Below, piece by piece: positions 1-64,000 of a stretch of 64,000 nucleotides of DNA. Numbering within the stretch: the stretch's first letter is position 1; each line of letters opens with the position of its first letter. The stretch covers positions 3,992,001 through 4,056,000 of the forward strand of contig NZ_CP042467.1 in assembly GCF_007993755.1 (NCBI RefSeq). The letters are read 5' to 3'. The position numbers and the translations under genes were made by a program. The DNA comes from Microvenator marinus (lineage in GTDB: Bacteria > Myxococcota_A > Bradymonadia > Bradymonadales > Bradymonadaceae). The notes beneath the pieces were generated by a model. That model was not told the origin of the DNA, searched no databases, and saw only the letters and a program-made list of their open reading frames with translations.

Positions 1-1
1 G

Positions 2-253
2 CAATTCGGGCAGGCTGAGCAACTACAAGCCGACGTTGATGTGGCGGATACTGGCGATGCGGCTCAGACAGCGGCTGTGATTATCGATGGTCTCTGGTGG
101 CCTTTTGCCGAAGAAAAATACGTGGACAAGGCTGGCCGTTGGGCCAACTCAGAGACCCGAGTTGAGCCGAGTAATGCGGGGTTGGAGCTCAAAGACCGGT
201 CCATCGACCAGGTCTTGAGCGATACGCATTTCCCCCCGAGATTGACGTTATGA
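2..253 (+). CDS. C-terminal end of an unknown protein (5' partial)
   Basis: An open frame enters from the left edge of the window and stops at 253, giving the last 83 residues of a longer protein. An internal GTG at 41 could be read as a start, but the frame is already open to the edge, so a partial gene is more likely. The end is rich in Asp, Glu and Trp. No family is recognised. It converges on the minus-strand barrel gene with only 8 bases between the two stops. Confidence 0.5.
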   Translation, partial: QFGQAEQLQADVDVADTGDAAQTAAVIIDGLWWPFAEEKYVDKAGRWANSETRVEPSNAGLELKDRSIDQVLSDTHFPPRLTL

Positions 254-261
254 GGCGGTGA

Positions 262-804
262 CTAGAAGTAGAACCGCAGGTGACCCGTAAAGTTTACGAG
301 GTCGAGGCCAAACCCTGGAATCACGAGTGCGTTCGGGCGCCACTCGAGAACGAGATCGATAGGGATGACGTTGATGAGTACTTCGAGCCCGAGAATACCG
401 GCAACCGCGGCGCCAATTGCGTCCTCGTACTCACTGAGTCCGAGTCCTCCGCCGATACCAAAGTTCCATGCCAGCTCGATATCGTTGTTTCCAGCGATAG
501 TGGCCTGTTCAAAAATGGCGTCTGCAGAAAGAGCGAAGGAGTTACCTCCGTAATATCGGCAATAATCGTTGTTGCCACAGCGTCCAAAGTAGCGGCCTCG
601 CCAATAGCCGATATTGCCCTGAATCGCGAAATTCGAGGTGGTGAAGTACTTCATCGAAAGACCGTAAGCGAGGGTTCCAGAACCCACACCAATACCGAAG
701 GTCCCGGCGCTTCGAATTTGCTTACTGTGTTCCCATTGAGCAGAGGCCGTAGAAGGAAGTGCGAACAAGACTAAGAGTGCAAACCAAATGATTGTGCGTT
801 TCAT
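262..804 (-). CDS. Outer-membrane beta-barrel protein, small
   Basis: About 180 residues. The N-terminus is a clear Sec signal peptide (KR, a long hydrophobic run, then cleavage near TASA-Q). The mature part alternates glycine and aromatic stretches (GIGVGSG, NIGYWRGRYFG, FGIGGGLGLSE) and ends in LRFYF; a terminal aromatic strand is typical of Bam-assembled barrels. Two in-frame ATGs lie six bases apart (810 and 804). The GGAG motif sits about 9 bases before the second, so 804 is preferred. The role is unknown; it is inferred to be a small outer-membrane protein of the OmpW/OmpA-barrel size class. Confidence 0.65.
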   Translation of the reverse strand: MKRTIIWFALLVLFALPSTASAQWEHSKQIRSAGTFGIGVGSGTLAYGLSMKYFTTSNFAIQGNIGYWRGRYFGRCGNNDYCRYYGGNSFALSADAIFEQATIAGNNDIELAWNFGIGGGLGLSEYEDAIGAAVAGILGLEVLINVIPIDLVLEWRPNALVIPGFGLDLVNFTGHLRFYF

Positions 805-873
805 ATGCATAATCTCCGTGTTCTAGTTGGGCGGATTCTGCGACCAAAGATGGAATTCGTCAAAGGAAAGTCG

Positions 874-890
874 GATTCTTATGTCGAATC
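874..890. promoter_or_regulatory. Short inverted repeat between divergent genes
   Basis: GATTC (874-878) and GAATC (886-890) form 5-base arms around a 7-base spacer. They lie between the minus-strand barrel gene and the plus-strand MarR/GbsR-type regulator. This placement fits an operator for the adjacent regulator, but the arms are short and chance is possible. Confidence 0.25.
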
Positions 891-946
891 GAAGGGTGGA
901 ATAGCGTGACAAGATGGCGTAAAGGGAAAGCACATCGGAGGATTAC

Positions 947-1471
947 GTGATTTTGAGCGAACCCGAAAAAAATGTTGTCGAGACGATTGGTGAATTCATC
1001 AAGTTTTGGGGTTTTTCAAAACACCACGGCCGAATTTGGGCCCTTCTCTACTTAAGTGAGGAGCCTCTAAATGCCTCGGATATTCAGAGTGCGCTGGAGA
1101 TGTCAGCGGGCCTTGTGAGCATGTCAATAAAGGACTTGTTGCACTGGGATGTCATCGTCCGAGTCTGGGTGCAGGGCGACCGCAAGGATTATTTCCGCGC
1201 CAATCACGATGTCTGGCATATGGTCACCCGCGTGATGCGTGAGCGTGAGTACCAGATGATTGCGTCAAGTGCTCGGAATCTGGACGATAGTCTCGGAGAG
1301 CTCGAGACGTCGTTGGAGATTTCGAAGGAGCGTCTGGAGTTTCTCAAACCCCGAATAGAGGCTCTGATTGAGCTTTCGGAGAGTTTTGCGGCGTTTCTCA
1401 ACGTGCTCTTGACGCAGGCTGAGGCCAATATAGAAGAGCTCAAGCGCATCAGCGCGAAGCTTCCGGAGTAG
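947..1471 (+). CDS. GbsR/MarR-family transcriptional regulator
   Basis: 174 residues. The N-terminal half is a winged helix-turn-helix of the GbsR branch of MarR regulators: helix containing GEFIKFWGFSKHHGRIWALLYLS, then the recognition region around LEMSAGLVSMSIKDLLHWDVI, and a wing with the charged GDRKDYF segment. The C-terminal half is a long coiled coil, probably for dimerisation. The GTG start at 947 is preceded by a good GGAGG six bases upstream. It ends 6 bases before the acetaldehyde dehydrogenase gene, so the two are probably co-transcribed. Members bind DNA as dimers and often respond to osmolytes or small molecules; the ligand here is unknown. Confidence 0.8.
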   Translation: MILSEPEKNVVETIGEFIKFWGFSKHHGRIWALLYLSEEPLNASDIQSALEMSAGLVSMSIKDLLHWDVIVRVWVQGDRKDYFRANHDVWHMVTRVMREREYQMIASSARNLDDSLGELETSLEISKERLEFLKPRIEALIELSESFAAFLNVLLTQAEANIEELKRISAKLPE

Positions 1472-1477
1472 AACCTT

Positions 1478-2392
1478 ATGAAAATCGGCGTGGCAATTTT
1501 GGGTTCAGGGAATATCGGGTCCGATTTGATGATCAAGATTCTGGAGCGCTCGGAGAATCTCGAACTCAAGATTTTGGTCGGGGTAGACCCAGATTCCGAA
1601 GGATTGAAGCGAGCGGCCGGACTAGGCGTGGCCACGACTCATCAAGGGGTTGAGGGGCTCATGGCGAGCCCTGAATGGGAGGATGTGAGGATCGTCTTTG
1701 ATGCGACGAGCGCGGCTGCGCATGAGTCCCACGCTCAAAGGATCGAGGCGGCGGGCCGCAAGATTGTGGACATGACGCCGGCGGCGCGAGGGCCATTCGT
1801 GGTGCCCGTGGCGAACTTGAAGGAGCACCTCGAGGCGGCAAATGTCAACATGGTAACTTGCGGCGGTCAGGCTACGATTCCTGTGGTTTGGGCGGCCTCT
1901 CAGGTGGGTCGCGTGCGATACGCGGAGATTGTGGCGTCTATCGCCAGCAAGTCGGCGGGCCCTGGAACTCGAGCAAATATCGATGAATTCACGCAGACGA
2001 CCGCGCGCGCCATCGAGGAAGTAGGCGGGGCTGAGAAGGGTAAAGCGATCATCGTCTTGAACCCGGCGGAGCCGCCTTTGATCATGAGGGACACCGTCTA
2101 CGTCTTGGTTGAGGGTGCGGAGCAGGCCAAGCTTGAGGCGTCGATTCGGGGCGCCATTGCGGAGGTTGCGCGCTATGTGCCGGGCTATCGTCTGGCTCGG
2201 GAAATCGTGTTCGACGATTGTTCTGAGGCGCCGCTCGTTTTTGACGATGGCACCGAGTTTCGGGGTCTAAAGGTGACCACCTTTCTGGAGGTGGAGGGCG
2301 CGGGAGACTTTCTGCCGAAATACGCCGGGAATCTGGACATCATGACCTGCGCGGCTCTGAACGTAGGCGAGCTTTTAGGTAGGGCCCTATGA
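1478..2392 (+). CDS. mhpF: Acetaldehyde dehydrogenase (acetylating)
   Basis: 304 residues, the usual length of the MhpF/DmpF/BphJ family (EC 1.2.1.10), which oxidises acetaldehyde with CoA and NAD+ to acetyl-CoA. The Rossmann motif GSGNIG is at residues 9-14. The catalytic cysteine is C128 in [11 protein letters not shown], and further family segments such as AAHESHA and [13 protein letters not shown] are present. In known pathways this enzyme forms a complex with 4-hydroxy-2-oxovalerate aldolase (MhpE/DmpG), which channels the aldehyde. No aldolase gene is in this window. The gene follows a GbsR-type regulator by 6 bases and overlaps the next lipoprotein gene by ATGA. Confidence 0.88.
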
Positions 2393-2880
2393 GGTGGTCC
2401 CTGCTTGGTTTGGTTTTTCTCTTTGGGTGTCCTGCTGAAGGCGAAATCGGGCTCGAAGAAGAGGATATGGCTCAGGCTCAGGACGTCGGATCTGACTTCG
2501 GAGTTGTTGATCTTGGGGCGGACGCCGACTTCGATGCGTCGGACGCTGAGGATCTGGGCCCTGAGTATGGTGGGCCTTGTAATCCTTTTGCTCAGGACTG
2601 TGAGTTCGGAAAGTGTATTCCTCAGGCGGCCGGCGGAGGCTTTTGTGCTCCGGAAAACGTAAACCTGGAACTCGGTGAGGCGTGTCAGACCACTACGGAA
2701 TGTATCAAAGGCGCGTTTTGCGCGGACTTGAGAGGCGAGGGGCCTACATGCTGGGAGATTTGCCAGATTGACGCCATTGAAGGTGGCGCAGCAGATACCT
2801 GCAGCACTGGTGCGTGCGTGGCCCGTGTAGACACCTATCAAGGCCTTGGGCTCTGTGCTTCCAGCGCAAGCGGCATGTAG
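2389..2880 (+). CDS. Cysteine-rich lipoprotein of unknown function
   Basis: 163 residues. It has a lipoprotein signal with LVFLFGC (acylated Cys14), then an acidic Asp/Glu-rich linker (residues 20-60). The C-terminal domain has many cysteines in short spacings ([26 protein letters not shown]), like the disulfide-rich domains common on myxobacterial surface proteins. The start overlaps the stop of the dehydrogenase gene (ATGA), implying translational coupling, though a functional link between the two is not obvious. Confidence 0.65.
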
Positions 2881-2976
2881 CCGAAACACCCGTGTACAAG
2901 AAATTTTGCATTACGATCGAAAACTCGCAATGCTTGGTGTTCCGGGTTTGCCGGAAAAGCGATTCATGGAGGTTGT

Positions 2977-3489
2977 ATGATATCGCGACTGATTTTGATT
3001 TTAATGGTTTTTGGTTTGAGTGCGTGTGGTGATGACGCCGGTTCGGGTAGCGAAGCTCCGGAGCCGCAAAGTCAGAACAACGAAACCAATACGAATAACG
3101 TTTCTGTTTCCCAAGGTTCTACGAACTCCGAGTCCTCGAACAACACAAATTCGAATGCGACCAACAACTCTACTGCCAATCTGACCAACAATACGACGGC
3201 CAAGACCAGCACGAATAACGACACCGCAGGCACCCATCCCGACCCTGCAGGAACGCTCTCGTGTATGGATATCCTTGGGTGTCTACTCAGCTGTCACGCT
3301 GATGACGAGGCTTGCGAGCAGGAGTGCCGTGAGCTCGGAGACGACCAGGCGCGTGCCCAGATCGATGATTATCTGACCTGTGTGGACACCCTTTGCGCCG
3401 AGGCCATGACGGTCACAGCGCTGACGGAGTGTACTCTGGACAAGTGCTCCGAGGAGCAAGATACCTGCCTCAACCCTGAAGGTGAGTGA
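2977..3489 (+). CDS. Lipoprotein with Asn/Thr/Ser linker and Cys-rich C-terminal domain
   Basis: 170 residues. The signal peptide ends in LSAC (Cys17). Residues about 32-85 are low-complexity Asn/Thr/Ser, a flexible spacer common in outer-surface lipoproteins of this bacterial group. The C-terminal ~80 residues hold ten cysteines in C-x3-C/C-x2-C style spacings (for example CLLSCHADDEACEQEC), suggesting a compact disulfide-bonded helical domain. It converges with, and overlaps by 20 bases, the flavoprotein gene on the other strand. No specific function is recognised. Confidence 0.65.
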   Translation: MISRLILILMVFGLSACGDDAGSGSEAPEPQSQNNETNTNNVSVSQGSTNSESSNNTNSNATNNSTANLTNNTTAKTSTNNDTAGTHPDPAGTLSCMDILGCLLSCHADDEACEQECRELGDDQARAQIDDYLTCVDTLCAEAMTVTALTECTLDKCSEEQDTCLNPEGE

Positions 3490-4621
3490 AGACTTCCTCG
3501 ATCTGCGCGATTCCAATCTTCAAAAGAAAACTCGAATTTCGGCCGTACGATTTTGTGCCGAGCACCCAGTAGTTTGTCTCGGGACTCATCAACGATTGAA
3601 CCCCTGAAGACGATTGTGTCAGGCAATCTCCGCCCGCGCTGCTGAGTAGTGTGGCGGCCAATTTCATGGGACCGTCTGATGCGTAGCAATAGTGGACCTG
3701 AAGTTCCCGGGTGATACTCAAGTCGGGTTTGTACCCGACGTGCGAGATGATTTGATCGACCTCGAGAGTCTCGGAAAAATCAAGGCCGCGGAGTTCGACT
3801 TCGAACCGGCCACCCGTCGAACGAATTGATTCTACGGCGCGAGCTGGCTTAGGCGTGATGCCTTTGACGCCGCCGGCCGCAGCCGTGTTTCCGAACTTCG
3901 AGAGTGCGTCGCGCTGAGGCAGCGGGTCGTCCTCGATGATTTGGTACGGCGCCTGGTCGCCGAGATAGCTCCAAAAGACCTCGGTGCCCGAGAGCTCGGA
4001 AAGTGCTCGGAGCGTGGTCACGGCGGAATGGCCCGCCCCCACAAGCAAGACCTCTTTGCCTTCAAAAGCGGCGCGGTCAGCACCGAGAACGTCTGGAAGT
4101 TGGCGCCAGATACGCGTCCCCGCCTGAGTTTCACCGAGCGCGCTCAGCCCGCCGGGCCCCATGGATGCCGGGTTTTGGTAGACACCCGTGGCGTCCACCA
4201 CGATATCGGCCTCTACAAACTCCTCACCGCTCGGCGTGCTCAGGTGGAGGAGGAATGGGCCGGATTTGCCGCGCGAGCCGATATGGTGCCCCTTGAGGAC
4301 GTCTCGATGGGAGATGCCGAGGACCCGGTGTCCGAGTTTGAGGCGATCTCCGAGCCTCTCGGCCAAAGGCATCAGGTACTCCGCCCGAAACTCAGCCCCG
4401 GTCGGGAATTGGTCGGCACGCTCAGAGATATCCAGCACGGTTTGCCACGGCGAGACGTTGAGCGCCCAGGGCGAGAAGAACCTGACATGCCCCCATCTTT
4501 TAACCGAATCCGCGACGTGACCAGCTTCGTATACCGTGAAGTCCCAGCCTAGTTTCTGTGCGAGAGTTGCGGCCTCGAGTCCGATTGGGCCTGCCCCGAG
4601 AATGGCGATTGAACGATTCAT
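3470..4621 (-). CDS. FAD-dependent NAD(P)-binding oxidoreductase
   Basis: 383 residues. The N-terminal FAD-binding Rossmann motif is GAGPIG (residues 9-14) and a second dinucleotide motif is VGAGHS (194-199). An ATG motif in VVDATGVY (about 142-148) links the domains. This two-Rossmann layout matches the thioredoxin-reductase-like or flavin-monooxygenase-like superfamily. No CxxC redox pair is seen, so a thioredoxin reductase is unlikely. The substrate cannot be told. The 3' end overlaps the convergent lipoprotein gene by 20 bases. Confidence 0.75.
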   Translation of the reverse strand: MNRSIAILGAGPIGLEAATLAQKLGWDFTVYEAGHVADSVKRWGHVRFFSPWALNVSPWQTVLDISERADQFPTGAEFRAEYLMPLAERLGDRLKLGHRVLGISHRDVLKGHHIGSRGKSGPFLLHLSTPSGEEFVEADIVVDATGVYQNPASMGPGGLSALGETQAGTRIWRQLPDVLGADRAAFEGKEVLLVGAGHSAVTTLRALSELSGTEVFWSYLGDQAPYQIIEDDPLPQRDALSKFGNTAAAGGVKGITPKPARAVESIRSTGGRFEVELRGLDFSETLEVDQIISHVGYKPDLSITRELQVHYCYASDGPMKLAATLLSSAGGDCLTQSSSGVQSLMSPETNYWVLGTKSYGRNSSFLLKIGIAQIEEVFTHLQG

Positions 4622-4689
4622 GGCGTGTCCTAAAAATCCGGGTTAAATGAGAAATCGAGAATAAAATCCCTAGTGCCTTTTGTTCTCAG

Positions 4690-7600
4690 ATGCCAACGTG
4701 GACTAAGAATTTCATGACACAAGAGAATGACAACAAAAACGAAGAGTTCAAGGCCCTAGAGCTGCTCTTAAGAAAGACGCGACGAGATCTTGAGACGCCG
4801 GCGATGGTGGAAGGTTTCTTGTGGTTCTTCGCCACGCTCGGCGCGGTGTTCATCTCGTGTGTCCTCCTGCTCGTTCTCTTTCCGAAGCATATCGAATGGG
4901 TGTTTAGCGCGATGACCGTTGGGGTTGGCGCGACTTTCTTTGTGGGCCTCATCGCTGCGTGGCGTTTTTTTCGCTCCTCGATGGACCTCGTGGCGGTGGC
5001 TCGGCTGGTGCAGTCAAACGTGCCAGAGTTTCGCGACGATATCGTGGCTGCGCTCCAGTTTTCTAAGGATTTGGCAGGAGAACAGGTTGCCTACTCGCGC
5101 GAAATGGCCGAGGCCCACGTCAAAAAGACCACGCGAGCTCTCCTGGCTAAGAGCAATGGTAAGAATTCACTGGCGGAGCTCTGCGCTCCACGAGACCTGC
5201 GGCCGGCCATCTGGGCGAGCATCGGTGCGTGGGGAGTTTTGGCCGCTCTTGTGGTTTGGTCACCACCGGCAGTTGAGATGCTCTTCTCCAAAGCGCAAGA
5301 GGAGACCACTGAAGACGGGGTAAAGCGCCGCCCACTCGTGGGTGAAATCGACCTTATCTTGAATTATCCGGCTTATACCGGCCGCACCATGGACTACCAG
5401 GTCTTTGTGGCGGGCCACGTCAAGGCGATGGTCGGCACCGAAGTTCGCGTCAAGACCTACTCGTTGATTCCGAACCTGCAACGTTTCGAACTCGTGCTCA
5501 AAGAAGAAGGGGCTGAGAACGAGCGTGTCATTCCTGTGGCGTCTGAAAATGGACTCTTGAGTGCAAAGTTTATCGCGACCGCCAACGGTTCGTACCGATT
5601 TAGAGCCTATACCGAGGAAGGCGGGCTTATCGAAGACGCCGCAGAGCGCCAGATTTCCCTCACGCCCGACGAGCTTCCCCGAATCGAGGTCACCTTGCCT
5701 CAAGAGGAAGAGGTGGAGGTTAGCCCTCAGGATGTGGTGCGAATCGAGTTTTTTGTGACCGATGATTTTGGCATTGAGACGGTTTACCGGACCGAGATTT
5801 TGGCCGGTACCGACCCGGACGAGGCTAAACAAGAGGTCTTTGACCTGCCGTCTCTTTCAACCAATCCGCGTCAGGTCGAGCACGGGTTTGACCTGGATCT
5901 CAAGCCGCTCGATTTGCGTCCGAAGGACGTGGTCGTCGTCACCCTTTATGCGACCGATAACAACACTTTGACGGGGCCCGGCGTGGGTGAGAGCAGGCAA
6001 ATCGTTCTGCGAGTAGCCAGTCCGGAGGACCGCCATATGCGCCTCCTCGAAGAGCAAACGCAAATCGTAGATGCAATGATCAATCTGCTCGCCGACTATC
6101 TGGAGAACCCTTTTGGCAGGCGTGAGCTTCAGGGCAAAGATCGTTACGAACAGGTGCCGTCTGAAGACTTTTTGGCGCGCTCGGCTGAGCTCCTTCCAAA
6201 GCACCATGAGCTCAACGGCAAGATGAGGGTCTTGGTCGAAGCTATGGGAGCGGTCTTCGAGAAGATGAAGTCAGACCCGCTGACTGTGGAAAAAGACCGC
6301 ATCATTTTTGAGTCGTTGATGCTTCAGTTCAAAGGTCTTCATGAATCGGGTGAGCCCCTGGACGATTTGAGGTTGATTGCAAGCCATGCGTCCGACGCCG
6401 AGGAGGGCCTGGAGAAAGGTATTTTGCGCCTCGACCATCTGCTCCTGAAGCAAAAAGAAGACATGATCAAAGCGGCTGCTGAGGAGATTCGAGAGCTCAA
6501 AGACCGCCTCAAGGAGCTGCTCGAAAAATATCGCGACACGCAAGACCCGGAACTTAAAGAGGCGATCAAGCGCGAGATGCAGCGGCTGCGGCAGCGAATG
6601 GCAGAGCTCATGCAGCGCATGCGCTCTCAGCTCAAGGAGCTCCCGAAGGAACATATCAATCGCGATGCCTTGGAAACTCAACAGATGGAGAGCGACGCCC
6701 AGAAGATGGCGGATGCCATGGAGAGCGTGGAAGACCTTTTGGAAAAGGGCGATATCGATGGCGCCCTTGAGGCACTCGAGAAGATGACGGAGGGGCTCGA
6801 CGGCTTGACTGAAGGCATGGAAAGCTCGGGTTCTGGAGGTCAGTCAGATCCTGAGTTCGACAAGAAGATGAACGAGCTGATGGACCAAACTCGCGACGTC
6901 GAAGAGATGCAAAAGGCGATTGAGTCCGAGAGCTCTGAGGCTCAAAAGAAGGCCTTGGAAGAGATGGCCAAGGAACTCGAAGAGATGGCCCAAAAGGCGC
7001 AAGAGGAGCTCCTTCAGGAAATCGCGAAGCAGGAGAAGACGCTTAAGCAAGCGCAGGATCGACCAGTAGATCAGATGTATCGATCGCAGATGGCTCGTGC
7101 CGAGGAAAAGGTCGAGCGGCTCAAAGAAGCGGTGGAGGACCAGAACTTTGATATTGCAAACGAGCTTGCGCGTGAGTCCACTCAGGAGCTGCGCGGGCTT
7201 GAGTTTGACCTCGAGATGGCTCAGCGGTTTCAATCGAACGTTGGGCGAAAGGCCGCCGAAACCAAGCGCGCACAGCGTGAAATGACCGAAGCGCGATCGC
7301 GCGCCGATAGGATCGAGCGCAAGCTGGGTGAGCTGCAGCAAGCAGCACGTGAGCAGATGTCACAGTCAGGCGGCGAGAAGATGGGTGAGCTGGAAGGCAA
7401 ACAGCAATCAGCCAATGAAAGGGCGCAGAAACTCTCGGAATCACTGGAAGAAGCCGGAAAGAAATACCCCGCGCTCAAGGAGAAACTGCAGCCATCGTTA
7501 GAAGCCGCGCGAAAGGCCATGGGCGAATCCTCGCAAAGTCTCGGTGAGGGACAGATGCAGCGCTCTATCGACCATCAGCGACAGGCGCTCGATGAGCTCC

Positions 7601-7809
7601 AGCAGCTTCAGCAGTCGATGAAAGAGGCGATGCAGGAACAACGGCAGGGAGAGAATGGCCGAGAGATGGAAACGGAGAAGGTCGAGATTCCCGATTCTGA
7701 GAAGAAAGATGGGTCTTTCCGCCAAGACGTGATGAAGAACATGCGCGAGGACCGCCTCGAGGGCTACTCGGACGAGATCCAGCGCTACTTTGAGAGTTTG
7801 ATGGAGTAG
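4690..7809 (+). CDS. DUF4175-type membrane protein with long coiled coil
   Basis: 1039 residues. Two membrane segments lie near residues 43-65 and 75-97, and a third near 175-192. A middle region of beta-rich repeats (about 210-450) follows, then an exceptionally Glu/Lys/Gln/Met-rich coiled coil from about 590 to the end. The arrangement matches DUF4175 proteins, which sit beside MoxR/DUF58/BatA genes in many proteobacteria. The start is ambiguous: ATG 4690 or ATG 4714 (MTQEND), neither with a strong ribosome binding site. It is the first gene of a packed operon running to about 15.9 kb, and the next gene starts 2 bases after its stop. Confidence 0.75.
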   Translation: MPTWTKNFMTQENDNKNEEFKALELLLRKTRRDLETPAMVEGFLWFFATLGAVFISCVLLLVLFPKHIEWVFSAMTVGVGATFFVGLIAAWRFFRSSMDLVAVARLVQSNVPEFRDDIVAALQFSKDLAGEQVAYSREMAEAHVKKTTRALLAKSNGKNSLAELCAPRDLRPAIWASIGAWGVLAALVVWSPPAVEMLFSKAQEETTEDGVKRRPLVGEIDLILNYPAYTGRTMDYQVFVAGHVKAMVGTEVRVKTYSLIPNLQRFELVLKEEGAENERVIPVASENGLLSAKFIATANGSYRFRAYTEEGGLIEDAAERQISLTPDELPRIEVTLPQEEEVEVSPQDVVRIEFFVTDDFGIETVYRTEILAGTDPDEAKQEVFDLPSLSTNPRQVEHGFDLDLKPLDLRPKDVVVVTLYATDNNTLTGPGVGESRQIVLRVASPEDRHMRLLEEQTQIVDAMINLLADYLENPFGRRELQGKDRYEQVPSEDFLARSAELLPKHHELNGKMRVLVEAMGAVFEKMKSDPLTVEKDRIIFESLMLQFKGLHESGEPLDDLRLIASHASDAEEGLEKGILRLDHLLLKQKEDMIKAAAEEIRELKDRLKELLEKYRDTQDPELKEAIKREMQRLRQRMAELMQRMRSQLKELPKEHINRDALETQQMESDAQKMADAMESVEDLLEKGDIDGALEALEKMTEGLDGLTEGMESSGSGGQSDPEFDKKMNELMDQTRDVEEMQKAIESESSEAQKKALEEMAKELEEMAQKAQEELLQEIAKQEKTLKQAQDRPVDQMYRSQMARAEEKVERLKEAVEDQNFDIANELARESTQELRGLEFDLEMAQRFQSNVGRKAAETKRAQREMTEARSRADRIERKLGELQQAAREQMSQSGGEKMGELEGKQQSANERAQKLSESLEEAGKKYPALKEKLQPSLEAARKAMGESSQSLGEGQMQRSIDHQRQALDELQQLQQSMKEAMQEQRQGENGREMETEKVEIPDSEKKDGSFRQDVMKNMREDRLEGYSDEIQRYFESLME

Positions 7810-7811
7810 GT

Positions 7812-9365
7812 ATGCAGCCTAAAATTTACACATGGTTATGCCTCCTCTTGGTTTGGGTTTCTTTGCCAGCGTGGGCTGCGAGTCCTCGTGACGCCGACCA
7901 GGCATTGAGCGCCTGGCAGTTGCCGGAGGCGAAGCGAATCCTCGAGGAGCTCGAGACGAAGGCTCCGGATTCTGTGGAGACCCTTTACTTGTGGGCGCGC
8001 TACGACTTTTATGAAGGAAACTACGATCAGGCGGTTGAGCGTCTGGACCAAGCGATTGCGACGGCGCCGCGCCGTGAGTTTCAAGAATTGAGAGAGATCG
8101 TGGCGTCTACCCGCGATGTCACGAAGAACTACACCAAGCACACAAGCCCGAAGGGCTATTTCGAGATCTGGCTCGAGCCCGGAAAGGACGAGGTCCTCCT
8201 TCCTCACGCATTCGAGGCCCTGGATTTGGCCTACGACGCCTTTGCCGAAGAGATCGGCTACCGGCCACCAACACCGGTCCGGGTTGAGGTCTATCCACAA
8301 ACCACCACCTTGGCCAAAGTCTCCATCCTAACTGAAGATGACATCAGGACGTCGGGGACGATCGCCCTTTGTAAGTACAACAGGCTCATGATCACGAGCC
8401 CGCGCGCGACCCTTCGGGGTTATGGCTGGGTGGACACCCTGGTGCATGAGTACGTACATTACGTGGTGAATCAGAAGACGCACAACCGCGTGCCGATCTG
8501 GATGCACGAGGGGCTGGCGAAATTCCTGGAACGCCGCTGGCGAGGCCCGGATCAGCATATGTTGGCGCCTTCATCAGAGCATCTTCTGCAAAAACGGGTG
8601 AAGGCCAATTCGTTGATCACCTTTGATCAGATGCACCCTTCGATGGCTAAGCTACCCAGTCAGGAAGATGCTGCGCTGGCGTTCGCAGAGGTCTATACCG
8701 CCATGGAGTACCTTCGCGAGAAGGCTGGTCCAGATGCTTTCGAGCGACTCCTCGACCTGATTGCTCAGGGGCGTGACGCTCAGCGGGCGTTTGCCGAGGT
8801 TCTGGGCGTTCCGTTTCAGCAGTTCGAGCGCGAGTGGAAAGCGAGCCTGAAGAGCCGCAAAGCTTCTGCGTTTCCGGAGGAGAGTGGATTCGAGGAACGT
8901 CTGGTGTTCAAGGAAGAAGCCGAGTCTGAGCTCAAACAAATGGAGTCGCCCAAAGCCAGAGACCATATGCATTTGGGCGAGATCATGCAGGCGCGCGATC
9001 GATTCGAAGCGGCGGTGATCCAATATCAAAAGGCCGAACGAATTGCGGGCTCCCACAATCCTGTGCTTCAGTCGCGGCTTGCGCACTCGCTTTTGGCACT
9101 GGGCCGTGCCGAGGAAGCGGTGAGCTCATTGGAGTCGAGCGTCGAGTTCTATCCGTCCTATGTCTCGTCCTGGATCAATCTTGGAAAAGCCTATGCCGCG
9201 CTTTCGCAATGGGATAAAGCACTTGAGCACCTGAACGAGGCGGCCCGCATCAATCCTTTTGACCCCGAAGTACATTCTGAGATGGCTCGGGTGTACAAGG
9301 CCATGGGGCGTACCGAGGACGAAGCCCAAGCGCGTCGTTTCATGACTCTTGTAAGTGCGCCGTAG
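7812..9365 (+). CDS. Secreted MA-clan (gluzincin-like) metallopeptidase with TPR repeats
   Basis: 517 residues. A signal peptide ends at PAWA (about residue 22). A short N-terminal TPR region is followed by a peptidase domain with the zinc motif HEYVH (212-216) and a downstream MHEGLAKFLE giving the third zinc ligand, Glu233. This is the peptidase MA-like layout. The C-terminal third has TPR repeats (for example LGKAYAALSQWDKALEHLNEAARINP). It is probably exported to the periplasm. It starts 2 bases after the DUF4175 gene, so it likely acts in the same envelope-related process as the MoxR/BatA genes downstream. Confidence 0.78.
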   Translation: MQPKIYTWLCLLLVWVSLPAWAASPRDADQALSAWQLPEAKRILEELETKAPDSVETLYLWARYDFYEGNYDQAVERLDQAIATAPRREFQELREIVASTRDVTKNYTKHTSPKGYFEIWLEPGKDEVLLPHAFEALDLAYDAFAEEIGYRPPTPVRVEVYPQTTTLAKVSILTEDDIRTSGTIALCKYNRLMITSPRATLRGYGWVDTLVHEYVHYVVNQKTHNRVPIWMHEGLAKFLERRWRGPDQHMLAPSSEHLLQKRVKANSLITFDQMHPSMAKLPSQEDAALAFAEVYTAMEYLREKAGPDAFERLLDLIAQGRDAQRAFAEVLGVPFQQFEREWKASLKSRKASAFPEESGFEERLVFKEEAESELKQMESPKARDHMHLGEIMQARDRFEAAVIQYQKAERIAGSHNPVLQSRLAHSLLALGRAEEAVSSLESSVEFYPSYVSSWINLGKAYAALSQWDKALEHLNEAARINPFDPEVHSEMARVYKAMGRTEDEAQARRFMTLVSAP

Positions 9366-9410
9366 TCGACTAGAGTGCGAAGCCCTGAATTTTTTGACCG
9401 ATTGTTGTGA

Positions 9411-10421
9411 GTGATTGTGGCTAGTGAACCAACCCAAAATGAAGAAGTCGCCAAGGACCTGGAAGCCGTCGAAGAACTGGCGAATGCCAGAGACGCGATT
9501 GTCGGCGAGATTCGCAAGCGAATTTTCGGGCAGGAGGAGTTGATTGAACACCTCCTCGTTGCGATGTTTGCTCGCGGTCACAGCCTTCTCATGGGCGTTC
9601 CCGGGCTCGCCAAGACGTCGTTGATCTCGACGGTCGCGCAGGTCTTGAACCTGGACTTCAACCGCATTCAGTTCACTCCGGACCTAATGCCCGCAGACAT
9701 CACGGGTACGGATATCCTCGAAGAGGATGGTAGCGGCAAGCGTGTCTTCAAGTTCATCCGAGGCCCTGTCTTTACGAACCTCCTGCTTGCTGACGAGATC
9801 AACCGCACGCCGCCCAAGACACAGGCCGCGCTCCTTCAGGCCATGCAGGAGTACAAGGTATCCGCCGGTGGGCGAACCTACGACTTGACCAAGCCGTTTC
9901 TAGTTTTCGCGACCCAAAACCCGATTGAACAAGAGGGCACGTATCCACTTCCGGAGGCGCAGCTTGACCGCTTCATGTTCCACCTCAAAGTGGACTACCC
10001 AAGCGCCGAAGAAGAGCTTTTGATCGTGGAGAACACCACGTCGGGCGTAACCTCTGAAGTAAAGTCGGTGCTTGATGCCGAGACGATTCTTAGACTTCAA
10101 GAGATCGTCAATCGTGTCCCTGTATCCAAAGAAGTGCTCGAGGCGGCTGTTACGCTCGTAAGAAAAACACGGCCAGAAGACGCAAGTGCGCCAGATTTTG
10201 TGCGGGAGTTCGTGAGTTTTGGAGCCGGTCCGCGCGCCAGTCAATATCTGGTGTTGGCGGGAAAAGCCCGCGCGCTCCTCGGAGGGCGGCTCACGGTGTC
10301 CCGAGAAGATATCTACGCGCTCGCTCATCCGATTTTGCGCCACAGGATTTTGACGAATTTCCAAGCGGAGGCGCAACGCGTCGATAGCGACCAAATCATC
10401 GATCGACTCCTGAAACTCTAA
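9411..10421 (+). CDS. MoxR-family AAA+ ATPase
   Basis: 336 residues, the normal MoxR length. Walker A is GVPGLAKTS (62-70), Walker B is LLLADEIN (Asp127-Glu128), and the family segment ATQNPIEQEGTYPLPEAQLDRF follows. MoxR ATPases act as chaperone-like partners of vWA-domain proteins, and the next two genes encode such proteins. A GTG start at 9411 is used here; a second in-frame GTG lies at 9417. The stop overlaps the DUF58 start by one base (TAATG). Confidence 0.92.
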   Translation: MIVASEPTQNEEVAKDLEAVEELANARDAIVGEIRKRIFGQEELIEHLLVAMFARGHSLLMGVPGLAKTSLISTVAQVLNLDFNRIQFTPDLMPADITGTDILEEDGSGKRVFKFIRGPVFTNLLLADEINRTPPKTQAALLQAMQEYKVSAGGRTYDLTKPFLVFATQNPIEQEGTYPLPEAQLDRFMFHLKVDYPSAEEELLIVENTTSGVTSEVKSVLDAETILRLQEIVNRVPVSKEVLEAAVTLVRKTRPEDASAPDFVREFVSFGAGPRASQYLVLAGKARALLGGRLTVSREDIYALAHPILRHRILTNFQAEAQRVDSDQIIDRLLKL

Positions 10422-11302
10422 TGTCCAGGTATCAATCCAAACTCCTGAATCCCGAGCTCTTAGAGAGTCTTGGGAACATGAACGTCAAGGCCCGTGGCCT
10501 TGTCGAGGGGATCATTGCGGGCATGCACCGCTCCCCGCATCGCGGAGGGTCGGTTGAGTTTGCCGAGTACTCGGAATACACGCCGGGCCAGGAGCTCCGC
10601 CATATCGACTGGCGCGTTTATGGAAAGTCCGACAAGTACTACGTCAAACAATTTCAGGACGAGACGAACCTCCGGGTTTTTCTCGTGATGGACGGCTCGG
10701 GTTCCATGGGCTTCCAGGGCGAGACTGCGCCGTGGACCAAGCTCGAATGTGTCTCAACGCTTGCAGCTGCCATCGGATATCTGGTTTTGAAGCAGGGCGA
10801 TTCCGTGGGGGCGCTTCACCGAGACGCCTTCCTGCCTGCCTCGTCCAAACGTACGCATCTTGAAGACCTCCTGCACCTTTTGGAGAACCTGCCATCGAGC
10901 GGCGATGCCGGTTTGCTCAAGTGTTTGGAAACCATTGTGGAGCGGGCAAAGGGTCGCGCGCGGGTTCTGGTATTCAGCGATATGCTCGACGCCGACGAAG
11001 ACGTCTTGACCATGCTGAAGATTCTCAAGCGACGCCGATACGACCTCAGCGTCTTCCACGTTCACGACCCAGCGGAGATGGACCTTCCCTACGAAAATCT
11101 GACGATCTTCGAGGGCATGGAAGAAGACGGCGAGCTGCTCGCCGAGCCCGATGACCTTCGTGACGAGTACCTCAAAGCCATTCGCGCCCATATCAAACGC
11201 GTGGAAAGTGCGTGCCACGAGAGCAATATCGAGTATCACCGGTTCCTTTCCACGGACTCGCTTGAGAACGTGGCGCTGGCGTTTTTGAGGGGGAGCGCGT
11301 GA
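10421..11302 (+). CDS. DUF58 domain protein (vWA-like)
   Basis: 293 residues. The DUF58 signature is visible (EYTPGQELRHIDWRVYGKSDKYYVKQF), followed by a MIDAS-like DGSGSM metal site starting at Asp91. DUF58 proteins are the usual partners of MoxR ATPases in the MRP/Bat-type clusters. One-base overlap with moxR and a GTGA overlap with the next gene show tight translational coupling. Confidence 0.92.
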   Translation: MSRYQSKLLNPELLESLGNMNVKARGLVEGIIAGMHRSPHRGGSVEFAEYSEYTPGQELRHIDWRVYGKSDKYYVKQFQDETNLRVFLVMDGSGSMGFQGETAPWTKLECVSTLAAAIGYLVLKQGDSVGALHRDAFLPASSKRTHLEDLLHLLENLPSSGDAGLLKCLETIVERAKGRARVLVFSDMLDADEDVLTMLKILKRRRYDLSVFHVHDPAEMDLPYENLTIFEGMEEDGELLAEPDDLRDEYLKAIRAHIKRVESACHESNIEYHRFLSTDSLENVALAFLRGSA

Positions 11303-13431
11303 ACTTCATAGAGCCAATCTTCCTGGTGGGATTGCTGGCAGCTGCCCTTCCTTTGATCATCCACTTGATCAACAGGAAGAAGGCGTCTCGCGTGCCGTTC
11401 CCCGCTATGAAGTTTGTGCTTCAGTCGCAAAAACGCGTTGCAAAGGGCGCCAAAATTCGGCAGTGGATCTTGCTCGCCTTGAGGGCGCTAGCCCTTGCCC
11501 TGCTCGCCCTTGCGTTGGCCAAACCCTTCTTCAAGAGTCAAGAGGGTTTGACCATGGACCAGCGCCTGCCCACGGCTAGCGTGATCGTGTTGGATACGTC
11601 CTATTCCATGACCAGCGCTGACGGTTGGGAGCAGGTTGAAGAGATGCTAGACGCCGAGGTCTCCCGGCTTAGACCTTGGGATGAAGTCAGCCTGATTACT
11701 TCAGACCTGCGTGTGGATACTGGGAAGCCGAGCACCGACCATAACGTCCTCAAGCGCGCTGTGGATCAGGTGGAGCCCGGCTTTCACGCGCTTGGCTTTA
11801 ACGAGGCCCTTCTGCAAGCCTCCGACCATCTGAACACCTCGCAGCTTCCTAATCGGCGAATCGTTCTCATCACGGATGGTGCCAAAGGGGCCCTGGAAGA
11901 CGCCGCGCCCCAAGTTGCATGGCCGGTGGAGGTTCGAAAGCTCGAGCTTGAGTCCCCAAAATCGGTGGCTATCTCGGAGGTCAACTATGCCCAAGAGGGC
12001 GCAAGACGGGATAGAATCTGGCGGATCGAGGCGACCCTGAATAACCTATCCGAGGATGACCAAAACGCGGTTCAGATCGACTTGATGATCGGCGAGAATA
12101 CCGTGGCGTCTGGGCGCGTGGATATTCCGGCCGGAAAGTCTGCGACCCATGTGTTCAGATACAAACCAGATTCGCAGGCAGCCCAGAGCGCGCGCGTCCG
12201 AATCCCCGATGCCGACGAGCTCGCCGCGGATAACGAGCGGTGGTTTAGCCTCGCGATGAGCGACCAAACGCGTGTGCTTTTGGTCAACGGTGAGCCATCA
12301 ACTGTAGCGTACGAAGACGAGCTTTTCTTTGCCGAGCGCGCGCTCGCGCTCAAGAATGAAGAGGCGAGCATGACGCTCTCCGTCACAAGCCGCGAAGGTT
12401 TCGAAGCACGCGATCTCCAGGAGTTTGACGTCATTCTCGTGGCGAATGTCGCGCAGTTGACCGCGCAATCTGCTGAGAAGCTAAAGGCTTTTGTAGAGGG
12501 CGGTGGTGGACTTCTCGTAACCATGGGTGGTCAGGTAGATGTTGGCTGGTGGAATCAGGCGCTCGGCGAAGTTTTGCCAAAGCCGCTTAGGTCTCAGAAA
12601 CTCCTCGCGGAGATGGGCGATCCGGACGCGCCGGTCAAAGTGACTCGGTTTGGGCTCGCGCAGTCCTCGCACCCGATCTTCGAGGCGTTCACCGCACCCG
12701 GCGGAGGGACGCTACAATCGGCTGAGGTGTATTCCTACATGCTCTTGGAGCCCTCGCCGCCAGATTCAAAGACCTCTATTTTGATGAGCTACAAGGACGG
12801 AGCACCCGCGCTCCTGGAGCGAGAACTCGGTAGCGGCCGAGTGCTCCTTCTGACCACGAGCATCGACATGGATTGGACGGACTTGCCCACGCGGACATCC
12901 TATCTGCCGCTCATGCGCCGGATGACGCAATACCTCGCGCGCCGAGTCACGAGTGATGCAAAGGGCGTCAACCAGGTGGGCTCCGAGGTCGCGTTTGACG
13001 TCAAGGGCCTGAGCGCTGAGCGCGTCATTGCCCTCTCCCTGAGTGGAGCAGAGGTCACGCGCCTTGTGGAGACCCCAGACGAAGACGGGGTCGTGCGTTT
13101 CAGAGTCTGGAAGCCCGGAGTCTACGAGGTCTATCTCGACGACGAGACACCGGAGAAACGCCGACCCGCTCTCGACTTCTCGGTCAACGTGGATACCGCG
13201 GAAGCTAACCTTTCGCCCCTCCCGGACGAATTCTTCCTCGCGTTTAATCCAGGCGGCGAGTCCGCCAAGGGCCCGTCTCAAGAAAGACGGGTGAGTGTCT
13301 GGCCCTTCTTGCTCTTTGTCTTTACTATCTTCCTGCTCTTGGAATCAGTGTTAGGCACCCGTCGAAGTGTGCTCGTGCGCCTTTGGCGAACACTTACCCG
13401 AAGACCGCAGGAAGCGGATGCGTTGGACTGA
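11299..13431 (+). CDS. BatA/vWA-domain membrane protein
   Basis: 710 residues. The N-terminus matches the BatA (aerotolerance regulator) membrane domain: a hydrophobic start with LPLIIHLINRKKASRVPFPAMKF, and a second membrane segment at about 55-77. A vWA domain with MIDAS motif DTSYSM begins at Asp99. A middle beta-rich domain and a glutamine-amidotransferase-like fold with VEGGGGLLVTMGG follow, and a C-terminal membrane helix (WPFLLFVFTIFLLL) ends the protein. It is likely anchored in the inner membrane with its vWA domain facing outward. The GTG start overlaps the DUF58 stop. Its 3' end overlaps the downstream barrel gene by 14 bases. Confidence 0.85.
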   Translation: MNFIEPIFLVGLLAAALPLIIHLINRKKASRVPFPAMKFVLQSQKRVAKGAKIRQWILLALRALALALLALALAKPFFKSQEGLTMDQRLPTASVIVLDTSYSMTSADGWEQVEEMLDAEVSRLRPWDEVSLITSDLRVDTGKPSTDHNVLKRAVDQVEPGFHALGFNEALLQASDHLNTSQLPNRRIVLITDGAKGALEDAAPQVAWPVEVRKLELESPKSVAISEVNYAQEGARRDRIWRIEATLNNLSEDDQNAVQIDLMIGENTVASGRVDIPAGKSATHVFRYKPDSQAAQSARVRIPDADELAADNERWFSLAMSDQTRVLLVNGEPSTVAYEDELFFAERALALKNEEASMTLSVTSREGFEARDLQEFDVILVANVAQLTAQSAEKLKAFVEGGGGLLVTMGGQVDVGWWNQALGEVLPKPLRSQKLLAEMGDPDAPVKVTRFGLAQSSHPIFEAFTAPGGGTLQSAEVYSYMLLEPSPPDSKTSILMSYKDGAPALLERELGSGRVLLLTTSIDMDWTDLPTRTSYLPLMRRMTQYLARRVTSDAKGVNQVGSEVAFDVKGLSAERVIALSLSGAEVTRLVETPDEDGVVRFRVWKPGVYEVYLDDETPEKRRPALDFSVNVDTAEANLSPLPDEFFLAFNPGGESAKGPSQERRVSVWPFLLFVFTIFLLLESVLGTRRSVLVRLWRTLTRRPQEADALD

Positions 13432-14776
13432 ACTCAGACTTGGACTCATGGTGTGCCTTTTGGCGCCGAGTTTGACGTGGGCACAATCAGTCAAAGTTCA
13501 TACGACCACTGTGGGGCGCTACCAGCAAAGACTCCGTGTGGACCGAACCGTGGATGCTGTACGAGCCGTCTCGCAACGCGTCAACGTCTGGGTTTGGGAT
13601 GCTCGCGGCAACCAAAGCCAAGACCTCAACATCCATTTTGGCGCCCGGTACTTCACTGATTTTGGGCTAGCCCAGCAACTGCGCCTTGACCCGCTCTTCT
13701 CGACCCAATGGAACGACGTGGTTTTGGAGCGTTTGACCGTGGATTGGACTCCGTTTGAGCCTATCAACTTGAAGGTCGGGCGTCAGTGGGGCCTCGACTC
13801 GTTAGGCATGTACGAGTTCGACGGCGCACATGTTCAGACGCGCATTCGGCTTAGTCCGGACGTGCGTGCGCACCTCGGGATCAGCGCCGGCCGTGATCTG
13901 CAGCTCGAGACCGGTTGGTACGCGTCTGACCTCTACGATGTGCAAGGCCTACCGACACTTGACCGTGATGAACCGCTGACCCAGAACGCGGTGCTCCTTG
14001 GCGGAACGGCGGGAATCGGCTGGGACGGCGCCGGTTTAAGCGTCTCCTATCGTCGCCGCGATCGCGATGAAATTCTGGGCGAAGAGAGGTTTGGCGCGGC
14101 ATTCCACGGGCAAGTGACCAAAAGTATCAATATCAGTGCTCAAGGGATCTACAATCAGGTCCTAAACGGCGTAGAGCGCGCGAGTGTGCAAGCGGCTGCA
14201 TCCACCTTTGATCAAGGCCCGAGGCTATCGGCGGGTGTGAATACCCAGAAGCCGTGGTTCGATAGCGCGAGTATTTTCAATATCTTCGGCGCGCGTGCCC
14301 ACCACGGTGCGTGGCTTAGCGCCATCCAGCCTGTGGAAGGGCTTCGAACGACTTTCGACCTGCGCGTTTGGGGCAGGGAGTACGATGCCGACTCTAGGAC
14401 GCTAGGCATCGGCGCCGGAGCCACGACAGATCTAGAAGTTTTGGGCCTTTATACGGATTGGCGAGCCCTTCTGACCTGGCAGACTTCGGTGGACCAAATC
14501 TCAGACGAACTCTCCGCCGGAGACCAATTCTTGGGTGACCTTGCCGCGCGCATTTCTTTGTCCAGAAAGGTTCGACTAAAGGCCCGCGGCGTGCTGCTCT
14601 GGGCCGAGACGTCTAGTCTTCGATACGCGCCAGGATGGGCTGGTATCGGCGTGCTCGGAGTCGACTGGTTGAGCGAATTTGGGACCATCGGACTTCTGGT
14701 CGAGTCTCAACAATCCACCTTTCAAGGAGGAAATCTGCAGGGTTACGTCATGTGGGAGCTGGAGGCATGGCCATGA
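13418..14776 (+). CDS. Outer-membrane beta-barrel (porin-like) protein
   Basis: 452 residues. The chosen ATG at 13418 follows an AGGAAG motif and gives a signal peptide ending LTWA-Q. The mature protein is made of alternating amphipathic strands with Tyr/Trp/Arg at the edges (for example FTDFGLAQQLRLDPLF, INLKVGRQWGLDSLGMYEF), as expected for a barrel of roughly 16-22 strands. It is directly followed, with overlap, by a 13-heme cytochrome gene. That pairing recalls porin-cytochrome conduits such as MtrAB or the Geobacter OmbB/OmaB systems, but sequence similarity to those was not testable here. It overlaps the BatA-like gene by 14 bases. Confidence 0.7.
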   Translation: MRWTELRLGLMVCLLAPSLTWAQSVKVHTTTVGRYQQRLRVDRTVDAVRAVSQRVNVWVWDARGNQSQDLNIHFGARYFTDFGLAQQLRLDPLFSTQWNDVVLERLTVDWTPFEPINLKVGRQWGLDSLGMYEFDGAHVQTRIRLSPDVRAHLGISAGRDLQLETGWYASDLYDVQGLPTLDRDEPLTQNAVLLGGTAGIGWDGAGLSVSYRRRDRDEILGEERFGAAFHGQVTKSINISAQGIYNQVLNGVERASVQAAASTFDQGPRLSAGVNTQKPWFDSASIFNIFGARAHHGAWLSAIQPVEGLRTTFDLRVWGREYDADSRTLGIGAGATTDLEVLGLYTDWRALLTWQTSVDQISDELSAGDQFLGDLAARISLSRKVRLKARGVLLWAETSSLRYAPGWAGIGVLGVDWLSEFGTIGLLVESQQSTFQGGNLQGYVMWELEAWP

Positions 14777-15906
14777 AGAAGTTGGGCTTACTCCTTGGGA
14801 TCTTGGGGTTTTTGGCGCTGGGATGGTTTGGTTCCGAATCGTTGGATGCCCAAAAGGGTGAGGGAAAGATCCTGGCTAGTGAAGTGTATCCAGAATACGA
14901 TTCGGGCATTGTCTTTTCGCACCCCAAACACGCCGAATTGCCCTGCACAGCCTGCCACTCCGAGGCCCCGACAAGCCTGAGCGGCGCGGATGTTCTGACG
15001 CCAAAAATGCAGGTATGCACGGATTGTCACGGCGCCGGAATTCAGGCTGAACCGGCGCTCGAGTCGTGTTCAGGCTGTCATGCCGGAATGCCCAAGGCGC
15101 CTGTTTCAACCGAGGAAGCCACGCAATGGCAGAAGATCACGCCTCGGCCGCTCGTTCTTCCGCGCCCTCAAGCAAAACTGAAATTTGCGCACCAAAAACA
15201 CAAAGACATCCAGTGTCAGACTTGCCATCAAGGTAGTGTGGCTGAGCCCACCATGCCTTCGATGGATTCCTGCATGACCTGTCATACTCAAGATGCGGCC
15301 GCCCCCACCGCGTGCGCCACCTGCCATACGGCGCCCGTTCAAGGCATGTCGGCGACGCGCGTGGTGAGCGCCAACACCTCGCTAAAACCGATGAACCACG
15401 ATCTGGACTGGCTCAAACGACACGGCCGGATTGCGCTATCAAACCAGGCCGACTGTGTGTCCTGCCATCAAGAGACTGACTGTGTAACCTGCCACCAAGA
15501 GGCGAACGCGCGGCCCTTCGCTGTGCACCCACCCGGCTTCAACCTGATGCATGCGGTGGACGCGCGCTCGGACATGGCCAATTGCACCTCTTGCCACACC
15601 GTGGACGGCTTTTGCGCCGAGTGCCACACGCGCTCCGGGCTCTCGACTCGCCCCGCGACGGCGCCACCGAGACTCGCGTTCCACCCGCCCGGTTGGGTAG
15701 AGGGCGCAAATCGGCACGGACTCGCTGCCCGGCGCGACATCAACGAGTGCGCGAGCTGTCACGTGGAAAACGATTGTGTGACCTGCCACACAGGCATCAA
15801 TCCTCACCCTCCCGAGTTTCGTTTCGAGTGCAAAAACCTCCTCGAAGCGAACGGCCAGATGTGCCTTAAGTGCCATACGAGCACGCGCGGCCTTTGCGGT
15901 TTCTAG
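14773..15906 (+). CDS. Multiheme c-type cytochrome, 13 CxxCH motifs
   Basis: 377 residues with thirteen CxxCH heme-binding motifs (CTACH, CTDCH, CSGCH, CQTCH, CMTCH, CATCH, CVSCH, CVTCH, CTSCH, CAECH, CASCH, CVTCH, CLKCH) and many extra histidines for bis-His ligation. The C-terminal half repeats a unit of paired motifs separated by HPPG-type segments (HPPGFNLMHAVDARSD and HPPGWVEGANRHGLAARRD). The N-terminus is a signal peptide or membrane anchor. ATG 14773 overlaps the barrel stop (ATGA) and has GGAGG 8 bases upstream; ATG 14767 is the alternative. It is predicted to be a periplasmic electron carrier, possibly passing electrons through the adjacent barrel. Confidence 0.9.
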   Translation: MKKLGLLLGILGFLALGWFGSESLDAQKGEGKILASEVYPEYDSGIVFSHPKHAELPCTACHSEAPTSLSGADVLTPKMQVCTDCHGAGIQAEPALESCSGCHAGMPKAPVSTEEATQWQKITPRPLVLPRPQAKLKFAHQKHKDIQCQTCHQGSVAEPTMPSMDSCMTCHTQDAAAPTACATCHTAPVQGMSATRVVSANTSLKPMNHDLDWLKRHGRIALSNQADCVSCHQETDCVTCHQEANARPFAVHPPGFNLMHAVDARSDMANCTSCHTVDGFCAECHTRSGLSTRPATAPPRLAFHPPGWVEGANRHGLAARRDINECASCHVENDCVTCHTGINPHPPEFRFECKNLLEANGQMCLKCHTSTRGLCGF

Positions 15907-15951
15907 TGGGCGCTCTTCGTTTCTATCCAGCGGCGCTCGCATCCAAGAGCC

Positions 15952-17430
15952 ATGCAAGTTGTTTGGCTAAAAAGAGACATTCGCCTTCGTGACCATAAAC
16001 CCCTGATTGAGGCGGCAAAACGGGGACCTTTGGTGCTCCTCTACGTCTACGAGCCCGAGGTCTACCGCAATCATGATTATGACGCGTGCCATCTGGACTT
16101 CACGAATCAATCCCTCCAAGAACTCGATCGGAAACTCGGCCAATTCGGTGGGTTTATAACCTATCGAAACGCCGAAATCACAACGGTGCTAGAAGAGTTT
16201 AGGGCACTCGGCATGACCCATCTCTGGTCCCACGAAGAAACCGGCAACGACGCCACCTATCAGCGTGATATCCGCGTGGGCGCATGGGCTCGTGCCGCAG
16301 GCGTAGTTTGGACTGAGATCCCACAATTCGGCGTGGTCAGAAGACTTAAGGACCGCGACGGCTGGGCCAAACGATGGGACCGGCGCATGGATGAGGCCGT
16401 GGCTGAGGATTTCACGGGCGGCAAATTCGCCGCGATTGAGCCCGAGGCGCGCCGTTCTGCCCACGAGCTCGGTCTCAAGCCGAGCACCAAGTCCGGAGCG
16501 CAAAAGGGCGGCGAGGAACTCGCCTGGCAGACTTTGGAGAGCTTTCTCTCCTACCGAGGCGTCAACTACCGAGCCGATATGTCGAGCCCCGTCGAAGGCT
16601 GGGAGGGGTGTTCGCGCCTGAGCCCGCACATCACGTACGGAAATATCTCGATGAAGGAAATCTGGCAGGAAACCAAGCGCACCGTAGAAGAGCTGCGTGA
16701 GCTTAAGAAATCCGCCGAGGTCGACAAACGTTGGTTCGGATCGCTCAAGTCGTTTGAGGGCCGACTCCACTGGCACTGCCATTTCATGCAGAAGCTCGAG
16801 GATGAACCCGAGATTGAGTTTCAGAACATGGCGCGCATCTACGATGGTATGAGAGACGAGTTCAACGCCGAGTTTTTCGAGGCGTGGTGTGAGGGACAGA
16901 CGGGCTACCCTATGGTGGACGCCTGCATGCGGTGTCTAAAGGAGACGGGTTGGCTGAACTTCCGCATGCGAGCGATGGTGGTCTCCTTTGCGTCCTATCA
17001 CCTCTGGCTCGACTGGCGGAAAACCTCGCCCTATCTTGCCCGGCAATTTGTGGACTACGAGCCTGGCATCCACTACTCGCAACTCCAGATGCAGTCCGGC
17101 GTTACGGGCATCAACACGATTCGCATCTACAGTCCGGCCAAACAGGTTAAGGACCAAGATCCGACCGGCGAGTTCATCCGCCGCTGGGTGCCGGAGTTGG
17201 AGGGCGTGGGCGATTCAGATCTCGCAAACCCTGAGGAGATGCCTGCGCTGCTTCAGAGCTCGAGTGGATGCGTCATCGGCAAGGACTACCCCGCGCCGAT
17301 CGTGGACCACAAAACCGCCTACAAACTCGCCCGCGACCGTGTGTGGCAAGTCCGCAAGACCAAAGCGGCGCGTGCTGAAGCCGACGAAGTTCTCGAGAAG
17401 CACGGGAGCCGCAAACGGCCTCGAAACTGA
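15952..17430 (+). CDS. phr: Photolyase/cryptochrome-family flavoprotein
   Basis: 492 residues. The N-terminal alpha/beta antenna domain begins [18 protein letters not shown]. The C-terminal FAD-binding domain carries the family segments [40 protein letters not shown] and [20 protein letters not shown]. Enzymes of this family repair UV-induced pyrimidine dimers with blue light, or act as light sensors. The extended C-terminal FAD region with [12 protein letters not shown] is typical of the cryptochrome/photolyase group found in many bacteria. Repair versus signalling cannot be decided from sequence alone. Confidence 0.9.
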
Positions 17431-17507
17431 AAGAAGTTTCGTAGTGTGAAAAAATTGCATAGCTGGGGGTTCACCTGCAGAGTCCTAAGGCGCCGAGAAT
17501 ACGCCAA

Positions 17508-17525
17508 GGTCCAATTTTTTGGACC
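17508..17525. repeat. Perfect 7-bp palindrome upstream of the minor-pilin operon
   Basis: GGTCCAA (17508-17514) and TTGGACC (17519-17525) flank a TTTT loop. It lies 64 bases before the fimT-like start and 78 bases after the photolyase stop. No U-tract follows, so it is a poor intrinsic terminator on the plus strand. It may be an operator or an mRNA hairpin. Confidence 0.35.
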
Positions 17526-17588
17526 ATCGAGCGCGTTGGAACGATGCTTGCTCTCTATTGCCCCTGAACAGAATTGTTTGGACAACAC

Positions 17589-18236
17589 ATGAACCGAATT
17601 CTTCAAAAAACGACCAGAGGTGTGACCCTGGTGGAATTGATGGTGGTCATCGCGCTCATTGCGGTGATCGCGGCCATCGCAAGCCCGGGAATCTATCGCG
17701 GTATCGAGCGCGCTAATTCGCGCGCCGCAGCCCGTGAAGTCGTCTCAATTTTGCGCCTCGCAAGAGACCAGGCAAAGACGCGGCAAATCCCACTCTGGGT
17801 GTCCATTACACCAGCCGCCGCAGGCTCTCGTGGCACCATCGAGATTGCACGTCATACCGACGATACTGTCAGGTCGTGCCGAGAGTTCGCCGCTGGCAGC
17901 ATGGTTGTCGTCTCCACTCTAAATCTCAATGAGATTGCGGGTGATGTGGCCATTCAAGAAGTGATGCCTCCGCCGTCAAATGGCTACAATCTCTGTTACA
18001 CCCCGCAGGGTACGACCGTGCGCACCACTGGGATTCCCTTGCCGATACCGCCCGGCGGGTGTGCCGGAGAGGGCGGCTATGTCTTGCTGTGGAAGCGCGA
18101 CGAGACGATCTCTCCAGCGGATAAGAATTGTGCTGCAAACGCAGCCGCCAGACCGGCACAACGTGATGCCCGAGATGTGGTCCACTTTTTCAAGGTTCCG
18201 CTGCTCTTCAACGGAACTCTCAAGGTTGAGCAATGA
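17589..18236 (+). CDS. fimT: Type IV minor pilin, FimT/GspH-like
   Basis: 215 residues. The prepilin peptidase site is RG followed by VTLVELMVVIALIAVIAAIASPG, with the conserved Glu at +5, then the usual hydrophobic helix. The rest matches the GspH/FimT head domain in length and in the ARDQAKTRQIPLWVSI strand. ATG 17589 is preferred to the upstream TTG at 17574. It is first in a five-gene minor-pilin operon with 4-base overlaps. Confidence 0.85.
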   Translation: MNRILQKTTRGVTLVELMVVIALIAVIAAIASPGIYRGIERANSRAAAREVVSILRLARDQAKTRQIPLWVSITPAAAGSRGTIEIARHTDDTVRSCREFAAGSMVVVSTLNLNEIAGDVAIQEVMPPPSNGYNLCYTPQGTTVRTTGIPLPIPPGGCAGEGGYVLLWKRDETISPADKNCAANAAARPAQRDARDVVHFFKVPLLFNGTLKVEQ

Positions 18237-18901
18237 TGCGTAGATTTTATAGACGCGGCTTCACGCTTATCGAAGTCCTCATCTCCATTGTCGTGATGAC
18301 CATCGCGTTCTTTGCGGTGCTCGCTGTCCAAGGTAGTGCACTTGTCGGATACACCGCGGCACGCGACTCCACAGAAGCCACGGAGCTCCTGCGCGCGACT
18401 GTGGAAGTCATTACCGCTGAATCTCAGGCTTGGACCAACCCGAACACCCCACCGTCACCTGCGGCCGCCTCGTTCCCTTCTACGTGGGGGACGTCGCCAT
18501 TCCGATTCGACAACATTTTGGTGAATATTGCCCCTGGAGACAACGGCGGCGGCTTCACTGAATGGGAGTGGACGCACCTCCATGAGAACCCTATCGACTC
18601 TCGTATCGTGGACGATGCGGAAGTCATGGGCCGCAAATACTGTGTATACGCCCGTGCCGGCTATCTTCCGGTGGATATGTCCGACTTGAATGAAACAGAT
18701 GGTTCAGGAAACACACTGAATTCTCCGATCATGAGAGTTCAGGCGGCGGTAGTTTACACTGGCCGTACGGGATCCATCGTTGATTGTGATGACTCGGATA
18801 TCACCGACGTGCTCAACCCGGGCAATTTGGAGCCTTTGGAACTCGAAGGTTTGCGTGCGGTGTTCGGCGGAACAGTGGTCGTACGAAGGGAGCAAGGATG
18901 A
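18233..18901 (+). CDS. pilV: Type IV pilus minor pilin PilV
   Basis: 222 residues. The prepilin cleavage site is RRG followed by FTLIEVLISIVVM, with Glu at +5. The following segment (QGSALVGYTAARDSTEATELLRATVEVI) matches PilV-type pilins. It overlaps the fimT stop (ATGATG). Minor pilins of this type prime pilus assembly and carry PilY1 to the tip. Confidence 0.85.
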   Translation: MMRRFYRRGFTLIEVLISIVVMTIAFFAVLAVQGSALVGYTAARDSTEATELLRATVEVITAESQAWTNPNTPPSPAAASFPSTWGTSPFRFDNILVNIAPGDNGGGFTEWEWTHLHENPIDSRIVDDAEVMGRKYCVYARAGYLPVDMSDLNETDGSGNTLNSPIMRVQAAVVYTGRTGSIVDCDDSDITDVLNPGNLEPLELEGLRAVFGGTVVVRREQG

Positions 18902-20220
18902 TACGTCGCGGATTTACATTGGTTGAGTTGCTCGTGGCACTCGCCATCGGAGGCATTCTTTCGGTGCTCGTGTACGGGCTCTTCGATACGACCTCCGATT
19001 CGTTGTTTGAAGTTGAAAACCTGAGTGATGCCAATGAGCGCATGCGCTTTGCGATGGACCAGGTTCGAAACGATATCCAGATGGCTGGCGCACACGCCTC
19101 ACCAGATTCGGAATTCGATCTCTGGGCTCTGCCCGGAGCGTTGACCACATATCGCGTGATGGGCATCACGACCTTCAGTGGTGCTCAGAATCGGCGCGAC
19201 CAACTCCCGACTGCTCCGCAAGACATCGAGGCCGCCAATCCGGACGTCTCGTTTGATGATTTTGTTGTGATGGGAGCCTACGATTACCCGATTAGCTTTG
19301 AAGTTGCTGGTCTTCGAGCCGGCGCCGATGGGCTTATTCGCAATAACCTTCGCGGCCTCAAGAGACTCTACACCGTCAACCCGTTCGGCGAGAATCTTAC
19401 AGCTCCAGACGTTACCAACCCCGCCACGGTCTTTGGTTCGATGATGGACCGACGGTTGTTGAGAGTCACAGATCGCCAGGGGAAAGTGCAGTTCGCTGCC
19501 GTTACCGGAGTCTCAAACGCTGGGGCCATCGGGATGAATGTCACCACCGATACGGACTTTATCTACAAAGCGGGAGGTCAAGAGTTTGGACTCGATGTCA
19601 GCTTTGACGGCGATGTAGCCTATGAGTCAGCCTTTATCGATATCTTCCGCTACCATGTTGAAGCCGACCCGCTTGACCCGTCGAACATGCGCCTGATGCG
19701 CACTCGCCTGTGTGGGGAGACCGCTTTGACGGCCTTTGATACCCCCTCTGCTGTCAACCTGGCTGCGGTTGAAGGTCTCGAAGACGATTGCGGTGATGGA
19801 ACCGTTCAAGAGGTCGTCATTGCCGACCGTGTTGCCGACTTCCAAGTCTGGTTTGACTGCGCAGACCCCAACACAGGTGCGATTGAAGGGTCCGAGTTCT
19901 TTTCGAACTGGGTTGATGCCGTCAACGAAGAATCCCCAGGGATCGGTGGCGCGTGTATGGACGTTTCGGGCACCTATCGTCCGGGCCGCGCACGCCGCGC
20001 GCACATCCGCCTTAGCATGTACGCACCGCAGGAACGCAAAGACCTGAGACACTACCGATTTGAAGATGCCGACGGCAACATTGGCGATGACGCGCGTGAT
20101 AACGGCGCTCGCCTCGCAACGTTTGACCCGTTCCCGGATATCGATGGCGCTGCACCCGTGGTGACGCTTCAAACTTCGGTCGAGATGACGAACCACGCCT
20201 ACAGGAACTCCAGACTATGA
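18898..20220 (+). CDS. pilW: Type IV pilus minor pilin PilW
   Basis: 440 residues, larger than the classic PilW (~270-300) because of an extended C-terminal region. It has prepilin site RRG followed by FTLVELLVALAIGG and the PilW-type helix ERMRFAMDQVRNDIQMAGAH. It overlaps pilV by 4 bases. The added C-terminal region is beta-rich and acidic, possibly a surface-exposed pseudopilin head. Confidence 0.85.
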   Translation: MIRRGFTLVELLVALAIGGILSVLVYGLFDTTSDSLFEVENLSDANERMRFAMDQVRNDIQMAGAHASPDSEFDLWALPGALTTYRVMGITTFSGAQNRRDQLPTAPQDIEAANPDVSFDDFVVMGAYDYPISFEVAGLRAGADGLIRNNLRGLKRLYTVNPFGENLTAPDVTNPATVFGSMMDRRLLRVTDRQGKVQFAAVTGVSNAGAIGMNVTTDTDFIYKAGGQEFGLDVSFDGDVAYESAFIDIFRYHVEADPLDPSNMRLMRTRLCGETALTAFDTPSAVNLAAVEGLEDDCGDGTVQEVVIADRVADFQVWFDCADPNTGAIEGSEFFSNWVDAVNEESPGIGGACMDVSGTYRPGRARRAHIRLSMYAPQERKDLRHYRFEDADGNIGDDARDNGARLATFDPFPDIDGAAPVVTLQTSVEMTNHAYRNSRL

Positions 20221-20855
20221 AGAACAAACCCATTCCAAACAATCGGGGGAGTGTACTTGTCTTGGTAACTCTCCTGACCCTCATACTCGCGAGCTTCGCG
20301 ATCGTTGCGCTGCGCAGCGTTTCACGCACCGTGCAGTCATCAGCCGTCTACACCACGCGCCACCTGGCAACGGAGTCTTCGAACTCCGCCAACCGCGTGA
20401 CCGGGCGATTTGTCGGAGACAGATACGCGGGCGTGTGGAGAGAAATGCAGGCGCCGCTTTACGGTGAGAGTTCAGACGGGGACTCGATGGTCCTCGGTGG
20501 CTCGTCAGACGTAAGCAGCCGAATGGATAGGCTGATGAGGGGGCCGTACGCCAAATTCGATAACGACGACCTCGAGGAATTCCTCGGCGGAAACTCCAAT
20601 CTCTTTGGAGATTCGGCGACACCTTCGTTTGAAAACAGGCTCAACGTTGAGTACTCATCGATTATTCGCGATCCGTACGACTTCCCACCACCTCCGGGAG
20701 AGTCAGCGACGGGAAACACCTGCTCAAAGAAGATTTCAATTTTTACCGAAGCAACCGTGGGTGACCTCGATGTGGACTGGAATGCCGCCAATAACTTTGG
20801 TCGTACCCGTCTTGGACTCGAAGGCGTCATCTCAAACGTGGATTGTGGAACATGA
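20217..20855 (+). CDS. pilX: PilX-like pilus assembly protein
   Basis: 212 residues. The N-terminus NRGSVLVLVTLLTLILASFAIVALRSVSRTVQSSAV is the PilX-type prepilin helix, which lacks the usual +5 Glu. The position between pilW and pilY1, with ATGA overlaps on both sides, supports the assignment. The C-terminal domain is not conserved enough to recognise. Confidence 0.78.
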   Translation: MKNKPIPNNRGSVLVLVTLLTLILASFAIVALRSVSRTVQSSAVYTTRHLATESSNSANRVTGRFVGDRYAGVWREMQAPLYGESSDGDSMVLGGSSDVSSRMDRLMRGPYAKFDNDDLEEFLGGNSNLFGDSATPSFENRLNVEYSSIIRDPYDFPPPPGESATGNTCSKKISIFTEATVGDLDVDWNAANNFGRTRLGLEGVISNVDCGT

Positions 20856-23800
20856 AGATACGTAACCTATTCACATTCGCACTCGCTGGCCTCGTGTGGA
20901 CTTCCAGCGCTCAGGCCCAGCAAGATCCGACTCGTATTGGTGCCGGCCAGCTCCCTTATATCATGGTGATTCTCGATACGTCGGGCTCCATGGAATACAC
21001 CGATGACGGTGATGAGACCTATCCTGAAGATGGCTCAGGTGACGAGTGGGTGCCGGGAAGCAATATGGGGCTCGACCCTTCTTCCCCAAGCCCCGGCCCC
21101 GAGCGCTTTGGACCGTGTTTCATTTGGGAGCCCGAGTCTTGCGGTGACTACCAGCGACCCGGGTGGCGGATGTCGCCAGATATCCCTGAGTGGGGCTGGG
21201 ACTTGATCAACGACAGCAATCAAAGTCATTTGCGTGACCGATGGGACGCCATCCGGGGAAGCTCGTCTACGGGGATTCGCCTGAATCCGCTTTCGCAGCC
21301 TCGTCACGTCACGATGAAGGAAATCCTCACAGGAGACATGGTGCTCTGGACCGAGGATCAAATCTCGAGTTCAAACACGCCCTTGAACCCACAATTGGCG
21401 CCCGGGTGTTGGTTTGTGCCTCGTCAACGTGACGCGAGTATCCAATCCATTGACGAGCAAAATTACTGCTCTGGACAGGATCGTTTCGAGAAACTCCCCG
21501 ATCACGCTGAGCCTCGTCCGCATTTTCAAGAGACCTTCGATGCACAGCTGGATAACGGTCTTCTCGATGTCCTAAGCACCTCCGCGATCTTCGCGGTCGG
21601 TATGCTGGACGGATACCGCGAAGAAATGAACGATTGGCCAGACAAGCTCAATGACGACTTTGATGGCGACGCGCCTTCAAGCACCGCTATCGCACGAACG
21701 AGCGGGACCAGCGAAGACCAGTCAGATCATTATAATCTCGGACTCTATCAAGTCGTTGGGCCGAAGAAGATCGACATCCCAAACTCGTATCTCGCCGAGA
21801 TTTCACGCCACGTTCAGGTCGCGCTCGTTGACTCAGGCTACGTGCACCGTCAGGACAGTGACCCGTGGAAGCTGAGCCTCAAAGAGAAAGGTGGAAAAAA
21901 CAAGAGCGTTCAAGGTCGATCCGAACTCGGACTTACGTACTCGACTGGTGTTAAAGACTTCCTCGACGAGGATGTCCTCGGAAAGCAACCGATAGCCCGC
22001 GCAACACCTCTGGCTGCAGCCGTGATGGACGCGCGCCAGTTCATCGAGAACGATGACCGATTTTCGGACGATCCCTACCAAGAGTGCCGCTCAAAGCAGG
22101 TAGTGATTGTCACAGACGGCTTCCCCGACCCAGAGCTTCCTGGTGGAGCCGGTTCGGGCCTAGGAAGCGAAGGCTTGGCGCCAATTTTCGGCTACACGGA
22201 CCTCTCGAAGTACAACTACGCAACCGCTGAGGACGAGATCCATGATTTTGTCCATCCGACCTCCTCGGATTACAAGTTCATGTCGCGCGTACACGTGGTC
22301 GCCTTGAATGCCGGCGCAGACAACGCGACGACCGCAAGAATCGCCGATAAAATGTCGGAGATGGCCATCCAAGGACAAACCTGTGCTAGCTACGCACTCG
22401 GCCCAGACTGGATGCCTGCACCGCACGGAGCCTGTGACCCAGCCACTCGTGCTTGCCTCGTCGGAGGTCAACGCTCCTATTCCACGTATGTGCCACCAGA
22501 TGGAGACGGATCGTCCGCATCTTGTCTCTACCCGGCCCTTATTCTATCCCCACCACAACCAGGCTGGACCTCGTCTTATCGCGACTTTGTGCAAGAGGCC
22601 CTCGCCTCAACTCTAGGAGCGATCGTGGGTGGGGCGGGTGTTGCCTCGAGAACCCGTGCCGTTGTGAGTGATTTCCTCGACGACGATAGCCTTCTCGGTG
22701 GCGGTCAGTATCGCGTGTATTCCGGTTCTCGTATTCAAGGCAGCGCCTTCTGGCGCGGAATCTTGAATCGCGAAACCCTTCCTTGCGACACTTCCGTCGC
22801 TAACTCGTTCACCGAGGGAACAGGGCTCGACGACGGAAATCTCTTGAGTCAAGCTCTGCACGAGGACATCGGCGAGCAGGTTAAATGTGGACCTGTTGAC
22901 GAAGGTGATTGTTCTGTGACTCCGGCCGACAACCGACGTATTTTCACCTCGATCCCGGTGGATGAGCTCTGGGACTTCGATGTGGACAACTACGGGGCAC
23001 CTCCTTCAAACTCGTATGATACATTGCACCCAGTCTATCAGTTCCGCTACGACATGATGACGACTGCGGAAGCAAAGGACGAGTTCCGTGGCACGACGCT
23101 GCCAGGAACGGTGCAGAATCCGCAGTTCGCCGTTGGTACACGTATCCCGCTCTACGGAGACGAGATTGAAGACGTTCTCGATGATGACACCGACTGGAGA
23201 CCCACTCCAGGGCTTCTTGACTACTTCGCGGTGGCGGACTCGGCCGAGCTGAACAAAATGTTCGCCGTACACCGTGGGCGTGTGCCTCAAAAGGCCACCG
23301 GCGATCCAAGTACTTCGCGCGTCTTGACTGGTATCCTCAACGGAAACCCTGTCGTTGTGCCTCCGCCAATTCGCGATATCCCAATCGAGAGCTACCGTCT
23401 CTTCCGCGCCACTTATGGCGACCGGCCTACTATGATGTATACGCCGACCATGGATGGCCAACTACACGCCATCCATGTGGGTGAGTTGACCGGAAGAATC
23501 GCGGTCCGTGACTTCGTCGAAGATAACTCATGGGCGGACTCTCAAGACGCTGCGCGCACTACCGCGGGGGCAAGCCCCGACGGGACTGCAGCGTTCCAGC
23601 GAGAAGCTTGGGCCTACATCCCCAATATGGTCTTAAGGCAACTCGGAGGTAACTCCATTTCGCAGCCCTATTGGATGGACGGCTCTCCGGTGGTCAAAGA
23701 CGTTCGATTATGCCAGCCAAACCCCGAGCGAAACCAAAACTTTCAGGCCTGTCGTGTGTTACGTGATACCGCCGCTGATGAATCACAATACCTCACGGGC

Positions 23801-25228
23801 GACCAACAATGGCGCACCGTGCTCGTACAAGGTATGGGTGAGGCCGGCACCGGCTATTTCGCAATGGACGTGACGCGTACCGGTGGTCTGCGTGCCGGAG
23901 CCGCTTCTCGAAGTGTTGACCGGCCAGATCCTGTGGTGCTCTGGGAGCTCACACCAGAGTGGGAAACCTTGCAGGTCCGCGGACTGCTTAATCGAAGTAA
24001 TACCGCGGCATCCGCGAGAGTAACGGGCCCAACATCTATGGTCACTGGCCTCATCAATCTCTTGGATACTCAGTGTAATACGGCCGAGAAGGTTTGGTCT
24101 CAGTCGCTGATGGGCAAGAGTGTAAGTCAGCCTGAGATAGCGACGATCGTCGTGGGATACGTGCAAAACGGAAACACCATCTTGGAACAACGGCCAGTGG
24201 CGGTGTTCGGAGGTGGTCTACCTGATGGCCAGAATTGTGGCTTGCCAACTGGCTCTGCGGTCTACGTCGTCGACCTTCAAACAGGGTCTATCCTAAGGCG
24301 CTTTGTTCATCATATGGACGGAAGCACCGAAGTTCCATTTGCGTCAGAAAACGTCGGATTTACAGGTTCACCAACGCTCTATGACTCAAACGTGGGCGCG
24401 GTCGCAACCCGCGGTTATATCGGTGATACCCGTGGCAGGATCTTCAAGATCGACCTCACGAGCCCGAATCCCGAAGATTGGGAAATGGTTATGGCTGTTG
24501 ATCCGGCAAACAACGCCGCAATCAATTCGACATCTTTCTCCGGACCGCTTGGCCCTGCAGCTGGAAAGCCCGCAATTGCGGTTGGTCCTTCACGACAGCT
24601 CGTCGTGACTTATGGACTTGGAGAGCCGGGTGATACCACCACCGCTGGTCAAACTCAGGCCGTCATTTCGTTCGAAGAAGATGGGAACAACTTCCCCATC
24701 AACTGGTACAAAATCTTCCCCGAAGGCGAGAAGATGACCGGAGACCCATTGGTGTTCAATCGTGCCGTGTATTTCCCGACCTACGCGGCACCTCCTGGAG
24801 ACGCGTGTGTGCCAGGTGCAGCACGTATCTACGGGGTCAACTACTACAATGAGTCAGGCTCTACTGACTTGGAGGGAATCTTCGATCCAGCCGACCCAGA
24901 CTTCGAAGGAGGAGCTGCCGACGGTCTCAGCGTTGATCCAGGCGGTGAATACTTCCAGCTGGATGAAACCCTGATTCGCGGACTCACCTTGACCCTCGGG
25001 CCCGTGTGTACAGGCCGAGGTATCGGCGATGCCTCTTCAGATCTGGATAACTCCAGGTACGCCGTGCAACAGCCGCAGCTCATCGCTCAAACTGGCGCTG
25101 CGCCTGATAGCGGCATGAGTATCCGCGATAAGGCACCAGGCGGTGCCGACGCTATCGGTAGGATCACGAAGAACCTTGCCCGTAAGCGTGGACCTGTTGT
25201 TCCTCTGAACTGGAGCCTCATCTACTGA
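20852..25228 (+). CDS. pilY1: PilY1-like tip protein with vWA and beta-propeller
   Basis: 1458 residues. A signal peptide ends at SAQAQ. A vWA-like domain with the MIDAS-type motif VILDTSGSM begins at about residue 30. The C-terminal third is a PilY1-type beta-propeller, with quinoprotein-like blades such as VYVVDLQTGSILRRF and GDTRGRIFKIDLTSP. PilY1 proteins sit at the pilus tip and act in adhesion, surface sensing and pilus extension. The ATG at 20852 overlaps the pilX stop; an upstream TTG at 20843 is less likely. The stop shares a base with the next gene's ATG. Confidence 0.88.
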   Translation: MKIRNLFTFALAGLVWTSSAQAQQDPTRIGAGQLPYIMVILDTSGSMEYTDDGDETYPEDGSGDEWVPGSNMGLDPSSPSPGPERFGPCFIWEPESCGDYQRPGWRMSPDIPEWGWDLINDSNQSHLRDRWDAIRGSSSTGIRLNPLSQPRHVTMKEILTGDMVLWTEDQISSSNTPLNPQLAPGCWFVPRQRDASIQSIDEQNYCSGQDRFEKLPDHAEPRPHFQETFDAQLDNGLLDVLSTSAIFAVGMLDGYREEMNDWPDKLNDDFDGDAPSSTAIARTSGTSEDQSDHYNLGLYQVVGPKKIDIPNSYLAEISRHVQVALVDSGYVHRQDSDPWKLSLKEKGGKNKSVQGRSELGLTYSTGVKDFLDEDVLGKQPIARATPLAAAVMDARQFIENDDRFSDDPYQECRSKQVVIVTDGFPDPELPGGAGSGLGSEGLAPIFGYTDLSKYNYATAEDEIHDFVHPTSSDYKFMSRVHVVALNAGADNATTARIADKMSEMAIQGQTCASYALGPDWMPAPHGACDPATRACLVGGQRSYSTYVPPDGDGSSASCLYPALILSPPQPGWTSSYRDFVQEALASTLGAIVGGAGVASRTRAVVSDFLDDDSLLGGGQYRVYSGSRIQGSAFWRGILNRETLPCDTSVANSFTEGTGLDDGNLLSQALHEDIGEQVKCGPVDEGDCSVTPADNRRIFTSIPVDELWDFDVDNYGAPPSNSYDTLHPVYQFRYDMMTTAEAKDEFRGTTLPGTVQNPQFAVGTRIPLYGDEIEDVLDDDTDWRPTPGLLDYFAVADSAELNKMFAVHRGRVPQKATGDPSTSRVLTGILNGNPVVVPPPIRDIPIESYRLFRATYGDRPTMMYTPTMDGQLHAIHVGELTGRIAVRDFVEDNSWADSQDAARTTAGASPDGTAAFQREAWAYIPNMVLRQLGGNSISQPYWMDGSPVVKDVRLCQPNPERNQNFQACRVLRDTAADESQYLTGDQQWRTVLVQGMGEAGTGYFAMDVTRTGGLRAGAASRSVDRPDPVVLWELTPEWETLQVRGLLNRSNTAASARVTGPTSMVTGLINLLDTQCNTAEKVWSQSLMGKSVSQPEIATIVVGYVQNGNTILEQRPVAVFGGGLPDGQNCGLPTGSAVYVVDLQTGSILRRFVHHMDGSTEVPFASENVGFTGSPTLYDSNVGAVATRGYIGDTRGRIFKIDLTSPNPEDWEMVMAVDPANNAAINSTSFSGPLGPAAGKPAIAVGPSRQLVVTYGLGEPGDTTTAGQTQAVISFEEDGNNFPINWYKIFPEGEKMTGDPLVFNRAVYFPTYAAPPGDACVPGAARIYGVNYYNESGSTDLEGIFDPADPDFEGGAADGLSVDPGGEYFQLDETLIRGLTLTLGPVCTGRGIGDASSDLDNSRYAVQQPQLIAQTGAAPDSGMSIRDKAPGGADAIGRITKNLARKRGPVVPLNWSLIY

Positions 25229-25818
25229 TGCGCGCACTCCTTGCACTACTCGCCTCACTTCTCGTCTTGAGTTGTGACGACAAACCGGTGGAGCCCCCCG
25301 AGGTAACTAAAGAGGAACCTAAGGTGGAGGACAAGGCGCCAGAGGCCCCGGTGCTTCCTCGTGAAGTCCACGGTGTGCCGCTGCCTCCGCAACTTGTTGA
25401 GGTCCAAGAAAACACCCGGAACGCGCGCGCCGCAACCACACTGGATCTCAAAGAAGTCGCAAATTTCTACGAGTCCAGGCTCGTCGACTATGAGTTCCTT
25501 GAATTCGAGAACCGCATGGAGCTTCGCCCGTTGCGCGACTACATGCCGCTTATCCGCCTCTCACAGCCTCGTCGAAAGATGAACACGGCCATATTTATCA
25601 TCATCAAAGATGATAAGACGCTCGAGAAGTTCGCTGCGGAATTCAAAGGCGAATACGTCAAAGGGGAGCCGGTCGACTTCAAAACCCCAGACGGTGAACT
25701 GATGGCGCCGGGCGCGCGTTGGGGTGAGCCCTATACCCCACCTCCGGGATCGCCACTGGACAAACCACGCTACAAATCCAACTTCGGAAAGCCTTTCGGA
25801 GAGTGGGTTTCTCAATAA
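25228..25818 (+). CDS. Lipoprotein encoded at the end of the minor-pilin operon
   Basis: 196 residues. The signal ends in LVLSC (Cys16), followed by a Glu/Pro/Val/Lys-rich linker (residues 18-45) and a compact alpha/beta domain with no recognised family. TGATG overlap with pilY1 indicates co-translation, so a role in pilus or tip function is plausible but unproven. Confidence 0.65.
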   Translation: MRALLALLASLLVLSCDDKPVEPPEVTKEEPKVEDKAPEAPVLPREVHGVPLPPQLVEVQENTRNARAATTLDLKEVANFYESRLVDYEFLEFENRMELRPLRDYMPLIRLSQPRRKMNTAIFIIIKDDKTLEKFAAEFKGEYVKGEPVDFKTPDGELMAPGARWGEPYTPPPGSPLDKPRYKSNFGKPFGEWVSQ

Positions 25819-25909
25819 CATATTAGGTCGGGGGGATTTGTCGGATTAATTTTGCACAGAATTTGCGCAAAAAAAGGACGTTATTTTTCCGGGTTGCTCT
25901 GGCAACATG

Positions 25910-25938
25910 TTGACAGAAGTGGTCTTTCCATGAGACAT
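25910..25938 (+). promoter_or_regulatory. Predicted sigma70 promoter of the IHF/HU gene
   Basis: TTGACA at 25910-25915 is a perfect -35. A weak -10 (AGACAT, 25933-25938) follows after a 17-base spacer. The gene start is 74 bases further on. A small hairpin (GTTGC-TCTG-GCAAC) lies just upstream. Confidence 0.4.
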
Positions 25939-26011
25939 ACCGCCACCCACGCGAGCCGTACCTCTTACGGTTCAATCGTCAGTGGTTGTCACATGCAGCA
26001 AGAGGATTCCA

Positions 26012-26287
26012 ATGACGAAATCAGAACTTATTGAAACAATTTCTACTAAAATTGATGTCCCAAAGAAACGCGCTGAAGACGTGGTCAACGCCGTTTTTGA
26101 TTCCATGAAGGATGCTCTCCTCGAAGATGAGCGCATTGAAATTCGTGGATTTGGTAGCTTCTCCATCCGCGAACATCGCGCTAAGAAGGGCCGCAATCCT
26201 CGAACTGGCGCAACCGTCGAGGTCGATGAGAAAAAGACCGTGCACTTCAAGGCCGGCAAAGAGCTTCGGGATCGCGTCGATTCCTGA
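26012..26287 (+). CDS. ihfB: HU/IHF-family DNA-binding protein, IHF-beta-like
   Basis: 91 residues. Start chosen at ATG 26012, preceded by AGAGGA. The MTKSELIE start, IEIRGFGSFSIREH core, RNPRTGATVEV arm and HFKAGKELRDRV end all match IHF beta/HU proteins, with IhfB closer than HU at the N-terminus. It bends DNA and takes part in nucleoid organisation, transcription and recombination. It is set apart from the pilus operon by its own predicted promoter. Confidence 0.88.
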   Translation: MTKSELIETISTKIDVPKKRAEDVVNAVFDSMKDALLEDERIEIRGFGSFSIREHRAKKGRNPRTGATVEVDEKKTVHFKAGKELRDRVDS

Positions 26288-26295
26288 TACGCTCT

Positions 26296-26313
26296 CCCGG
26301 TCGTTTTTCCGGG
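26296..26313 (+). terminator. Possible hairpin after the IHF/HU gene
   Basis: CCCGG (26296-26300) pairs with CCGGG (26309-26313) around an 8-base loop, followed by TTTTG. It lies between the IHF/HU stop and the QueE start, only 7 bases before the ATG. It could be a weak terminator or merely a structured 5' leader. Confidence 0.3.
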
Positions 26314-26320
26314 TTTTGAA

Positions 26321-26971
26321 ATGTCAGCTTCCCAAGAAACTCAGTCTCTCGTTCGATTGACTGAGATTTTTTATAGTATTCAGGGCGAAGGTCGTGCCAG
26401 TGGGCGTCCTTGTGTCTTCGTGCGTCTTTCTCGGTGCAACTTGAGGTGTACGTGGTGCGATACCACTTACTCCTTCAAGGGCGGCGAGAAGTTTACGTTT
26501 GATGATGTGATGGCCGAGGTTGGTAAGTATCCGACGAAACTCGTCGAGATTACGGGCGGCGAGCCGCTTCTTCAGCCCACGGTTCACCCGCTGATGACGG
26601 CATTTGCGGATGCCGGCTACGAGGTCATGATCGAGACATCGGGTTCGCTCGATATCTCCAAGATCGATCCTCGTGTGCACATCATCATGGACCTTAAGGC
26701 GCCCGGCAGCTCAGAGGAAAAACGAAACCTCTGGGCGAATCTCGAGCACCTTAAACCCACCGACGAAGTCAAAATCGTCATCCTCGACCAGGCCGACTAC
26801 GAGTGGGCACGCGACAAAGTTCGCGAGCATAAACTCGAAGAGCGCTGCCACGTCATCTTTTCACCGGTTCACGGTCAGATGGATGGCAACGCTCTCGCAA
26901 ATTGGATTCTCGAAGACGGCCTCAACGTGCGGCTCGGCCTTCAAATCCATAAATTCTTGAGTGTCGAATAA
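26321..26971 (+). CDS. queE: 7-carboxy-7-deazaguanine synthase (radical SAM)
   Basis: 216 residues, normal for QueE. The radical SAM iron-sulfur cysteines are C39, C43 and C46 in CNLRCTWCDT, and ITGGEPLLQ follows. The FYSIQGEG opening is typical. QueE converts 6-carboxy-tetrahydropterin to 7-carboxy-7-deazaguanine, a step to queuosine and related 7-deazapurines. The final queuosine enzyme QueG is also in this window, about 7 kb away on the other strand. The stop converges on the malate dehydrogenase stop with 3 bases between. Confidence 0.92.
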   Translation: MSASQETQSLVRLTEIFYSIQGEGRASGRPCVFVRLSRCNLRCTWCDTTYSFKGGEKFTFDDVMAEVGKYPTKLVEITGGEPLLQPTVHPLMTAFADAGYEVMIETSGSLDISKIDPRVHIIMDLKAPGSSEEKRNLWANLEHLKPTDEVKIVILDQADYEWARDKVREHKLEERCHVIFSPVHGQMDGNALANWILEDGLNVRLGLQIHKFLSVE

Positions 26972-26974
26972 GAC

Positions 26975-27961
26975 TTATTTCAACAAGTCTTTGACCACAT
27001 CGCGCTCTTCTTTGAGCTCGGTCTCAGTCGCGCGGATTTTCTCCATCGCGTAATCGCTGAGGTCCAGACCCTCCACGATCTCGTATCCACCTTTGCCATC
27101 ACAGCGCACGGGGAATGAGTACATCAGGCCTTCCTCGATGCCGTATTGCCCTTGTGAAGGCACCGCCATCGAAATCCAGTCCCCGGCAGGGGTTGGGCGC
27201 GACCAATCGCGGATATGGTCAATGGCGGCGTTTCCAGCGCTTGCTGCCGACGACGCACCACGTGCATCGATAATCGCCTTACCGCGCAACTGAACCGTCT
27301 TCATGAATTCGCCTTCGAGCCATTCACGGTCGGTGATCACATCGGTTGCTGCCTTTCCGCCGATCTTGATCTGCTCGAAGCTCGGGAACATGGTGTTGGA
27401 GTGGTTACCCCAGATACCCACGTTGGTGACTTCGCTCACCAAAACACCAGCTTTACGTGCAAGCTGAGTCTTGGCGCGGTTTTCGTCGAGGCGCGTCATG
27501 GCGGTGAAACGCTCACGCGGCACGTCTGGCGCATTGTGCATGGCGATCAGAGCGTTGGTATTGCATGGGTTTCCAACCACAACCACGCGGATATCGTCGG
27601 CTGCGTTGTCGTTGATGGCTTTGCCCTGCGTGGTGAAGATCGGGCCGTTGGCCTGGATCAAGTCCGAGCGCAACATACCTGGTCCACGCGGACGTCCACC
27701 CACCAAAATGGCGACGTTGGCGTCCTTGAAGCCCTTGTTGGCATCGTCGGTGATCTCAACGCCGTGAAGCAGTGGGAACGCACAATCGTCGAGCTCCATG
27801 ACCACGCCCGAAAGGGCCTGCATCGCTTGAGGAATTTCGATCAGCTGAAGAATGATCGGCGTGTCTTTGCCGAGCATCTCGCCCGCAGCGATGCGGAAAA
27901 GCATTGAATAACAAATGGCGCCTGCGGCTCCGGTGACTGCAACTCTTACCGGTGTGGTCAT
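26975..27961 (-). CDS. mdh: Malate dehydrogenase (type 1)
   Basis: 328 residues. The NAD-binding N-terminus is [17 protein letters not shown]. The active-site segments [21 protein letters not shown] and the catalytic His in [13 protein letters not shown] are all present, characteristic of the cytosolic-type (dimeric) malate dehydrogenases of plants, animals and many bacteria. It interconverts malate and oxaloacetate with NAD+/NADH in the TCA cycle. It is transcribed alone, with a 149-base divergent gap to the parvulin gene. Confidence 0.95.
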
Positions 27962-28110
27962 AGATTTCTCCTGTCTTTTTCAAAGGTGAGGGAACAATGT
28001 CGGGCGGACCATAGATCAATGTGAGGATTTCGTGAACAGATTTGCGAAGAATCCTGTTCAAGTGTTAATCGTGAGCCCAAATAAGGCTTGATAGGAAAAG
28101 GATTGAACAA

Positions 28111-29193
28111 ATGAAACATCTAATCGTTTTGGCGCTCTTGCTAGCTGCCGGCTGTGCTTCTTCTCCAGACATTCCGGAAAACTCAGACCCGGTCAACTAC
28201 CGCTCCACACAAGATGCGCCCAAGACTACTGAGGATGCAAACGCTCAGGAAACCCCTGCTCCTGAGGACGCGAGCGTCACCAACAAAGAGATCCCGAGCG
28301 CCACGGGTCCCGTGGCTACTGTGAACAATACCGAGATCTCGGCTGAGCAATTTAACTCCGAGATCATGCGTGTCTTGAAGTCGGGTATGCCGCCTGCACT
28401 TGCGGGGCGTTATAAGGACACGATCGTGCAAAAGCTGATCGAGCGTGAACTCATGAAGGCCTCGCTCAAGGCTGAAAACGTGGAGGTCACAGACGCTGAG
28501 AAGAAGGCCAAACTCGACGAGATCCAGACTGAGTTCGCGCTCGCTGCACAGCAATCTGGCGCCTCGCTCGATGATTTGGTCCAGCAGCTCGGTATCACGC
28601 GCGAAGAGCTCGACGCGTCCGTGGTCGAAGCGATCGCTATTGAGAAAGTACTCGTCAAACGCGGCATGGCCGAGCCGTCCAAAGAAGACGTGCGGCGCTA
28701 CTATGACGAAAACCCTGAGCAGTTCGAGCAGCCCGAGTCTGTCAAAGCCCGCCACATACTCTTCAAGGTCGACCCAGGTGCGTCAGAGGAAATGTGGGCG
28801 GAAGCTAAGAAGAAGGCCGACGTGGTCTTTAAAGACGCCTCAAAGGCTAAAGCAGATTTTGCCGCCCTTGCCACCAAACATTCCGAAGGCCCCACCAAAG
28901 CCAATGGCGGAGATTTGGGCTTTGTGCCTCGCGGCACCACCGTGCCGGAGTTCGAAGATCCCATGTTCGCCCTCAAAAAAGGTGAGGTCAGCGAGCCGGT
29001 CCGAACGCCTTTTGGCTGGCATATCATCAAGGTCGAAGAAAAGCGTGATGCTGGCATGGTGCCTTTCGAAGAAGTCGAAGAGCGGCTGACCCAACAGTTC
29101 AAAGCTCAGACCATGCGCGAAGCTGTGGAAGCTTACGTGGCTGATCTCAAGGAGAAGGCTACGATCGAAATTCACTCTGAGAACATTAAGTAG
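28111..29193 (+). CDS. Parvulin-type peptidyl-prolyl isomerase lipoprotein
   Basis: 360 residues. The signal ends LLAAGC (Cys15). A SurA/PrsA-like N-terminal chaperone domain (about 60-200) precedes a parvulin domain at about 210-310: KARHILFKV, then HSEGPTKANGGDLGFVPRGTTVPEFEDPMFALKKGEVSEPV, then FGWHIIKVEE. Such proteins assist folding of exported proteins in the periplasm. The lipid anchor makes it PrsA-like in topology, though it is in a Gram-negative setting. It is divergent from mdh. Confidence 0.88.
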   Translation: MKHLIVLALLLAAGCASSPDIPENSDPVNYRSTQDAPKTTEDANAQETPAPEDASVTNKEIPSATGPVATVNNTEISAEQFNSEIMRVLKSGMPPALAGRYKDTIVQKLIERELMKASLKAENVEVTDAEKKAKLDEIQTEFALAAQQSGASLDDLVQQLGITREELDASVVEAIAIEKVLVKRGMAEPSKEDVRRYYDENPEQFEQPESVKARHILFKVDPGASEEMWAEAKKKADVVFKDASKAKADFAALATKHSEGPTKANGGDLGFVPRGTTVPEFEDPMFALKKGEVSEPVRTPFGWHIIKVEEKRDAGMVPFEEVEERLTQQFKAQTMREAVEAYVADLKEKATIEIHSENIK

Positions 29194-29261
29194 TCAGAAC
29201 CCGCGCTCTGATATAGAGTCAAAAGAGAGTTGAAAAAGCCACTTTTGCTGATGGTTCGTCG

Positions 29262-32200
29262 ATGACGGAGTACGACGAGGGAGCCGCGGTCGCTGGCCGA
29301 TTTATCATTCTGGAAAGAATCGGTGAAGGCGGCATGGGAGCGGTCTACAGGGCACTTCAGCAGTCGCTTGACCGCGAAGTTGCCCTCAAAGTTTTGCACT
29401 CGGAGGTCGCCTTTACCCCTAGGGCGCGCCGACGGTTCGGCAGAGAAGCGCGCGCCGTTGCGCGGCTAAATCACCCCCACATCGCCGCGGTTTACGACTT
29501 CGGCACCGACGACGACGAACGCTCGCTCTGGCTTGCGATGGAGCTCGTCAACGGCAGCGCCCTGACCACGCTCAAGCGCACCGAGATCGACCTTCTGCGC
29601 CTGCTCTCGATCACCGATCAGATTCTAAGTGCGCTCTCGGCGGCACACGCGCGCGCCATCATCCACCGCGACCTAAAGCCCTCGAACGTGCTCATCACAG
29701 CCGACGACGAGGGCCGCGAAGTCATCAAGCTCGTGGATTTCGGGCTCGCCGCTACGCAAGAGGGCGAGCTCAGCCTCCAGAATGCGCCGGGGGGCCTCGA
29801 CGACGAAGAAGGAGAGGTCCAGAGTCGCGTCATCATGGGCACGCCGCGCTATATGGCGCCCGAGATCTTCCGGCGAAAACCCGTCGATCCAAGAGTCGAT
29901 CTCTACGCCCTTGGGGTGATCCTCTTCGAGATTCTCGCTGGCAAGCCGCCCTATCCGGGCGACGACCCGCGCCTCGTCATGAAGGGGCACCTCAAGGAGC
30001 CGATCCCTCAGCTTCACGTCCGAGACGGCGCCGAAATCCCGTCGGAATTCGAGGCGATCATCTACAAACTCCTCGCAAAAGACCCAGACGAGCGCTACCA
30101 GACGGCGAATGAGGTCCGCGAAGAGATTCAGACCATCATCGGGAACTATAGTTTTGTGCCCTGGATGCAAGGGCCTGCGTTTGGGGATATCTCGCAGTTT
30201 TCCCGCGGCAATATGTCCGGGGCGAGCTTCCTCTCGAGATTTGGTGGCCAAACGATGCCGCCCGCGGCGATGCTCGGTGCAAGCCGCCCGGGCATCCAAT
30301 CTTCACTGGCCCCACTCGTGGGTCGCCAGACCGAACGCCGACTCATGGAAGAGCGTATTCGCCGCTGCGTGGCGCAGCGCGAGCCCTGTCTTGTGACCAT
30401 CGAAGGCGAGGGAGGCATTGGCAAGTCCAGGCTCGCCCAATGGATTCAGGTTCGCGTGGACGAGGCAGGCATCATGCGCTCTGCGCTCGGTGCGGACTCC
30501 CAGAACGGCGGAGGTTTTGACGGTGTCCGGTCGATTATCGACCAGATTCTGGGCACCTCCGAGGTCCCCTACGATGAGGTGCCCTACGTCATCGAGTCCA
30601 GACTTACAAAATGGGATTTCAGCCCCGAGGAGATCGATACCGTTGCGCGCCTGATGCAGCCTGGCGGTGACGCCATGCTCTTCAATATCTCCGGGCCGGT
30701 TCAGGACCGGATATCTCAGCAGGAACGTGTTTTTGCCGCAGTAGAGCGCGTCTTCCGGCGTGCCTCGAATGAACGGGCACTCCTGCTAATCCTCGAGAAT
30801 CTTCACCACGCCGGTGAAACCACGTTTGCGTTCATCGAGCACCTTGTGGTGGGGCTGCATCTCAATCCTGACCCCATCATGCTGGTCGCGACCATCAACT
30901 CCGAAAACCTGCTCGGTGTCACAGAGCTCAAAGACTCCCTCGGCCGGATCAGCAGGTTTGGCGGTGAGTTGCTGCGAATCCAACTCGGAATCCTCGACAA
31001 CGATGAGGCGACCGAACTCGTGCAAAAAATCCTGCCATTGGACGAACCGCTGGCGCGTCGCGTGGCTCGGCGCGCGGGCGGAAACCCGCTCCACATCACT
31101 CAGATCGTCAAATACCTTCAAGAGAGCGAAAAGCTTCGATTCGAAGAAGGAAAATGGCGGCTCCAGGCGGACGTAGAGCTCGACCGAGAGGTCCCGCAAG
31201 AACTCGGCGATTTGATGCGCTATCGCGTCGAACGTGTAGCGTCGCGTCATCCCGACCCGGTAAGACTAAAGGCTTTGCTCGACCGCTGCGCCATCATCGG
31301 CGCGAGGTTCGACTACCGTCTGCTCAGAAATTTTGCGCTGGCCGAGGCCGACCAACGTGTCATCAAGAACCTCGACGCCGACCTCGAATATCTGGTGCGC
31401 GATAGCGTGTTTCGGGAGGTCGGGCATAGCGGCGAAGATATTTTGGAGTTCAATCACTCCTTGATGCGCGATGTGCTCTTGTACGATATGGACGGCAAAC
31501 GCTCACAGCGCGGGCTTCATATCCTCGCGGCCGAGACCAAAATCCAGTTCTTTGGCAATCGCGCTGCGCAGCACGGACTGGAGATCGCCGAGCATTATCG
31601 CCGAGCACGTCACCCCAAAGGCGTCTACGCTTTTACCCTCAAGGCGGCCCGCGCGGCTATGGCGTCGAGCGACCTCGAAACCGCTATCAGGCTCTTTCGC
31701 GAGGCGATGCTCCTCGCCGAAAAGGACGCATCCGTTGAGGATGAGTTCGGTGCGGAAGACCAGGGCCTTCAAGAGATTTCTGCGGTCATGCGCTCCGAAG
31801 AGGTCATGCTCGAAGTCGCGCATATCGAAGTCAAAATCGACGAATATGAGAAAGCTCGCGAGCATTTCCGCGGTCTCTTGCGCTCGCCGTCAAAGGCCGT
31901 TTCCGCTGGCGCACGTTGGGGGCTCGGCGATTTGGCACTCAGGCAGGGTGACCTCGATGAGGCCTACGGTTGGTTCGAGGCCGCGCTGCGGGAAGCTTCT
32001 CAAATCATGGAGACGTCCACACGGCAGACCCTCGAGGCTCAGGCGCTCTTCGGCAAAGGACACGTCCATCTCTTGCGCGGCGAACTCCAACAGGCGGGGC
32101 AGGTGCTTCCAAGCGCGTTGGAACTCGCGCAGCAAGAGCAAGTCCGGCGCCTTGAAGGAGACATTCTGAGGCGTCTGGCGGACGTTGAGTGGAGCCTTGG

Positions 32201-32990
32201 GGCTCCTGAAAAAGCCGAGATCTACAGGCGACGTGCCACCATGCTCGCGGAATCACTCAACGACAAAGAGGTCCTGGCCGAGTCGCATATGCACACGGCC
32301 ACCTATCTACGGCGCATCGGACAGCCTGGGCGAGTCGAAGAACATACTCAGGCTGCCATCAAGATTTATGAAGAGCTCGGAAAGCGCCACGCACAAGCCG
32401 AGGGATTCCTTATGCTCGGGCGTCTCGCGTGGGCGCGCGGTGATTTCAAAGAGGCTGCCAATAAATACCGCGAGGCTCACCGTCTCTACGAGGCATTTGA
32501 GGACCGAAGGGGCACCACTCTTTGTAAGCACCGCCTCGCTGAGCTCGCGTTCTCTATTCAAAAACACAAGGAGACACAGGCGCTGGTCCGTGATGCTGCC
32601 GAAGGGTACCGCTCCATCGGGGACCGCGTAGGTGCTGCGTTTTGTAGGCTTCTTGCGGGTCGCGTCGAATTGGAGCTCCAGAACGTGCAGCAGGCGTCTT
32701 CGACGTTCCGTTCGGTGGTCGAAACATTCGATGAAATGGGGCACGTGGCCGGAAAGATTCAGGCCCTGGCCTTGCTCGCGTTGGCTCAGGAGATGTTGGC
32801 TGAACACACCGAAGTGGACGAGATTTTGCGGCAAGTCTTCGAGACCGTCTCGCAGGTCCCGATCTCACAAGAGAGCTTCGCCACTGCCTTGGAGCGCTTG
32901 AGCGTCTTGGTAAATCCGCGCGACCCCGCTGTGGCTCTCGATTTGGACAACCTCGCCGAAGAAGCTTGGGCCATGTTGGGCAGGACCTAA
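29262..32990 (+). CDS. Ser/Thr protein kinase fused to AAA-like ATPase and TPR domains
   Basis: 1242 residues. The kinase domain (about 10-290) has the glycine loop GEGGMGAVY, the ALKVL lysine, HRDLKPSN catalytic loop, DFG and the GTPRYMAPE segment. A predicted ATPase domain begins near 354 (LVGRQTERR) with Walker A GEGGIGKS at about 383. The C-terminal third (about 800-1230) is a series of TPR repeats. This kinase-STAND-ATPase-TPR layout is common in Myxococcota signalling. All key kinase residues are intact. Confidence 0.92.
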   Translation: MTEYDEGAAVAGRFIILERIGEGGMGAVYRALQQSLDREVALKVLHSEVAFTPRARRRFGREARAVARLNHPHIAAVYDFGTDDDERSLWLAMELVNGSALTTLKRTEIDLLRLLSITDQILSALSAAHARAIIHRDLKPSNVLITADDEGREVIKLVDFGLAATQEGELSLQNAPGGLDDEEGEVQSRVIMGTPRYMAPEIFRRKPVDPRVDLYALGVILFEILAGKPPYPGDDPRLVMKGHLKEPIPQLHVRDGAEIPSEFEAIIYKLLAKDPDERYQTANEVREEIQTIIGNYSFVPWMQGPAFGDISQFSRGNMSGASFLSRFGGQTMPPAAMLGASRPGIQSSLAPLVGRQTERRLMEERIRRCVAQREPCLVTIEGEGGIGKSRLAQWIQVRVDEAGIMRSALGADSQNGGGFDGVRSIIDQILGTSEVPYDEVPYVIESRLTKWDFSPEEIDTVARLMQPGGDAMLFNISGPVQDRISQQERVFAAVERVFRRASNERALLLILENLHHAGETTFAFIEHLVVGLHLNPDPIMLVATINSENLLGVTELKDSLGRISRFGGELLRIQLGILDNDEATELVQKILPLDEPLARRVARRAGGNPLHITQIVKYLQESEKLRFEEGKWRLQADVELDREVPQELGDLMRYRVERVASRHPDPVRLKALLDRCAIIGARFDYRLLRNFALAEADQRVIKNLDADLEYLVRDSVFREVGHSGEDILEFNHSLMRDVLLYDMDGKRSQRGLHILAAETKIQFFGNRAAQHGLEIAEHYRRARHPKGVYAFTLKAARAAMASSDLETAIRLFREAMLLAEKDASVEDEFGAEDQGLQEISAVMRSEEVMLEVAHIEVKIDEYEKAREHFRGLLRSPSKAVSAGARWGLGDLALRQGDLDEAYGWFEAALREASQIMETSTRQTLEAQALFGKGHVHLLRGELQQAGQVLPSALELAQQEQVRRLEGDILRRLADVEWSLGAPEKAEIYRRRATMLAESLNDKEVLAESHMHTATYLRRIGQPGRVEEHTQAAIKIYEELGKRHAQAEGFLMLGRLAWARGDFKEAANKYREAHRLYEAFEDRRGTTLCKHRLAELAFSIQKHKETQALVRDAAEGYRSIGDRVGAAFCRLLAGRVELELQNVQQASSTFRSVVETFDEMGHVAGKIQALALLALAQEMLAEHTEVDEILRQVFETVSQVPISQESFATALERLSVLVNPRDPAVALDLDNLAEEAWAMLGRT

Positions 32991-33006
32991 ACCGCGCAGC
33001 CCTCGT

Positions 33007-33852
33007 TTACAGGACCAAATCCAGCTTCAACTCACCGAGTTTCGGCAACACCCCGACGCACGTCTGCGCGAGCAACTGCATCGGAGTAGGCCGCCGAGTA
33101 AACGTCATCTCGTTCATGTAGAGGTCGCGATTGAGCTCGATTTGGATGGCGTGCACACCAAGAGAAGGGCGCCCGAACGAGCGCGTAATCCAGCCCCCTT
33201 TGTAGGGCACATTCGTCTTGACGGAATAACCTGCAGATTTGAAGTGCCGCTCGATAATCCGCGTCACGACTGGGTCACACGAGGTACCATCCACGTCGCC
33301 AGGCACAATGTCGGCACGCCGCGCGCCAGGGTCGCTATGCCCAGAACGGCCCATCGAAGGCATCGAGTGCCCGTCCACCAGAATACAAAAGCCGAACTGC
33401 TGGCGGATCCGCTCGATCTCCTCGGCAATCGCGCGATGGTAGGGCGTGTGAAAGGTCGCGATCCGGCGCTCGAACGCCTCACGACTCATCGCACTTCCCA
33501 TCACCGGCGTTCCGTCCGTAGTGGTGCGCCAGACGACGCCTCGGTCATGATAATAACCCGGCGCATCCACGCGCGTAGCACCCTGAACCGTCTTCGGAGA
33601 CACGTCGTCATCGGCGCGGTTGAGGTCCACCACGTAGCGCGAAACTTTGGAGAAAATCAGCGTGGCACCAAAATCCGGCGTCTCCTCCCAAATCTCATCC
33701 ACATAGAGGTCGAGGTCGCGCTTCAGGGTCTGGCCGCCGACCACCATCTCATCCATCACCTCGTCCGGAATCCACTCTCCGGCATGAGGTACATCCACCA
33801 GCACCGGTATTCGCTGCTCCGTGGGGCGCCTAATTTCAAAATACTTACTCAT
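33007..33852 (-). CDS. N-formylglutamate amidohydrolase family protein
   Basis: 281 residues. The start at 33852 (MSKYFEIRRPTEQ) overlaps the upstream queG stop by ATGA. Family segments include VLVDVPHAGEWIP, VDLNRADDDVS, CILVDGHSMPSMG and IQIELNRDLYM, with His and Asp/Glu residues for a zinc site. Members hydrolyse N-formyl-L-glutamate in histidine degradation, or act on related N-acyl compounds. No other histidine-utilisation gene is nearby, so the substrate is uncertain. Confidence 0.85.
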   Translation of the reverse strand: MSKYFEIRRPTEQRIPVLVDVPHAGEWIPDEVMDEMVVGGQTLKRDLDLYVDEIWEETPDFGATLIFSKVSRYVVDLNRADDDVSPKTVQGATRVDAPGYYHDRGVVWRTTTDGTPVMGSAMSREAFERRIATFHTPYHRAIAEEIERIRQQFGFCILVDGHSMPSMGRSGHSDPGARRADIVPGDVDGTSCDPVVTRIIERHFKSAGYSVKTNVPYKGGWITRSFGRPSLGVHAIQIELNRDLYMNEMTFTRRPTPMQLLAQTCVGVLPKLGELKLDLVL

Positions 33853-34964
33853 ATCGACTCCAGCGCAACTCGTATCTCTTCCAAAACATAGGGCGAACTC
33901 TCGGCCGTCTCGGCACTCTGCAACGCCGCTGCGGCCTCCTTGGACCCGTACCTGCCGATGGCCCACGCAAGATGACCGCGGACAAGCTCCTCGGGCTCCT
34001 CGCGAAGCCGCGTCACCAACAAATCGAGGTCCTCGGCCGCGCGCATGTTGCCTAGCACGACCGCCGCGTTCCTTAAAAGCCCCCTTCGTTTCGAGCGTTT
34101 CAACGGCGAGCCCTTAAACACCCGAGAGAACTCCTCCTGAGTCATGGAGATGAGTTCTTGAATGGTCAGGTTGGCAAGCCCCGGGCGCGCGCTGAAGGCA
34201 GGGTCCTGATGGACCTCCACGCCGCGATTCCACGGGCAGACGTCCTGGCAGATATCACATCCAAAGAGGTGGTCGCCGATCTTGGGTCGAAGCTCCCTTG
34301 GAATCGGCCCCTTCAACTCAATCGTCAGGTACGAGATGCAACGCCTCGCATCCAGCACGAACGGCGAGATAATCGCACCGGTTGGACAAGCATCGATACA
34401 CGCTGTGCATGAACCACAACGCGCCTGATAGGGCTCGGGCACGGAAGTTGGAATCTCAATGTCCACCAGGAGCTCAGAGAGGATCACCCACGAGCCCCTC
34501 TCGCGGTGCAATAACAACGAGTGTTTGCCAATCCAGCCGAGCCCAGCAGCCGCCGCGAGCGGACGTTCCAACAAGGGCGCCGAATCTACGGCCGGTCGCG
34601 TGCCTACGGCAGCGCCTGTCTCCGCATGAATAAACGCCGCGAGCTCCTGCATCCGCTCGCGAAGCACGTCGTGGTAATCGTCGTTATGCGCGTACCGAGC
34701 CACTCTCAGGCCACCCGGGAGCACGTCGCTCGAGCTCGCGTAATTTGTGGTCAGCACCACAACCGATTGCGTACCAGGCTCCAAAACGGCCGGATTCACC
34801 CGCAGGTCCTGATACCGCTCCATATACCCCATCAAGCCGTGTCTTCCCTCATGAAGCCAGTCAAAAAGGGGTTCGTGGTTGGGTATTGTGGCTGCGGGAA
34901 TGATCGCTGCGGAGCTGAACCCAAGCTCTTCTGCACGGTCCACAATCTTTTGGGCGAGTGACAT
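33849..34964 (-). CDS. queG: Epoxyqueuosine reductase
   Basis: 371 residues. Two 4Fe-4S cysteine clusters are visible: CGSCTACIDACPTGAI and GCDICQDVCPWN. The family segments DSAPLLERPLAAAAGLGWIGKH and ARRCISYLTIE are present. The C-terminal part has HEAT-type helical repeats, as in many QueG proteins. QueG makes the last step of queuosine synthesis, reducing epoxyqueuosine in tRNA with cobalamin. It lies 7 bases from the GspE-N gene stop upstream and overlaps the amidohydrolase downstream. Confidence 0.93.
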   Translation of the reverse strand: MSLAQKIVDRAEELGFSSAAIIPAATIPNHEPLFDWLHEGRHGLMGYMERYQDLRVNPAVLEPGTQSVVVLTTNYASSSDVLPGGLRVARYAHNDDYHDVLRERMQELAAFIHAETGAAVGTRPAVDSAPLLERPLAAAAGLGWIGKHSLLLHRERGSWVILSELLVDIEIPTSVPEPYQARCGSCTACIDACPTGAIISPFVLDARRCISYLTIELKGPIPRELRPKIGDHLFGCDICQDVCPWNRGVEVHQDPAFSARPGLANLTIQELISMTQEEFSRVFKGSPLKRSKRRGLLRNAAVVLGNMRAAEDLDLLVTRLREEPEELVRGHLAWAIGRYGSKEAAAALQSAETAESSPYVLEEIRVALESI

Positions 34965-34971
34965 GGCGCAC

Positions 34972-36348
34972 TTAGCGACGAGGAGATTTAGCCAAGGCCA
35001 ATATATCTCGAATGGTCTTAGAATCCACGACTTCTTTCTCGAGCAGAGTGTTGACCAGACCCTGGAGCACTAGCCGCAAATCCGCATCATCCGGAATCGC
35101 AATGGACTTCAGGTCCGTCTTCTTATCGTCGGATTTTCGTTCGGTCTTCGGGTCTTCGCCTTCGCCTTCGCGAACATCGGTTTCCTTCTCGGCGTCTTTT
35201 TCGATCTCAGACTTCAAGATTTGGCGTCCCAACTCACCGTAGTCTGTATCGGAACGCTTCTTTCCCTCGTCTCGCTTGAGTCGGTCCGTATGAGCTGTCT
35301 TGGCCTTGGGTGCGCGCAGCGCTGCGCGGCCAGCGGCGCTCTCATCCAAATGCGCCACACCAATGCCCACCGTGGTCTTGCCGGTCTTCTCCAGCACGTT
35401 CGACTCCGATAACTCATCGAACGATTTGCGCTCCGTGGGCTCGCCAACATCCTCGTCGTCCTCGGCGGGCGGGTCCGCGAAGAGGTTCATGGCGTCAGCC
35501 GCGCTCACGATCTGAGATTTACCGGCGCGCCGCTGCGTGACGGCGTCCACCTTATTGGTCGGTGTGTTGGTAATCGCGTCATCCACCTCCCACTCGTCCA
35601 GAGGGTCTTCCTTGCCTTGCGATGTCGCTGGCACCATCTCGATCATATCGATCGACGGAATACCGTCCTCATCATCTTCACCGACTTCAAAAACGCCGCT
35701 CGCCGGCCTATCCCTCATGTCTTGCGAGATGACCGCGCTATCCTCCACGGAAACCTCCGCCGCAGAGTCAAAGAACTCCTCCCAGCCCGCATTATCAATG
35801 GCCTCGAGGGCGAGTTCCCCGATATCCGAGAACGGGTCGTTCGGGTCCACCGCATTGATCTCAGCGACCGGCATCTCGGGGATGGGGATCTCAGCATCGG
35901 CACTTCGCCGGCGCGTGTAGACCTTGATCAGCGCGGCTTCGAGCTCCGTTGGCCCCACTAAAACGGGCCGGATATCAATGCCGGTATGCGTGGAAACTTC
36001 GTCCATCGCAAGCACGTCGATAGGGTCGATCATGCCCAGAACCAGGCGTTTCTCGCCACCTTCCTTCTCGATGCTCAACGGAATGACGCGATTTCGATTC
36101 GCCATCGAGGCCGGCACCATATCTAGAACCTCGGGTTCGATCGAAATTCGCTCAAGCCGTACCGTTGGGACGTTGAGAATCTTCCCGGCCAGCCGCACCA
36201 AATCTCGCTCTTCGACGACTTGACGGTCCAAAAGGGTGTAGTAGAGATTGCGCTCCGAGCTCCGATGGTGAGCCACCTCCATCAGCACGTCGCGGTCGAC
36301 GAGCCCCGCCTCCAAAATGCCTTGAGCGAGTTCTGAATCGTCGATCAT
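34972..36348 (-). CDS. GspE N-terminal (MshEN) domain protein without ATPase domain
   Basis: 458 residues. The first ~150 residues match the MshEN/GspE-II N-terminal fold (ILEAGLVDRDVLMEVAH, LVRLAGKILNVPTVRL, MIDPIDVLAMDEVSTHTG). No Walker motifs of the secretion ATPase follow. The remainder is an acidic and then charged low-complexity region with a Lys/Asp/Glu-rich tail. MshEN domains bind cyclic di-GMP in some proteins, but the key binding motifs were not checked in detail. It is the first gene of a minus-strand group with queG and the amidohydrolase. Confidence 0.75.
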   Translation of the reverse strand: MIDDSELAQGILEAGLVDRDVLMEVAHHRSSERNLYYTLLDRQVVEERDLVRLAGKILNVPTVRLERISIEPEVLDMVPASMANRNRVIPLSIEKEGGEKRLVLGMIDPIDVLAMDEVSTHTGIDIRPVLVGPTELEAALIKVYTRRRSADAEIPIPEMPVAEINAVDPNDPFSDIGELALEAIDNAGWEEFFDSAAEVSVEDSAVISQDMRDRPASGVFEVGEDDEDGIPSIDMIEMVPATSQGKEDPLDEWEVDDAITNTPTNKVDAVTQRRAGKSQIVSAADAMNLFADPPAEDDEDVGEPTERKSFDELSESNVLEKTGKTTVGIGVAHLDESAAGRAALRAPKAKTAHTDRLKRDEGKKRSDTDYGELGRQILKSEIEKDAEKETDVREGEGEDPKTERKSDDKKTDLKSIAIPDDADLRLVLQGLVNTLLEKEVVDSKTIRDILALAKSPRR

Positions 36349-36369
36349 TCGACCGCATCCTTGTAGACC

Positions 36370-37155
36370 CTAGAGTCGGCGCTCTATGCTGCCTGGCGGC
36401 GGGTCCAGAGTGAAAAGGTGTTCTGGGAGTTCAACGTTAAGCTGAGTTTCGTTCACGTCCATCGAGAAGTCAAGGTCACGAGACGGCCAAACAAACCGGC
36501 GATACTCAGGAAGCGAGACCCCTCCAAAATTCTTCCAATCATCGGTCGTGTACTGATAGGCCACCGCGCCACTCGCGTCCCGCTCCTCGGCCTCGATCAC
36601 CGCAAAATCAGTGTGCCGGACCCAGATGCTCATCGAGCCGCCCTCGGAAAGATTCACCGAGTACTTGTAGTGCCCTCGAGAGCGATCCCAGCTCAGCTCG
36701 GCCGGGCCAGTGCCGGAGTCGAGCCTATCCCATGGCGCCCCGCCCAACATTACCCGCGCCACGTCAGCCGCCGAGAGATCAACTGGAAGTAGTTTACCGA
36801 TATTCTGACGCGTGGATGGCCCTGAGAAATACTCGTTCGTATCGCGTCGGTGCATCGCGAAATCGGTGCCGTCGGAGACGAGCAGGCTAACGATTTCCTC
36901 ACTGCCGGGCATACGCGTTTGCACCCGCAAATACGTGGGCTTCGAGACCAAGATAAGCTGCCGGACTTTGAGCCGCTCGCCGTCTCCAAAATAGTCAAAA
37001 ACCACGTCCTTAAATCGCGCCGAATCCACCGACTCAAGCCGAGTATCCACGCCACCTCGGAGCAACTCAGGGTCCTCGATGGCATTGTCTGGAGGGGGAA
37101 TGTTCTGGCCACACGAAAGCGCGAGGCTTGCAAGAATCACGAGCAAAATGTGCAT
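36370..37155 (-). CDS. LolB-like outer-membrane lipoprotein (DUF4292-like)
   Basis: 261 residues from ATG 37155, which gives the signal peptide LLVILASLALSC (acylated Cys). The remainder is a beta-rich domain like LolA/LolB or DUF4292 lipoprotein-handling folds (strands VFDYFGDGERLKVRQLILVSKPTYLRVQT, LLVSDGTDFAMHRRDTNEYF, WVRHTDFAVIEAEERD). In known systems such proteins bind acyl chains or lipoproteins. Assignment is by fold pattern, not by strong motif. Confidence 0.6.
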   Translation of the reverse strand: MHILLVILASLALSCGQNIPPPDNAIEDPELLRGGVDTRLESVDSARFKDVVFDYFGDGERLKVRQLILVSKPTYLRVQTRMPGSEEIVSLLVSDGTDFAMHRRDTNEYFSGPSTRQNIGKLLPVDLSAADVARVMLGGAPWDRLDSGTGPAELSWDRSRGHYKYSVNLSEGGSMSIWVRHTDFAVIEAEERDASGAVAYQYTTDDWKNFGGVSLPEYRRFVWPSRDLDFSMDVNETQLNVELPEHLFTLDPPPGSIERRL

Positions 37156-37165
37156 CGAAGTCGCC

Positions 37166-38221
37166 TTATCGGTTCGGGGTACTGGCGGCGCCATAGAACG
37201 AAATTCCAAACTGGTGAATCAGCGTGCTGGCACCAGTTTGCGAGTCGATCGCAATCAACTCACCGTCTTCCGTCAATCCATAAACATCGCCCCATGCGGC
37301 CGTCAGACCCCATATTCCTCGATGGTTCGTCGCGCCCACAAGGTCACCACTACCATCACTACCCTCGACGAGCACCAACGTATCCGTATTCAACGTCCTC
37401 GAAGAAGTCATGTACAACACGCCTTGTTTTGTGATGACCGTATCCCCGCTTGAGTTGTAATTGCCAGAGCCTACCGCCGTGGCGCTCCCGTTGGTCAAGT
37501 CTACCGTGTAGAGCGTGTTTCCTCCGGTCACATAAGCCGTCCCATCTTCGTCAATGGCCATGCCATTCGCTGTGCCGAGGTTAACGCCCAATTCGTTCGG
37601 GAACGCCGTCCACATGCTGGACTGCGGGTCGTAAGTGTAGAGTTGGCTCGACGTCAGGCCGTAGAGCGTGCCGTCGGGATGTGTATCGATATCAAAGAGC
37701 CCAGGCACACTGCCGAGCTCTTGCGTCGTGAACTTGAACGGGTCGATGCGATACAACTTGGTGTTCGAGTGGGCGTAGAACGAACAATCGATGCCGTCGT
37801 TGATCTCGTCATTGCAGTCGTTGTCGATGCGGTCGCAAAGCTCGGTCGCACTGGGGCTACGGCTCCGGTTGGTGTCATCACAATCATCACCACCGCACTC
37901 TATGGCGTAATGACCATCGCCGTCCAAATCCGTCAAACACGTCAGACCGTCAGGCAAGTCGGGACCACTGTCTTCTTCGGGCATATCTGATTGAGACATA
38001 TCCGGCTCGGGATTCTCCCCCATATCGACTTCGTCCGAGACGTCTTCGCCCATATCGTCAGTGTTATTCATGAGCGTGCGCGCGGGCTCGCAGGCGTCTA
38101 AGATCGGATTATAGCGCTCGTCTAGACCACACTCAGGCCCGGCACCAGCCTCATCCGACCCACACCCCAACATTTGAAAGGTTAAAAGTACGACTACGAA
38201 CCACACGGATTTTCTGGACAC
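37166..38221 (-). CDS. MopE-like metal-binding lipoprotein with propeller-like domain
   Basis: About 351 residues from GTG 38221, which has GGAG five bases upstream; an in-frame GTG at 38236 is the alternative. The signal ends in QMLGC. An acidic linker (Asp/Glu/Met repeats) leads to the 'putative metal-binding' motif DLDGDGHYAIECGGDDCDD followed by ELCDRIDNDCNDEINDG, common in myxobacterial surface proteins. The C-terminal ~200 residues form repeated four-strand units (LYRIDPFKFTTQELGSV, LYTVDLTNGSATAVGSG), likely a beta-propeller. It is a surface lipoprotein of unknown role. Confidence 0.75.
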   Translation of the reverse strand: MSRKSVWFVVVLLTFQMLGCGSDEAGAGPECGLDERYNPILDACEPARTLMNNTDDMGEDVSDEVDMGENPEPDMSQSDMPEEDSGPDLPDGLTCLTDLDGDGHYAIECGGDDCDDTNRSRSPSATELCDRIDNDCNDEINDGIDCSFYAHSNTKLYRIDPFKFTTQELGSVPGLFDIDTHPDGTLYGLTSSQLYTYDPQSSMWTAFPNELGVNLGTANGMAIDEDGTAYVTGGNTLYTVDLTNGSATAVGSGNYNSSGDTVITKQGVLYMTSSRTLNTDTLVLVEGSDGSGDLVGATNHRGIWGLTAAWGDVYGLTEDGELIAIDSQTGASTLIHQFGISFYGAASTPNR

Positions 38222-38239
38222 TAATACTCCTAACACCCG

Positions 38240-39073
38240 TCACAGGTTCTCTTGGGACTTCATCTTCTCGAGTTCTTGGCGCAACGCACCCACTTCCTTG
38301 ACCAGTTGTTGTACTGTCTCCTCATTCTTTTTCAACAAGGATTCAGCCTGCACCTTCGCTTCCTCGGCCCGCCTGCGATACTCTTCGAGCTCTTGCTCAA
38401 GCGCTCGATAGCTACGTTTCAAGCTCTTGAACTCATTCTTAAACTCGATTGGGTGTCTTCCATCTATGGTCATATCCATCATCGCCTCCTGAACTCTCTC
38501 TTTGGTGAGATTATCTAAATTTACTCGTTCTATCAAAGCATTTGCCCGGTCAAACTCTTGTTTCCGCTCGGGCACTCTGGTCGACATCCTCAACCAGTCA
38601 TATCGTTCGTCCTCCGGAAGTCTCGTGGTCGAGACCAAGAAGATGCACGCGAGATCTAGTGGCTTTCTAACCCAGATTCCAGGCGTATCCGTACTCTCAA
38701 AGAAGTCAGGATAGCTCAGTAGTTTCTCGGGCTTTCTATGAGAAAGGATAACCATAGATGGCGACCTTTCTTCTCCACGGTGCTTCAAAGCCGTGCTTTC
38801 AAACACCTTCGAAGCATGCGCAATCTTCTCCTGGCAGGACATGAAGTCGGCGGTACTCACAGAGTTCGAAAAATGCTCAACCAGAATCTTTCGATGTACT
38901 AAATGAGGTGCCAAATCCGCCCAAATCTCCAGCGGCTTGTTGAGGTATAACGTAGCGTCCACTACCAAATACTGCCTAAAAACATGGTGCCGATTGACAC
39001 GACCACAAAACGGTAGTGCCACCTCCAAACACCATCTTTCATGTCGATTATGAATTTTCCGTTCATCATCCAT
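38240..39073 (-). CDS. Hypothetical protein with C-terminal coiled coil
   Basis: 277 residues from ATG 39073, chosen because GAGGAGGAG lies just upstream. The N-terminal part has alternating beta and alpha segments with conserved-looking PSMVILSHRKPEKLL and WLRMSTRVPERKQ. The last ~70 residues are a strong coiled coil (KSLKRSYRALEQELEEYRRRAEE). It faintly recalls Rpn-type nucleases but key PD-(D/E)xK residues could not be identified. No function is assigned. Confidence 0.6.
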   Translation of the reverse strand: MDDERKIHNRHERWCLEVALPFCGRVNRHHVFRQYLVVDATLYLNKPLEIWADLAPHLVHRKILVEHFSNSVSTADFMSCQEKIAHASKVFESTALKHRGEERSPSMVILSHRKPEKLLSYPDFFESTDTPGIWVRKPLDLACIFLVSTTRLPEDERYDWLRMSTRVPERKQEFDRANALIERVNLDNLTKERVQEAMMDMTIDGRHPIEFKNEFKSLKRSYRALEQELEEYRRRAEEAKVQAESLLKKNEETVQQLVKEVGALRQELEKMKSQENL

Positions 39074-39170
39074 TTTCTCCTCCTCAAAAAATAAGGCCCA
39101 CAAACCTATTTTCGGACGATTTGGAGAAGTGTTGCGAAATTAGTTCATTTTTTTTGGATGGGTACTCGGC

Positions 39171-39199
39171 TTGACATCTTCCAGCGTGGGGTTTCTGAT
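39171..39199 (+). promoter_or_regulatory. Predicted promoter for the SDR/lipase group
   Basis: A perfect TTGACA (39171-39176) and a TCTGAT -10 (39194-39199, four of six consensus bases) are spaced by 17 bases. An AGAGGTG ribosome-binding site lies just before ATG 39229. It probably drives the plus-strand run of four genes to 43.0 kb. Confidence 0.4.
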
Positions 39200-39228
39200 G
39201 CGTCCTCTCTAACTTAAGAGGTGCGCGA

Positions 39229-40044
39229 ATGAGCCTGAGCGGTAAGACGATCTTTATTACGGGTGCAAGCCGAGGCATCGGACTGGCGATCGCCACCCGA
39301 GCCGCACAAGACGGTGCCAACATCGTCATCGCAGCTAAAACCGTGGAGCCCCACCCAAAGCTCGACGGCACCATCTACACCGCCGCAAAAGACGTCGAGC
39401 AGGCCGGAGGCCAAGCGCTCCCAGTGCAGGTAGACATCCGATACGAAGAACAGATTCAGGCCGCTGTGGATGCGGCCGTCGCCAAATTCGGTGGCATCGA
39501 CATCTGTATCAACAACGCGAGCGCCATCGACCTCCGCGGCACGCTCCAGGTGGACATGAAGCGCTACGACCTGATGCATTCCATCAATACTCGTGGCACC
39601 TTCCTGACCACCAAAATCTGTCTTCCGCACCTGCTTAAGGCCCAAAACCCGCACGTCCTCAACATCTCTCCGCCGCTCAATATGGAGCCCCGTTGGTTCG
39701 GCCCTCACGTGGCCTACACCATGGCAAAATACGGAATGAGCATGTGCGTTTTAGGAATGGCAGAGGAGTTCAACGGCAGAGTCGGCGTCAACGCACTATG
39801 GCCCAAGACCGTGATCGCCACGGCTGCCGTACAAAACCTACTCGGGGGCGACGAGGTCATCAAAGCCAGCCGTACCCCAGAAATCATGGCGGATGCCGCA
39901 TACCAAATCCTCACTCGCCCACAAGCCGAGTGTAATGGTAACTTTTTTGTAGACGAAGATGTGCTAAGGCAATCAGGTGTGGCCGACTTCGAGAAGTATC
40001 TCGTGACGCCAGGCACCGAGCCTTTACCAGACTTTTTTCTTTGA
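39229..40044 (+). CDS. HSDL2-like short-chain dehydrogenase
   Basis: 271 residues. The coenzyme motif is TGASRGIG. The catalytic YTMAK and the preceding NISPPLN, together with NIVIAAKTVEPHPKLDGTIY and VNALWPKT, closely match hydroxysteroid dehydrogenase-like 2 (HSDL2) proteins, which have the same N-terminal SDR domain. The sterol-carrier domain found at the C-terminus of animal HSDL2 is absent here. The physiological substrate is unknown. Confidence 0.85.
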   Translation: MSLSGKTIFITGASRGIGLAIATRAAQDGANIVIAAKTVEPHPKLDGTIYTAAKDVEQAGGQALPVQVDIRYEEQIQAAVDAAVAKFGGIDICINNASAIDLRGTLQVDMKRYDLMHSINTRGTFLTTKICLPHLLKAQNPHVLNISPPLNMEPRWFGPHVAYTMAKYGMSMCVLGMAEEFNGRVGVNALWPKTVIATAAVQNLLGGDEVIKASRTPEIMADAAYQILTRPQAECNGNFFVDEDVLRQSGVADFEKYLVTPGTEPLPDFFL

Positions 40045-40052
40045 GGTTGACG

Positions 40053-40955
40053 ATGAGGCGAGCATTTTTAGTTGGATTGATTGGAGCCGTTGCCATCGGC
40101 GGTTGTAAGAAGGACGAGCCCGAGACAAATAACTCGGCAACCAAAACCCCTGAGGTCCAGAAGGAAGCCCCGGCTCCTGAAGTCCAGGAACCCGCATTTA
40201 TCGGTGAAGAGCTCAGCAACAAGTCCGCGGAAGAACGCGTGAAAATGCTGACTTCAGGCGATGCGACTCAGTTCCGAGAGTCCGCGCTCTACCAGGTCAT
40301 GACTAGAGCCTCGCTCGTCCAAGACGAAGCCATGGAGCGCGCTGTCCTAGTCCACGGAGGCAACGCCCAAAAGCCCAATACCAAGCCTCTCTATATCGGG
40401 TATATGGGCGCACAAAATCTCATCTTCTTCTCCCTGAGAGAAGAACTTAGCATCCCCAATGTTTGCGGTGCTGAGTGCCGCGTCCCGTTCTACAACACGC
40501 TCCTCAAGCCTTTCTCCACTGAAGACGTCTTCAAGGGCGACGGTGCTCTCGATCCAAAGGCGCTCAAGAACACCATCGATGCACTCTACGTCAAGCCTGA
40601 CGCGAGCTTGCTCGGTGTCCAAGCCAAAGACGTCTATCCGGTGGTGCGTCCAATCGTCTACGAATGGGTCATGACTCACAAGGCCATCCGCACGCTTGGC
40701 AAAGACGAAGTGCTCGCAGAGTTCGAAGCTGAGAAGGCCAAGGGAGAGAGCCTGGTGCCGTTCTACAAAGACTTCGCCACCAAGAAGAACCTTGGCATGT
40801 TGGCCGGTCTCGATTCCAACCGCTCGCACTTCGCGCTCGCTGGATTCTGGATGAGGCGACTCGCCGACGGCTCCGAGCCGGTGCTCGATGCGGCCCTCAA
40901 AATCATGCTCAAAGATTACGACCAAGAACTTCTCGACGATTCCATGAAGAAGTGA
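40053..40955 (+). CDS. Lipoprotein of unknown function
   Basis: 300 residues. Start ATG 40053 gives a signal ending in AIGGC. The N-terminal part has a short Thr/Asn/Pro/Glu linker. The helical C-terminal part (SNKSAEERVKMLTSGDATQF and later NTIDALYVKPDASLLG) has no recognised family. It overlaps the SDR gene by TTG-type context or starts 8 bases after it; here the ATG start is preferred. It is followed immediately by the lipase gene. Confidence 0.6.
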   Translation: MRRAFLVGLIGAVAIGGCKKDEPETNNSATKTPEVQKEAPAPEVQEPAFIGEELSNKSAEERVKMLTSGDATQFRESALYQVMTRASLVQDEAMERAVLVHGGNAQKPNTKPLYIGYMGAQNLIFFSLREELSIPNVCGAECRVPFYNTLLKPFSTEDVFKGDGALDPKALKNTIDALYVKPDASLLGVQAKDVYPVVRPIVYEWVMTHKAIRTLGKDEVLAEFEAEKAKGESLVPFYKDFATKKNLGMLAGLDSNRSHFALAGFWMRRLADGSEPVLDAALKIMLKDYDQELLDDSMKK

Positions 40956-42097
40956 TGCGAAAGGCAGATATCTTCCTCGTCCCGGGATTCTTCGGGTTCG
41001 CAAATGTGGGCGGAATCACCTACTTCCACCACGTGCGTGAATGTCTCGAACGCCACCTCAATCAAGAGGGCATTCAGGCGAATATTCACGCAGTGGCCAC
41101 CTTGCCTACATCGAGTATCGAGCGGCGTGCCGCCAAACTCCTCGAGGCCGTCCAGGCCAATGATTCCGGTGGCGAGCTGCATATCGTCGGCCACTCAACC
41201 GGTGGCGTGGATGCAAGGCTTTTGGTTTCACCTGCGGACTTGCCAGGCGTGGACCTTGATGCGCGCGAGTCCACCCTGGAGCGCGTAAAATCAGTGGTTT
41301 CCGTGTGTTCGCCCCATCGCGGCACACCGATGGCCAATTTCTTCGACTCCGTCTCCGGCCATCACCTCCTCTATCTGATGAGCCTCACCACCATCTACAC
41401 CATGCAATTTGGCAAATTGCCACTTGGTGCCTTGATTGCTCTGGGGGGCATCCTCACAAAACTCGACGACGTGGTGGGCTTTGATAACACCATCATCGAC
41501 CAGATCTACGACGGCCTCCTCGACGATTTTGACGCCGAAAAACAGGCCAAAATCCGCGGGTTCCTAAAGCTCATCTTAGACGACAGAACCCTGATCTCAG
41601 ACCTGCGCCCAGAGAATATGGCCGCCTTTAACGACCGGGTTCTGAATCGTTTTGAGACCCGTTATGGCTGCGTCATCATGGCCGCGCCCAAGCCCGGCTT
41701 AAGCTCGCTCAGACACGTCGGCTGGCATCCCTACGCCCTCGCAACCCACGCCCTCTACACCGCCATGTACACGCTCGCGAGCCGCGGATTTGATGACGTT
41801 CGGCTCCCAGAAGACCACGACTACGCCATGGAAGCCGCCTACGGCACGCGGCCCACGCCTCGCTTCACAGACGGCGTAGTGCCAACTCTCTCGCATCCGT
41901 GGGGCGAAGTCATCTACGTAGGGCAGGGCGACCACCTGGACGTTTGCGGGCATTTTGACGCGGTTGAACACCATCCGCCACATATCGACTGGCTAAAGTC
42001 GAGCTCGGAGTTTACCCGTGTGGAGTTCGAGGACCTCTGGACCCGTGTTGCGGCTTTCATCGCGGATTCCGGTCGCGCTGGTACCGGCTTCGCCTGA
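40955..42097 (+). CDS. Lipase/esterase-like alpha/beta hydrolase
   Basis: 380 residues. The nucleophile elbow is GHSTGG. Other family features are the oxyanion-region DIFLVPGFFGFANVGG, SVCSPHRGTPMA, a likely catalytic Asp in FTDGVVPTLSH and His in GQGDHLDVCGH. It resembles triacylglycerol lipase or esterase EstA-type proteins. No signal peptide is seen, so it is probably cytoplasmic or exported by an unusual route. It overlaps the lipoprotein stop (TGATG). Confidence 0.8.
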   Translation: MRKADIFLVPGFFGFANVGGITYFHHVRECLERHLNQEGIQANIHAVATLPTSSIERRAAKLLEAVQANDSGGELHIVGHSTGGVDARLLVSPADLPGVDLDARESTLERVKSVVSVCSPHRGTPMANFFDSVSGHHLLYLMSLTTIYTMQFGKLPLGALIALGGILTKLDDVVGFDNTIIDQIYDGLLDDFDAEKQAKIRGFLKLILDDRTLISDLRPENMAAFNDRVLNRFETRYGCVIMAAPKPGLSSLRHVGWHPYALATHALYTAMYTLASRGFDDVRLPEDHDYAMEAAYGTRPTPRFTDGVVPTLSHPWGEVIYVGQGDHLDVCGHFDAVEHHPPHIDWLKSSSEFTRVEFEDLWTRVAAFIADSGRAGTGFA

Positions 42098-43038
42098 TGA
42101 AACTCAGAGCCCGCATCTCCCTCGTCCTATTGCTCTTGACCCCGCTCGCCAGCGCCGAACCCAAACCAAAGCCCGCTGAGATTCGAATCGTGTTCCTCGG
42201 TGACATCATTCCTCACGCCAAGGTGCAACGCCGGGTCTTTGCGGATGACGTCAGAATCCACGCGGACATCAAACCGCATCTTGACGCCGCCGATTTCGTA
42301 GTGGCGAATCTCGAAACACCAGTGGCTCAAGGCCTGGCAATCGACGGCAAAATCCGTCAGGATCCCGCTCATTTTGACGGCGAGGTGTATACGGATTTCC
42401 CAAGATTCAACGCACACCCAAAGCTGCTCGCGGAACTAAAATTACTCGGAATCGACCTCCTCGGCGTAGCCAATAACCACGCCCTCGATCGCGGCGAACT
42501 CGGCCTTGAAATGACCCTGGATGCCATAAAGAAGGCCGGCATGTATCATGCCGGACACACAGCGCATAGCCCCCTACACATCCAGAAAATCAACGGTGCC
42601 AACTTCGCCTTTTACGCCTGTGTTTTCCGCAATCTATACCCATCTAGACCGGAGCCACGCGGCATTGAAATCTGTACCGACCTCGGCCTGCAGCGCGCCT
42701 CAAAGGCCGCCAAGACGCATGATGCCGCCTTGATCGTGTTTCCCCATTGGGGCGCCGAGAACACCGAGAAGCCCACCTACGAGCAACGGAAATTTGCCAA
42801 GAAAGCGCTGGAGGTCGCCACCGCAGTGGTGGGACATCATCCACACGTCGTGCAACCGTCCGAAACAAAAGACGGCAGGCACCTGACCTATTCGCTCGGA
42901 AACTTCATCAGCAACCAGCAGCGCTCCGCTCAGAAAAATGGTCTGGTATTGACCCTCCTCTTTGCGCCCGATCCTAATGGTCCGCCAGGTCTCTTGCGCG
43001 CCTCTTATCAGGGAACTCGCGCAACGCCTGGGCTGTGA
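42097..43038 (+). CDS. CapA-family metallophosphoesterase-like protein
   Basis: 313 residues. A signal peptide ends near LASAE. The family segments are FLGDIIPH, DFVVANLETPVAQG, GVANNHALDRGELG, FPHWGAENTEKPT and VVGHHPHVVQPSE. This matches PgsA/CapA proteins, secreted or membrane-linked and associated with poly-gamma-glutamate or capsule formation in some bacteria; many have unknown substrates. It starts at the lipase stop. Its last 65 bases overlap the convergent DUF4143 ATPase gene. Confidence 0.85.
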   Translation: MKLRARISLVLLLLTPLASAEPKPKPAEIRIVFLGDIIPHAKVQRRVFADDVRIHADIKPHLDAADFVVANLETPVAQGLAIDGKIRQDPAHFDGEVYTDFPRFNAHPKLLAELKLLGIDLLGVANNHALDRGELGLEMTLDAIKKAGMYHAGHTAHSPLHIQKINGANFAFYACVFRNLYPSRPEPRGIEICTDLGLQRASKAAKTHDAALIVFPHWGAENTEKPTYEQRKFAKKALEVATAVVGHHPHVVQPSETKDGRHLTYSLGNFISNQQRSAQKNGLVLTLLFAPDPNGPPGLLRASYQGTRATPGL

Positions 43039-44146
43039 TGTTCTCGGCCAATGGAAATGTCGCCTCACCCGCATGAACAACCGTGAGGTGCCTGAGCTGC
43101 AGGTCGTCAATCGCAATATGCATTGACTTCGATGTAGACGGGCTGTCTGAGCGTTTGAATTCATAGCCCAAACGCTCTTCTCCGCGCACCAAAAGAAGGT
43201 CCAACTCGGCACCGGCATGGGTGGCCCAAAAGTAGGCCTGATGCCTCGGAAATGCCCGCAATACCTCCATCAAAGCAAACCCCTCCCAAGATGCACCGAG
43301 CTTGGGGTGGCGTTGCAATCCAACCCAGGTGTCGATACCCATGAGTGAATGGAAAATCCCCGAATCTGTCATATAGAGCTTCGGTGACTTCACCTGTCGT
43401 TTCGAGATATTTTCGAACCAGGGTTGAAGCAAACGAACCATGAAGGTCGATTCAAGGATGTCGATGTAGCTACGAACCGTGTTATCGGCAAGCCCCAACG
43501 AGCGGCCTAACTCCGAATAGTTCAGCGTCTGGCCGTGATAGTGCGCCAGCATCGCCCAGAAACGGCTGATGGTCGCCGAGGATTGCGTAAAGCCCAACTG
43601 CGGAAGGTCGCGCTGAACAAAAGTCTGAATGAACTGTTCTCGCCACTCCGCACTGGCGTCATCATCCGAGGCCAATGTTGAACGTGGGAATCCACCGCGC
43701 AGCCAAAGATCCTCCAAGCGAGACTCGCCAACTTCTGCCAGAGAAAATCCCCGGAGCTGATGGAACGCGATTCGGCCAGCCAGAGACTCAGACCCATCCT
43801 GAATCAGGGCCGGTGAGGCGCTGCCCAGAACCAAGAATCGCGCGTTGCTAGACGTGCGATCAGCGAGCACCCGAAGCAAAGGAAACAAGTCGGGCTTGAG
43901 TTGAATCTCGTCAATGATTACGAGACCCTCGAGTGGACGAAGAGCGAGGCTTGGTTCCGCCAGCCGAGCCATATCGCGCGGGTCCTCCAAGTCAAAATGA
44001 TGCCATTGGGTTTGCAGTTCAGCGATTTGAAGCGCGAGAGTCGTTTTCCCAACTTGCCGTGGCCCAATCAACGCGACAACTGGGAACTGCTCCAGCAACT
44101 GTTTCACCCGCAAGAATTCTTGATGGCGGTTGATATGCGCAGTCAT
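42974..44146 (-). CDS. AAA ATPase with DUF4143 domain
   Basis: 390 residues. Walker A is GPRQVGKTT (28-36) and Walker B is around VIIDEIQL. The C-terminal domain matches DUF4143 (GRIAFHQLRGFSLAEVG, LYMTDSGIFHSLMG, AGAELDLLLVRGEERLGYEFKRS). Such genes are highly mobile and of unclear function. It marks the boundary where the conserved gene style gives way to accessory genes. Its 3' end overlaps capA by 65 bases. Confidence 0.88.
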   Translation of the reverse strand: MTAHINRHQEFLRVKQLLEQFPVVALIGPRQVGKTTLALQIAELQTQWHHFDLEDPRDMARLAEPSLALRPLEGLVIIDEIQLKPDLFPLLRVLADRTSSNARFLVLGSASPALIQDGSESLAGRIAFHQLRGFSLAEVGESRLEDLWLRGGFPRSTLASDDDASAEWREQFIQTFVQRDLPQLGFTQSSATISRFWAMLAHYHGQTLNYSELGRSLGLADNTVRSYIDILESTFMVRLLQPWFENISKRQVKSPKLYMTDSGIFHSLMGIDTWVGLQRHPKLGASWEGFALMEVLRAFPRHQAYFWATHAGAELDLLLVRGEERLGYEFKRSDSPSTSKSMHIAIDDLQLRHLTVVHAGEATFPLAENITAQALREFPDKRRARDLADH

Positions 44147-44169
44147 TCTTGAAAACTCGAAGTGAGGCT

Positions 44170-44249
44170 TCGATATTTCTAGGTTAATCCCGAAAAAGCG
44201 TCAAGTTCCTTGAAAAATCGATCTATGACATCGAAATTTCTAGGATGAT
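44170..44249. repeat. Imperfect direct repeat around TTTCTAGG
   Basis: TCGATATTTCTAGGTTAAT (44170-44188) and TCGAAATTTCTAGGATGAT (44231-44249) agree at most positions and are 61 bases apart. They lie just upstream of the DUF4143 gene and at the broken 5' end of the lipoprotein relic. They might be operators, or marks of a recombination that fused unrelated sequences. Confidence 0.35.
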
Positions 44250-44905
44250 TTGGGCCTGTGGCGGCGACACGGTTGTAGACCCAAACGACGAGATGGATGC
44301 GAGCTCCAATAATGCTGGTGATATGGGTGCCACGGACTTGGTCGATGGTGAACATCACGGACGACAAACAAGGTTTCTCGCTCCCTGTCGTGCCCGTCGA
44401 GAACTATTTCTACGAGGTGTCGCTCGATACGAACAACGACGGGAACGGCGACTCAGATATCGACCCAAGCTGGGTGATCGACTTTGGCGATCTGACCGTG
44501 AGCAATCGCTGGGGTGAGGAGTTCCTCCACCTGGATGTCCGCGGCCGAAATTGCGACGATGAGGGGGCCAACACAATCTCGTCGTTGCACGACCGACGAT
44601 TCTACGCAGGCGGGGATTTCCCCGACGAAATGTGGGGACGCGGCGCCTGCAGCCCGGCCGGGAACAAGCATGCAAAAACGCCTGCCGTGACGTGCAACAC
44701 GGTGCCCAACCTGACAGAGGCCTGGAGCGATTACCCGTACTCAAGCTGGGTAGCCGAGTTCGACGCGCGCTGCGCGGATTGCGGAGAAAACGGTGCCTGC
44801 GCGGGTCGCTACCTGGGCGGAGGTTCCCCAGTGTTGGAGGCGTACCAATGTGTCTGTAAACCGGGCTGGGGCGGTGCGGCTTGCAACACGCCGGTCAGCG
44901 AATGA
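44245..44905 (+). pseudogene. Frameshifted lipoprotein relic with EGF-like C-terminus
   Basis: Two frames together read like one secreted protein. The first frame reads IWACGGDTVVDPNDEMDASSNNAGD from 44245, with a lipobox-like Cys but no proper signal sequence or strong start. Near 44345 the reading moves to another frame that continues to 44905 with LDTNNDGNGDSDIDPSWVIDFG, LHLDVRGRNCDDEG, AWSDYPYSSWVAEFDARCADCG and a cysteine-rich end CVCKPGWGGAAC resembling an EGF-like module. The 5' end is missing and the frame is broken. It was probably a surface lipoprotein. Confidence 0.6.
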
Positions 44906-44912
44906 CCCCGTA

Positions 44913-45194
44913 TCACTTTCCGCCAACATATCTGAAAACAGAAGCCAACCAGACCAAGCCGTAACGAACCGGAGCATCCGTTCCGTCTGCCATGCGGTTC
45001 ACCGCCTCCCAATCCTCCTCCAAATTACCAAGAGTCAAATCAGTGGGTTCAGCGTACGCATTGTACCGTTGAATGTTTGGCACGTCCCAATAGAGAGGCC
45101 ATTCAACCTCTATTTCTTCGTTCCCAATTTCACTCTCGAGAGCTTCAAACAAAGAGAGAGACAGAGTTCTCAATTCTTCGATCGTAACCTTCAT
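44913..45194 (-). CDS. Small acidic protein, immunity-like, unrecognised
   Basis: 93 residues. The pattern LRTLSLSLFEALE, then EWPLYWDVPNIQRYNAY, LGNLEEDW and YGLVWLASVFRYVG looks like a widespread family of small soluble proteins found in immunity-gene clusters, but I cannot name it. It starts one base after the stop of the neighbouring 171-residue gene, so the two are co-transcribed. It is the last gene of the minus-strand array. Confidence 0.6.
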   Translation of the reverse strand: MKVTIEELRTLSLSLFEALESEIGNEEIEVEWPLYWDVPNIQRYNAYAEPTDLTLGNLEEDWEAVNRMADGTDAPVRYGLVWLASVFRYVGGK

Positions 45195-45195
45195 T

Positions 45196-45711
45196 TCAGA
45201 CTCCTATCTGGCTGCGCGATCGCAGTTTGTCCCGCAACATATCGATTTCGCGGCTTGATAGCCCAATCAATTCCGCATGGAGGTCTGCAAGACAATGAAA
45301 TCCAGCGTGATCTGAGTAGGCGGCGTAGACATCTCCAGGCGAGGTATCAGACACGATGACATCGATCGATTGAGTACAATCTTCACCGCCACACCAAGCA
45401 ATCTCAGCCCCGCGTGCGGTGAACCACCTTAAGGAGTGCTCGACATTCTTCAGCCACCGTGTCGAATCTACACGCTCAAACCTAACTTCAATCGCGAGAT
45501 TCGCATTGTTAGCGCCTTCCCAATACCTGGGAAGAATCTCTACCAATCCGTCCGACCAGATCTCTCGGAAGGTCCCGATTTCATCGACTATTGAGACGTC
45601 GAAACCCTCCACCCAATACCCATAAAAGATGAGTCCAAAGACTTCCTCGAACGGATTCCCTGCTTCACCGCTAAATCTCCACATGATGTATAGGCCATCA
45701 ATCGTCTTCAT
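45196..45711 (-). CDS. Hypothetical soluble protein in immunity array
   Basis: 171 residues with no signal peptide or membrane segment. It is rich in aromatic and acidic residues (GYWVEGFDVSIVDEIGTFREIW, SLRWFTARGAEIAWCGGEDC, SDHAGFHCLADLHAELIGLSSREI). The size, acidic character and neighbours fit an immunity-type protein, but no known family was identified. Confidence 0.55.
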   Translation of the reverse strand: MKTIDGLYIMWRFSGEAGNPFEEVFGLIFYGYWVEGFDVSIVDEIGTFREIWSDGLVEILPRYWEGANNANLAIEVRFERVDSTRWLKNVEHSLRWFTARGAEIAWCGGEDCTQSIDVIVSDTSPGDVYAAYSDHAGFHCLADLHAELIGLSSREIDMLRDKLRSRSQIGV

Positions 45712-45809
45712 GGCTGTATTCTACAAACTCGGCATGCTTCCAAATTATCTTCTTTGCCTCAGTTGCCGCCGCAACGACCAGCATCCATTTCTAGATTCAC
45801 CATGTCTTC

Positions 45810-46469
45810 CTATTCTGATCTAAGCCTAGGGCTGCGCATCATTTCAATTGGTATCTCAAGTGACTTAAACTCGTCTCGCCAGGTATCCGATAGGTTTTGG
45901 GCCAGCTCACTTATGGCTATTGCATCGACCTCACGATTGCAGGCGAAAACGACATCGAGGCGAGTCGAAACCCAATCTCTTTCGTCGTTTGGATCAAACG
46001 TGGGGTCGAGTTCCTCCCCAACCAAGAGTTCTTTGGAAACGCCGACAATTATGTCCAGCACCATTTCGAACGCCAAAGGTTCTCTGGTCAGGAAGGCCTC
46101 GGGTTGGAACCAAGACAGCACATGTTGCTTTCCTGCGTAGCCTCCCCAGCCAAATGTGCGAATCAAGTCGATCAGGGCATCTGGATTGGCTCCGAATTGG
46201 TTGACCAACGGCGCCGCCTTGAAAACCTCCTCGTAGAATCTCGCAAGGCTTGTGGTTTCTCTGCCGTCTATCAGCGGTTTGAGCGCCACCTTTGGAAACT
46301 GCGTTCCCACAAAATCCTCAAGCTGATGAAGACTCCTAACGTCGTACAAGATGTGAATCCAGGGTGCTTCCAATCCGCCTACCTCCGCCTTTTTACGTCC
46401 ACGTGGACATGCATCGCAAACATACTCATCATCTTGAAGACCTAGGCGTGCCCTTAATCTTCTGTGCAA
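45810..46469 (-). CDS. Barstar-like immunity protein
   Basis: 219 residues from a TTG start, so the N-terminus is uncertain. The central region LIDGRETTSLARFYEEVFKAAPL followed by QFGANPDALIDLI matches the barstar fold signature (DG, then a helix, then FG-x-N-x-DAL). Barstar-type proteins inhibit ribonuclease toxins of the barnase type. The N-terminal CDACPRGRKK has a cysteine pair. The upstream DNA (46470-46948) is frame-broken and may once have belonged to this or a neighbouring gene. Confidence 0.6.
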   Translation of the reverse strand: MHRRLRARLGLQDDEYVCDACPRGRKKAEVGGLEAPWIHILYDVRSLHQLEDFVGTQFPKVALKPLIDGRETTSLARFYEEVFKAAPLVNQFGANPDALIDLIRTFGWGGYAGKQHVLSWFQPEAFLTREPLAFEMVLDIIVGVSKELLVGEELDPTFDPNDERDWVSTRLDVVFACNREVDAIAISELAQNLSDTWRDEFKSLEIPIEMMRSPRLRSE

Positions 46470-46948
46470 CCGAGCAACTTTCCGACAAGATCGACGTAGT
46501 GGAAAAGATCAACTCCAAAAACATCATACTCGACGAGAATCCCAAAGTAACTTTGGACACCTCTAAGATGGGCGTCCAGCGATACCTTCAGCGAGAGTCC
46601 AAGTACATGACGCTCAAACTTGGAGGGCTAGAACTTCAATCTCTTGCGGCGAAAATTCTACTATCAGAGGCACGTCAGACGAGGGAAGCTCTTGGTTCTC
46701 CTTGCCAGTTGCCAACGACAAGAGTTTTGATGCTAAGGCCCATCTTCCTCGAAGCCAATGGACACGGTACGGCGTCCGAACTCACGCGTAGGACTGGACC
46801 AGCCGCCAAACTTCTTAAGCAGGTCATCGACATCGGTCGGACAAACTGGGAAGAGTTGAGGGTTGGAGATTTCGTAGTCGAAGTGCATTTTTACGAATGC
46901 CAATCCAGCGCTGCAAAGCCGGATGTCTTCGGGCGAAAGGAGAGTCAT
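46454..46948 (-). pseudogene. Frame-broken coding remnant upstream of barstar-like gene
   Basis: Three minus-strand frame pieces read as protein-like but are broken by shifts. Piece one (46948 to 46733) starts MTLLSPEDIRLCSAGLAFVK and ends GFEEDGP. Piece two contains RWALASKLLSLATGKEN and VPLIVEFSPQEIEVL. Piece three contains LGLSLKVSLDAHLRGVQ and VDLVGKLLGCTED, ending at 46454. Together they suggest one or two decayed genes. A plus-strand open frame across the same region is possible but less natural. No family is recognised. Confidence 0.4.
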
Positions 46949-46975
46949 CAGGTGCCTTCGTCTGGAGCATCGGCA

Positions 46976-47434
46976 CTACGTGCTTCCTTCACAACCAGCC
47001 AAGTTTGCAACCAGGACCCGATTGCAAAGTTCAAAAACACACGGCACACATAGAGAAAGTGCAAGACCAACATGAAAGCCTTCTCGACTCGCCGTGCGTA
47101 CGCTCTGGTTTGACATCAGTGTCAACATATACATGTCTGAGCTCGACATCGTGATGGGCACCAACCCACAACTTGTTGACGTGTGAGCAGCGAGTTTACT
47201 GGATAGGGTGAGAAACACCTCAGGGGTCGCGCTCTCCGGGCGAGCGCCCGTGGTCATTAAGAACTCATAGCGCGTTCCTGAGTCGGCGAGGCTCAGGCTT
47301 AAATACCGAGCCCATAGTTCTATCACCTTCCACAACGACCATTCCAAAACTACTCGCACATTCGACCTTGGTTCTGACATCCAAAACCGACGAACGCTCC
47401 GAAGCATATCTTCATCATCCAAATGGCTCACCAT
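46976..47434 (-). CDS. Hypothetical protein, possibly frameshifted at its end
   Basis: 152 residues. The first ~80 residues (LDDEDMLRSVRRFWMSEPRSNVRVVLEWSLWKVIELWARYLSLSLADSG) look like a normal soluble protein; the last ~70 are Ser/Thr/Cys-rich and less natural, so the frame may be shifted near residue 80. The start overlaps the stop of the 181-residue gene upstream by 7 bases, indicating co-transcription. Confidence 0.45.
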   Translation of the reverse strand: MVSHLDDEDMLRSVRRFWMSEPRSNVRVVLEWSLWKVIELWARYLSLSLADSGTRYEFLMTTGARPESATPEVFLTLSSKLAAHTSTSCGLVPITMSSSDMYMLTLMSNQSVRTASREGFHVGLALSLCVPCVFELCNRVLVANLAGCEGST

Positions 47435-47973
47435 TGGTCGATCTCTGCTTCGACGATTTTGGCTACTATTTCTGACATGGATTTGCGACTTTCTTCCGAC
47501 CGTTTACGCAGTTTGGAATATCGTTCATGATCCAACGATAGGCTGATTTGTTTTTTGCGCGTTGGTGATTCGAACTCCAGCCAAAGCGCATGAATGGCTC
47601 CACTATCGAAGAAGTCGATCACAATGCCTTTTTCTGTCGTGATTGTGTTTTCACCATCAATTGAAAAGCCTAAGGCCTTGGCGCGCAATCCTTCTATCAC
47701 CTCCGTCATCGTTATTCCTGATTGGAAGAACCACAAGTCAATGCGGGGGAATTCCATGTGAAAGTGGTCAACGTAAATCAGTTTGGTTTTGCCCTCTTGA
47801 GAAAAGTGAAACTCCACGGGCCCGTAGCGCCAGAGTAAATTTGAGTTCTTACCCACACCCTGGTCGTCGGGGGGGCCCAAAATCGCTCGTACTTTCTCAC
47901 GGTGAGGAACTGATCCCAAAACCGAGAACTCGCCCAAAGTTAAGAACTCCTCCAAGTTGAGCGTCATTGTCAT
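47428..47973 (-). CDS. Immunity-like protein with C-terminal ribbon-helix-helix motif
   Basis: 181 residues. The N-terminal ~130 residues (FSVLGSVPHREKVRAILGPPDD, LLWRYGPVEFHFS, IDLWFFQSGITMTEVIEGL) look like a beta-rich immunity-type domain. The last ~40 residues (KQISLSLDHERYSKLRKRSEES, then SMSEIVAKIVEAEI) match a CopG/Arc-type ribbon-helix-helix. The fusion could let the protein also bind DNA and regulate the array. Its start overlaps the A1 lipoprotein stop by 4 bases. Confidence 0.6.
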   Translation of the reverse strand: MTMTLNLEEFLTLGEFSVLGSVPHREKVRAILGPPDDQGVGKNSNLLWRYGPVEFHFSQEGKTKLIYVDHFHMEFPRIDLWFFQSGITMTEVIEGLRAKALGFSIDGENTITTEKGIVIDFFDSGAIHALWLEFESPTRKKQISLSLDHERYSKLRKRSEESRKSMSEIVAKIVEAEIDQW

Positions 47974-49007
47974 TTCTTCCCATCCTTCAGTGCCTTGCTC
48001 GACTCCAACTCTCGCCAGGATTCAAGCGACAAGAGTTCGATGCTCCGATGTTTTTCGTAGAAATTAGCCGGCATATCGCCCCAATCACGACACATAACCT
48101 CGTTTCCTTCGGTCACTCCACAAAAATGAAAGTTTCCGGCCGAGAGCTCTCTGACTTTCACATCGTAGCGATCCCCGTCCATGTTTTCGTGCGAATAGCA
48201 CTCCACGCGATCCCCGAAATTCAGGCAAGCCTTCCCCCCGCACGAGTATTCTACCACGCTCTTTTTGACCACCCTCGGATACACCCCATATGCGTCGTTT
48301 AGTCTCATGGCTTCTTCAGGCGGTAGAGCAAACCAACACGTCACATCCGATGGTGACCCCACCTTTCGCGCACAGACGTAGAGTTCATCCTGACAAGGAG
48401 CCTCGAAACCTTCGAACTCCAAAAAGAGCCCCTCGTAGTCATTGGCGTAGATGGATAGCGGCTCACAGCTTACTCCGGTGGACGTTGAGCCACACAAGCT
48501 ATGGTTACTAACCGATATGTCCAAGTAGTGACCTGAAAAGCGTCGAAGCTCTTCACGCGATAACCCAGACGATAGACCCCAGCGGTGGCCCCAACATTCT
48601 GGCTTTCCAGCCGCGTCCATCCAGCACATCAGATTCCAGCTTGAGGACACCTGACTTGTTCCGAACTCAGGTGGTTGAAGAATGATTTCCGCGGCTTCCA
48701 ATGATCCGAACGAGGGATCTCCAAAGCACTCGCCGTTCTCCAGACAAATCGTCGCAGGCCCGACAGCTCGAGTTCTCACCTCAGGGCGATGGAACACAAT
48801 CGGCGCATCCGGCATTGATTTCCCATCCCAAGACGCGGGATATCGACCCGCGAAACACGTGGTTCCGCCCCCTTGATTGACGCAGGTGATGATGCCAGAT
48901 GTCATCAGCTCAATTGGCGTTGTTTTCTTCGCTTCACTGCATCCAACCGCCGTCATGAGCAACGGGAAAACTGCCCATTTCTTGATGTGATTCCAAAGCA
49001 TCTCCAT
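47970..49007 (-). CDS. Propeller-like lipoprotein A1 (array family)
   Basis: 345 residues. The signal ends in MTAVGC (Cys23). Seven cysteine pairs (42/51, 88/94, 128/138, 172/181, 212/224, 261/270, 296/306) are spaced about 42 residues apart, each making a short hairpin such as ITCVNQGGGTTCFAG or HFCGVTEGNEVMC. This spacing fits a seven-bladed RCC1-like propeller with one disulfide per blade. The protein ends with ELLSLESWREL, a tail shared by the family. It is nearly a copy of A3. Function unknown. Confidence 0.72.
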   Translation of the reverse strand: MEMLWNHIKKWAVFPLLMTAVGCSEAKKTTPIELMTSGIITCVNQGGGTTCFAGRYPASWDGKSMPDAPIVFHRPEVRTRAVGPATICLENGECFGDPSFGSLEAAEIILQPPEFGTSQVSSSWNLMCWMDAAGKPECWGHRWGLSSGLSREELRRFSGHYLDISVSNHSLCGSTSTGVSCEPLSIYANDYEGLFLEFEGFEAPCQDELYVCARKVGSPSDVTCWFALPPEEAMRLNDAYGVYPRVVKKSVVEYSCGGKACLNFGDRVECYSHENMDGDRYDVKVRELSAGNFHFCGVTEGNEVMCRDWGDMPANFYEKHRSIELLSLESWRELESSKALKDGKK

Positions 49008-49013
49008 TCGTCG

Positions 49014-50030
49014 TCATTCCTGCTCAGAAGCTTCTATCCAAGGGCCATGAGATTTATCTTGCACTGTTGGAAACGAGATTTTTGACCGGGGTCGATGCAC
49101 CTCCTTCCACGACTCAAGGGATAAGAATTCGAGCTGACGATTCTCTCGCACCGTCGTTTGGATCTTGTCGTTGAGATACCGACACAGGAGCTCGCCGTTT
49201 GTCGTGATTCCACAGAAGTGATTGGTGCCGACGGCCAATGAGTGGACCTCAACGTCAAATCTTGAAACGTCACCATGCTTCGAACGGCACTCAACCCGTT
49301 TTCCGAAGTTGAAACACGCTAACTCGCCGGCGCCGTACTCCTTTACCCGCTCAAGGGTGATCTGAGGGCCCTCTTCAAATCTACATCGCACCTCTCCAGG
49401 CTCATTGATCTTGCGTGCACAAAGCAAGGTTTCCGACATCTGTGGCCGCTCAAAACCCTCCCACCGCAGAGACCCCGGGCCTTCATTCTGAGTGTCCGCC
49501 AAGAGTGATTCGCACTGGGTAGCTCCGTCCACCGAACCGCAAATGGTCTGGCTGTACATGACGATATCTTTGTATTTTTGTTTGGGGGCTCGGACTCCTT
49601 CAGCCTCACCGCGACACTCGACTTCGCCCGATGTATCTCGCCAGCAAACAATGTTGATGTCAGCGGCCAATTCCGTCACCGTGCGCATATCGATCTGCTG
49701 AAGCACCGCCTCGGCCGCGGCCAATGAACCCATTCGAGCGTCCCCATAACACGTGCCGTCCTCGAGACAGATTTGGTAGGGAGCAACCATCGCGACCGTC
49801 TTGTCTGGCCGATGAAACGAGATGGGAACACCAGGTAGGCCGGCGCCGTCCCAGAGCTCGGGCTGAAGACCTCCAAAGCAAGTCGAAGAGTCACCAATAT
49901 TCACGCAAGTCACGACACCCTTAACCTTGAGCTCGAGAGCTTGATTCAACTGGCGTTGCTCACAACCCTGGCAGGCCGCAGCAAAAGAGCCCAAAGCTAT
50001 TACCGCAAGATTGATACAAAGGAGGTGCAT
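49014..50030 (-). CDS. Propeller-like lipoprotein A2 (array family)
   Basis: 338 residues from ATG 50030, giving a signal ending in SFAAAC. The seven-hairpin pattern is kept (VTCVNIGDSSTCFGG, ICLEDGTCYGD, VCWRDTSGEVEC, ICGSVDGATQC, LLCARKINEPGEVRC, ACFNFGKRVEC, FCGITTNGELLC), as is the tail QLEFLSLESWKEV. It is the more diverged member lying between the near-identical A1 and A3. A longer upstream frame to 50096 exists but lacks a signal. Confidence 0.7.
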   Translation of the reverse strand: MHLLCINLAVIALGSFAAACQGCEQRQLNQALELKVKGVVTCVNIGDSSTCFGGLQPELWDGAGLPGVPISFHRPDKTVAMVAPYQICLEDGTCYGDARMGSLAAAEAVLQQIDMRTVTELAADINIVCWRDTSGEVECRGEAEGVRAPKQKYKDIVMYSQTICGSVDGATQCESLLADTQNEGPGSLRWEGFERPQMSETLLCARKINEPGEVRCRFEEGPQITLERVKEYGAGELACFNFGKRVECRSKHGDVSRFDVEVHSLAVGTNHFCGITTNGELLCRYLNDKIQTTVRENRQLEFLSLESWKEVHRPRSKISFPTVQDKSHGPWIEASEQE

Positions 50031-50053
50031 CCCAGTTCTTGTGTTCTTTCGTT

Positions 50054-51085
50054 TCACTTTCCCCTCTCGTTGCTCGACTCCAACAACTCTCGCCAAGATT
50101 CGAGCGACAAGAGCTCAATGCTCCGATGTTTTTCGTAAAAACTGGCCGGCCTATCTCCCCAATCACGACACACGACCTCGTTTTCTTCCGTCACTCCGCA
50201 AAAATGAAAGTTTCCGGCCGAGAGTTCTCTGACTTTCACATCATAGAGCTCCCCGTCCATATTTTCGTGCGAATAGCACTCCACGCGATCCCCGAAATTC
50301 AGGCAAGCCTTCCCACCACAAGTGTATTCTACCACGCCCTTTTTGACGACTCGGGGATAGAATCCGTATGGGTCGTTTCTTCTCATAGCCTCTTCGGGCG
50401 GGAGGGCAAACCAACACGTCACATCCGAAGGTGCCCCCACCTTTCGCGCACAGACGTAGAGTTCGCCCTGACAAGGAGACTCGAAACCTTCAAACTCTAA
50501 AAAGAGCCCATCGTGGTCATTGGCGTAGATGGATAACGGCTCGCAGCTTACTCCGGTGGAAGTTGAGCCACACAAGCTATGGTTACTAACCGACATGTCC
50601 GAGTAGCGACCTGAAAAGCGTCGAAGCTCTTCGCGCGATAACCCCGACGTTAGACCCCAGCGGTGGCCCCAACATTCTGGCTTTCCAGCCGCGTCCAACC
50701 AGCACATGAGGTTCAAGCTTGTGGACAAGTTGCTCCCAAACTCCGGTGGTTGAAGAATGATTTCAGCAGCCTCCAGTGTCCCGATCCAGGGGTCTCCAAA
50801 GCACTCTCCATCCTCCAGACAGATGGCCCAAGGGCCAACAACGCGAGTTCTTGCATCAGGGCGATGGAACACAATGGGCGCGTCAGGCATCGATCTCCCG
50901 TCCCAAGACGTGGGATATCGACCCGCGAAACACGTGGTTCCGCCCCGTTGATTGACGCAGGTGATGATGCCAGATGTCATCAGCTCCAAACCAGTATCCG
51001 TTGTTTTCTTCGTTTCACTGCATCCAACCACCGTCCCCAGCAACAGCAATGCAGCCCATGGCTTCTTTCGTTTCATGGAACTCAT
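50054..51085 (-). CDS. Propeller-like lipoprotein A3 (array family)
   Basis: 343 residues from ATG 51085; ATG 51076 is an alternative three codons in. The signal ends in GTVVGC. Sequence and cysteine pattern are almost the same as A1 across the whole length, showing a recent duplication or gene conversion. The promoter region of the divergent Imm8 gene is just upstream (65 bases). Confidence 0.72.
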   Translation of the reverse strand: MSSMKRKKPWAALLLLGTVVGCSETKKTTDTGLELMTSGIITCVNQRGGTTCFAGRYPTSWDGRSMPDAPIVFHRPDARTRVVGPWAICLEDGECFGDPWIGTLEAAEIILQPPEFGSNLSTSLNLMCWLDAAGKPECWGHRWGLTSGLSREELRRFSGRYSDMSVSNHSLCGSTSTGVSCEPLSIYANDHDGLFLEFEGFESPCQGELYVCARKVGAPSDVTCWFALPPEEAMRRNDPYGFYPRVVKKGVVEYTCGGKACLNFGDRVECYSHENMDGELYDVKVRELSAGNFHFCGVTEENEVVCRDWGDRPASFYEKHRSIELLSLESWRELLESSNERGK

Positions 51086-51149
51086 ATAGTGGTTACTTTT
51101 TGTTTGAGTCAGAAGCCTATGAATTGTTCCCACTAGGGCTTGAAAAAAA

Positions 51150-51515
51150 ATGATCGCACAACTGAAAGACCTCTCGTCGTACGAGATTGACGAAGACCTC
51201 GCAAGCTACACTCCGGAGGTCTTTGACAATTTCGAACTCACCATTCTGGCTTCAATTGGTGTGAACGGGACGGAAGGGGCTGACCTCTTTCAGTTCGAGA
51301 TTTGTACCCCAAAATCTCTATCTGACCGATGCGAAGGCGGAGAGGTTGTGGCAGGGCGAGGCAAGCTCATTGTAGGTCACTACGACTACGCGGCGATTCG
51401 GCAGTACTTGGACCGGATCTGCTCCCAGTGTTCTGGCGATGATTGGCCGGAAATTGTGGAGAAGTTGAGCCGTTACGGATTGTGGGAGTTTGAAGGATAC
51501 GAGAGATTCGCCTAA
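51150..51515 (+). CDS. Immunity protein, Imm8 family
   Basis: 121 residues. The pattern FELTILASIGVNGTEGADLFQFEICTPKSL, then GKLIVGHYDYAAIRQYLDRICSQC, and finally YGLWEFEGYERF matches Imm8, an immunity family of polymorphic toxin systems. It is the only gene of the array on the plus strand. Its 3' end overlaps the neighbour on the minus strand by 4 bases. It is the strongest evidence that the array is an immunity locus. Confidence 0.8.
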   Translation: MIAQLKDLSSYEIDEDLASYTPEVFDNFELTILASIGVNGTEGADLFQFEICTPKSLSDRCEGGEVVAGRGKLIVGHYDYAAIRQYLDRICSQCSGDDWPEIVEKLSRYGLWEFEGYERFA

Positions 51516-51778
51516 GTCTGCTTGTCCAACGACTCATCTGCCCTATGGAACCGAGACGGGCCGTCGGGCAGTACATGTTCTAGAAACTTCGTGGCCATCA
51601 CTCCGAACTCAGCAAAGTTCTTCTGTGCTTCTTCTAGCGAAAGGTGGTTGGGACCTGGTATGTCGTCGAAGACAATCTCGTGGTTTTCCCAAAAGCAAAC
51701 ACTCTCTGCGGTGATCTCCACAAACGCGACGTCGCTGAAGGGCAAGATTTCGAAGCCCGAACTCAATAAGACTGCCAT
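51512..51778 (-). CDS. Small acidic hypothetical protein in immunity array
   Basis: 88 residues, no signal or membrane helix. Beta-strand-like start (VLLSSGFEILPFSDVAFVEIT) followed by a helical EEAQKNFAEFGVMATKFLEHV. Size and neighbours fit an immunity protein; no family recognised. It overlaps the convergent Imm8 stop. Confidence 0.5.
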   Translation of the reverse strand: MAVLLSSGFEILPFSDVAFVEITAESVCFWENHEIVFDDIPGPNHLSLEEAQKNFAEFGVMATKFLEHVLPDGPSRFHRADESLDKQT

Positions 51779-51792
51779 CTTTCAATCCCTCG

Positions 51793-52170
51793 TCAACTGG
51801 ACTTCGACTTAACCAGGTCTTGGCTGAAGGCAACCATAAATTCTGTGCGATCCTCCTTCGTTAGAAGGAGATAGTCAGACAGGTTCCACTGGAGGAAATC
51901 ATTGATTTCACATGGGAGCGCTGGATCAAGGGGCAAGTTGTGGCACACATTCAGTTCGAGCGCCGCATCCTCCAAGAAGTCCGCCTCAATCAATGCTTCA
52001 ACTCTATCCAACTCCAAACTCATCGTCCTGGGGAAACGCGAAGGCCTAGCCATGACGCGAAGATCATTCAAACACTCTTGAATTTCCGGCGGAAGAGCAC
52101 CTCGACTCAATGCATTTCGAAGTATACAGAGAAGGATTTGTCCATCTTTATAGGTTAAAACATCACTCAT
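51793..52170 (-). CDS. Hypothetical helical protein in immunity array
   Basis: 125 residues, mainly helical and acidic (GQILLCILRNALSRG, ELDRVEALIEADFLEDAALEL, DFLQWNLSDYLLLTKEDRTEF). No family recognised. It is spaced 14-16 bases from its neighbours on the same strand, consistent with co-transcription. Confidence 0.5.
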   Translation of the reverse strand: MSDVLTYKDGQILLCILRNALSRGALPPEIQECLNDLRVMARPSRFPRTMSLELDRVEALIEADFLEDAALELNVCHNLPLDPALPCEINDFLQWNLSDYLLLTKEDRTEFMVAFSQDLVKSKSS

Positions 52171-52185
52171 CGCTAACCTTCCAAC

Positions 52186-52470
52186 TCATGTGTCAAATGC
52201 AGCGAAATATCTAATCTCGCCAGTTTGCACCAGATCTTCGATACAGCGTTCAACCACGTCTTGCGACAACTGTTCGACCACAATCATTTGAGCAGCCCAA
52301 AGATATCCAACACCGTTTGGCGCAGATTCACGAATTAGCCGAGTCACATTCGCGAGGGTAAAGAAACTAGGGAAAAACCGCTCCCCCGTTTCGAGAGCAA
52401 CCTCAACATCAATGTTGTCGTCGTGCTGGTCTTGAATGGGATGCATGTACTTAATCGAATATCTACTCAC
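52186..52470 (-). CDS. Small hypothetical protein in immunity array
   Basis: About 94 residues. A GTG start at 52470 is chosen because GAAGG lies six bases upstream; a longer frame extends to 52545 and would overlap the next gene. The core (VEVALETGERFFPSFFTLANVTRLI, YLWAAQMIVVEQLSQDVVERCIEDLVQTGEI) looks like a soluble alpha/beta protein. No family recognised. Confidence 0.5.
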   Translation of the reverse strand: MSRYSIKYMHPIQDQHDDNIDVEVALETGERFFPSFFTLANVTRLIRESAPNGVGYLWAAQMIVVEQLSQDVVERCIEDLVQTGEIRYFAAFDT

Positions 52471-52541
52471 CGAATACCTTCTGTCTTTTTGGAGGTGGCA
52501 ACCATTACTAGCTTCTACGCTCTTCTCGCTGCACCTACGAT

Positions 52542-53123
52542 TCATTGGGACTGAAATTCATCCAACATTCTCAAAATGCTTGGTCGATATCGACCAAGCA
52601 GGAACCGGTCTGCGTAGGCTGAATCGTGATCGACTTCACGATCATTGAGGTCGAGAAACGTGGCTTGCCAAACACCTGTGGGAGGAATCGAAAGGTGCGG
52701 AATCCAGAGACTCCTCAAATCGCGATATCCACCGAGCTCGACCTCTGTATCAACACCAGCCTCTAGATCGACAATGGTCTGCGCCAGGGCGCTTACACAA
52801 AGAGCCAATTCAAACACGGGCTCATAAGCCTCATCATCTTCGAGATTCCATGTGTCTTCGAGTGGCGGGTCAAAACCGCGTAAGCCGGCACGGAGTGCAA
52901 TTACACGATCTGCAACCTCTTCAGAAATCGTTTCGCGTGAATCGACTCGAGACCAAGTATCCACGAGCAGGGTGCGCAAGAATTCTACAGCGATATCTGA
53001 GTGGTACTCGAAGAGCAGGCAGAGCATCCATTCGAGGCAAGGGCACTCCACATAGAAATCATTTGGCGGTGAGTGACTATTGGCGGAGACCCCATAGGGG
53101 TTCCAGTTCGCACTTGGAGCCAT
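52542..53123 (-). CDS. Hypothetical protein in immunity array
   Basis: 193 residues, soluble and acidic. It is helix-rich at first (LEWMLCLLFEYHSDIAVEFLRTLLVDTW) with a beta-rich end (SLWIPHLSIPPTGVWQATFLDLNDREVDHDSAYADRF). No recognised domain. It is in line with the array and likely another immunity-type gene. Confidence 0.5.
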   Translation of the reverse strand: MAPSANWNPYGVSANSHSPPNDFYVECPCLEWMLCLLFEYHSDIAVEFLRTLLVDTWSRVDSRETISEEVADRVIALRAGLRGFDPPLEDTWNLEDDEAYEPVFELALCVSALAQTIVDLEAGVDTEVELGGYRDLRSLWIPHLSIPPTGVWQATFLDLNDREVDHDSAYADRFLLGRYRPSILRMLDEFQSQ

Positions 53124-53152
53124 AAGCTTCCAAAACTGAGAGCGTACTTCTG

Positions 53153-53587
53153 CTATTCATCATGAAAGTCCAAACGCGCTACGCCCTGACTCCGCAGGGT
53201 TCTTTCCAGAGCTTCCAAGTCGCGCAACTCACCACCAACATACTTCAAGCTGTAGTGCGCATCGGGTGATGGCCAGGGTTCATCATAGCTATATCCCTCA
53301 AGCATATCGAGCACGCCGTCCTTGATGTAGAGCAAGAAACCGACCTCGGTGCGTGTTTTTGGAAACTCGCAAACTACATCGCCGAACGTGACATCAAGCC
53401 CTCCGATCCGTGGCAAATGGTCAGGTACCGAAAGGCTAGTAAAGAAGCCGACTCCGGTATGCTCGCGGTCATTTACGATACACTCGACAAGTTGCTCTCG
53501 TAGGTTGACGAAGAACGGAAGGTCGCCCTCAAGCAACTTCTGCAATATCGCGTTCTCAAATCTCGATAGTGAGTTTTGCATACTCAA
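53153..53587 (-). CDS. Hypothetical protein in immunity array
   Basis: 144 residues (ATG 53581 is an alternative start two codons in). It has a helical start (FENAILQKLLEGDLPFFVNLREQL) and a beta-rich middle and end (VGFFTSLSVP, VGFLLYIKDGVLDMLEGYSYDEPWP). The latter segment gives the look of a conserved soluble family that I cannot name. It lies downstream of the A4 lipoprotein gene. Confidence 0.55.
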   Translation of the reverse strand: MSMQNSLSRFENAILQKLLEGDLPFFVNLREQLVECIVNDREHTGVGFFTSLSVPDHLPRIGGLDVTFGDVVCEFPKTRTEVGFLLYIKDGVLDMLEGYSYDEPWPSPDAHYSLKYVGGELRDLEALERTLRSQGVARLDFHDE

Positions 53588-53593
53588 TACTTC

Positions 53594-53660
53594 TCAGTGG
53601 ATAGTTGGAGCCCAAAGCTCACGGCATGACAGCACGCATTCCGTGGTAGCGGGTTCAAGA
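53594..53660 (-). pseudogene. 3'-end relic of the Zn-ribbon-like gene
   Basis: In the minus direction this piece reads SLEPATTECVLSCRELWAPTIH and a stop, very like the C-terminus of the 167-residue gene at 58662-59165 (RPATTQRVLACRELWAVC). It has no start or remainder of the gene. It sits directly after the A4 lipoprotein stop. Confidence 0.5.
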
Positions 53661-53663
53661 GAC

Positions 53664-54641
53664 TCAGTCTTTTGACCTTGGTTCGGCGAGCAAATCGCGC
53701 CAGGACTCAAGGGAAATGAACTCCAAACTGCGATGTTTCGAAAAGTAGTCCTTACCCTTGTCATTAAGCGTTCTACACAAGACTTGGTTGGCTTTTGTAA
53801 CTCCGCAGAAATGAAACGTTCCCACCGAGATCTGTACTAGCTCAACCTCGAACTTTTTGACTCGGGAAGAATCATGAGAATAGCACTCGACGCGGTCTCC
53901 AAAGTTCAGACACGCCTCACCGCCACACGAGTACTCTAGGACACCACTGCGTTTGATATCAGGTTTGCCATCAAACCAACACGTTACCTCGGTCACGTTG
54001 TCTCTTCGGCGTGCGCACACATAGTATTCGTCTAGGCACGGTTTTTCATAGCCCTCAAACTCTCGAAACAACTCGGGAGATTCGTTGGCATGGACGGAGA
54101 GTGGTTCGCACTTGACACCTGAGCGGGTCGTGCCACAAATCTCCAACGAGTTGAGCTCTATGTCTTCGTACTCAGTAGCTATATCTCGAATGTCCGCTCC
54201 AGACATGTTTCTGAAGTAACTCCAGTTCTCTCCCACACAATCTGGGTGTTTGTCTGGCCCCAACCAACACAAGAGGTTGATGTGCGCCGAGACGTGGTCG
54301 CCTCGAAAATTTGGTGGCTTTAGAACGGTCTCAGCGGCCTCCAAAGACCCCAGTGTTGCATCACCGAAGCACCTACCATCATCAAGGCAAACCCATTGTG
54401 GTCCTACAACGCGAGCGGTGGCTTTGGGCCGATGAAAAACGATAGGTACGTCAGGCAAGCTCGTCCCATCCCATAGCTTCGGATATTTTCCAGCAAAGCA
54501 CGTTGTACTGTCCGCACGATTGACACACGTGATGTTCGCCGCTGTTCGCAACTCGATGGGAGTTGCATCGTTTGAGCCGTTGCCGCTACATCCACAGACG
54601 ATAGCAAACAACAGGCTATGAAACCCGTTTTGATTCACCAT
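53664..54641 (-). CDS. Propeller-like lipoprotein A4 (array family)
   Basis: 325 residues. The signal ends in IVCGC. It keeps the family plan: ITCVNRADSTTCFAG, VCLDDGRCFGD, LLCWLGPDKHPDC, ICGTTRSGVKC, YVCARRRDNVTEVTC, ACLNFGDRVEC, FCGVTKANQVLC, and the tail LEFISLESWRDL. It is clearly diverged from A1/A3, so the family has been expanding over a long time. Confidence 0.7.
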   Translation of the reverse strand: MVNQNGFHSLLFAIVCGCSGNGSNDATPIELRTAANITCVNRADSTTCFAGKYPKLWDGTSLPDVPIVFHRPKATARVVGPQWVCLDDGRCFGDATLGSLEAAETVLKPPNFRGDHVSAHINLLCWLGPDKHPDCVGENWSYFRNMSGADIRDIATEYEDIELNSLEICGTTRSGVKCEPLSVHANESPELFREFEGYEKPCLDEYYVCARRRDNVTEVTCWFDGKPDIKRSGVLEYSCGGEACLNFGDRVECYSHDSSRVKKFEVELVQISVGTFHFCGVTKANQVLCRTLNDKGKDYFSKHRSLEFISLESWRDLLAEPRSKD

Positions 54642-54670
54642 TCCCTCCGGTCAATTCGACGTCGCTAATA

Positions 54671-54949
54671 CTACCTTCCTTCTAAGTCCTGGCCGTCAGA
54701 AGTCCGTAGTAACTCAGCGCACACACGCTCCAAATCTCTCACGTGCTCTTCGAGCGAGGGATCATAACCGGTCCCCAAGTCATTGATCAGGATACCCTCT
54801 ATGCAATTCGCCAAACGTTCTTGATCGTGAAGGCAAGCCACTATCCTGGGCACATACTCATCGTATTCAACGCCAGCGATATGTGCTGGTACTTCCAGAG
54901 GGTTCCATTGGGTCAAGATGTCACTGATTTTTTCGGTGATGCTTGTCAT
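54671..54949 (-). CDS. Small protein of DUF1871-like appearance
   Basis: 92 residues. The pattern ISDILTQWNPLEVP, then YDEYVPRIVACL, and ending LEEHVRDLERVCAELL resembles small helical proteins of the DUF1871-type group found in immunity-like settings. The resemblance is by eye only. The ATG at 54949 follows a small remnant frame (54950-55066) with no gap. Confidence 0.45.
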   Translation of the reverse strand: MTSITEKISDILTQWNPLEVPAHIAGVEYDEYVPRIVACLHDQERLANCIEGILINDLGTGYDPSLEEHVRDLERVCAELLRTSDGQDLEGR

Positions 54950-55066
54950 CTATTGCGTTCCAACTTCTCGTCCCTGCTTGCTCATCGTCGCCATCATTAC
55001 TCTTTTGCGAAGCGTCAAGTTGTCAAATCTTCCCCGTTCTCCAGCCAACTCAAGCAAACGCTGCAC
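54950..55066 (-). other. Small open frame or coding remnant after A5
   Basis: A 38-residue open frame from GTG 55066 reads VQRLLELAGERGRFDNLTLRKRV and MMATMSKQGREVGTQ. It lies in the same frame as A5, four codons after its stop, and ends directly before the next ATG. It could be a small protein or the tail of a lost gene. Confidence 0.3.
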
Positions 55067-55078
55067 GCCGCCATTTGC

Positions 55079-56098
55079 TTACTTAGGCTCGTCGCGAAGT
55101 CCTCCAGCGTCCCGCTTGGATTTACCTTCCAGATTTCGCCACGACTCCAAAGATAAGAGTTCAATTCCACGATACTCGTCGTAGAGTTTCTCAACCTTGT
55201 CATCAAAAGAACGACAAATGACGTCACCGTCCAAAGAAAGTCCGCAAAACTGAAAAGACCCCACAGAAAGTTTTTGAATTTGCACATCGAAGGTTTTCAC
55301 CTCACCGTCGCGAGCATGGCACTCCACGTTTCCAGCCCGGTTGAGGCAGACCTGTGAGCCGCACCCATACTCCACCACACCTCTAAAGTTGACCCTCTTG
55401 GGTATGCCCCCAACTTCCTCATGTTCGAATTCACAGAAGATATCACTCGGAGAATCGCGACTTCTCGCACAGAGGAGAGCATCGTTCATGTACGTCTTTT
55501 CGAATCCTTTAAAGGTCTTAAACTGCGGGCTGTCTTCATGTGGCTCGGTCCATAGTGGACTGCATTCGACTCCATCTTTTGTCGTTCCGCAGATTGTGGT
55601 GCTGTTGATAGCAATTTCTGAGAAGCGCTCCGAAACACTTGCAATTTGCTCAGATGTGAATGCACGCAGCGGCCCCCAATTGTGGCCCCAGCAGGTCACG
55701 GTTTCATCTTGATTTTGCTGACAAACGATATTGATGTGAGCGGCAAGAGAGCCAGAGGCTTCTATCGGTTGAAGGACCACCTCGGCAGCTTCCAAGGAGC
55801 CAATCACCGGATCTCCAAAACAGGCGCCATCGTCGAGACATATCTGAAACGGACCGACCAGCTTCACATTCTTGTCTGGACGATGAAAGATAATGGAAGC
55901 ATTTGGCATGGTGGTAGTGTCCCATTGCTGCGGATACGCACCACCAAAACACGTGCTGCCTGCACCGTGATTCACACACGTAAGGGCTCCACTCGAGTGG
56001 ATTTCTTTCGCCACGTGTTTGCGTTGGTCGGCGTCGCAGCCAAAGAGAATGGAGGTCAAGGCGAACAACATCCGAAAATGGCAACTAAGTAGCTTCAT
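55079..56098 (-). CDS. Propeller-like lipoprotein A5 (array family)
   Basis: 339 residues. The signal ends in SILFGC. Seven hairpins are visible: LTCVNHGAGSTCFGG, ICLDDGACFGD, VCQQNQDETVTCWG, ICGTTKDGVEC, LLCARSRDSPSDIFC, VCLNRAGNVEC, FCGLSLDGDVIC; the tail is GIELLSLESWRNL. It is first in the transcription order of the five family members. It overlaps the membrane-protein gene upstream by 4 bases. Confidence 0.7.
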   Translation of the reverse strand: MKLLSCHFRMLFALTSILFGCDADQRKHVAKEIHSSGALTCVNHGAGSTCFGGAYPQQWDTTTMPNASIIFHRPDKNVKLVGPFQICLDDGACFGDPVIGSLEAAEVVLQPIEASGSLAAHINIVCQQNQDETVTCWGHNWGPLRAFTSEQIASVSERFSEIAINSTTICGTTKDGVECSPLWTEPHEDSPQFKTFKGFEKTYMNDALLCARSRDSPSDIFCEFEHEEVGGIPKRVNFRGVVEYGCGSQVCLNRAGNVECHARDGEVKTFDVQIQKLSVGSFQFCGLSLDGDVICRSFDDKVEKLYDEYRGIELLSLESWRNLEGKSKRDAGGLRDEPK

Positions 56099-56463
56099 TT
56101 TTCTCCAAAACGGTTGGAGCCTTCACTCTTCCTGGCTCTTTGGTAGAACCAGTTGGCCACTAGTGCCGGTACCATCATGCAAGCGGCTGATGCGGTGACG
56201 AGTACAGCAAGCTGTATATAGAAAACGGGCGCTACCAACCAGTACACTGCGAAAGCTATCGCCGCACTTAGAGTTGCCGACGCCATACCACCTAAGAAGT
56301 ATTTTCCATTCCCGCTGAATCTGATGGTCACGAAATGGACCCAAATCCATAAGAACATCACATTGCCGTAGTACATGTACCTTGCGGTAATGACGACAGC
56401 TGCGATTCCCACCAACCAGGTCAATACCAACTTTTTGCGTTCAGCGCCTTGAAATCGCTCCAT
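56095..56463 (-). CDS. Small multi-pass membrane protein
   Basis: About 122 residues from ATG 56463 (MERFQGAERKK); a longer frame to 56520 overlaps the next gene. Three to four hydrophobic segments are visible (LTWLVGIAAVVITARYMYY, VMFLWIWVHFVTI, ATLSAAIAFAVYWLVAPVFY, IQLAVLVTASAACMMVPALV). It ends with a basic tail. It could be an inner-membrane immunity protein; no family recognised. Confidence 0.6.
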   Translation of the reverse strand: MERFQGAERKKLVLTWLVGIAAVVITARYMYYGNVMFLWIWVHFVTIRFSGNGKYFLGGMASATLSAAIAFAVYWLVAPVFYIQLAVLVTASAACMMVPALVANWFYQRARKSEGSNRFGEK

Positions 56464-56476
56464 AACAAATCCATTG

Positions 56477-56767
56477 CTACAGGTCGCAGCACTCTCCTGG
56501 CTCACGCCAACACAAATCAACGGTCTCGGTAATCGTATCGTCAGTTAGGAGACAAACGTCCAGCGTCTGACCGTCACTGTCAACGAACTCAATCAACACT
56601 GCGAAAGAAGGGTCTGTGAAAACCATCACCACTGTTCCTTGCGTCCCAATTGGGAAATCAGTTCCAGGGAGCTCCTGCTTCAACTCGACCACGTCATAGA
56701 GTCTTAGTTTGGTTGTGCGCTTCTTCACTCCGGACGCCTTCCATTTTGATCGGCAAAGCCACTTCAA
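56477..56767 (-). CDS. DUF4926 domain protein
   Basis: 96 residues. KLRLYDVVELKQELPG, then FPIGTQGTVVMVF and VLIEFVDSDGQTLDVCLLTDDTI match the small beta-barrel DUF4926 family, which is common in toxin-immunity and other accessory clusters. A plausible start is the ATG at 56767, overlapping the stop of the broken gene upstream by 4 bases. Confidence 0.7.
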   Translation of the reverse strand: MKWLCRSKWKASGVKKRTTKLRLYDVVELKQELPGTDFPIGTQGTVVMVFTDPSFAVLIEFVDSDGQTLDVCLLTDDTITETVDLCWREPGECCDL

Positions 56768-57935
56768 GGTATCAGTTCCTCCCTAATCTCCAACCAACCC
56801 AAGCAAAACCCTTTCACCGCCAGATAACCTCGCAACGCCACACACCTTGGTTCATCGACCCACAAGGAGTCGAAGAGTGTCTCAAGTTTCTCGAACGCTA
56901 CTCGAGCTTCCGCAAACTCAGAGGGTACGATTTTTCCTGCCAGTCCGCGAATGGCTGCACCCTGACAATAGCGGAATGGCTCCACGAACTCGTTACCTAC
57001 AGAAGGGACCACGTGTTGTCCGAGCTCCTGCATGAAGTACGAGACGATTCCCAGGTCGGTCGGCTCAAAGTTCTCCAAGTCGCTAGGAATAGTCTGGATT
57101 TCTTCCTCCCGTGTCTCGAGATTAAGTCGTACCCATGCGTGCATCAGGATGACAAACGAAATGTAGCGATCACCTGCAGACCATTCGTATCTTGCCTGAG
57201 AATCTAGTTTCTGAAAGAGGGGTAAACCTTGGTCCATTCGTGATACACGCGATTCGGTGTCAGATGGCAGCTTCCCTTTCAGCAGATACGATGTGGCGCC
57301 AAACACGTGTTCGCAGAACAATACACGGATATAGAATTCTTCCTTGCTCACGCGACCAAGCAGCCTATTAACCCGCTGGTAGAGTTGGCCGTTTAGAATC
57401 GTTAAGGTTGAGAAAGGGTTCATCCGGGAAACTAATGTGGTTCGTCCAACATACTCAGGCCAGCCATGGGAAGTCTCGGGGCGAGAGACCTCCGCCGATG
57501 GATACCGAACCAGCGCTAGCCAAGCTACGTAAGTCGGTTTCGTCCATCTGTGGCAGATCCGCTCCTTGAGAGCCCGAACTACGTCCTTTTCCGGAAAGTC
57601 TCCCGGCTCCGTCCAAGCGGCCGGTATGGTCATGACATCACATCCAGCGTCGTGAGGCACAAAGAACTTGCTCATCACACACGGAACTCGCCAGTCGCGA
57701 GGAAGCGACTCAACGAGCGTTGCGCCGTCAACCCATTCCAACTGCGCAACACCAACTCGGCCGTCGTCTTGCAGGCGACCAGCTGCGCGCAGTGCGTGGA
57801 GCTCGCGCTTAAGATCACCGGAAAGTGCGATGAAAAACCGGTCAGCACCGGCCTGAAAGTATTCTTCAATATCGGCAGGAAGTATTCTTCAATATCGGCA
57901 GGATTGCCTGAAGAAAAGACAGCAAGTTCGGCCAT
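56764..57935 (-). pseudogene. Large array gene broken by a 23-bp tandem duplication
   Basis: From ATG 57935 the protein begins MAELAVFSSGNPADIEEYF, then the frame is lost inside a duplicated 23-base segment (57857-57879 and 57880-57902). Removing one copy restores one continuous reading frame of about 382 residues: after EEYF it continues QAGADRFFIALSGDLKREL, then ALRAAGRLQDDG, WVDGATLVESLP and on to WLEIREELIP. The family is unknown. It is soluble and large for an immunity protein. As sequenced, only the C-terminal part (from about 57741, or ATG 57675) is open. Confidence 0.75.
57857..57902. repeat. 23-bp perfect tandem duplication
   Basis: AAGTATTCTTCAATATCGGC plus AGG occurs twice in a row (57857-57879, 57880-57902), with no mismatch. 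Because 23 is not a multiple of three, the second copy shifts the reading frame of the gene it lies in and brings a stop codon into frame. It may be reversible by slippage, or an assembly error. Confidence 0.9.
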
Positions 57936-57938
57936 CAA

Positions 57939-58460
57939 TCACACCGCACACGTCCTGATTGAAACTTCGAATTCGATTCTTTCTCGTTTGAGTCTCGCGT
58001 CCCGATAAACCTTGTTAGCAAAGTCAATCTCAATAGTGTTCAGATGAGTACCTTCCAGTCTTTGAGTCTGTGTGATGTCACCACCCACTATGTGCCGGAC
58101 CAATTCATGGCCCTCAAAAATTAGGATCCCTCCATCCAAAGCTAGCACAGCCTCCTGAGAGTGTACCGCCCCCGTAATCTGCCCACATGCCACAGAATTC
58201 CATTGAGAAGGTTTCAGAGTAATGACGATGATTGAGTAGAATTCGTCACGCGCAAGGCAGATCTCGTTTGCAGATTCGAGCCATTCTTCGGCTTTCTCTA
58301 CGCACTCTAGTATCCGAAAAACAACCTCATCAACAGCGTTTGACTCAGTATCTTCCCAAGGGTCCATTCTCTCGGCGGCAATAATCACGACCGATGATCC
58401 TTCGTCCCTCACCACGAAACGTCGAACTTTGCCAATGCCCCAGTTTACACAAACTCTCAT
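57939..58460 (-). CDS. Hypothetical soluble protein in immunity array
   Basis: 173 residues. Beta-rich with segments VRRFVVRDEGSSVVIIAAERM, VLALDGGILIFEGHELV and IEIDFANKVYRDARLKRERIEFEV. No signal or membrane helix. Its stop is 3 bases from the next start. Family not recognised; position suggests another immunity-type gene. Confidence 0.5.
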   Translation of the reverse strand: MRVCVNWGIGKVRRFVVRDEGSSVVIIAAERMDPWEDTESNAVDEVVFRILECVEKAEEWLESANEICLARDEFYSIIVITLKPSQWNSVACGQITGAVHSQEAVLALDGGILIFEGHELVRHIVGGDITQTQRLEGTHLNTIEIDFANKVYRDARLKRERIEFEVSIRTCAV

Positions 58461-58475
58461 AGTACCGCCGACTTC

Positions 58476-58589
58476 TTAGTGGAGCTTCGTGATATCCGGC
58501 ACCCAAAGCTCCGGGCATGACAGCACGCGTTCCGTAGTAGCAGGTTCAAGAAACTCATCCCATTCCATCGTTGCTCTTCTTCCCAAAGC
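58476..58589 (-). pseudogene. 3'-end relic of the Zn-ribbon-like gene
   Basis: The minus-strand frame reads ALGRRATMEWDEFLEPATTE, then RVLSCPELWVPDITKLH and a stop. It aligns with the end of the 58662-59165 protein (GDEILRPATTQRVLACRELW). No start, and the upstream part is out of frame. It is the second of two such relics. Confidence 0.55.
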
Positions 58590-58661
58590 GCGTGACGCCC
58601 GCCGTCCGGAGGAAACAACATTTGTTACCTTTCGGTTGTCGATATCTTCCCCCCAGATAGC

Positions 58662-59165
58662 TCAACACACTGCCCAAAGCTCACGGCAAGCCAACACTCG
58701 TTGGGTGGTAGCAGGTCGAAGAATCTCGTCTCCCTCCCAACATTGGCCGTTTGCTCTTTGACAGCAAACACACTGCTTACACTCCAGCACTGGAATGTCT
58801 TCTTCTGTAGCCTCCATGATACGCATACCTGCTCCACAGTTGTTGCAGTTCGAAATTGCTTCCAACGTTATCCCTTCCCAAAAAATTTCACTGATAAACA
58901 TACCAAAACTATCGAGTGACGATGGAGGATATTTCTTGATTTGAGCAAGCTCAACTTCAGGAGAGAGCGTTGCCAACTCAACCGGGTACGGGGCTAGATC
59001 TGCAGTCGCAATCCACTCAAGTCCCCATGCAGCGCGAGTCTCCTTATTCCAAAATCGCAATTTCGCGTTCAACCAACGCTGAAGAACCTCCAGGAACTCT
59101 CGACGTTCTCCCGTAAACGAAGACACTTCGCGAAAAAAATCTGACAACAGTGTTTGCACTCTCAT
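58662..59165 (-). CDS. Hypothetical protein with C-terminal Zn-ribbon-like cysteines
   Basis: 167 residues. The first ~100 are helical (LLSDFFREVSSFTGERREFLEVLQRWLNAKL). The C-terminal part has cysteine pairs CNNCGAGM and CKQCVCC, as in zinc ribbons. It ends RVLACRELWAVC. Two relics of this end occur elsewhere in the array. Function unknown. Confidence 0.55.
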   Translation of the reverse strand: MRVQTLLSDFFREVSSFTGERREFLEVLQRWLNAKLRFWNKETRAAWGLEWIATADLAPYPVELATLSPEVELAQIKKYPPSSLDSFGMFISEIFWEGITLEAISNCNNCGAGMRIMEATEEDIPVLECKQCVCCQRANGQCWEGDEILRPATTQRVLACRELWAVC

Positions 59166-59196
59166 GAACTCTCCAACCGCCGAGTACGTTTTGGCT

Positions 59197-59514
59197 CTAG
59201 AACTCTTTCAATTGTAGTCTTGAAACAGTTCTGGCGACCCGTGCGGTTAATGCCCAGCGCGGATCAATAGAATAATTGGATTGAACGTTCTCCACATATC
59301 CCTCCACTGCGTTGTAAAACAAAAGGATTTGCGATTCCAAGTGTGTTCGCTCCAAGGCGTCGGGCGGCGAACAACATAGGTCTGCAAGCAATTCGTGCAA
59401 CGCTGCGACCACTTCAGTTCCAAATGGTATGCGTCCGAATAGTGATGCGGTCCGAGGACGAAACATCAAGTTTACTGCTTCGTCCAAATCGATGTCGCCA
59501 ACCTGTAATGTCAT
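59197..59514 (-). CDS. 5'-truncated hypothetical protein at the IS21 edge
   Basis: 105 residues. Its ATG (59514-59512) and second codon lie inside the IS21 terminal sequence, so the start is supplied by the element and the original N-terminus is lost. The rest (VGDIDLDEAVNLMF, FGTEVVAALHELLADL, LESQILLFYNAVEGYVENVQ) is helical and acidic like its neighbours. Expression would need a promoter within the element. Confidence 0.5.
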   Translation of the reverse strand: MTLQVGDIDLDEAVNLMFRPRTASLFGRIPFGTEVVAALHELLADLCCSPPDALERTHLESQILLFYNAVEGYVENVQSNYSIDPRWALTARVARTVSRLQLKEF

Positions 59515-59515
59515 A

Positions 59516-59606
59516 GCTCGGGGTAGGTGATCACGTGGAGTTCGGCCAAGGTGATCGCGCTCAGTTCGCCCAAAGTGATCGTGCTCAGTTCGGGCAAAGT
59601 GATCAC
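59516..59606 (+). repeat. IS21 left-end repeats, four units at 24-bp period
   Basis: Nineteen-base units start at 59516, 59540, 59564 and 59588 (for example GTTCGGGCAAAGTGATCAC at 59588). They are the multiple terminal repeats that IS21 transposase binds. The matching units in inverted orientation occur at the right end. Confidence 0.85.
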
Positions 59607-59696
59607 GAGATAGGTCTTGGTGTCGATAACCCGAAGCACTTGTTGTTCAATCCGGAGCACTAGCCCGGAGTGTCAATGAGGAAGGAGAGAATCGAC

Positions 59697-61258
59697 ATGC
59701 ATCGTTTACAAGAATTGGTTCGACTACATCGACAGGGATGTTGTGGCCGTGAGGTCGCACGACTCCTCGGTATGAGTCCAAACACAGAGCGCAAGTACCG
59801 TGAGGCGCTTAAGGCCGAGGGTTTACTCTTCGGCGACAGGGAGCTTCCCGACCTTGAGACCCTGCGTTTAGCTGTGGAAAGTCAGGTGGAGCGTTCAAAT
59901 CCACCTGAGCAGGAGATTTCGAGCGTAGAGCAGTGGCGCAAGGCCATCGAATCGAGGGTGGACAAAGGAGCTGGCCCCACAGCCATCTATGACTACCTGC
60001 GCACCGAGGTCGAAGACTTTGAGGGTAGTCTTTCTGCCGTTAAGAGAATGGTGCGACAGATAAAGAAGGCAAAGGGGCCGAGTGCGGAGTCGGTGGTGCT
60101 TCATGTGGAGACACAGCCTGGGGAAGTCGCTCAGGTTGATTTTGGGTCAGTGGGAAAACTCTTCGATCCAGACACAGGTAAAGTTCGCAAAGCCTACGTG
60201 TTTGTCATGGTGCTCAATCACAGCCGCTTGATGTATGCGAGCCTGGTGTTTGACCAGAGCGTCCACACCTGGATTGACGAGCACGAGAAGGCCTTTGAGT
60301 TCTTGGGTGGTGTGCCCAAAGTGGTGGTTCCAGATAACCTGAAGTCAGCCGTACTGAAGTGCTACTATGGAGGCAAATCTCCCGAGCTCAATCGCACGTA
60401 TCGTGAGTTAGCGCGCCACTATGGGTTCAAGATAGACCTACACCGCCTCGCTCCCCTCAGCTCAAGAGGCGTGTCGAATCCGGGGTGGGTTATGTGAAGA
60501 AGAATTTCTTTGCACCACGCCAAATTGAAACCATTACGGATGGAAACGCTCAACTTATTCGGTGGCTTGAGAGTGTCGCCAATGTGCGCATTCATGGGAC
60601 GACGAGAGAGCAGCCCATGGTTGTTTTTGAACGAGACGAGGCTGACGCTCTCTTGAGCCTGCCTCTTCAGCGCTATGCCCGTGTCATCTGGAAGCAGTGC
60701 ACGGTTCACCCGGATAGTCACATCCACTTCGAGAAACGCCTCTATTCGGTGCCCTTCAAACATATCGGTCAAAAAGTCTGGGTTTGTGCTCAGGATAACA
60801 CACTCATTGTGTGGGCGGATGATTTACGGGTGGCAACCCATGTACGTCGCGGCCCGAGGTATCAAACCAATGACGCACACCTGCCTGAATGGCGCCGTGA
60901 ATACCGGCATCAATCGCGCCCATGGTGGGAAAACAGGGCTAGAGGAATCTCGGAGACTCTGGGTGACTTCGTTGCCGAGATTTTCGACTTAGACGATGTA
61001 GCTCATCAGTTGCGAACCGTGCAGGCCATTGTCACACACGTGGCGCCCTTTCCTGTTGAGCGCATCAATGCAGCCTGTGAGCGCGCACGTCTCTACGGAA
61101 ACTATACGTACCCTGGAATCCGAAACATTTTGAGAGATGGACTTGATATGGCCCCGGCCTACGAGACCCCATTCATCCACGGTCGACTCGATAATCCCCG
61201 TTTTGCGCGCAGCGTCGACGAAATCATTGGTGAGGAGGTACACGATGAGCGCCCATGA
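59697..61258 (+). pseudogene. istA: IS21 transposase istA, frameshifted
   Basis: ATG 59697 follows AAGGAGA. The first part (to ~60437) has a helix-turn-helix (CCGREVARLLGMSPNTERKY) and the DDE core residues Asp in AQVDFGSV and Asp in VVPDNLKSAV. At the run GACCTACAC near 60437 one base (probably a C) is missing; the frame then continues as PTPPRSPQLKRRVESGVGYVKKNF, bearing the third catalytic Glu, and runs to 61258. The split separates the catalytic residues, so it is inactive as read unless the base is a sequencing error. Confidence 0.85.
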
Positions 61259-61985
61259 CCAACTCATTCCACTACTCAAGCGGATGCGATTAAGTGGACT
61301 TTTACAAACTGCAGACCTTCGTATCGAACAGGCCGTAGAGGACCGATTGGACCACTGGGAGTTTCTGTTTCGCCTGTTTAATGATGAGGCAGAGCGACGA
61401 GATGCGGGCTTGCTACATCGTCGAATCAAGCATGCGGCATTCGAAGGTGAGAAGACCCTCGAGACCTTTGATTTCGCCTTTAATCCCCAGATTCCGAAGG
61501 CGACTATCATCGACCTTGCAACGTGTCGCTTCATGGACCGACGAGAGAATGTCTTGCTGATTGGGCCTTCTGGTGTGGGCAAATCCCATATCGCTCAGGC
61601 ACTGGGACACCGAGCCTGCCGGATTGGAAAGAAGGTGCTCTATACGTCTGCCAATCAGATGCTAACTCAGCTCAGAGCCGCTCGCGCGGATGCCACATTG
61701 GAGAAACAGCTCCATCGGTTCACAGCCCCCGACCTGCTTATCATTGATGATTTAGGGCTGCGGCCTCTCGCATACGAGGAGCCTTTGGACCTCTATGAAA
61801 TCATACGACGTCGCTATGAGAAAGCGTCCACCATCCTGACCTCAAATCGAGACATTACGGAATGGTACGCCCTGTTTGGAGATAGTCTGCTCGCTAGTGC
61901 CGCGATGGATCGACTGCTGCACCACGCCAACACCATCACACTCACAGGGGACTCCTACCGGAATCCCAAAAAGAAGAAAAAGTGA
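61245..61985 (+). CDS. istB: IS21 ATP-binding helper protein IstB
   Basis: 246 residues from ATG 61245, with GAGGAGG just upstream and 14 bases of overlap with istA. Walker A is GPSGVGKSH and Walker B is LLIIDDLG. The sequence (FNPQIPKATIIDLATCRFMDR, LTSNRDITEWYALFGDSLLASAAMDRLLHHA) is typical of IstB, the AAA+ partner that activates the transposase. It appears intact. Confidence 0.93.
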   Translation: MSAHDQLIPLLKRMRLSGLLQTADLRIEQAVEDRLDHWEFLFRLFNDEAERRDAGLLHRRIKHAAFEGEKTLETFDFAFNPQIPKATIIDLATCRFMDRRENVLLIGPSGVGKSHIAQALGHRACRIGKKVLYTSANQMLTQLRAARADATLEKQLHRFTAPDLLIIDDLGLRPLAYEEPLDLYEIIRRRYEKASTILTSNRDITEWYALFGDSLLASAAMDRLLHHANTITLTGDSYRNPKKKKK

Positions 61986-62097
61986 TCACTTTGCCCGAAC
62001 CAGAACGCTGAAGAGAAAAACACAAAACTAACCTACGACGCCAAGACCAAATGCGCGATCACTTTGCCCGAACCAAGAGTGAACACTTTGCCCGAGC
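61982..62097 (-). repeat. IS21 right-end repeats
   Basis: Inverted copies of the left units at 61982-62000, 62055-62073 and 62079-62097 (GTGATCACTTTGCCCGAAC type). The last two are 24 bases apart, matching the left-end period. Confidence 0.82.
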
Positions 62098-62142
62098 CTT
62101 GACAAAACAAAGTATTCACATTTGTGTATAAGTGTGTAGGAA

Positions 62143-62577
62143 ATGCACGAAGGAAGAATGAAACACTACACTGAGATAGCCCAACTGGCTGCAGATAAGG
62201 GAATCATCAGCGCCAGCGATGTTGAAGAACTGGGGATTTCACGCAACTACCTTTACGCAATGTGCCGCGAAGGACTGCTCGAGAGGACAGCGCGTGGGCT
62301 CTATGTGCTTGCCGACTCGGACGTGAGCGCCCACTTCGGTCTTGCTGAGATCTCAAAGAGAATTCCTGGCGCAGTGATCTCACTCATTTCAGCGCTCAAC
62401 TTTCACGAACTCACTACCCAAATCCCGCACGAGGTTTGGCTTTCCATTCCGCGCGATACGTGGCTGCCAGGTGTTGCTGCGCCAAGCGAACTCAACGACT
62501 CATTGTGCCGTTCAGAACTTTTGGGATTTCAGCGGCGAACTCCAGATGCTAGCATCCAAGCTCACTCCAAACCTTGA
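62143..62577 (+). pseudogene. AbiEi-type antitoxin gene, 3' end broken
   Basis: The first ~105 residues match the AbiEi-family antitoxin: a winged-helix start (AQLAADKGIISASDVEELGISRNYLYAMCREGLLERTARGLYVL) and the AVISLISALNFHELTTQIPHEVWLSIPRDTW segment. After that the reading becomes unlike the family (LCRSELLGFQRRTPDAS) and stops at 144 residues, against about 190-200 expected. No cognate AbiEii toxin follows. The IS21 end lies 38 bases upstream; a palindromic CACATTTGTG before the start may be its operator. Confidence 0.7.
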
Positions 62578-62584
62578 GAATTCC

Positions 62585-64000
62585 ATGACTAGCTCAACAT
62601 CCCTTGAGGACGCCCTCGCGTTCCCTCTCAACGTGGAATCCCTTTCACTTCAGTGCAAAGATCTGGACGAGATCTCGGCGCGGATTGGGGAACTGAAGAA
62701 TCTTCGCTCGCTGAGGCTCGATAATGTTCACGCGGGCCTGATATTTCCAGAGAGCATCAAAGGGCTGACGAACCTCGAAAAGCTAGACATCTCGGGGGCT
62801 CATGATGCGTCGGTGCCGTTCCCGCCCATCTTCTTGGAGATGCCCATCACGGACCTTGAGTTACGAGATTTCCGTGTGCGCGAAGCCTTTGCGCTAAAGG
62901 ATCAGGTGAAGCGGCTGCGGCTGCGAAGTTACTTTATTTTTGACGATATCGGACCACTCTGTGCGAACTTCACCAAGCTAGAGCACCTGGAGATCTGGGG
63001 ACGCCTTGGAATGAACCAGGCGGGGAATCCTGGGGTGCTGAAGTTTCCCGCAGCGATCGCCAATCTGGCGGAGCTCGCGGAGCTGGAGGTGGTCTATGCG
63101 GGCATGCGCGAGCTGCCTGTGGAGATGGCTGAGCTCTCGAAGCTGCGCGTAATACGTCTGCGTAATCAAGCGTTCGAGGTGTTTCCGCTCGCGCTGACAA
63201 CCGTGCCGAACCTGGAAGACCTCGAGTTCGCCCAGATGAACAAGTTGAGCTCGTTTCCGGCGGAGCTTGCGAATATGGCGTCGCTCCGGCGGCTGGACCT
63301 CAACCACTCATGGAACCAACCCGACGAGTCGGCGGACTTTATGGATTCACTCTTTGAGGATAGCGATGTGGAGGTCGATCCGCTCCCCAACGCGATCGGT
63401 CAGATACCGCACCTCGAGGAACTGATCTTGGACCACTGCAAAGTCGATTCGCTGGATTCGATCGCGCGCCTCACGGAGCTGAGGACGCTGTCCCTCGCCT
63501 GGGCGCAGCTTGGAGACATCCAGCCGCTCGCCGCGATGAAGCGGCTCACCAACTTGAATCTCGAACACGTTCCGGTGAGCGATCTGAGCCCTCTCTCCGC
63601 GCTGCAGAGCCTGGAAGTTCTGGACATCAGCCGCACCCACGTCTCCGACTTTGGTCCCCTGGCCGAGCTCCAGAATTTGCGGACGCTCGATATCTCGTCC
63701 TGTGCGGCAGACAACCGGAACCCGCAAAAGGCGCTGGAGGTACTGATCGATCTCCCAAATCTGCTCGAGGTGAAGTCGGACAAGCTCGAGGAAGGCGCGT
63801 GGCAGAAGCTTCGGGCGTCGGAGCCGTCCGATCCAGCCCAGATCATTGCTGCGCTGCAATCTGACGATTTCGATGAGTTCATGACCGCGCTGCGTAAGGT
63901 AATCGCCTACTCCGACGAGCGCAGCACCGACGATCACAACGCGCTCGTAGACCTCTTCGGGCTCGACGTCGACGACTACGACGTCGCGCCCGTTGGGTTC
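62585..64000 (+). CDS. Leucine-rich-repeat protein (3' partial)
   Basis: The frame is open from ATG 62585 to the window edge, 472 codons without a stop; an ATG at 62546 is an alternative. It shows many LRR units: IGELKNLRSLRLDNV, GLTNLEKLDISG, IANLAELAELEVVYAGMRELP, LANMASLRRLDLNHS, IARLTELRTLSLAWAQLGDI, LAELQNLRTLDISS. There is no signal peptide, so it is probably cytoplasmic. The C-terminal part of what is seen (about 430 onward) changes to an acidic helical region (PAQIIAALQSDDFDEFMTALRKV), perhaps another domain. Overlapping minus-strand frames are antisense artefacts. Confidence 0.82.
   Translation, partial: MTSSTSLEDALAFPLNVESLSLQCKDLDEISARIGELKNLRSLRLDNVHAGLIFPESIKGLTNLEKLDISGAHDASVPFPPIFLEMPITDLELRDFRVREAFALKDQVKRLRLRSYFIFDDIGPLCANFTKLEHLEIWGRLGMNQAGNPGVLKFPAAIANLAELAELEVVYAGMRELPVEMAELSKLRVIRLRNQAFEVFPLALTTVPNLEDLEFAQMNKLSSFPAELANMASLRRLDLNHSWNQPDESADFMDSLFEDSDVEVDPLPNAIGQIPHLEELILDHCKVDSLDSIARLTELRTLSLAWAQLGDIQPLAAMKRLTNLNLEHVPVSDLSPLSALQSLEVLDISRTHVSDFGPLAELQNLRTLDISSCAADNRNPQKALEVLIDLPNLLEVKSDKLEEGAWQKLRASEPSDPAQIIAALQSDDFDEFMTALRKVIAYSDERSTDDHNALVDLFGLDVDDYDVAPVGF

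What the first reader, a model, noticed from the sequence alone, without database searches (positions are those of the whole stretch)
47970..56098. Five paralogous lipoproteins with seven cysteine hairpins each
A1-A5 each have a lipobox and seven C-x(5-11)-C pairs about 42 residues apart (A1: 42/51, 88/94, 128/138, 172/181, 212/224, 261/270, 296/306). That matches a seven-bladed RCC1-like propeller with one disulfide per blade. All end with a SLESW-type tail. Their place among immunity-like genes suggests a surface-exposed binding or blocking role rather than a housekeeping one.
Basis: partly seen in the sequence, partly recalled or inferred. Interest (0 to 1): 0.8.

Follow-up and report, generated by a model that had tools for sequence, protein, structure and literature searches.

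The report
Five disulfide-pinned propeller lipoproteins in immunity island
A probable predatory bacterium carries five related, membrane-anchored, seven-bladed propeller proteins inside a small island of toxin-resistance-type genes; the shape is a well-known one, but this set is found in no other genome searched and may be a shield that plugs toxins arriving from rival bacteria.

Summary
Five paralogous genes (38-83% identical) each encode a lipobox and seven conserved Cys pairs, far more regular than chance. Two AlphaFold models of different members (moderate confidence) match RCC1-type seven-bladed propellers best: UVR8, RCC1, RPGR, BLIP-II and the plant CRINKLY4 ectodomain, which also has one Cys pair per repeat. 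Each predicted disulfide joins neighbouring strands of one blade. Profile comparison links the family to the Cys-RCC1 lipoproteins that abound in this genome and its relatives.

The functional claim is only half supported. The genes lie in a low-GC, same-strand, toxin-free array with Barstar, Imm8 and other small genes, and A1 and A5 overlap neighbours by ATGA. That fits a polyimmunity locus. But there is no ortholog in 57 class genomes, in 378 other genomes of the phylum, or in the GTDB, viral and plasmid collections. Distant Cys-RCC1 relatives sit singly among other genes, and nine Imm8/CPCC loci of relatives hold none. The immunity link rests on one locus.

Best guess: toxin-blocking immunity lipoproteins of the envelope, working like X-Tfi(XAC2610), Tsi1 or BLIP-II (about 0.4). 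Main rival: ordinary Cys-RCC1 surface lipoproteins expanded there by chance. New variant of a known kind.

The parts
47970..49007 (-). A1: 345-aa lipoprotein, seven Cys hairpins, RCC1-like propeller
   Evidence: ORF and alignment; AF2 model pLDDT 70, pTM 0.73; Foldseek UVR8/RCC1/BLIP-II
49014..50030 (-). A2: paralog, 38% identical to A1, exactly seven Cys pairs and no extra couple
50054..51076 (-). A3: paralog, 83% identical to A1 (recent duplicate, dN/dS 0.25)
53664..54641 (-). A4: paralog, 48-49% identical to A1/A3
   Evidence: model of mature form pLDDT 63, best PDB match CRINKLY4 ectodomain
55079..56098 (-). A5: paralog, about 40% identical; Asp at +2 after the lipidated Cys
47428..47973 (-). 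181-aa cytoplasmic gene, ATGA overlap with the A1 stop; no family
46976..47434 (-). 152-aa gene overlapping the previous one; no family
45810..46469 (-). Barstar-family (ribonuclease inhibitor) immunity-type gene
   Evidence: Pfam PF01337 E 1.1e-8
51150..51515 (+). Imm8 immunity protein (the only plus-strand gene in the island)
   Evidence: Pfam PF15586 E 1.8e-33
51512..51778 (-). Small protein matching Cys_rich_CPCC (C-terminal part of the model only)
   Evidence: Pfam PF14206 E 6e-11
51793..53587 (-). Four small genes (125, 119, 193 and 144 aa) without families, compactly spaced
54671..54949 (-). 92-aa gene between A5 and A4, 29 nt before A4
56095..56520 (-). 141-aa hydrophobic (multi-span membrane) protein, ATGA overlap with the A5 start
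   Evidence: membrane spans read from sequence
56477..56767 (-). DUF4926 protein, coupled to both neighbours
   Evidence: Pfam PF16277 E 5.6e-15
56764..57741 (-). 325-aa gene heading the A5 operon; no family
44913..59514 (-). Whole candidate polyimmunity island: GC about 0.50-0.54 against 0.55-0.60 for most of the window to its left; bounded on the right by a frameshifted IS21-type element (59670-61985)

Best explanation
A1-A5 are extracytoplasmic immunity (inhibitor) lipoproteins of a heterogeneous, toxin-free polyimmunity locus. Shown or well supported: lipobox, seven-bladed RCC1-type propeller, Cys pairs placed to form one disulfide per blade hairpin, five diverged copies, co-transcription-like layout with other immunity-type genes. 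Inferred: the protein is exported, lipidated and oxidised; it sits at the periplasmic or outer face; loops on one propeller face bind an incoming envelope-active toxin or hydrolase and block its active site. The five copies would cover variants of one toxin class. The more variable blades 3-5 would carry specificity, and the conserved blades 1-2 plus SLESW tail a shared contact or the ring closure.
For: Propeller fold: strand runs fall in seven groups and every Cys pair lies on two consecutive strands. Top PDB matches are UVR8, RPGR, RCC1, CRINKLY4 and BLIP-II, E 2e-9 to 2e-6; the second member gives CRINKLY4 at 1.2e-6. Location: Barstar, Imm8, CPCC-like and DUF4926 neighbours, no toxin-sized ORF in the island, all but one gene on the same strand, ATGA overlaps of A1 and A5 with small genes, low GC. 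These match the published definition of polyimmunity loci: uninterrupted by toxins, same orientation, small gaps (PMC3482391). Five diverged paralogs in one locus, with A1/A3 under purifying selection (dN/dS 0.25). Blades 1-2 and blades 6-7 with the tail are conserved and the middle is variable (0.59, 0.51 and 0.41 mean pairwise identity; 1 of 303 circular shifts as extreme), as described for tandem TipC immunity proteins with lipoprotein signals (PMC9484751). Precedents: X-Tfi(XAC2610) is a lipobox immunity protein with beta-propeller topology that inhibits a lysozyme-like effector; Tsi1 and PliI-Ah are similar and insert a loop into the enzyme (PMC10933484; PMC3391265). BLIP-II shows that this very propeller class can inhibit an enzyme (PMC9218822).
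Against: One locus only: no ortholog in own class, phylum sample, GTDB, viral or plasmid collections, so there is no conserved association and no cognate toxin. Nine Imm8/CPCC loci in relatives have no Cys-RCC1 lipoprotein. The Cys-RCC1 lipoprotein type is common in this genome (about 18 other proteins) with no immunity neighbours. A1/A3 show no sign of positive selection. Only part of the island's genes have immunity families.
Confidence: 0.4

Rival explanations
1. Ordinary Cys-RCC1 surface lipoproteins (ligand, surface or prey binding) of the kind abundant in this genome, one of which landed in a low-GC island and was locally duplicated; immunity neighbours are incidental.
For: About 18 other Cys-RCC1 proteins in the genome, many with a lipobox; single-propeller Cys-RCC1 lipoproteins of 317-390 aa occur alone in relatives and in this genome; profile homology 97.5%, E 5.6e-12; no association in other immunity loci.
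Against: The A family has diverged strongly from the common type: RCC1_2 scores only around the Pfam cut-off and its genome mates match by blastp mostly at E 1e-3 or weaker (one A5 hit at 9e-7). It has five copies interleaved with immunity-type genes and translationally coupled to two of them.
Confidence: 0.33
2. Each lipoprotein works with a coupled neighbour (181-aa protein after A1; 325-aa, DUF4926 and membrane proteins before A5) as parts of one exclusion or toxin-resistance device spanning cytoplasm, membrane and envelope.
For: 4-nt start/stop overlaps or longer overlaps along 325aa/DUF4926/141TM/A5 and at A1/181aa.
Against: The coupled partners differ between A1 and A5, and no partner is paralogous to another (self comparison empty), so no repeated module exists.
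Confidence: 0.12
3. Surface decoys or receptor blockers, for example superinfection exclusion against phage or receptor masking against bacteriocins.
For: Lipoprotein, extracytoplasmic, diverged copies.
Against: No homolog in viral contigs; no phage genes seen in the island.
Confidence: 0.08
4. Lipoprotein toxins followed by immunity genes (as in SitA/SitI of Myxococcus, recalled from memory), i.e. A is the weapon rather than the shield.
For: Lipobox, small genes downstream of several A genes.
Against: No variable C-terminal toxin domain: homology runs the full length to SLESW; the whole chain is accounted for by the propeller; A3 and A2 have no following immunity gene.
Confidence: 0.04

Closest known systems
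Cys-RCC1 (RCC1_2, PF13540) lipoproteins of the same genome and class
   Same: Lipobox, C-x(7-10)-C hairpin in each blade, RCC1-type propeller; profile homology E 5.6e-12
   Different: A family has lost most CWG/RCC1 signature residues, has conserved FHRP / CxGD / GSLxAAE / SLESW motifs, five local copies, and lies in an immunity island
CRINKLY4 (ACR4) plant receptor ectodomain
   Same: Seven RCC1-like repeats of about 39 residues with one Cys pair each; best PDB match of the second model (PMC4617170)
   Different: Plant receptor kinase; C(X10)CWG motif conserved there, not here
BLIP-II
   Same: RCC1-like seven-bladed bacterial secreted propeller acting as an enzyme inhibitor
   Different: Soluble, no lipobox, no per-blade Cys; target is beta-lactamase
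X-Tfi(XAC2610), Tsi1 and PliI-Ah
   Same: Periplasmic (XAC2610 with lipobox) inhibitors of peptidoglycan hydrolases with whole or partial beta-propeller topology
   Different: Shorter, not RCC1-type, with a known target enzyme; no family relation shown here
Tandem TipC immunity genes
   Same: String of diverged paralogs with lipoprotein signal, conserved ends and variable middle
   Different: Crescent alpha/beta fold, Gram-positive, next to the TelC toxin
Imm65
   Same: Lipobox-bearing immunity protein of polymorphic toxin systems
   Different: alpha+beta fold, Bacteroidetes, paired with Tox-JAB-1

Membership tests
RCC1-like seven-bladed propeller superfamily | Seven blades of RCC1 topology | tested here: met
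   Two models (pLDDT 70 and 63), Foldseek to RCC1/UVR8/RPGR/CRINKLY4/BLIP-II. Blades 1-2 are poorly modelled in the second.
RCC1-like seven-bladed propeller superfamily | Detectable RCC1 sequence repeats | tested here: inconclusive
   One blade hits PF13540 near the cut-off (19.3-22.7 bits against 22) in three members; profile-profile with Cys-RCC1 proteins E 5.6e-12.
Bacterial lipoprotein | Signal peptide with lipobox Cys | tested here: met
   Sequence: VGC/AAC/VGC/CGC/FGC after a hydrophobic stretch. No dedicated predictor was run; lipidation not testable here.
Heterogeneous polyimmunity locus | Several unrelated immunity families together | tested here: met
   Barstar and Imm8 firmly; CPCC-like and DUF4926 as weaker candidates.
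Heterogeneous polyimmunity locus | No toxin genes inside; same orientation; small intergenic gaps | tested here: met
   No ORF over 345 aa; 22 minus-strand genes and one plus-strand; most gaps from -44 to 31 nt with a few of 76-506. Imm8 is the one exception in orientation.
Immunity protein of a polymorphic toxin system | Neighbour of, or proven neutraliser of, a toxin | tested here: not met
   No toxin at the locus; no ortholog beside a toxin anywhere. Neutralisation not testable with these tools.
X-Tfi(XAC2610) / Tsi1 / PliI family | Sequence or fold homology | tested here: not met
   Not among the listed Foldseek matches to the PDB (top 50 shown); no family hit. Functional resemblance only.

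The most novel reading that the evidence does not exclude
A previously undescribed immunity family: disulfide-pinned RCC1-type seven-bladed propeller lipoproteins, recruited from an abundant surface-lipoprotein stock into an orphan polyimmunity island, where diverged copies each block a different envelope-acting toxin through the propeller face.
Probability: 0.3. Interest if true: 0.6.

Novelty: new variant of a known kind. Interest (0 to 1): 0.4.

Why it matters
If true, a very common bacterial lipoprotein fold of unknown role would gain a testable function: toxin or hydrolase blocking in the envelope. It would also give RCC1-type propellers a place among immunity proteins, where a 2012 survey found no beta-propellers (PMC3482391) and only shorter or partial ones (Tsi1, X-Tfi) are described in the papers read here. 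For a probable predator that may face its own and its prey's hydrolases, a set of envelope inhibitors would be a plausible self-protection layer. If not true, it is a local expansion of a known lipoprotein type.

Tried and rejected
Integron cassette array: no attC-like inverted repeats; the only intergenic repeat, D5, is a gene-tail fragment. Mosaic or gene-converted paralogs: sliding identities show no clear switch of nearest partner apart from A2/A5 being closer in blade 2. Positive selection in A1/A3: dN/dS 0.25, changes not clustered. Close homologs in viruses, plasmids, GTDB, class and phylum: none. Repeated partner gene for each A: island proteins show no paralogy among themselves. T6SS in own genome: TssB not found. 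Two-partner secretion: not found, but the control did not ring either. NCBIfam gave nothing useful.
Full report
WHAT IS THERE. The window lies at 3,992,001-4,056,000 of a single-contig 5.85 Mb genome. Five minus-strand genes, A1-A5, lie between 47,970 and 56,098. They are 38-83% identical to A1 and align over their whole length. All have a hydrophobic leader and a lipobox-type Cys. Randomly placed Cys give seven such pairs in fewer than 1 in 1000 trials per protein. A1, A3 and A4 share an additional Cys couple (A1 205/256) that A2 lacks; A5 keeps only one of the two, so it has an odd Cys.

FOLD. Pfam sees only one weak RCC1_2 blade, at or just below the cut-off. AlphaFold2 on A1 with its four paralogs gave pLDDT 70 and pTM 0.73 for the best of five models, the others being poor. 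Its strands fall into seven groups, and each Cys pair lies on two consecutive strands. Foldseek against the PDB lists RCC1-type propellers first: UVR8, RPGR, RCC1, HERC, CRINKLY4 ectodomains and BLIP-II, E 2e-9 to 2e-6. TM-scores of about 0.5 and high rmsd mean topology, not detail. A second job on mature A4 (pLDDT 63; blades 3-7 confident, blades 1-2 not) again gave CRINKLY4 and RCC1-like domains. CRINKLY4 repeats are about 39 residues with a Cys pair each, described as likely disulfides on neighbouring strands (PMC4617170). Profile-profile comparison with five Cys-RCC1 proteins from this and related genomes gave 97.5% probability, E 5.6e-12, over blades 2-7. I consider the RCC1-type propeller claim about 90% sure and the seven disulfides likely but unproven.

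RELATIVES. The profile finds only these five in the own genome. In 95 relatives, the whole available class (57 genomes including own) and 378 other genomes of the phylum, only generic RCC1-type proteins appear, at 20-30 bits (the phylum run scored only the five best candidates per genome). GTDB contigs, viral contigs and plasmids gave nothing. The ordinary type is common: the own genome has about 18 other Cys-RCC1 proteins, several lipidated. Relatives have stand-alone 317-390-aa lipoproteins with about seven Cys hairpins, for example L062:7784-8749, L068:11455-12525 and L060:174-1127. Their neighbours are enzymes, transporters and unrelated lipoproteins, not arrays of small immunity-type genes (judged by eye).

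NEIGHBOURHOOD. From 44.9 to 59.5 kb the GC content is about 0.50-0.54 against 0.55-0.60 for most of the window to the left. All genes but Imm8 are on the minus strand, with gaps mostly from -44 to 31 nt and a few of 76-506 nt. Pfam supports Barstar (E 1e-8), Imm8 (E 2e-33), a Cys_rich_CPCC relative lacking the start of the model, and DUF4926. The rest have no family. No gene is longer than A1, so there is no toxin-sized ORF. The right edge is an IS21-type element with a split istA. A5 shares an ATGA start/stop with an upstream multi-span membrane protein, itself coupled to DUF4926 and a 325-aa protein; A1 shares ATGA with a downstream 181-aa gene; A3-A2-A1 are 23 and 6 nt apart. This fits the published description of heterogeneous polyimmunity loci (PMC3482391). 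As a control, I read nine Imm8 or CPCC loci in relatives. Some are also low-GC clusters of small genes, one lying downstream of a stretch similar to the end of an RHS toxin, but none contains a Cys-RCC1 lipoprotein. So the association is real here but not general.

HOW IT MOST LIKELY WORKS. An exported, lipid-anchored, disulfide-braced propeller is built to bind something outside the cytoplasm. The position in a toxin-free immunity array, the five diverged copies and the pattern of conserved ends with a variable middle (0.59 / 0.41 / 0.51 mean identity; 1 of 303 circular shifts as extreme) point to blocking a class of envelope-acting toxins. The same pattern is described for tandem TipC immunity paralogs with lipoprotein signals (PMC9484751). 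Propeller-like lipoprotein or periplasmic inhibitors of peptidoglycan hydrolases are established: X-Tfi(XAC2610), Tsi1 and PliI-Ah, which insert a loop into the enzyme (PMC10933484; PMC3391265). BLIP-II shows that the RCC1-type propeller itself can inhibit an enzyme. Steps shown: gene set, lipobox, fold class, Cys placement, locus layout. Steps inferred: export, lipidation, oxidation, target, blocking. I give this 0.4, against 0.33 for a chance local expansion of the common surface lipoprotein.

NOVELTY. Fold, lipobox and polyimmunity layout are all known separately. The combination, an RCC1-type, one-disulfide-per-blade propeller family in a polyimmunity island, I did not find described, and the family itself has no close relative in the data searched. 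Hence a new variant of a known kind, interest 0.4.

Noticed in passing
window 53600-53666, 58491-58557, 58662-58728: Three copies of a 56-67-nt stretch. In 58662-59165 it encodes the C-terminal tail PATTxRVLxCxELW; the other two are detached tail fragments, one directly behind A4, suggesting recombination scars in the island. No further copy in the genome.
   Followed up: partly
window 57857-57902: Perfect 23-bp tandem duplication just upstream of the 325-aa gene that heads the A5 operon; its length is not a multiple of three, so it could shift the reading frame of an upstream start.
   Followed up: no
window 59670-61985: IS21-type element with istA split into two overlapping frames (59670-60497 and 60485-61258) and istB at 61137-61985, at the right edge of the low-GC island.
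   Followed up: no
window 44245-44905: Plus-strand gene with EGF-like Cys region split between two frames at the left edge of the island.
   Followed up: no
L108:2514-8894 (genome 4,270,513-4,276,893): Lipoprotein-like RHS/teneurin-type polymorphic toxin candidate with a DUF6973 C-terminal domain, followed by a 134-aa membrane protein; a similar end-plus-membrane-gene pair lies about 8 kb upstream of the Imm8 gene in L082.
   Followed up: partly
L025:5158-5853 (genome 4,059,158-4,059,853): Truncated Cys-RCC1 protein without lipobox about 8 kb beyond the island's right edge.
   Followed up: no
A1-A5, about residues 54-112 of A1 (window 48672-48848): Unusually conserved motifs in blades 1-2 (W-D...FHRP...CxGD...GSLxAAE) not seen in ordinary Cys-RCC1 blades; perhaps a shared contact site.
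   Followed up: partly
A5 (55079-56098): Asp at +2 after the lipid Cys, an inner-membrane retention signal by E. coli rules, unlike Ser in A1, A3 and A4; copies may sit in different membranes.
   Followed up: no
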